IMG/VR virus record: IMGVR_UViG_3300017917_001870
Location: 1 to 20,961 of that record
Length of the DNA stretch: 20,961 nt
Source: a virus
Direction: 5' to 3' (one strand)
Position numbers and translations under genes: made by a program. The notes beneath the pieces are model-generated. The model saw only the letters and a list, made by a program, of their open reading frames with translations. It did not search any database and had not been told where the DNA came from. Positions 1 to 20,961 of this stretch are shown piece after piece; the stretch's first letter is position 1, and each line of letters begins with the position of its first letter.

Positions 1-1
1 A

Positions 2-1111
2 AGTGCTACAACAACCGAAAACACCGGTCGTGGTATGTCCATATCTCTCTTATACGCAGACGAGTTTGCATTCGTAAGGCCTACCATTGCTCAAGAATTC
101 TGGACTTCTATCAGCCCCACATTGGCCACAGGTGGTAAAGCAATCATCACTTCAACCCCCAATTCAGACGAGGACAAGTTTGCTGAATTGTGGAAAGGTG
201 CTAATAAGTGCCTAGACGAAAATGGCAACACTACTGTGCTAGGCATTAACGGATTTCGTGCTTATCGTGCTTATTGGAACGAGCACCCTGATCGAGACGA
301 AAAGTGGGCCGCTGAACAGCGAGCACAACTAGGTGAAGAGCGTTTCCGCAGAGAGATGGACTGTGAGTTTGTGATCAATGACGAAACCTTGATCAGTCCA
401 GTTAAATTACTGGATCTAGAGGGTATTGAACCTGTACGCAAGTCTGGACAAGTGCGTTGGTACCGTGAACCTAGACCAGGCGAAATGTATATTGTGGCAC
501 TGGATCCCAGTCTTGGCACCGGTGGTGATCCAGCTGCCATACAAGTATTTGAAGCACGCACCACAGAACAAGTAGCAGAGTGGCGCCACAACAAAACAGA
601 CATACCTACACAAATACGCATTTTGGCTGATATAATAAAAGAACTCAATGCTGTAATCAATGATTCAAAAAGCATTTACTATTCTGTAGAAAACAACACC
701 ATTGGTGAAGCTGCCTTGATATCTATTGCTGAATATGGGGAAGAAAACATACCTGGATACTTCCTCAGTGACAACAGCGTGATAAACAGTGTGGGACGTA
801 GATTCCGCAAAGGATTCAACACCACAAACAAAGCCAAAATTACAGCCTGTAACAAATTCAAAATTCTAGTGGAAAGCGGACGTATGAAAATACGTTCAAA
901 ACCCTTGGTGAGCGAGCTTAAAACCTTTGTGGCCAATGGCACTAGCTACGCCGCAAAACCTGGCGAAACCGACGACCTTGTAATGAGCACATTGTTGGCT
1001 GTGCGCATGCTGATGCTGTTACAAACATACCATGCTGAGTTAGATTCGCACTTAAAAGACCACTCGGACAATATCATAGAGCCAATGCCGTTCATATCTA
1101 TAATGCGCTAA
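2..1111 (+). CDS. terL: Terminase large subunit, T4 gp17-like (5' end outside window)
   Basis: This is the DNA-packaging motor ATPase and nuclease that pumps phage DNA into the prohead and cuts the concatemer. The open frame runs in from the left edge; residues SATTTENTGRG precede the first in-window ATG at 35, so that ATG is internal. Visible ATPase parts are the Walker B region LLYADEFAF and the coupling motif IITSTPN. The RNase H-like nuclease domain follows, with its three acidic sites: ALDPSLGTGGD, YSVENNTIGEA and GETDDLVMS. These match in order the Asp, Glu and Asp sites known for T4 gp17. The Walker A region lies upstream of the window. The stop codon overlaps a TAAATA box just before the next gene. 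Confidence 0.95.
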   Translation, partial: SATTTENTGRGMSISLLYADEFAFVRPTIAQEFWTSISPTLATGGKAIITSTPNSDEDKFAELWKGANKCLDENGNTTVLGINGFRAYRAYWNEHPDRDEKWAAEQRAQLGEERFRREMDCEFVINDETLISPVKLLDLEGIEPVRKSGQVRWYREPRPGEMYIVALDPSLGTGGDPAAIQVFEARTTEQVAEWRHNKTDIPTQIRILADIIKELNAVINDSKSIYYSVENNTIGEAALISIAEYGEENIPGYFLSDNSVINSVGRRFRKGFNTTNKAKITACNKFKILVESGRMKIRSKPLVSELKTFVANGTSYAAKPGETDDLVMSTLLAVRMLMLLQTYHAELDSHLKDHSDNIIEPMPFISIMR

Positions 1112-1114
1112 ATA
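1107..1114 (+). promoter_or_regulatory. T4 late-type promoter box (GCTAAATA)
   Basis: GCTAAATA matches six of eight positions of the T4 late consensus TATAAATA, including the TAAATA core. It overlaps the terminase stop codon and ends 7 bases before the ATG at 1122. Transcription would begin about 6 bases past the box, around 1120, giving a nearly leaderless mRNA. There is no Shine-Dalgarno before that ATG. The same core recurs at 2994, 11471, 17261 and 17283 next to other gene starts. Confidence 0.5.
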
Positions 1115-1121
1115 CACTACC

Positions 1122-2993
1122 ATGGCACAAGATAATTCAATTTCGCAAGATTTATATGATTTGCTGACTACAGCAAATTTTGACCCTGAAGTGGCAGACG
1201 AAAACGGTCAAACCACACAACCCGGCGACGCTACTGTATTCAGTTTTGACTGGATCAGCGATTCGGGCAAAAACTACGGTACTGCTGTGGCTGTGATCAC
1301 AGATGACAATGACCTACAGTTTTTCTTTGGGGATAATTTAGGCAAGGGCATGGAAGAGCCAGACAAGAGTGAGTGGTATTCCTTCCTTGAACAGCTCAGT
1401 AATTTTGCTACCAAACACAGATATACTTGGAGTCCAAAAAATTTAAACCAGCTCAAGCGTACCATGGCAGGAATGGCAGCCATCAAAGAAGGCTTGTTTG
1501 AGGGATATTACGGTACTCGTAAAAAGAGCTACATGGGCGAAGAAACACAGGCCCGACTCGTGATCAATCACAACAGAATAATCGGTGAAAACGACAAGCG
1601 TTATCGTTATGTAGAAAGCTTGTTTATTGAAACAGTGGATGGCGAACGTTTCAAACTGCCGTTTAAGAATTTAAGTGGCGGTAAAGCCATGTTAGAACAT
1701 GTGCGCCAAGGTGGGCGTCCTTACGATGTTCGTGGAGTACACATAGCCGAAATGGTTACTGAAATGAGTGTGCTAGCACGGTTCAATCGCGCACGTCAAG
1801 GGCGTGTGTTTGAAGGTGTCACACAAGAACTAGTAGAGCAAGCTGAACATTACTATCGTACCATTCAAGAAAATTTAAAACACATGGCCAGCAGTCGTGG
1901 CTACACCAGATATTTTGAAAGCTGGACCCCAGCTGATGTTTCGGCTGAAGAAGCCTTGGTAGAAGATCTAAAAACACTGTTTATTGAGCAGACCTTAGAT
2001 ACCAGAATTGAAGCCGCATTGCCTACCTTGGTAAAAATACAACAACGGGAAACCAAAATGAAAGAAGCAGAAATATTTGAAAGCTGGGTTGAACGCCTGG
2101 CCGAAGGTACCTGGGCATTGCCAGACAATCCCGAAGCACAGACCAAACTGAACGAATTAATGAGTAAAGAACTCATTGTTGGTCCTGACGCCACTAATGC
2201 TACACAGCAATTGTATGATGTCATTGGCGATGATCAGTTGTTTGACATTTTACAAGACCTAGCCGATCGTGACCCGCGTGCCAATGTTTGGGACGACACA
2301 GACGTGCAATCTCGTTTGGCCGAATTGGGTATCCAGATGAACACAACACCACAGGCAGACGAACAACCTCCGGTGGCACCAGCAGCCGGTACTGAAGCAC
2401 CTGTGCCCCCCGAACAAGGTGTGGCGGAAGGTTATTTAGGTAATCCAGGTGAAGAAGACAGTCCAGTAGCACAAGCCATCACTCGTAGAATCCTGATGCA
2501 ACGCACAGACCTATTGGCCAAGTACGGTCCTGAATTGGTATTGCGTGCTATCGAAAATGTAGCGGACTATGTAGGCGATGTTGATGAAATTGGTAGCAGT
2601 GATGTCAGTGCTTATGTGAAGCAAGTTGAACGCATGTTGAGCGAGAATCCGCCCGAAGCGTTTAGTGAAGGTGACAATTTGGCCACATTTGTAGAAGACG
2701 ATCAAGAAGCTTTTGTAAACAAACACCAAGAAGACCCCATTAACTACAATGCGGCCATAACTGGTAGCTATTACGAAAGCGCATTGAATCCCAACGATCC
2801 TAAAGGCGACTATCACGCCAAGCGCAAAGCAATACAAGACATACAAATGGATCCCAACACTCAAAAGGATCCACAGTTAAAAGCTGAGCTGGCCAGAAGA
2901 AAAGCTGACTTGGAAAAAGAAGCGCAGTCCAAAGGCATCAAAGAAGGTGCTGACATCCTGGCAAGAATAAAATCGTTGGCTTTTGCCAAATGA
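1122..2993 (+). CDS. Unknown phage protein, 623 aa, possible virion or prohead-core protein
   Basis: I do not recognise a named family. The protein is soluble, with no signal peptide or membrane segment, and rich in Glu, Asp and Ala. The first 400 residues look mixed alpha/beta then helical. A Pro/Ala/Glu-rich linker follows at about 410-435, then a compact helical domain at about 445-508 (ITRRIL, YGPELVLRAI, DYVGDVDEIG) and a charged helical tail at 585-623. Five copies of a short motif, (I/L/V)-x-E-G, fall at 121-124, 125-128, 326-329, 434-437 and 606-609. T4 prohead protease gp21 cuts after (L/I)-x-E, often before Gly or Ala, so these may be processing sites. Its position after terminase fits a late structural protein. 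That role is inference only. The ATG lies just after a TAAATA box and has no Shine-Dalgarno. Confidence 0.85.
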   Translation: MAQDNSISQDLYDLLTTANFDPEVADENGQTTQPGDATVFSFDWISDSGKNYGTAVAVITDDNDLQFFFGDNLGKGMEEPDKSEWYSFLEQLSNFATKHRYTWSPKNLNQLKRTMAGMAAIKEGLFEGYYGTRKKSYMGEETQARLVINHNRIIGENDKRYRYVESLFIETVDGERFKLPFKNLSGGKAMLEHVRQGGRPYDVRGVHIAEMVTEMSVLARFNRARQGRVFEGVTQELVEQAEHYYRTIQENLKHMASSRGYTRYFESWTPADVSAEEALVEDLKTLFIEQTLDTRIEAALPTLVKIQQRETKMKEAEIFESWVERLAEGTWALPDNPEAQTKLNELMSKELIVGPDATNATQQLYDVIGDDQLFDILQDLADRDPRANVWDDTDVQSRLAELGIQMNTTPQADEQPPVAPAAGTEAPVPPEQGVAEGYLGNPGEEDSPVAQAITRRILMQRTDLLAKYGPELVLRAIENVADYVGDVDEIGSSDVSAYVKQVERMLSENPPEAFSEGDNLATFVEDDQEAFVNKHQEDPINYNAAITGSYYESALNPNDPKGDYHAKRKAIQDIQMDPNTQKDPQLKAELARRKADLEKEAQSKGIKEGADILARIKSLAFAK

Positions 2994-3001
2994 CATAAAT
3001 A
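2994..3001 (+). promoter_or_regulatory. T4 late-type promoter box (CATAAATA)
   Basis: CATAAATA matches seven of eight positions of the T4 late promoter consensus. It starts right after the stop codon of the preceding gene. The predicted start near 3007 lies upstream of the terminator hairpin at 3022-3056, so a transcript would either stop after about 50 bases or read through into gp32. T4 gene 32 is known to have separate early/middle and late promoters, which makes a late box here plausible. Confidence 0.5.
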
Positions 3002-3004
3002 AAC

Positions 3005-3033
3005 TTGACACAGTAGGAAACAACGCATATACT
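3005..3033 (+). promoter_or_regulatory. Strong sigma70-type promoter of gp32
   Basis: A perfect -35 hexamer TTGACA (3005-3010) is followed after exactly 17 bases by TATACT (3028-3033), one mismatch from TATAAT. Transcription would start near 3040, about 90 bases upstream of the gp32 ATG. The -10 hexamer sits inside the 5' arm of the terminator hairpin, so transcripts from this promoter start too late to form that hairpin. Confidence 0.75.
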
Positions 3034-3056
3034 ACTATGGTGTATGCGTTTTTTTT
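3022..3056 (+). terminator. Rho-independent terminator
   Basis: An 11-bp stem (AACGCATATAC at 3022-3032 with GTGTATGCGTT at 3040-3050, one G-T wobble) closes a 7-base loop and runs into a block of eight T (3049-3056). It would end transcripts coming from the terminase side. On the opposite strand the hairpin has no T run, so it acts only rightward. Confidence 0.85.
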
Positions 3057-3068
3057 ACTTTGTGTCAC

Positions 3069-3114
3069 AGGCAACGTAATCTAAATTTTAGATAGGCAAC
3101 ACAACATAGGCAAC
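3069..3114 (+). promoter_or_regulatory. gp32 leader with three AGGCAAC repeats and an inverted repeat
   Basis: The untranslated leader carries AGGCAAC three times, at 3069-3075, 3094-3100 and 3108-3114. Between the first two lies a 7-bp inverted repeat, ATCTAAA and TTTAGAT (3079-3085 and 3087-3093), around one central base. A strong Shine-Dalgarno, TAAGGAGA, follows at 3118-3125. T4 gp32 is known to repress its own translation by binding a structured, repeat-bearing leader. A like role here is inference from layout, since the T4 pseudoknot sequence itself is not present. Confidence 0.45.
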
Positions 3115-3132
3115 TTTTAAGGAGAAACAACT

Positions 3133-4134
3133 ATGGCATCTTTAGCAGAAATCAGAGCAAGACTACAGGCAGCAGAAGGCAACAAAAACAAAGAATCAAC
3201 TGGTGGCGACAATTCAATTTACGCACACTGGAACATGGAAGAAGGCCAATCTGCAACAATCCGTTTCCTTCCAGACGGTAACTCCAAAAACACATTTTTC
3301 TGGCAAGAACGAGCAATGATTCGTTTGCCTTTCAATGGCGTCAAAGGAGAAATGGAGAGCAAGCAAGTGTACGTTCAAGTTCCTTGCGTTGAAATGTGGG
3401 GAGAAACTTGCCCAGTGCTTACAGAAGTACGCACATGGTTCAAGGACAAGTCACTAGAAGAAATGGGTCGCAAGTATTGGAAAAAACGCAGTTATATTTT
3501 CCAGGGCTTCGTACGTGAGAACCCACTTAGTGACGACAAGACTCCTGAGAATCCAATCCGCAGATTTATTATTGGCCCACAGATTTTTACAATCATCAAG
3601 TCAGCATTGATGGATCCAGAATTGGAAGAATTGCCAACTGACTTGTTGCGTGGTTTGGATTTCCGTGTCAGCAAAACAAGCAAAGGCGGATTCGCTGACT
3701 ACTCAACTTCTAAATGGGCTCGTAAAGAGTCATCATTGACAGAAGCTGAGCAGGCCGCAATCGAAAAGCATGGTTTGTTTGACTTGAGCACATTCTTGCC
3801 CAAGAAACCCACAGACGTTGAATTAAAAGTCATCAAAGAAATGTTTGAAGCATCGGTGGATGGCCAAGCATATGATGTTGAGCGTTGGGGTCAGTACTAT
3901 CGTCCAGCAGGCGTACAGGCACCAGCAGGTGCATCAACAGGTGCCGCACACGATGACGAAGAGTCGACACCAGCCGCAAAGCCAGCGCCGGTAGCTAAGC
4001 CAGCGCCAACTGTGTCTGCATTTGATGATGAAGATGATGCACCAGTGGCATCAGCACCAGTTGAGGCAGCCAAGCCAGCCGCACAAAATGCACAAGATAT
4101 TTTGGCAATGATTCGCAATAGACAAAAGCAGTAA
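3133..4134 (+). CDS. 32: Single-stranded DNA binding protein, T4 gp32-like
   Basis: gp32 coats single-stranded DNA during phage replication, recombination and repair and contacts UvsX, UvsY and the replisome. The 333-residue protein opens with the basic, Leu-rich segment SLAEIRARLQAAEG expected for the self-association region. The OB-fold core spans about residues 25-255 (YAHWNMEEGQ, IRFLPDGN, RRFIIGPQIF, FRVSKTSKGG). Two Cys remain in the zinc-site region (C85, C93), while T4 uses three Cys and one His, so metal binding is doubtful. After residue 258 comes a Pro/Ala/Lys linker broken by acidic patches (DDEE, DDEDD) and a basic tail, DILAMIRNRQKQ; T4 gp32 ends in an acidic tail instead. The start is fixed by a strong Shine-Dalgarno. 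A sigma70-type and a late-type promoter lie upstream. Confidence 0.93.
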   Translation: MASLAEIRARLQAAEGNKNKESTGGDNSIYAHWNMEEGQSATIRFLPDGNSKNTFFWQERAMIRLPFNGVKGEMESKQVYVQVPCVEMWGETCPVLTEVRTWFKDKSLEEMGRKYWKKRSYIFQGFVRENPLSDDKTPENPIRRFIIGPQIFTIIKSALMDPELEELPTDLLRGLDFRVSKTSKGGFADYSTSKWARKESSLTEAEQAAIEKHGLFDLSTFLPKKPTDVELKVIKEMFEASVDGQAYDVERWGQYYRPAGVQAPAGASTGAAHDDEESTPAAKPAPVAKPAPTVSAFDDEDDAPVASAPVEAAKPAAQNAQDILAMIRNRQKQ

Positions 4135-4145
4135 AATATTGTTGA

Positions 4146-4664
4146 ATGAGCAGTAGCTTTTACAGCGCAGATCAATGGGCTTACACACGTAAGCTCATTG
4201 ATTCACTTGTGCCTCTTCAAAAAGAATTTAAGCGATACCCATCTTTCCTTTACAAAGATCACGGTGAAAAGAAAATCCAAGTCACAGGATCCTGGAAGCA
4301 TATTTCTTTTTTAAGACGCAACAAAATTTTCTACTGGAATTGTTTGATGTTTCCTACGGTTAGGAAATTATTGACAGATATTCCAATTTATGATAACTGT
4401 CTAATTAGTATCATTGGCCCCAATGCCGCAATAGCCAAACATCCAGGACACAGTGATCAACATTTGCGAGTTCACTTGTGTTTAGATACAGAGGGCGGTG
4501 CCTTTATGCACATTGGCAACGAACGACAAGAGTGGCAAGCTGGCAAAGTTATGATATTTCAAGACAGCAAGACACATGAAGTAATTAATACTATGCCATA
4601 TCAAAGAACAGTGTTGTTGTTTGATATCAGACGAGAGGACTATTTTGATAATCTCATCAAATAA
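4146..4664 (+). CDS. Aspartyl/asparaginyl beta-hydroxylase-like 2OG-Fe(II) dioxygenase
   Basis: This 172-residue protein resembles the catalytic domain of the AspH family, which uses 2-oxoglutarate, oxygen and iron to hydroxylate aspartyl or asparaginyl side chains. The signature is clear: H99-x10-H110 within KHPGHSDQHLRVHL, then IGNERQEWQAGKVMIF, then H144 in DSKTHEVIN and R154 in YQRTVLLFDIRRE. H99 and H144 align with the two iron-binding His of AspH; R154 fits the 2OG-binding position. H102-S-D104 offers an alternative HxD pair. It lies between gp32 and uvsX, starts 11 bases after gp32 without a Shine-Dalgarno, and overlaps the next gene by 20 bases. The target protein or metabolite is unknown. 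Confidence 0.85.
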   Translation: MSSSFYSADQWAYTRKLIDSLVPLQKEFKRYPSFLYKDHGEKKIQVTGSWKHISFLRRNKIFYWNCLMFPTVRKLLTDIPIYDNCLISIIGPNAAIAKHPGHSDQHLRVHLCLDTEGGAFMHIGNERQEWQAGKVMIFQDSKTHEVINTMPYQRTVLLFDIRREDYFDNLIK

Positions 4665-5244
4665 GCATTTAGTTATTGTGTCGTTTGACACAATTACTTG
4701 TCGAGATCTAATCTCGTTTATCAGTGAACACCATGGCTATTCTGTGGATCAAGTTGATCCTTATGATTTTTTAACAGACGCCCCGGTACCCGATCGTTCG
4801 TACATTAACTTGGTAATCAAGGAAATTGATCTACGTAAAAAAGTCACAGACTATCTTGACAGATTTAATCTTGATCGATTTTCTTTGTTGCATGATCAAT
4901 CGCATTACACACATGCCACTGTGGGTCCAGGATGCATGATATACCCAATGGTAACGTTATACCCGAATTCAAAACTACAAAAAGATGTAATAGTCCACTC
5001 AATGACACTGATTGCACATCAATGTTACATTAGTACCGGATGTTTTATCAGTGGCGGATGCACTGTTGCTGGTAGTTCTGTAATTGGAGAATTTACACAG
5101 TTTGGTATTGATGTGTCAGTATATGATCAAATATCAATACCAGCCAATACAATTATTGGTGCAGGGAGTGTAGTTAGAAAAACATTAACCGAACCTGGTA
5201 CATATACAGGGCAAGTTGGTAACAAATTAATTAAATTAAAATGA
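4645..5244 (+). CDS. Left-handed beta-helix (hexapeptide) acyltransferase, NeuD/PglD-like
   Basis: Enzymes of this family transfer acetyl groups from acetyl-CoA to sugar hydroxyl or amino groups. Residues 1-80 form an alpha/beta N-terminal domain, and from about 88 onward hexapeptide turns repeat (HATVGPGCMIYP, DVIVHSMTLIAH, GEFTQFGIDV, ANTIIGAGSVV). His125 in LIAHQC fits the catalytic-base position of PglD-like acetyltransferases. I chose the TTG at 4645 because AGAGGA lies 5 bases upstream. An earlier in-frame TTG at 4621 would add 8 residues and lengthen the overlap with the dioxygenase gene. The stop overlaps the next ATG (ATGA), which suggests translational coupling. The substrate is unknown. 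Confidence 0.8.
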   Translation: MIISSNKHLVIVSFDTITCRDLISFISEHHGYSVDQVDPYDFLTDAPVPDRSYINLVIKEIDLRKKVTDYLDRFNLDRFSLLHDQSHYTHATVGPGCMIYPMVTLYPNSKLQKDVIVHSMTLIAHQCYISTGCFISGGCTVAGSSVIGEFTQFGIDVSVYDQISIPANTIIGAGSVVRKTLTEPGTYTGQVGNKLIKLK

Positions 5245-6200
5245 TTTCTCTTGCACCATACAACAATATCTTTCACAGCACGAACTTACCCGATGAGGTA
5301 ACGTTGGAAGATCATTTGTATGGTTTTGATCAGAGACTAGATAACAAACTATTGGCGCACATCGACAACAGTGCAACCAAACAAAACAAACGAATACAAG
5401 TCAGTTATCATCAAATACTAGAGACTGGAATAGTTGATAGATATAAAAACTTAGATATAAAATTCAAGCTATCAAGTCGTATAAAACAATTATTATGGCA
5501 ATCGTTTGTCAACTACTCGACGCACCCTGATCTAAGTTATAAAAATTTCGTTTGCAGTTTTAATGGCAGTGATCATGTTAGTCGAAAGCTATTAACAGCA
5601 ATTTTAAAACGTTTTGGGCATTACCATCCGGATTACTGTAGTAAAAATTTTGTGTTTACAATTGATAAACTTGATGGACACATACGTGACTATGTGGCCG
5701 ATCAAGATAATTTTTATCGCAAGTTTTTTATAGACGACACTAGCAAAGAATTTTTTGATACTGTTAACAGTTTTGGACATGTGCAATACAATCATAAACA
5801 AAACATTTATAACTTGGAATCAAAACTAACTCAAAGTTTTTTGCACATTGTAAGTGAAACTATGGCCACAAGTTATGTACCATTTGTTACCGAAAAGTTT
5901 TTGTATAGTGTGGTAACTCGTGGATTGTTTTTAACCTATGCTCAACCAGGCTGGCACCATCATGTTGAAAAATATTATGGGTTTAAAAAATATACCAAAT
6001 TGTTTGATTATCAATTCGATGCAATACAAAATCCAGTTGAAAGATTGGTTGAGCTAATGGCTGTAATTTCAAAGTTTTCAAAGTTGTCGTCACACGATTG
6101 GCATGATTTATATTTGATCGAGCAAGACACAATAGAATACAATTATGATCACTATTTTAGTGGGAAGTATTTAGAACAATTAAGCAGGCTTGAAATTTGA
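5241..6200 (+). CDS. Putative glycosyltransferase, 319 aa
   Basis: No family is certain. The C-terminal part, residues 202-270, reads HIVSET, then PFVTEKFLYSVVTRG, then PGWHHHVEKYYGFKKY, LFDYQFD and NPVERLVEL. This arrangement resembles the nucleotide-sugar-binding half of GT10-like and related GT-B enzymes, where a (V/I)TEK segment precedes a pocket region and a Gly-Phe turn. Residues 1-195 are rich in Lys, Asn, Tyr and His and match nothing I know. The gene is coupled to the acyltransferase by an ATGA overlap and is strikingly A+T-rich: 15 of 60 bases at 5401-5460 are G or C, against 29 of 60 at 6541-6600 inside uvsX. This suggests a different origin from the core genes. The uvsX promoter -35 box overlaps its stop codon. 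Confidence 0.5.
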   Translation: MISLAPYNNIFHSTNLPDEVTLEDHLYGFDQRLDNKLLAHIDNSATKQNKRIQVSYHQILETGIVDRYKNLDIKFKLSSRIKQLLWQSFVNYSTHPDLSYKNFVCSFNGSDHVSRKLLTAILKRFGHYHPDYCSKNFVFTIDKLDGHIRDYVADQDNFYRKFFIDDTSKEFFDTVNSFGHVQYNHKQNIYNLESKLTQSFLHIVSETMATSYVPFVTEKFLYSVVTRGLFLTYAQPGWHHHVEKYYGFKKYTKLFDYQFDAIQNPVERLVELMAVISKFSKLSSHDWHDLYLIEQDTIEYNYDHYFSGKYLEQLSRLEI

Positions 6201-6225
6201 CTTTGGCTTGTCTTTAATATAAAAT
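6197..6225 (+). promoter_or_regulatory. Sigma70-type promoter of uvsX
   Basis: TTGACT (6197-6202), a 17-base spacer and TAAAAT (6220-6225) give one mismatch in each hexamer against the sigma70 consensus. The start point would be near 6232, leaving a leader of about 23 bases with the Shine-Dalgarno AAGGAAA (6243-6248). The -35 box overlaps the stop codon of the gene before it. Confidence 0.65.
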
Positions 6226-6254
6226 AGTAGTAACTCATTTAAAAGGAAACAATC

Positions 6255-7310
6255 ATGGGAAAACCATTTGACGTATCAAAGTTCCGCAAGGAAATTACCA
6301 AAAGCATCGACGGCTTGTCGATTGGATTCAATGATCCCACTGACTGGATCAGCACAGGTAACTATGCCTTGAACTATTTGATCTCAGGCGACTTTAATAA
6401 AGGCATTCCATTAGGCAAGGTCACAGTATTTGCCGGAGAATCAGGTGCAGGTAAGAGTTATATCTGTTCAGGCAACATTGCTAAAAATGCACAGGAGCAA
6501 GGTATCTTTGTTGTGTTGATTGACAGTGAAAACGCACTGGACGAAGATTGGCTCAAGGCCTTGGGGGTAGACACAAGTGAAAGCAAACTGCTCAAACTCA
6601 GCATGGCCATGATCGATGACGTTGCCAAAACTATCTCAACATTCATGGCCGACTACAAGGCCTTGCCCGATGGCGAGCGTCCTAAAGTATTGTTTATTAT
6701 TGACAGCTTGGGCATGTTGTTGACTCCTACAGATATCAATCAGTTTGATAGTGGTGATCTAAAAGGTGACTTGGGTCGTAAACCCAAAGCACTGACAGCA
6801 CTTGTTCGTAACTGTGTTAACATGTTTGGTAGTTACAATGTAGGCCTAGTGTGTACCAATCACACATACGCTTCACAAGACATGTTTGACCCAGATGACA
6901 AAATTTCAGGCGGTCAAGGTTTTATCTACGCTAGTTCCATTGTGGTTGCCATGAAGAAGATGAAACTCAAAGAGGACGAGGACGGCAACAAGATCTCCGA
7001 AGTCATGGGCATCCGTGCTGGTTGTAAAGTTATGAAAACACGCTATGCCAAACCCTTTGAAGGCGTGCAAGTCAAAATTCCTTATGAAACAGGCATGAAT
7101 CCCTACAGTGGACTTGTGGACTTGGCCGAAAAGAAAGGTCTGCTCAAGAAAGATGGCAATCGCTTGATGTTTGTTACGTCGGACGGTGAAATCATCAAAC
7201 AGTTCCGTAAGGCCTGGGAGAGCAACGAAGATGGGTGCCTAGACAAGGTCATGGCTGATTTTAAAAATCAAAAAGAAACAGTAAGCACCGAAGAAGAAGT
7301 CGCAGAATAA
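6255..7310 (+). CDS. uvsX: RecA-like recombinase UvsX
   Basis: UvsX forms filaments on single-stranded DNA and drives strand exchange for recombination-dependent replication and repair. The 351-residue protein is near the usual length (T4 UvsX has about 390). The Walker A motif GESGAGKS is at 61-68, the Walker B strand VLFIIDS at 145-151, and ENALDEDWL at 92-100 sits in the usual place for the catalytic Glu region. A Gly-rich segment, KISGGQGFIYASS, fits the second DNA-binding loop. The tail is acidic (TEEEVAE), as in other family members. It has its own promoter and Shine-Dalgarno. The next gene starts at the base after its stop codon. Confidence 0.95.
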   Translation: MGKPFDVSKFRKEITKSIDGLSIGFNDPTDWISTGNYALNYLISGDFNKGIPLGKVTVFAGESGAGKSYICSGNIAKNAQEQGIFVVLIDSENALDEDWLKALGVDTSESKLLKLSMAMIDDVAKTISTFMADYKALPDGERPKVLFIIDSLGMLLTPTDINQFDSGDLKGDLGRKPKALTALVRNCVNMFGSYNVGLVCTNHTYASQDMFDPDDKISGGQGFIYASSIVVAMKKMKLKEDEDGNKISEVMGIRAGCKVMKTRYAKPFEGVQVKIPYETGMNPYSGLVDLAEKKGLLKKDGNRLMFVTSDGEIIKQFRKAWESNEDGCLDKVMADFKNQKETVSTEEEVAE

Positions 7311-8903
7311 ATGAAAAACAAAAAAGTAGTTATTATAGGTGGTGGTACTGCCGGCTGGATGACAGCCGCTTACCTATTAAAATACTACGGTAAAAACAAT
7401 CAGATTACATTGATTGAATCCCCAACTATACCAAGAATTGGTGTAGGTGAGTCTGTTACACCACATGTAGCAAAATTTTTTGATGAGATTGGTGTTCCTC
7501 AGGCACATTGGATGAAGCATACTGGTGCTGTGTACAAATATGCTAACAAATTCATTGGCTGGAAAACTGGACAAGGTGAAACAGAGTACTTTAGCTTTAA
7601 CTACACAGTACCTGCTGATAGTCTTTACAAAGATATATCGCCAGCTACAACAATCAATGATTTTTCCAATGATACCACACAGCCTAGAAGTACCGACTAT
7701 GCGTTAGATCTGTGTGAGCGAGGAGTTTTTTCTAGGTTTGATCAGTGTTTCAACCCACAGTATCATTACATGGAAAAAAATGTTTCGCCTTTTGAAAAAA
7801 ATCAAATGTTGCTGAATGGGCCTGGCAGTTATGCACAACATATAAATGCCGAACTTGCTGGAAATTACATAAAAGAGTTCATAGCAATACCCGGTGGAAT
7901 TACTCACATTGTGGCCACAGTAGTTGATGTAACACACGATGCAGATATAATCTCTTCTGTGACCTTAGACAATGGCGAAACAGTTGATGGAGATTTGTTT
8001 GTTGACTGTAGCGGGTTTTCCAGAGCGTTGATCAAGCACCTTGGGTGGGAAGAAAAAATTTACGAACACCATCCCATAAATCGAGCCTGGGTGTGCCAGA
8101 CTGACTATGTTGACCCTGAAAAAGAAATGGTCAACTACACACAAAGCATCGCTGAGCCCCATGGATGGAGATTTAAAATTGGACTATATCATCGCATGGG
8201 AAATGGGTATTGTTTTAGCAGTGATCATGTATCAGACGACGATGCTCTTGATTATTTTATCAAGCAGATCGGGCCACAGAGACGCCCTCCTAGGTTGATT
8301 AAATGGACACCATCAAGATTAAAAACCTTTGCCAGTGGTAATACAGTTGCAATCGGACTTACATGTGGATTTATTGAGCCGTTGGAGGCCAATGCTCTCT
8401 ATACTATAATCACAAGTATAAAACGCTTAACAGATGTTCTTTCAACCGGAGACTTCAATGACTGGTCTACGTATAACGAAAAGATGTCTTTTACCATAGA
8501 TGATATTGCAGATTTTATTCTAGTGCATTATACTTTAAGTAATAGAAGAGATACCAAATTTTGGCAGGACATGTCAGATCGTGGAATTTCTTTACAACAT
8601 CATAAATTAGTATGGGAAAAATACTACGAGATGAAAAATTCTATGCACGGAGCAATTACTGGTTACACAATGTTCCCCGATTATATGTGGGCACAACTGG
8701 CCAGGTCTTGGGATCTTCCAAGATCAGTTCCATTAACACTGGACAAAGATCTACAGCAGTTAGCTCAAATGCATTTTCAGTATGTTGAGAAAAAGCACGA
8801 ATTTATTTCACAAACAAGACAAAATAATTTTCAGTGGTTGAAGGAAAATATATTTGAAAATTTTTCACCATCGCAGTGGGAAGAAAAGTATATTAAAAGT
8901 TAG
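7311..8903 (+). CDS. Flavin-dependent tryptophan-halogenase-like enzyme
   Basis: These enzymes use FADH2 and oxygen to make hypohalous acid, which a conserved Lys steers to the substrate. The 530-residue length fits. The FAD-binding motif IGGGTAGW is at 9-16 and IPRIGVGES at 40-48. K76 in the YK of VYKYANKF aligns with catalytic Lys79 of RebH and PrnA, and the GFIEPLEA segment (353-360) keeps the conserved Glu residues. The usual WxWxIP motif is altered to WRFKIG (286-291). Substrate and halide cannot be told from sequence. A halogenase from a marine cyanophage, VirX1, is known from earlier work, so phage halogenases have precedent. The gene follows the uvsX stop directly and has no promoter of its own that I can see, so it is likely co-transcribed with uvsX. 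Confidence 0.9.
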   Translation: MKNKKVVIIGGGTAGWMTAAYLLKYYGKNNQITLIESPTIPRIGVGESVTPHVAKFFDEIGVPQAHWMKHTGAVYKYANKFIGWKTGQGETEYFSFNYTVPADSLYKDISPATTINDFSNDTTQPRSTDYALDLCERGVFSRFDQCFNPQYHYMEKNVSPFEKNQMLLNGPGSYAQHINAELAGNYIKEFIAIPGGITHIVATVVDVTHDADIISSVTLDNGETVDGDLFVDCSGFSRALIKHLGWEEKIYEHHPINRAWVCQTDYVDPEKEMVNYTQSIAEPHGWRFKIGLYHRMGNGYCFSSDHVSDDDALDYFIKQIGPQRRPPRLIKWTPSRLKTFASGNTVAIGLTCGFIEPLEANALYTIITSIKRLTDVLSTGDFNDWSTYNEKMSFTIDDIADFILVHYTLSNRRDTKFWQDMSDRGISLQHHKLVWEKYYEMKNSMHGAITGYTMFPDYMWAQLARSWDLPRSVPLTLDKDLQQLAQMHFQYVEKKHEFISQTRQNNFQWLKENIFENFSPSQWEEKYIKS

Positions 8904-8915
8904 GAGAAGGGTGCA

Positions 8916-9170
8916 ATGCCAATTACAGTAGCCAAAGAGCTTTGGAGTGAATTAAAACGTTATGTTAACACAGTGGATCGAGAAGAAGCCGCAGAAACTG
9001 TAGTCAGTGTGTTAATTGATAACGATATTGATCCAGAAGATATCAAAACTGAATTTAAAAGTGATGCAGACATCAAACGTGCATTAACTCATTACCTCAA
9101 AGATCAGGAAGAGGAAGAAGAAGACGATGACTACGAAGAAGATGATTACGACGAGGATGAAGATTACTAA
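8916..9170 (+). CDS. Small protein with a very acidic tail, 84 aa
   Basis: I do not recognise the family. Residues 1-65 form a probably helical domain with an internal acidic character (DREEAAETVV, DNDIDPEDIK, SDADIKRALTHYL). From residue 68 to the end nearly every residue is Asp, Glu or Tyr. Such a tail could mimic DNA or bind a basic protein, but nothing proves it. The start follows a good Shine-Dalgarno, AGGAGA at 8902-8907, which overlaps the halogenase stop codon. The stop shares one base with the uvsY start (TAATG), so it is probably translated together with uvsY and may serve recombination. Confidence 0.85.
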   Translation: MPITVAKELWSELKRYVNTVDREEAAETVVSVLIDNDIDPEDIKTEFKSDADIKRALTHYLKDQEEEEEDDDYEEDDYDEDEDY

Positions 9171-9622
9171 TGTGGTATAGTCGAGTTGTGGCTAATCTGG
9201 GATTGATCCCAGATTTCATCGCACATTATGAAGCCGAGCTTGAAAAAGCCAAAGCAGAAGTTCGTGTGGGCGGGTTGATTGAAAAAAACATCAAAGAGTT
9301 GCCGGGGATCACCGAGCATAGATTCAATCAGCTACAAGAAATCGAAGCCATATTAAATTTTCTCAACATACAGCTACGCAAAATACGCCGTAGACATTTT
9401 CAAAAATATCTTGAGGGATACGCTCGTGCATTGACTAGCCGAGATGCTGAAAAATATGTGGACGGTGAAGATGAGGTAATTGACTTTGAAACTATCATCA
9501 ACGAAGTGGCTCTTTTAAGAAATAAATGGTTGGGTATTATGAAAGGTCTGGATACCAAACAATGGCAAATGGGCCACATTGTCCGCTTGCGTACAGCAGG
9601 CATGGAAGATATCACAGTATAA
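9170..9622 (+). CDS. uvsY: Recombination mediator UvsY
   Basis: UvsY helps UvsX displace gp32 from single-stranded DNA. The 150-residue protein is close to T4 UvsY (137 residues) in length. It is helical and charged, and carries the segments I associate with aquatic T4-like UvsY: ALTSRDAEKYVDGED at 96-110, NEVALLRNKWLGIMKGL, and QWQMGHIVRLRTAGMED near the end. Its place in one block with gp32 and uvsX supports the call. It is coupled to the acidic-protein gene by a TAATG overlap. Similarity to T4 UvsY itself is weak by eye, so the assignment leans on the marine relatives and context. Confidence 0.85.
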   Translation: MWYSRVVANLGLIPDFIAHYEAELEKAKAEVRVGGLIEKNIKELPGITEHRFNQLQEIEAILNFLNIQLRKIRRRHFQKYLEGYARALTSRDAEKYVDGEDEVIDFETIINEVALLRNKWLGIMKGLDTKQWQMGHIVRLRTAGMEDITV

Positions 9623-9633
9623 ATTTTCAACCC

Positions 9634-11461
<1,828 letters not shown>

Positions 11462-11470
11462 AATATAAGT

Positions 11471-11478
11471 GTTAAATA
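11471..11478 (+). promoter_or_regulatory. Possible late-type promoter box in a divergent gap (GTTAAATA)
   Basis: The 42-base gap between two divergent starts (11461 and 11504) is A+T-rich. GTTAAATA keeps the TAAATA core of the late consensus and would start transcription near 11484, leaving room for the Shine-Dalgarno AAGGAA at 11494-11499. A weak sigma70-like pair, TTGGTC (11438-11443) and TAATAT (11461-11466) with 17 bases between, is also there. I found no clear signal for the leftward gene. Confidence 0.35.
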
Positions 11479-11503
11479 TCTCAATATAGTTATAAGGAAA
11501 ATC

Positions 11504-12331
11504 ATGAGCCGTAAATTCTCTGTGGTAACAACATTTCATCGTGCTGGATATGACAAATATGCCAAGCGTTTGATTCAAACGTTTTTACAAAATTGGCCCC
11601 AAGAAGTCGATCTTGTTGTGTATCCTGAAGATCACACCATAGAAGAAAGTGCACCAAATTTGATTGTGCGTGACTTACACGCTAGTTCACCCGAGCTCGT
11701 GGCGTTCAAACAGCGTTGGAGCAATGATCCTAGAGCAAGAGGAGAAGTTGCCATGGGCCCCGCAGATCGCAAAGGCAAACAACCGGGCATAGGTTTCCGT
11801 TGGGATGCCATACGATTTAGTCACAAGATATACGCTGTATGTCATGCCGCAAAGAACACCGATGCTGATGTGTTATTTTGGATGGATGCTGACATGGTAT
11901 GTCACACTCCTATCACATTAGATTTTATTGAAGGCCAAATTCCCCCACCAGTGGGCTTGGCATTTTTAGGTAGAGAAAAGAAGTTCACTGAATGTGGCCT
12001 GTATGCGATAAACTTGAAAGATCCTGTAACACAGGCTTGGTTACGTGAGTTCCAGTTAGCATATGATTCAGGTAGACTCATGACCATGGCTGAATGGAAT
12101 GACTGTTGGGTATTTGATGAAACTAGAAAAGAAGTACAAGCATTGAATCCAACGTGGCAACAACTAAATTGGTCAGCTGGACTGATCAAAGGTGAAGGGC
12201 ACCCGTTAATCAATACAGCGTGGGGTGCGTACTTGGATCATTTGAAAGGTCGTCGTAAAGACACTGGACGTAGTCACGCCAAAGATCTTATTGTTGACCG
12301 GAAGGAAAGTTACTGTTCCGCGGTGAGCTGA
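11504..12331 (+). CDS. GT-A glycosyltransferase, DAD motif (paralogue E)
   Basis: The 275-residue protein has a GT-A layout. A first beta strand FSVVTTFHRAGYDKYA leads to a nucleotide-binding region, and the metal-binding DxD motif is D128-A-D130 in VLFWMDADMV. The acceptor-side segment TECGLYAINLKDP follows. Its closest relative in the window is the convergent gene at 12310-13035, with which it shares the TTFxxxY start, the NWP/HWP turn, W-DADV and the G-(L/V)-(Y/F)-A-(I/V)-NLK block. The start at 11504 is supported by AAGGAA 5 bases upstream; an in-frame ATG at 11438 lacks one and would overlap the divergent gene. Donor and acceptor are unknown. Confidence 0.85.
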   Translation: MSRKFSVVTTFHRAGYDKYAKRLIQTFLQNWPQEVDLVVYPEDHTIEESAPNLIVRDLHASSPELVAFKQRWSNDPRARGEVAMGPADRKGKQPGIGFRWDAIRFSHKIYAVCHAAKNTDADVLFWMDADMVCHTPITLDFIEGQIPPPVGLAFLGREKKFTECGLYAINLKDPVTQAWLREFQLAYDSGRLMTMAEWNDCWVFDETRKEVQALNPTWQQLNWSAGLIKGEGHPLINTAWGAYLDHLKGRRKDTGRSHAKDLIVDRKESYCSAVS

Positions 12332-13035
12332 CTGTAAGTGTGTTTACTGTGTTTTGCTTTCCAGTGCATTAGGTATTTTCCCAACACAGTATGACGCATA
12401 GGAGTTTTGTAGGCTTTGGCCAATCCTTTGCACCAGTCAAGATATTCAGCAGGTACTTTCTTAACTGCGGCACCTAGAACATCGTTGTCATAGGCTCTAC
12501 GCAAATCAGCAAAATCTCTTTCACGATAACGTCTAGCATATTCTTCTCTAAAATCAGCAAATTGTGGATGCTTTAAGTTTACAGCAAACACTCCAGTCTC
12601 GGGTACTAGCCAACGTCCAGGATTGCCGTCCTTGTCCTCATAATACGTCACCCCCATGTAAGCTGAAAGATATTGCTTGGTCAGTTGCGATTGCCAAAAA
12701 TCTACTGGAACGGCAGCTTCGGACAGCACGTCGGCATCAATCCATACCAGCCAGTCGGCAGTGCTGTTATACATGGCATGGATAAAAGGATAGGCTTTTT
12801 TGCTAAACTTTTTTACACTGCTATGAAAATCTTCGTTTTGTAATGCCCAGTAACTGGATTCTAAATTAGAAAAATCAATTTGTTTTATTCTAGGATTGTC
12901 GGGCAAACTAAATTCTTCTACGTAACAGGTTAGACTCATGTGTTTTGGCCAGTGTTCTAAATATGTAGAAACACAGTCTTTGCCTATTAGATCAAAGTAC
13001 TTTTGATTAAAACTAGTAATAACTTCAATGTTCAT
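12310..13035 (-). CDS. GT-A glycosyltransferase, DAD motif (paralogue F)
   Basis: This 241-residue protein is a paralogue of the convergent neighbour at 11504-12331. The strand MNIEVITSFNQKYFD begins it, the DxD motif is D100-A-D102 in WLVWIDADVL, and ETGVFAVNLKHP lies on the acceptor side. It ends in a basic segment, HWKAKHSKHTY. Its last 22 bases overlap the end of paralogue E on the other strand, so the pair is tail to tail. It is the last gene of a six-gene leftward operon and overlaps the gene before it by four bases (ATGA). Confidence 0.85.
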   Translation of the reverse strand: MNIEVITSFNQKYFDLIGKDCVSTYLEHWPKHMSLTCYVEEFSLPDNPRIKQIDFSNLESSYWALQNEDFHSSVKKFSKKAYPFIHAMYNSTADWLVWIDADVLSEAAVPVDFWQSQLTKQYLSAYMGVTYYEDKDGNPGRWLVPETGVFAVNLKHPQFADFREEYARRYRERDFADLRRAYDNDVLGAAVKKVPAEYLDWCKGLAKAYKTPMRHTVLGKYLMHWKAKHSKHTYSQLTAEQ

Positions 13036-13988
13036 CTTTTAGCCCATTTCTTCATGTGGTTCCAACAAGCACCGTTGGCGATTTCTTCATGGCACCAGTG
13101 AAACTGCGCCAAGCGTTCTACCCAACGCTGACGATCGGGCATGCTAGGATTCTCGATATCCGCTAACACAGTGTTGGCAACATCGGTACACTGACTGCGC
13201 ACAGGGTCAGTCACAAACACTGGTACACCTTCGATAACAGCGCCTACTGCGGGGCTGGAGTTGTGGTTAACCACTGCCCAACAATTATGTAAATCACTTA
13301 CTAAATCAACCTGTGGTTGACTCAATGAAATCCCCCCAAATTTGTTTATTTGGCACAAACGCATGATTCGTTCGCAATCACTGCCAGCACCTTTATCGCC
13401 GGGGTGCGACCTTATGCGAATTGGTCTGTTGGTGTACCTACGCAAATCACGAATGGTATTTACAGCCCACTCCACTGTAGTAACACCGGCCATACTCCAG
13501 CCACCGTTGCGCTGTAAACACAACAATATGTGATCTCCTTGCACACGCCAAGGCTGTAATTCTAATCCAATGTCTGCTTTAATTTGTTGCCAACGTTGTG
13601 GATCTGGATCCTGGTCACAGTATTCACCTGTATTGGGAAACACACCATCGTAGCTGTAACGCTGATATGTTTTGGGATTGGCTGTGTTTTTGTACAAAAA
13701 CAAATTGCTGTCAGCAATGATAGTTCTACCACCGTTGGCGTTTTGATTATCTACGATCTGTTTTCTAAATGTTAGATGTGGTGCTGTTTTACCGTGTTCG
13801 TGTACCCAGCCCAGCATAAATGCTACTTCACTGGGTTGATAATTTATAGTATTTTCTACAATACCAACGTCCCCAGCGGCACAGACACCTTGCGCAAATC
13901 CAGTAAGTGTCAGGAACTTATGGTCAGTGCTGTGAGGTCTTGACAGCAGTTTGCTGGGCAAAGTGGCTATGTAGCTAACAACTTTCAT
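13032..13988 (-). CDS. GT-B-like glycosyltransferase paralogue B
   Basis: Second of the four KpsC/KpsS-like paralogues, 318 residues. It has GDHILLCLQR at 151-160, RPIRIRSHP with HP at 195-196, and the block VVNHNSSPAVGAVIEGVPVF near 240. It closes with ADIENPSMPDRQRWVERLAQ and CHEEIANG. In GT-B capsule enzymes the HP and the Ser-rich G-x-P block lie at the nucleotide-sugar site; that role here is inferred. The ATG shares one base with the stop of paralogue C (TAATG), and its own stop overlaps the start of paralogue F. It has a longer N-terminal region than the others. Confidence 0.78.
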   Translation of the reverse strand: MKVVSYIATLPSKLLSRPHSTDHKFLTLTGFAQGVCAAGDVGIVENTINYQPSEVAFMLGWVHEHGKTAPHLTFRKQIVDNQNANGGRTIIADSNLFLYKNTANPKTYQRYSYDGVFPNTGEYCDQDPDPQRWQQIKADIGLELQPWRVQGDHILLCLQRNGGWSMAGVTTVEWAVNTIRDLRRYTNRPIRIRSHPGDKGAGSDCERIMRLCQINKFGGISLSQPQVDLVSDLHNCWAVVNHNSSPAVGAVIEGVPVFVTDPVRSQCTDVANTVLADIENPSMPDRQRWVERLAQFHWCHEEIANGACWNHMKKWAKR

Positions 13989-15022
13989 TATTTCTTTTTA
14001 CCACCCTTGGATATTTTTTCAATGATTGTGTTGATTGGGGGCAGTAATCGTTCCCAAGCCACGCCAGACTGCATTTCTTCTACACTGTATTGACATTGTG
14101 CCAAGTGACGTAACCATGTGTTTACAACATTGGAATCAGCTAGAGTTAACCGTTCAATTTCTTCAAGATAGTGGCTGCTAAAGGGCCAAGCAAAGTTTCC
14201 GTTGTCGCAGGCCACTGTGGGAATACCAGATAACACACTGTCAATGGCTAGTCCACTGGTGTACGTTACTGTACAATATGCACTGCGCAAATCCTCTTTC
14301 CATGGGATCATAGCACCGTCGCTGAACTTGATACCTGTGATATTGTTCATTAAAACTTGTCTGGCTAAACTTTCGTGATCAGCCATGGCACGTCCTGATG
14401 ACAGTGGATGATTTCTCACCACAATGGGTCGTTGACTGTGTTTACGAATTTCTTGTATGGCACTGAATGCCCAGTCATTGATATCTATTCCACGGAGACT
14501 GGCATCTCCAGGTAACTGTAATGCCAACAGTATATGTCCATTGGGATTGTTACGCCAGCCTTGCCACTCGCCAATGCCCAAATTGCTAAGACGATGTTGC
14601 CCAACTCCTTCGTCATACTCGGGCCATGTGGCGCTTTGGCATAAGAACCCATTTACGCCCATTCGCCACTGTGAATTTGGTGCATCGGTTACACGATTCA
14701 GCAACGGGGTTTCGATACAAACAAAACATCTACTGCTACCGGCCACACTGCTTCTGGTCATGTGATGATTTTTTTCTCTGGCTTTCCAACTACCAAAGAA
14801 CACAGCTACATCACATTCTGTATATCCTTCTGCATATTCATAATCCAAGGCATGCGTAAGCCCAATGTCAAGATCTGCCCAACGTCCAATGCGCACCATA
14901 TCTGTTTGCGGTGGCTGGCCATTTTGCTGAGTTACCCAGTTTTGTATCCCTTGACCAAACTTCATCAAGATATCTCGCTCTTGATAGTTACTGGCCGAAC
15001 CCATGAAAATTTTAATTAGCAT
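13988..15022 (-). CDS. GT-B-like glycosyltransferase paralogue C
   Basis: Third paralogue, 344 residues and the longest. The first strand MLIKIFMGSASNYQERD leads to KFGQGI, and the region CDVAVFFGSWKAREKNHH at 70-87 follows. It keeps NGHILLALQ at 161-169, RPIVVRNHP with HP at 205-206, and TYTSGLAIDSVLSGIP at about 253-268. The tail is basic (KISKGGKKK). It overlaps the end of paralogue D by 11 bases. The target is unknown; the shared motifs make a sugar transferase with a nucleotide-sugar or phospho-sugar donor the best guess. Confidence 0.78.
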   Translation of the reverse strand: MLIKIFMGSASNYQERDILMKFGQGIQNWVTQQNGQPPQTDMVRIGRWADLDIGLTHALDYEYAEGYTECDVAVFFGSWKAREKNHHMTRSSVAGSSRCFVCIETPLLNRVTDAPNSQWRMGVNGFLCQSATWPEYDEGVGQHRLSNLGIGEWQGWRNNPNGHILLALQLPGDASLRGIDINDWAFSAIQEIRKHSQRPIVVRNHPLSSGRAMADHESLARQVLMNNITGIKFSDGAMIPWKEDLRSAYCTVTYTSGLAIDSVLSGIPTVACDNGNFAWPFSSHYLEEIERLTLADSNVVNTWLRHLAQCQYSVEEMQSGVAWERLLPPINTIIEKISKGGKKK

Positions 15023-15818
15023 TTAATATCCTGTAAGCTGTTCCATCTTTTAATTCATTGACATGAAATTGTCCATAGGCAAGATGACATGCCCATGCAT
15101 GTATTTTATCATCTCCAGCCCAGTACGGAGAATCTATTTGACTGAGATCCTGTGATGCAACTGGGCTGGCTGCATTGGCAGGTGCCAGTGTAAAAGCTGG
15201 CACACCATGCATTACACTCTCTACAGCGGCCACACTGTTAAAAGTAACCAATGCATGCACATCATCAGCCAGCACTTTTGCCAAGGGATCACTGTGTGTT
15301 CGATCAATGCGCTTGGGTGCTCGTTGACGCACTACTATAGGGCGATCAGTGTATTGTTTGATTTTTGCCACAGTTTCCTCTACCCAGGTGTCATATTTTA
15401 CATTGTAAAACTTACATGGTTTTTCGTCGGGTGCGGCAACAACAATTTTGCTACCATGACGTCTTGGGTGTAACGTGATGTTTAATTTGTTCCAACGATC
15501 ACTGGGACGTGGTACAATGTCACCGTGCTGTAAATTGTTCTTTACAATCCTATGCCACAGTTTCCATCCATTGGGGTTTTGTGGATTGGGTTGATTACCA
15601 AAGTATCCTGAATCAACATAGTAGAAGTCTCGTTGATTGGCCCAGCACTGTTTCATTATTTTGTGTTTGAGTATGCCACGCAACACTATGGGATTGGTAC
15701 TACTGTCGTAATTAAAATCATCTGTGTTGGTCACTGGCGCACCAACACCGCGGGCAAACATGTTTACGTATTCGTCGTTGCCATTCTTACTAAGAAAAAT
15801 CCAATTACTTGATGTCAC
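15012..15818 (-). CDS. GT-B-like paralogue D with altered HP motif
   Basis: Fourth paralogue, 268 residues. It aligns with the others through SKIVVAAPD, RPIVVRQRAPKR, ALVTFNSVAAVESVMHGVPAF and a closing CHLAYGQFHVNELKDG region. Unlike A, B and C it lacks His-Pro after RPIVVR (QRAP at about 165-168), so its activity may differ or be lost. I choose the GTG at 15818: it puts 20 residues before FARGV, as in paralogue C, and overlaps the previous gene by only 14 bases. An ATG at 15890 would overlap by 86 bases and add residues without counterparts; an ATG at 15764 would cut off the first strand. No Shine-Dalgarno supports any of them. Confidence 0.7.
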   Translation of the reverse strand: MTSSNWIFLSKNGNDEYVNMFARGVGAPVTNTDDFNYDSSTNPIVLRGILKHKIMKQCWANQRDFYYVDSGYFGNQPNPQNPNGWKLWHRIVKNNLQHGDIVPRPSDRWNKLNITLHPRRHGSKIVVAAPDEKPCKFYNVKYDTWVEETVAKIKQYTDRPIVVRQRAPKRIDRTHSDPLAKVLADDVHALVTFNSVAAVESVMHGVPAFTLAPANAASPVASQDLSQIDSPYWAGDDKIHAWACHLAYGQFHVNELKDGTAYRILNAN

Positions 15819-16491
15819 GTTGTTGACAGTATTCGGTATAGATACGTTCCCTGTGCCACTCGTCGCCCATGGGAGTTGTTGCAAATTCATGGAAGCTGGG
15901 AGTACCTAGTGTGTAATGCAACAGCTTGGCATCAGGATTTGGGCCATACTCGTCTGGCAGCCAGTTCCACTCAGGCGGCAATTCGCCAATACGATCATCT
16001 GTGGTCCACTCAAATCTGTGCAAGTGAGCGCCAGTGGATTTTTGAATGTATTCGGGTGTGAGTTTTTTGGTTGGATAATTGTTACAGTTAAAGATCATTA
16101 CACTGCTCCAATTCTTACGAGGATAGTCTTCGTTTTTGCTGCCAAGGTACTTTTCTGTCATTTTGGTTTTATAGTCGTGTTTGACTACCATGACATCTTT
16201 ACCACCTTCGCGCAATGCCCATAACTCAGCAATGTCGCCGCGTACAATCATATCACCGTCCATGAATATAGCATCACCTTGATAGCTCATCAAGTGCGGC
16301 ACTAAAAATCTTGAATAGATAAACTGGTTACTACCGTCGGTGTGGGTTTCAGTATAGTCTTTAAAGTTGTTTAATGCCAAGGGAATGATAGCTACAGGAA
16401 CACTAGAGTTTCTAATGATACTGTTAGCACAAACATGATATGCAATGGCTTCTCTTGGATCGTACCCGATAAAAATTGGAATAGGTGTCAT
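15805..16491 (-). CDS. GT8-like glycosyltransferase
   Basis: A 228-residue GT-A enzyme that resembles the GT8 family (retaining hexosyltransferases). PIFIGYDPREAIAYHV at the start matches the usual first strand and activator turn, D78-G-D80 in IFMDGDMIV is the metal-binding DxD, and NWSSVMIFNC and LLHYTLGTPSF with its His fit later GT8 blocks. It overlaps the gene before it by four bases and the one after by about 14, so it is translated as part of the leftward operon. The sugar is unknown. Confidence 0.85.
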   Translation of the reverse strand: MTPIPIFIGYDPREAIAYHVCANSIIRNSSVPVAIIPLALNNFKDYTETHTDGSNQFIYSRFLVPHLMSYQGDAIFMDGDMIVRGDIAELWALREGGKDVMVVKHDYKTKMTEKYLGSKNEDYPRKNWSSVMIFNCNNYPTKKLTPEYIQKSTGAHLHRFEWTTDDRIGELPPEWNWLPDEYGPNPDAKLLHYTLGTPSFHEFATTPMGDEWHRERIYTEYCQQRDIK

Positions 16492-17255
16492 TGTCGTCTT
16501 TCTATATCTTCTTCAATACAACGTTCGCCATATTGAATTTCTACCACACGCAATTCTTCTGTGCCTTCGTTGCACAGTTGGTGCCACTCATTGTTGTTGA
16601 TGTGGATATGCTTGAATTTTTCAAATACACCCAATAGTTCCGCATCGGTTTTTTGATTGATAGTATAAACAGTAGCAGTACCTTGTGCCACAAACCAGTG
16701 TTCGGCACGATCTCGATGACGTTGCATACTAAGACTTTGTCCCGGGGCAACTGTGAGTTCTTTGACCTTGACTTCAGATGCCTGCTCGTGCAACACTCGA
16801 TAATAACCCCATGGTCGAACAGTTTTGGGAGCCTTCCATTCTGCCAAAATCCACGATGAAGAATTGGCTTTGTTAAAACCACCTACCCCAAACACAAATT
16901 TAACATTGGGGTCTTCCACATCCATTTCGGGAATGTTTTTGTCAGTGCGATCACCGCCATTGGCAAAAATTAACTCTGCTGTGGGATAATGTGCTCGTAC
17001 TTGTCGGATGAATTGTTTTGCAGATCCATCTTCATCATCAAATGTATAGACTTCGTCCACCATTGATAGATTATTTACAACGCATAATCTCTCATTCCAC
17101 GGCATAAACGCACGACCTTTTTTACGTTCAAGCCATTCGTCAGAATTCAATCCAACGATTAACATGTCGCCCATGGCTCTTGCCGCTTTGAAGTATGCTA
17201 TGTGACCGGAGTGAATCGGGTCAAACCCGCCTGTAACTAATACGATTTTTTTCAT
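16488..17255 (-). CDS. Fusion: HxGH nucleotidyltransferase plus mannose-6-phosphate-isomerase-type cupin
   Basis: The first 140 residues form a cytidylyltransferase-like domain. GGFDPIHSGH at 9-18 holds the HxGH motif (H15, H18), as in the nucleotidyl domain of HldE/RfaE, which joins a sugar phosphate to a nucleotide. From about residue 145 the chain is a cupin like the C-terminal domain of type II phosphomannose isomerases: RPWGYYRVL, VKVKELTVAPGQSLSMQRH, R-x-EHWFV, NEWHQL and LRVVEIQYGE. Q178, H180, E185 and H225 fit the metal ligands. In ManC the cupin is joined to a GT-A-type guanylyltransferase, so this pairing is unusual. It is the first gene of the leftward operon, starts with ATG five bases after a perfect TATAAATA box, and has no Shine-Dalgarno. 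Confidence 0.85.
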   Translation of the reverse strand: MKKIVLVTGGFDPIHSGHIAYFKAARAMGDMLIVGLNSDEWLERKKGRAFMPWNERLCVVNNLSMVDEVYTFDDEDGSAKQFIRQVRAHYPTAELIFANGGDRTDKNIPEMDVEDPNVKFVFGVGGFNKANSSSWILAEWKAPKTVRPWGYYRVLHEQASEVKVKELTVAPGQSLSMQRHRDRAEHWFVAQGTATVYTINQKTDAELLGVFEKFKHIHINNNEWHQLCNEGTEELRVVEIQYGERCIEEDIERRQ

Positions 17256-17260
17256 GCTAA

Positions 17261-17268
17261 TATTTATA
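17261..17268 (-). promoter_or_regulatory. T4 late promoter box, perfect TATAAATA
   Basis: Read leftward, the eight bases are TATAAATA, identical to the T4 late consensus. Five bases (TTAGC) separate the box from the ATG at 17255, whose position is fixed by the GGFDPIHSGH domain nine residues in. T4 late transcripts begin about 6 bases after the box, so the mRNA would start at or within a base of the ATG. It would drive the six-gene leftward operon 17255-12310. Confidence 0.7.
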
Positions 17269-17282
17269 TGTGTAGATAATGG

Positions 17283-17290
17283 TGTAAATA
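17283..17290 (+). promoter_or_regulatory. T4 late-type promoter box (TGTAAATA)
   Basis: TGTAAATA, six or seven of eight matches to the late consensus depending on the position weighting, ends five bases before the ATG at 17296. It mirrors the leftward box at 17261-17268 across a 40-base divergent gap. The predicted start again falls on the ATG, so this transcript too would be leaderless. Confidence 0.5.
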
Positions 17291-17295
17291 CATTT

Positions 17296-17856
17296 ATGGA
17301 TCATTTTTATCAAAGTATAGATGGTTTTATGAATCATCGCAACATGGATTTTTTGAATCGAGCTATTGAGGAATTTCCCACTGGGGGCACCTGGGTAGAA
17401 CTCGGATCATGGACTGGCAAAAGTGCGGCCTATTGTGCCGTGGAACTGATTAATCGCAACAAGATTGGAAAATTTTATTGTGTGGACAGTTGGTTGGGAG
17501 GCCCTGAAAACTACGATCCCACAGTATTAAAAAATCTCAAACCAATTTTTGAAAACAACATTGCCCCGATAGCACAACATATCTCAACTATAGAAGGCAT
17601 GAGTTGGGACGCAGCCACAAAATTTGAAGATGGGACTGTGGATTTTTGTTATGTAGATGCTGGCCATACCTATGAATGTGTCACAAATGATTTGCGTGCT
17701 TGGTGGCCCAAGATACGTCCAGGTTCTATTTTTGGTGGGGATGACTACACCAAGGGTTACCCGGGCCTGCAACAGGCAGTTTGGGATTTTTTCAAACCCA
17801 TGAATATCAAAGTCAACAGAATGGGACGTTGTTGGGTAGTAAGGAAGCCCGCATGA
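17296..17856 (+). CDS. Class I SAM methyltransferase-like protein
   Basis: A 186-residue Rossmann-fold protein of the Methyltransf_24 kind. Motif I is ELGSWTGKS at 35-43, followed by the acidic strand end FYCVDSW (D64) that would hold the SAM ribose. FCYVDAGHTYECVTNDL and GSIFGGDDYTKGY fit motifs IV and VI, with the Asp pair typical of metal-dependent O-methyltransferases. Placed in the glycan island, it may methylate a sugar. The ATG at 17296 has no Shine-Dalgarno but sits just after a late-type box; an in-frame TTG at 17254 would run into the divergent gene. It overlaps the next gene by four bases. Confidence 0.8.
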   Translation: MDHFYQSIDGFMNHRNMDFLNRAIEEFPTGGTWVELGSWTGKSAAYCAVELINRNKIGKFYCVDSWLGGPENYDPTVLKNLKPIFENNIAPIAQHISTIEGMSWDAATKFEDGTVDFCYVDAGHTYECVTNDLRAWWPKIRPGSIFGGDDYTKGYPGLQQAVWDFFKPMNIKVNRMGRCWVVRKPA

Positions 17857-18485
17857 CCTGGATTACCAAATTTCAAGAACAGTATTATCCGATACTGATG
17901 CCCAAGGATCGTGGGCCCAAGTTCCAACTGGCATCTGGCCACTTCCATCGTGGTCCGGGGTTTTTGTTGATGTTTCAAAAACTACTAGCACAGCGTAATA
18001 ACAATTTTAAAATAATTGAAACTGGTACGCTGAGAAAACCTGGCAATTGGAAAGACGGACAAAGTGCTTATCTCTTTACAGAGTTTGTAGACTATTATGG
18101 CGGTAGTGTACGAAGTGTAGACATAGATCCTGCAGCCGTTGACACTGCGAACGATTATATCAAAAGCAATAGATTTTCTAGCTATTGCAGTGACAGTGTA
18201 AAATTTTTACAAGAACAAACTGATTTGCACGAAGTTGATTTGTTTTACTTAGATAGTTGGGACGTGAAGTGGGAAGACGATTCTGCCAGCGCCGAACATC
18301 ATCTCAAAGAATTCATGGCCATCGAACAGTATCTCAAGCCCGGTGCTGTTGTGGCCATTGATGACAACTCCAGGAAGTTATCAGACGACCGTAGGACCGG
18401 TAAAGGCCGCCGCATTGTAGAATATCTTGCAGACAAAGGTGTACAACCCATTTATGATGCGTATCAAATTATCTATCAGTTTTAA
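17853..18485 (+). CDS. Second SAM methyltransferase-like protein
   Basis: A 210-residue protein with a Rossmann-type order of motifs: IIETGTLRKPGNW at 54-66 in the place of motif I, SVRSVDIDP with acidic D90 and D92, EVDLFYLDSWD at 127-137, and GAVVAIDDN at 164-172. The motif I loop is longer and less Gly-rich than usual, so SAM binding is probable but not certain. It starts at an ATG that overlaps the previous stop (ATGA); a longer in-frame start at 17781 lies deep within the previous gene. It may methylate a sugar of the same glycan, or form a pair with the gene before it. Confidence 0.7.
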   Translation: MTWITKFQEQYYPILMPKDRGPKFQLASGHFHRGPGFLLMFQKLLAQRNNNFKIIETGTLRKPGNWKDGQSAYLFTEFVDYYGGSVRSVDIDPAAVDTANDYIKSNRFSSYCSDSVKFLQEQTDLHEVDLFYLDSWDVKWEDDSASAEHHLKEFMAIEQYLKPGAVVAIDDNSRKLSDDRRTGKGRRIVEYLADKGVQPIYDAYQIIYQF

Positions 18486-18487
18486 CT

Positions 18488-19291
18488 ATGATTATTGACA
18501 CAACACTTTTCAACGATGAATTCCACATGTTGGATATACGTATTGAACTCACTAAGAGTTGGGTTGACCGCTGGGTCATCTGCGAAGGCAATCGCACCAT
18601 GAGTGGGAAACCTAAACCTTATCATCTCAGCGACAACATTGAACGTTATGCATATCTAGGAGATCGCTTGCGTGTGATCAAACTAGACATACCCGAAAGC
18701 TGGAGTAACTGGGATATTGAAAATGGTCAACGTGCGGCACTGTTGCCTGGATATCAGGACGCAGATGACAACGACATTGTGATGCACAGCGACTTAGATG
18801 AAATACTGAATCCTGAACTGGTGCCAGAAATCTTAGCTGAAGTTGAAACACAGGATCGTCCTATATCGTGTGGATTAGATATGTACATTTACCGCTTTGA
18901 TCAAAAACTAGATCGTGGGTGGGCCGGCAACGTTGTAGCTAAAAAACGCCACTTTGATGATCCCTGTCATTTATACAAAGGATTAGAAGCCGGTGTAGGA
19001 CACGCACAAAAACGCAAAGATCGCAGTCATTGTGGTGCATACAAAAAATCGGCTGGTTGGCACTGGGGGTGGATGGGCAGTGATGACGTTATCAAAAATA
19101 AAATCGTCAGTTGCATCGAAAGCCAAAACAAAGATACTGAACAAACACTTTCATATTTTAGAAATATCGACTTTGGTAATGCCATCAATCACAAGTGTGT
19201 GACACGCTATGTTGAGAATCCAGGATACCCTCCTGCGGTAGATGCAGTGTTACGCCAATACCCGTTTTGGACTGATGGAAACCAAGGCTGA
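18488..19291 (+). CDS. GT17-family glycosyltransferase
   Basis: The 267-residue protein fits the GT17 family, whose known animal member adds a bisecting N-acetylglucosamine to mannose. MIIDTTLFNDEFHMLDIRI at the start, VICEGNRTMSGKPKP at 30-44 and DIVMHSDLDEIL at 96-107 with its Asp-rich motif are typical, as is the late GWHWGWMG block. Bacterial and phage members are usually found in surface-glycan clusters; the actual sugar is unknown. It begins two bases after the stop of the previous gene and overlaps the next by 17 bases. Confidence 0.88.
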   Translation: MIIDTTLFNDEFHMLDIRIELTKSWVDRWVICEGNRTMSGKPKPYHLSDNIERYAYLGDRLRVIKLDIPESWSNWDIENGQRAALLPGYQDADDNDIVMHSDLDEILNPELVPEILAEVETQDRPISCGLDMYIYRFDQKLDRGWAGNVVAKKRHFDDPCHLYKGLEAGVGHAQKRKDRSHCGAYKKSAGWHWGWMGSDDVIKNKIVSCIESQNKDTEQTLSYFRNIDFGNAINHKCVTRYVENPGYPPAVDAVLRQYPFWTDGNQG

Positions 19292-20072
19292 AAAACGAGC
19301 TAGAAAAGAGCAAGAAAGGCTGGCTCGAGAAACTGTCAATAAAGTAGTTGACGGTTATCATCCCCCGGTGGATGTAGCCTGCGTGATACACAGCAAAGGC
19401 TACGACTGGCGTTATGTAGAAAATCTCTACAACATGTGCCGCAGACACTTATCGGGCGAAGTACGTTTTCATGTGTACACCGAACATGACAGATCAGTAC
19501 CACCGCACATGATCAAGCACTGCTTGACAGAGTGGGACGGTATCGCTGGACCCAAGAGATCATGGTGGTACAAACTACAACTATTCAATCCCGAACACTT
19601 TGGTGGAGACTTGTTGTACTTTGATCTAGACACTGTGATATTGCGCAACATAGATTGGATCGCACAATCACCGCGTGAGTATTTTTGGACCATACGGGAT
19701 TTTCGTTACCTACAAAAACCCTTTCACAATGGTATGAACAGCAGTGTGATGAAATTCAATGTTGCACGGTTCAGTTATGTCTGGGATGAGTTTTCAAAAA
19801 CCGATGTCAAAGAACGCATTCGTGGCTATCAAGGAGATCAAGATTTTTTGCAGGTCACTGTGCTTCCTGAACAGCGCAGATTCCTAGATGGCGAACATTT
19901 TCAAAGCTGGCGCTGGCAAGTAGCCGATGGTGGATATGATTTTTCCCGGCGCAGATCACGCGACCCGGGCACTGGTGCAACAGTGGGTGTTAATACTGAT
20001 GTATTAGTTTTTCATGGACACCCCAAGCCACATCAAGTCCATGATCCCGTTGTGGTCAATAACTGGCAGTGA
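19275..20072 (+). CDS. GT-A glycosyltransferase with DLD motif
   Basis: A 265-residue protein. It opens with a basic, helical stretch (METKAEKRARKEQERLARE), then the GT-A strand VDVACVIHSKGYDW, a nucleotide-binding region, and D117-L-D119 in LLYFDLDTVIL as metal-binding DxD. GYQGDQDFL later on is a typical acceptor-side block, and VLVFHGHPKPHQV near the end holds His residues that may bind the diphosphate. I chose ATG 19275 as the shorter overlap with the GT17 gene; an ATG at 19242 adds 11 residues. It is the last gene of the rightward glycan group, and an early-type promoter begins two bases after its stop. Confidence 0.82.
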   Translation: METKAEKRARKEQERLARETVNKVVDGYHPPVDVACVIHSKGYDWRYVENLYNMCRRHLSGEVRFHVYTEHDRSVPPHMIKHCLTEWDGIAGPKRSWWYKLQLFNPEHFGGDLLYFDLDTVILRNIDWIAQSPREYFWTIRDFRYLQKPFHNGMNSSVMKFNVARFSYVWDEFSKTDVKERIRGYQGDQDFLQVTVLPEQRRFLDGEHFQSWRWQVADGGYDFSRRRSRDPGTGATVGVNTDVLVFHGHPKPHQVHDPVVVNNWQ

Positions 20073-20073
20073 G

Positions 20074-20102
20074 TTGACCAACAACCACGCACATGCTACA
20101 AT
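20074..20102 (+). promoter_or_regulatory. Sigma70-type promoter (TTGACC-17-TACAAT)
   Basis: TTGACC (20074-20079) and TACAAT (20097-20102) lie exactly 17 bases apart, and TG precedes the -10 in extended form (TGC-TACAAT). The predicted start near 20109 falls on the first ATG of the small gene that follows, which has no Shine-Dalgarno, so the mRNA may be leaderless. Confidence 0.65.
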
Positions 20103-20108
20103 CATGGC

Positions 20109-20285
20109 ATGATGAACGAACTTAACGAATTTGAAGTGATTTTGGTACATGAAGACATGCGCCAAAAAGGCATCGTCAACTACAGTATGCGCCCAGGTAA
20201 CGACTGTATTTGGGTCAGTTACGGGTTAGTAAATGCGTACTACATTTTCCGCAATGGGCAGATCGCCGATGTGCAGATCGATTGA
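20109..20285 (+). CDS. Small unknown protein, 58 aa
   Basis: A short reading frame of 58 residues: it opens MMNELNEFEVILVHEDMRQK, and the rest includes NYSMRPGNDCIWVSYG and closes IFRNGQIADVQID. It looks like a small beta-rich soluble protein, and I know no family. A second ATG at 20112 is an equal start choice. Support for a real gene is the good promoter directly upstream, the fit of its end with the next promoter (its stop overlaps the next -35 box), and the same arrangement in the two genes after it. No Shine-Dalgarno is visible. Confidence 0.65.
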   Translation: MMNELNEFEVILVHEDMRQKGIVNYSMRPGNDCIWVSYGLVNAYYIFRNGQIADVQID

Positions 20286-20310
20286 CCATTAATTCCCAAT
20301 TTGCTATAAT
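20282..20310 (+). promoter_or_regulatory. Sigma70-type promoter (TTGACC-17-TATAAT)
   Basis: TTGACC (20282-20287), a 17-base spacer and a perfect TATAAT (20305-20310) with extended TGC before it. The start near 20317 would give a leader of about 25 bases ending in GGAGCCAACA before the ATG at 20342. Confidence 0.8.
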
Positions 20311-20341
20311 ATTGACATAAGTTAACAAATTGGAGCCAACA

Positions 20342-20614
20342 ATGGGTTATATTCTTTACTTCAAGAAGGAACGGGGAACTCCCCACAAACAAAAATGGTA
20401 CGCAAGTCTCAAGGGCGCAAAGATTGGCTTGACGAGGGCGAACAAGAACGCAGGCCAGGAAAGCTACGCAATAATGGAAGAAAACGAATTCGAGGTAACC
20501 TACAATGGTTGGACGACTACGACGAATTTGATGACTGGGAAGAAAGTGGCAATCAGGGCTCAAGACGTAGGAACATGCGTAGATCCCGGGACTGAGCGTT
20601 ACTGGAGCATGTAA
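20342..20614 (+). CDS. Small unknown protein, 90 aa
   Basis: The protein begins MGYILYFKKERGTPHKQKWY and is basic in its first half, with a later VTYNGWTTTTNLMTGKKV stretch. It is probably a small alpha/beta protein; I do not recognise it. The start at 20342 follows GGAG with 6-base spacing; an ATG at 20330 lies in front of that site and is rejected. The leader GGAGCCAACA is shared with the gene at 20728. It has its own promoter, and a hairpin follows its stop, so it looks like a single-gene early unit. Confidence 0.82.
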   Translation: MGYILYFKKERGTPHKQKWYASLKGAKIGLTRANKNAGQESYAIMEENEFEVTYNGWTTTTNLMTGKKVAIRAQDVGTCVDPGTERYWSM

Positions 20615-20616
20615 CC

Positions 20617-20638
20617 TGTTGTTTTTCAACAACATTTT
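20617..20638 (+). terminator. Probable weak terminator
   Basis: TGTTGTT (20617-20623) pairs with AACAACA (20628-20634) around a 4-base loop and is followed by TTTT. The stem is A+T-rich and the T run short, so it may be leaky. It lies directly after the stop codon and before the next promoter. Confidence 0.5.
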
Positions 20639-20654
20639 AGGGGTTTTGGGGCGG

Positions 20655-20683
20655 TTGACCAATAAATCCAATTCTTGTATAAT
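20655..20683 (+). promoter_or_regulatory. Sigma70-type promoter (TTGACC-17-TATAAT)
   Basis: TTGACC (20655-20660) and a perfect TATAAT (20678-20683) are again 17 bases apart. The start near 20690 would leave a leader of about 38 bases with the Shine-Dalgarno AAAGGAG (20715-20721). Confidence 0.8.
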
Positions 20684-20727
20684 AATAGCATAAACAGTAA
20701 ACAAACAACCTTTTAAAGGAGCCAACA

Positions 20728-20961
20728 GTGAGTACAATTCGTGTTATTAATGGTGTGTATCGCAATCAGCCAGTACAGAACGTAGAGTTCAAACTGATCA
20801 AAGGTTTTCAAACTGGTGCCAAAGGCGGTTTTGTAACCGTAGACAGCAACGGCTACTTTGGTCCCGAGTTTAATGTAGTACGCATCCGAGTAAACGACAT
20901 CAGTGATATTGAATATACCGCAGGAGAACCCGTGCAAGACAATACAGTGCATTTTGAAAAG
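20728..20961 (+). CDS. Unknown protein with GTG start (3' end outside window)
   Basis: The frame is open for 78 codons to the right edge. It begins at GTG, 6 bases after AAAGGAG, with the same GGAGCCAACA leader as the gene at 20342. The visible part (STIRVINGVYRNQPVQNVEF, GAKGGFVTVDSNGYFG, VVRIRVNDISDIEY) is rich in short beta strands. I do not recognise a family. It has its own strong early-type promoter. Confidence 0.75.
   Translation, partial: MSTIRVINGVYRNQPVQNVEFKLIKGFQTGAKGGFVTVDSNGYFGPEFNVVRIRVNDISDIEYTAGEPVQDNTVHFEK

Follow-up and report, generated by a model that had tools for sequence, protein, structure and literature searches.

In T4-like cyanophages, hypervariable regions are found among structural genes. 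As presented in PMC3037559, which cites Millard et al. 2009, these hyperplastic or hypervariable regions hold auxiliary enzyme genes of varied origin between conserved phage genes. A second precedent is T4, where the free-standing homing endonuclease genes segG, at 32/59, and segA, at uvsX/beta-gt, are mobile and lie next to gene 32 and uvsX; they use upstream promoters and supply promoters to the displaced core gene (PMC2988022). The locus that we describe resembles both, but unlike the cyanophage regions it lies between gp32 and uvsX in relatives of jumbo phages, and unlike the seg insertions it has no endonuclease recognised in the window's slot, its cargo consists of enzymes, and its exchange is seen as homologous tracts. 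It is of a known kind, the hypervariable auxiliary-gene site, and what is new is that it sits among the recombination genes; a literature search of limited coverage turned up no paper on this slot.

The window, meaning the whole 20,961-nucleotide stretch that was analysed, is probably part of the genome of an uncultured jumbo phage in the T4 superfamily. Its relevant features are listed below; promoters and hairpins, here and throughout, are consensus matches.

3005–3033, + strand: sigma70-like promoter TTGACA-17-TATACT (11/12) upstream of gp32, from a consensus scan only
3022–3050, + strand: terminator-like hairpin upstream of gp32, overlapping the 3005–3033 promoter, from a consensus scan only
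3133–4134, + strand: gp32, ssDNA-binding protein that bounds the slot on the left (PHROG 1192, E 2e-70)
4146–4664, + strand: aspH-like 2OG/Fe(II) oxygenase, 172 aa (Pfam PF05118 Asp_Arg_Hydrox, E 6e-26)
4645–5244 (longest ORF from 4621), + strand: lbh, left-handed beta-helix, NeuD/PglD-like sugar N-acyltransferase (Hexapep, E 4e-13)
5241–6200, + strand: orf3, GT-B-like protein by predicted model, with no Pfam or PHROG match
5553–5980, + strand: recombination tract common to the window and locus L023 (428 bp, 4 mismatches)
6197–6225, + strand: sigma70-like promoter TTGACT-17-TAAAAT (10/12, consensus match), running from the orf3 stop codon, just upstream of uvsX
6255–7310, + strand: uvsX recombinase, which bounds the slot on the right (PHROG 97, E 2e-69)
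7311–8903, + strand: hal, Trp_halogenase-family flavoprotein (PF04820, E 9e-94)
8916–9170, + strand: o84, small acidic 84-aa ORF conserved in relatives
9170–9622, + strand: uvsY recombination mediator (PHROG 231, E 2e-13)
9671–10645, + strand: gmd, GDP-mannose 4,6-dehydratase (PF16363, E 8e-124)

The dioxygenase, acyltransferase, glycosyltransferase-like protein and halogenase that the initial annotation placed between gp32 and uvsY are all encoded there, on one strand and in one run. aspH starts 11 nt past the gp32 stop codon. The first three genes overlap, as had been proposed: lbh and orf3 share an ATGA, and aspH and lbh have 20 nt in common when TTG 4645 is taken as the lbh start, the likely one judging from the GAGAGGA Shine-Dalgarno site that precedes it. 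A refinement to that annotation is o84, which separates hal from uvsY and sits between uvsX and uvsY in most uvsX relatives. Downstream of uvsY, gmd (TIGR01472, 403 bits against a cut-off of 415) opens a nucleotide-sugar/glycosyltransferase island. The T4 late promoter TATAAATA was found neither near the cassette nor in any of 156 uvsX upstream regions.

The A+T-richness previously attributed to the first three enzyme genes holds for all four, with G+C of 0.380 in aspH, 0.364 in lbh, 0.329 in orf3 and 0.385 in hal against 0.462 in gp32, 0.441 in uvsX and 0.415 in uvsY. Codon use is likewise less core-like in the four (0.007–0.047) than in gp32 (0.158) and uvsX (0.129). Across relatives, slot cargo has a mean G+C 0.083 below that of the flanking core genes, and 96% of 216 ORFs are A+T-richer.

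We surveyed the slot in relatives picked by uvsX alone, the 80 uvsX loci being the nearest ones only and the IMG/VR contigs among them partly redundant. An insert of at least 400 bp fills 46 of 64 gp32–uvsX gaps, unfilled gaps measure about 60–80 bp, and 28 gene families occur in the gap in all, most in few loci. For comparison, such inserts occur at none of 14 terL–vir junctions, and the uvsX–o84 junction, where hal lies in the window, is rarely used (4 of 75 relatives). None of the five cultured jumbo relatives carries an insert, the gp32–uvsX gap being 51–75 bp in Phosso, Vibrio 2.275.O, Atu_ph07, CBB and Munch. These data are in accordance with the earlier view that the cassette encodes tailoring enzymes and not replication functions, in that foreign-looking enzymes are lodged in a replication/recombination block whose gap is empty in cultured relatives. 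With fixed core borders, variable content and empty sites all observed, the gp32–uvsX gap is a hypervariable auxiliary-gene site in uncultured aquatic phages related to giant T4-like ones.

Divergence within the slot, as seen in orf3, only loosely parallels that of uvsX. Pairwise identities of gp32 and uvsX are correlated (r 0.75), those of orf3 and uvsX much less so (r 0.23), and there are outlying pairs such as L054/L055, in which orf3 is 100% identical with gp32 at 72%. Inside orf3, the window and L023 share 428 bp at 99% identity, with about 48% identity upstream of this tract. A sigma70-like promoter (10/12 or better) precedes uvsX in 35% of filled slots, against 2.4% expected, and in none of 21 empty ones. 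Introns as the cause of the interrupted uvsX or terL genes of L083 and L061 were considered and rejected, as Rfam gave no match.

Within the cassette, aspH scores well above the PF05118 cut-off (91.7 against 22.6 bits) and, aligned to human AspH, keeps the Fe-binding His pair and the 2OG-binding Arg. It is not AspH proper, which bears TPRs and acts on EGF-like domains, for it has a single catalytic domain and no other Pfam domain over cut-off. Its nearest named relatives are OlsC and LpxO, though it falls below the NCBIfam equivalog cut-offs for LpxO (31.5 against 500 bits) and OlsC (41 against 450 bits), and no close relative was found in viral contigs except at L023. lbh resembles the PglD/NeuD/PerB sugar N-acetyltransferases in its hexapeptide fold, its match to PglD (E 5e-12) keeping the His of 'IxHxC'; over residues of about 56–198 it matches TIGR03570 (NeuD/PglB/VioB; E 6e-25) at 87.9 bits, below the cut-off of 160.8. 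Among the named NCBIfam subfamilies that were tested, there is none whose curated cut-off either protein reaches.

The order aspH, lbh, orf3 occurs in the window and L023 only; the L023 fragment ends inside orf3, and no hal is seen within it. lbh is followed by orf3 wherever both are visible (the window, L023, L044, L101, L149 and L158), and in some of these loci the gap also holds an acyl-active or oxygenase gene: aspH in the window and L023, an AMP-ligase in L044 and a desaturase in L158. From this gene content, aspH, lbh and orf3 may plausibly form a sugar-acyl tailoring module, a reading that rests on few loci because many orf3 loci carry no acyl-active gene. It could instead be that these are unrelated auxiliary genes, each singly useful, with no joint pathway even for these three. 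The many families of the gap, most of them in few loci, speak for this, as do AspH-family genes in slots without orf3 (L147, L156), but the constant pairing of lbh with orf3, and a three-gene order that is common to L023 despite identities of only 38% for aspH and 34% for lbh, make it somewhat unlikely.

We consider it quite unlikely that the cargo serves to produce a small molecule or a modified peptide in infected cells. Radical SAM, amidinotransferase-like and methyltransferase genes are indeed present among slot relatives and, in other phages, next to relatives of hal, but the first two kinds are absent from the window's load, cross-matches are mostly at 25–42% identity, and we noticed neither a precursor peptide nor an NRPS or PKS.

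The fourth enzyme, hal, is a clear member of its family (PF04820, 315 bits against a cut-off of 21). The FAD motif GxGxxG is present as GGGTAG, and K76, for the catalytic Lys (K79 of PrnA/RebH), and E356 and E359, for the catalytic Glu (E346/E357), are conserved and invariant in 11 clade members. The WxWxIP motif, which cyanophage and L187 proteins have in canonical or nearly canonical form, is altered to WRFKIG in the window and to WxF across the whole clade, and we therefore file hal as a superfamily member without assuming halogenation. Like VirX1 (E 2e-53) and the cyanophage PrnA-like halogenases it is a phage Trp_halogenase-family flavoprotein, but its clade differs from them in having WxFxIG and a branch of its own, the window's protein being 38–68% identical to clade members. 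A Syn10 gene first taken as VirX1 proved not to be VirX1 and was left out as such. Motif searches through some 85,000 bacterial and archaeal genomes found no relative of hal or of orf3, which rules out motif-keeping proteins only.

One initial suggestion was a single pathway in which the four enzymes work one after another on the same substrate, and their adjacency, common strand and similarly low G+C and codon use would fit. A dioxygenase also lies beside a halogenase in Synechococcus phage Sf-CH11 and in Pelagibacter phage HTVC008M, where the pair, with a 2OG-dioxygenase, sits between the small and large terminase genes and so resembles the window in being inside a core phage gene block; it differs in its site, in its dioxygenase, annotated as phytanoyl-CoA dioxygenase, and in its canonical WxWxIP halogenase. 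However, only in the window, among slot loci, does hal lie between uvsX and uvsY; halogenases of related phages lie elsewhere in the genome, far from uvsX, and the nearest hal relatives are in phages without gp32 or uvsX nearby. orf3 is widespread without hal and in most loci lacks aspH or lbh, and low G+C is general among the cargo of the slot. A four-enzyme pathway is thus very unlikely: co-occurrence fails for hal, which would be cargo apart from the other three, acquired independently, and what survives of the single set is the possible three-gene module, recurring once.

orf3 is patchy, in 8 of 64 gp32–uvsX gaps and 12 of 80 uvsX-picked loci, to which an orf3 HMM search of that set added none. 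Its presence in all of 78 loci had first made it look like part of the group's core genome, a reading rejected since those loci had been chosen by orf3. By HMM matches the family is virus-only and seen solely in this gap. Its N-terminal ~95 aa are hypervariable (mean pairwise identity 25%, against 60% in the rest); a link between N-terminal type and upstream cargo was dropped as weak (permutation p 0.004, uncorrected for kinship; counter-example L030/L036). The AF2 model (pLDDT 88.6) has mostly GT-B enzymes among its top VIA matches (Z 7.4–9.2), led by T4 BGT (9.2), FUT9 (9.0) and HpFucT (8.9), a modest likeness at rmsd 4–6 Å. Assignment to GT10 or T4 BGT by sequence was rejected, as 38 members had no Pfam match; for these two families nothing scored above cut-off in related records, and PDB sequences gave no match. 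The earlier label of putative glycosyltransferase therefore stands for the predicted fold and a motif, as GT-B-like, and not for a sequence family. A T4 beta-GT-like DNA glycosyltransferase, with the slot serving DNA hypermodification, is highly improbable despite the top match to T4 BGT, the replication-gene setting and the position of T4 beta-gt beside uvsX (PMC2988022), given that FUT9 and HpFucT fit equally well at lower rmsd, that Pfam shows no T4 glucosyltransferase model match, and that no PF00303 gene (T4 gp42 family, thymidylate-synthase fold) occurs in 24 related records, including contigs of 353, 342 and 213 kb, and no PF00145 gene (C5-cytosine methylase) in 24, which also makes the formerly suggested nucleobase substrate unlikely. 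A search for TET/JBP genes gave no match anywhere and carries no weight here.

The explanation that we judge probable as a whole combines an exchange site with its cargo, here an aspH–lbh–orf3 tailoring load and a separate hal. Phages of this lineage would exchange auxiliary enzymes between gp32 and uvsX, less often between uvsX and uvsY, with cargo entering directly after gp32, past its stop codon and on either side of its hairpin, and often with a sigma70-type promoter directly before uvsX. Homologous recombination would swap the content while the site stays fixed, the tracts being observed and the mechanism proposed; such swaps would be possible given the high similarity of gp32 and of uvsX among relatives and the conserved centre of orf3. 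Junction counts, orf3–uvsX discordance, the L023 tract, the promoter/hairpin pattern and composition all support this. In the window, the three packed genes are probably translationally coupled behind gp32, with hal separate behind uvsX. Tentatively, and with more doubt than for the site itself, we suggest a tailoring of phage- or host-made glycan in which an acyl group is formed or hydroxylated by aspH, lbh acylates an amino sugar, and a sugar linked to a nucleotide is passed on to an acceptor by orf3, as the PglD likeness of lbh, the OlsC/LpxO kinship of aspH, the GT-B-like fold of orf3 and the downstream gmd/glycosyltransferase island would indicate.

We think it unlikely, if conceivable, that the gap is a dedicated diversification site, where phages would trade decoration specificities by homologous recombination inside their recombination gene cluster. 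On that view orf3 would be a glycosyltransferase specific to viruses, its donor half constant and its N-terminal part hypervariable, and it would be coupled to exchangeable genes for making acyl groups and sugars. The locus provides a clear and countable case of auxiliary genes that enter at one set position among essential recombination genes. Because empty and filled sites, tracts and added promoters can all be seen, models for the trading of metabolic genes among phages become testable, and the glycosyltransferase-like family and the halogenase branch defined here are both open to biochemical test.

The window spans the entire 20,961-bp virus record, in which the core genes run in the order terL, virion-like protein (vir), gp32, uvsX, small acidic ORF (o84) and uvsY, followed downstream of uvsY by gmd and then a glycosyltransferase island. 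The genes of this long island (10622-20072) alternate in orientation and are of glycosyltransferase-like, methyltransferase and nucleotide-sugar type; several lack a Pfam match, and relatives share the island piecemeal. The genes around uvsX are:

3133-4134, +, gp32
4146-4664, +, aspH, AspH-fold 2OG/Fe(II) oxygenase, in the gp32-uvsX gap
4645 (likely start)-5244, +, lbh, NeuD/PglD-like hexapeptide acyltransferase, in the gp32-uvsX gap
5241-6200, +, orf3, GT-B-like, in the gp32-uvsX gap
6255-7310, +, uvsX
7311-8903, +, hal, Trp_halogenase family, at the uvsX-o84 junction
8916-9170, +, o84
9170-9622, +, uvsY
9671-10645, +, gmd

The initial annotation saw four tailoring-type genes, the first three of them A+T-rich, among recombination genes, and this is borne out by gene order, by G+C (0.33-0.385 in aspH, lbh, orf3 and hal versus 0.44-0.46 in gp32 and uvsX) and by codon use, which is less core-like in the four than in gp32 and uvsX.

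Both terL and uvsX, the latter 65-68% identical to its counterparts in Sinorhizobium phage Phosso (469 kb), Vibrio phage 2.275.O (349 kb), Agrobacterium phage Atu_ph07 (490 kb; described near Rak2-like phages, PMC6102473), CBB (378 kb) and GAP32, indicate the jumbo T4-superfamily group, while none of 50,697 phage records matched the window at the DNA level. Phosso, 2.275.O, Atu_ph07, CBB and Munch have a gene-free gp32-uvsX gap of 51-75 bp. Since relatives were gathered via uvsX alone, cargo did not bias the sample. Inserts of at least 400 bp, reaching 4.2 kb, occupied this gap in 46 of 64 loci having both borders, which are not independent of one another and include near-duplicates, and 28 sequence families were found there. 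Insert counts at other junctions were 30 of 70 for o84-uvsY, 4 of 75 for uvsX-o84, 3 of 25 for vir-gp32 and 0 of 14 for terL-vir. Cargo recognised across all slot loci included twitch-type radical SAM proteins, a formyltransferase, an NAD-epimerase-like protein, an AMP-ligase, a fatty-acid desaturase, a sugar C-methyltransferase and further AspH-family oxygenases (L147, L156), with weak matches to arginine-deiminase-like and sulfotransferase-like proteins. Measured against the core genes of its own locus, the A+T fraction of cargo was higher by 0.083 in the gp32-uvsX gap (n=216) and by 0.072 between uvsX and uvsY (n=74), so the low G+C of the four genes is a property of site cargo, not specific to the window cassette. 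Separately, uvsX at L083:1928-3391 and terL at L061:1-1395 are split by ~380 bp, with no Rfam intron match for either interruption.

In 20 of 21 empty sites a hairpin (stem at least 7 bp) lies 3′ of gp32, and a good sigma70-like promoter ahead of uvsX is absent from all of them. The hairpin persists in half of the filled sites, and a promoter scoring at least 10/12 immediately precedes uvsX in 35% of filled sites, compared with 2.4% of shuffles, promoters here being sigma70 consensus matches and not mapped starts. The strong post-gp32 hairpin has been lost in the window, where aspH starts 11 nt past the stop codon of gp32, lbh and orf3 share an ATGA overlap, and a predicted 10/12 promoter starts at the stop codon of orf3. 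This packing and promoter make it possible that the cargo is co-transcribed with gp32 and that uvsX would use its own, separate predicted start. The arrangement parallels T4, where segG adjoins gene 32 and segA adjoins uvsX, several such genes are served by upstream promoters, and core genes that were displaced have their promoters within these genes (PMC2988022).

That the four enzymes form one set held only in part. The order aspH-lbh-orf3 recurs in L023, a related locus (aspH 38% and lbh 34% identical to the window), and wherever lbh and orf3 are both visible, orf3 comes after lbh. In some of these loci the gap additionally holds an oxygenase or acyl-active gene: an AMP-ligase (L044), a desaturase (L158) or aspH (window, L023). 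Co-occurrence fails for hal: no relative has it between uvsX and o84, related phages L176, L037 and L041 have halogenase genes elsewhere in the genome, and its nearest relatives have different neighbours in the phages that carry them, frequently with an amidinotransferase-like gene and radical SAM genes close by. For these reasons we read hal as separate cargo and the other three, tentatively, as a module for sugar-acyl tailoring. In unrelated phage contigs (L002, L003, L006, L009, L010, L013) members of the hal clade have as neighbours amidinotransferase-like, radical SAM, SGNH-like, aminotransferase-like and ~170-aa proteins, in what looks like a phage natural-product cluster. Two adjoining halogenase-family genes lie distant from uvsX in each of two related records (G004:C1:159334-161765, L037; G006:C1:2784-5215, L041), one match having an internal TGA.

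The orf3 product belongs to no sequence family in Pfam, PHROG, NCBIfam or PDB, and its confident model (pLDDT 88.6) best matches GT-B enzymes: T4 beta-glucosyltransferase (Z 9.2), FUT9 (9.0) and the alpha1,3-fucosyltransferase 2NZX (8.9). Pairwise identity averages 25% over the first 95 residues and 60% over the remainder, and a TEK motif (residues 217-219), invariant or near-invariant, resembles what we take to be the GT10 donor-site motif, a lead only. Tandem duplication of orf3 is seen both at L090:4190-6080 and at L091:1-1132, where the fuller copies show 44-45% identity to the window. Aligned with human AspH, the aspH product retains the 2OG arginine and both Fe-binding histidines; among named families it comes closest to the lipid acyl hydroxylases OlsC and LpxO, at scores far under their cut-offs. 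Lbh is alignable to PglD. Hal retains GxGxxG, K76 and the EPLE glutamates, with WRFKIG at the position of WxWxIP, a motif likewise altered throughout its viral branch and reported to prevent monooxygenase behaviour (PMC5945002), so that halogenation is possible, not assured.

Because T4 beta-gt adjoins uvsX (PMC2988022) and orf3 has a similar fold, we tested a DNA-modification reading, a nucleobase having been among the substrates first proposed. A search of 24 related records, including contigs of 353, 342 and 213 kb, found no thymidylate-synthase-fold gene (T4 gp42 family), and a search of 24 records for a C5-cytosine methylase gene also found none, leaving the T4-type route unsupported; modification by non-T4 routes is possible.

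Phage halogenases, such as VirX1, and hypervariable auxiliary regions are already known, and HTVC008M has a dioxygenase-halogenase pair within a core gene block. Cyanophages carry PrnA-like halogenase genes (PMC3037559), with halogenase genes in 20 of 153 (PMC10452541). In Synechococcus phage S-B64 a halogenase (L197:4998-6569) lies directly 3′ of annotated recombination endonucleases, near a sliding clamp gene, and in Sf-CH11 three 2OG-Fe(II) oxygenase genes flank one (L205:1823-5102). In the literature searched, we found no description of the gp32-uvsX address, its empty/filled anatomy or the orf3 family.

Among 78 loci chosen by orf3, its relatives lie between gp32 and uvsX wherever borders are visible. 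Pairwise identity of orf3 correlates poorly with that of uvsX (r 0.23, versus 0.75 for gp32 against uvsX). Between L054 and L055, orf3 is identical and gp32 just 72% identical. The window and L023 share ~48% identity from the gp32 end to ~5552, rising to 99% over 5553-5980 inside orf3 and falling again beyond. From this fixed place, independent ancestry and internal tracts, we infer that orf3 is exchanged by homologous replacement.
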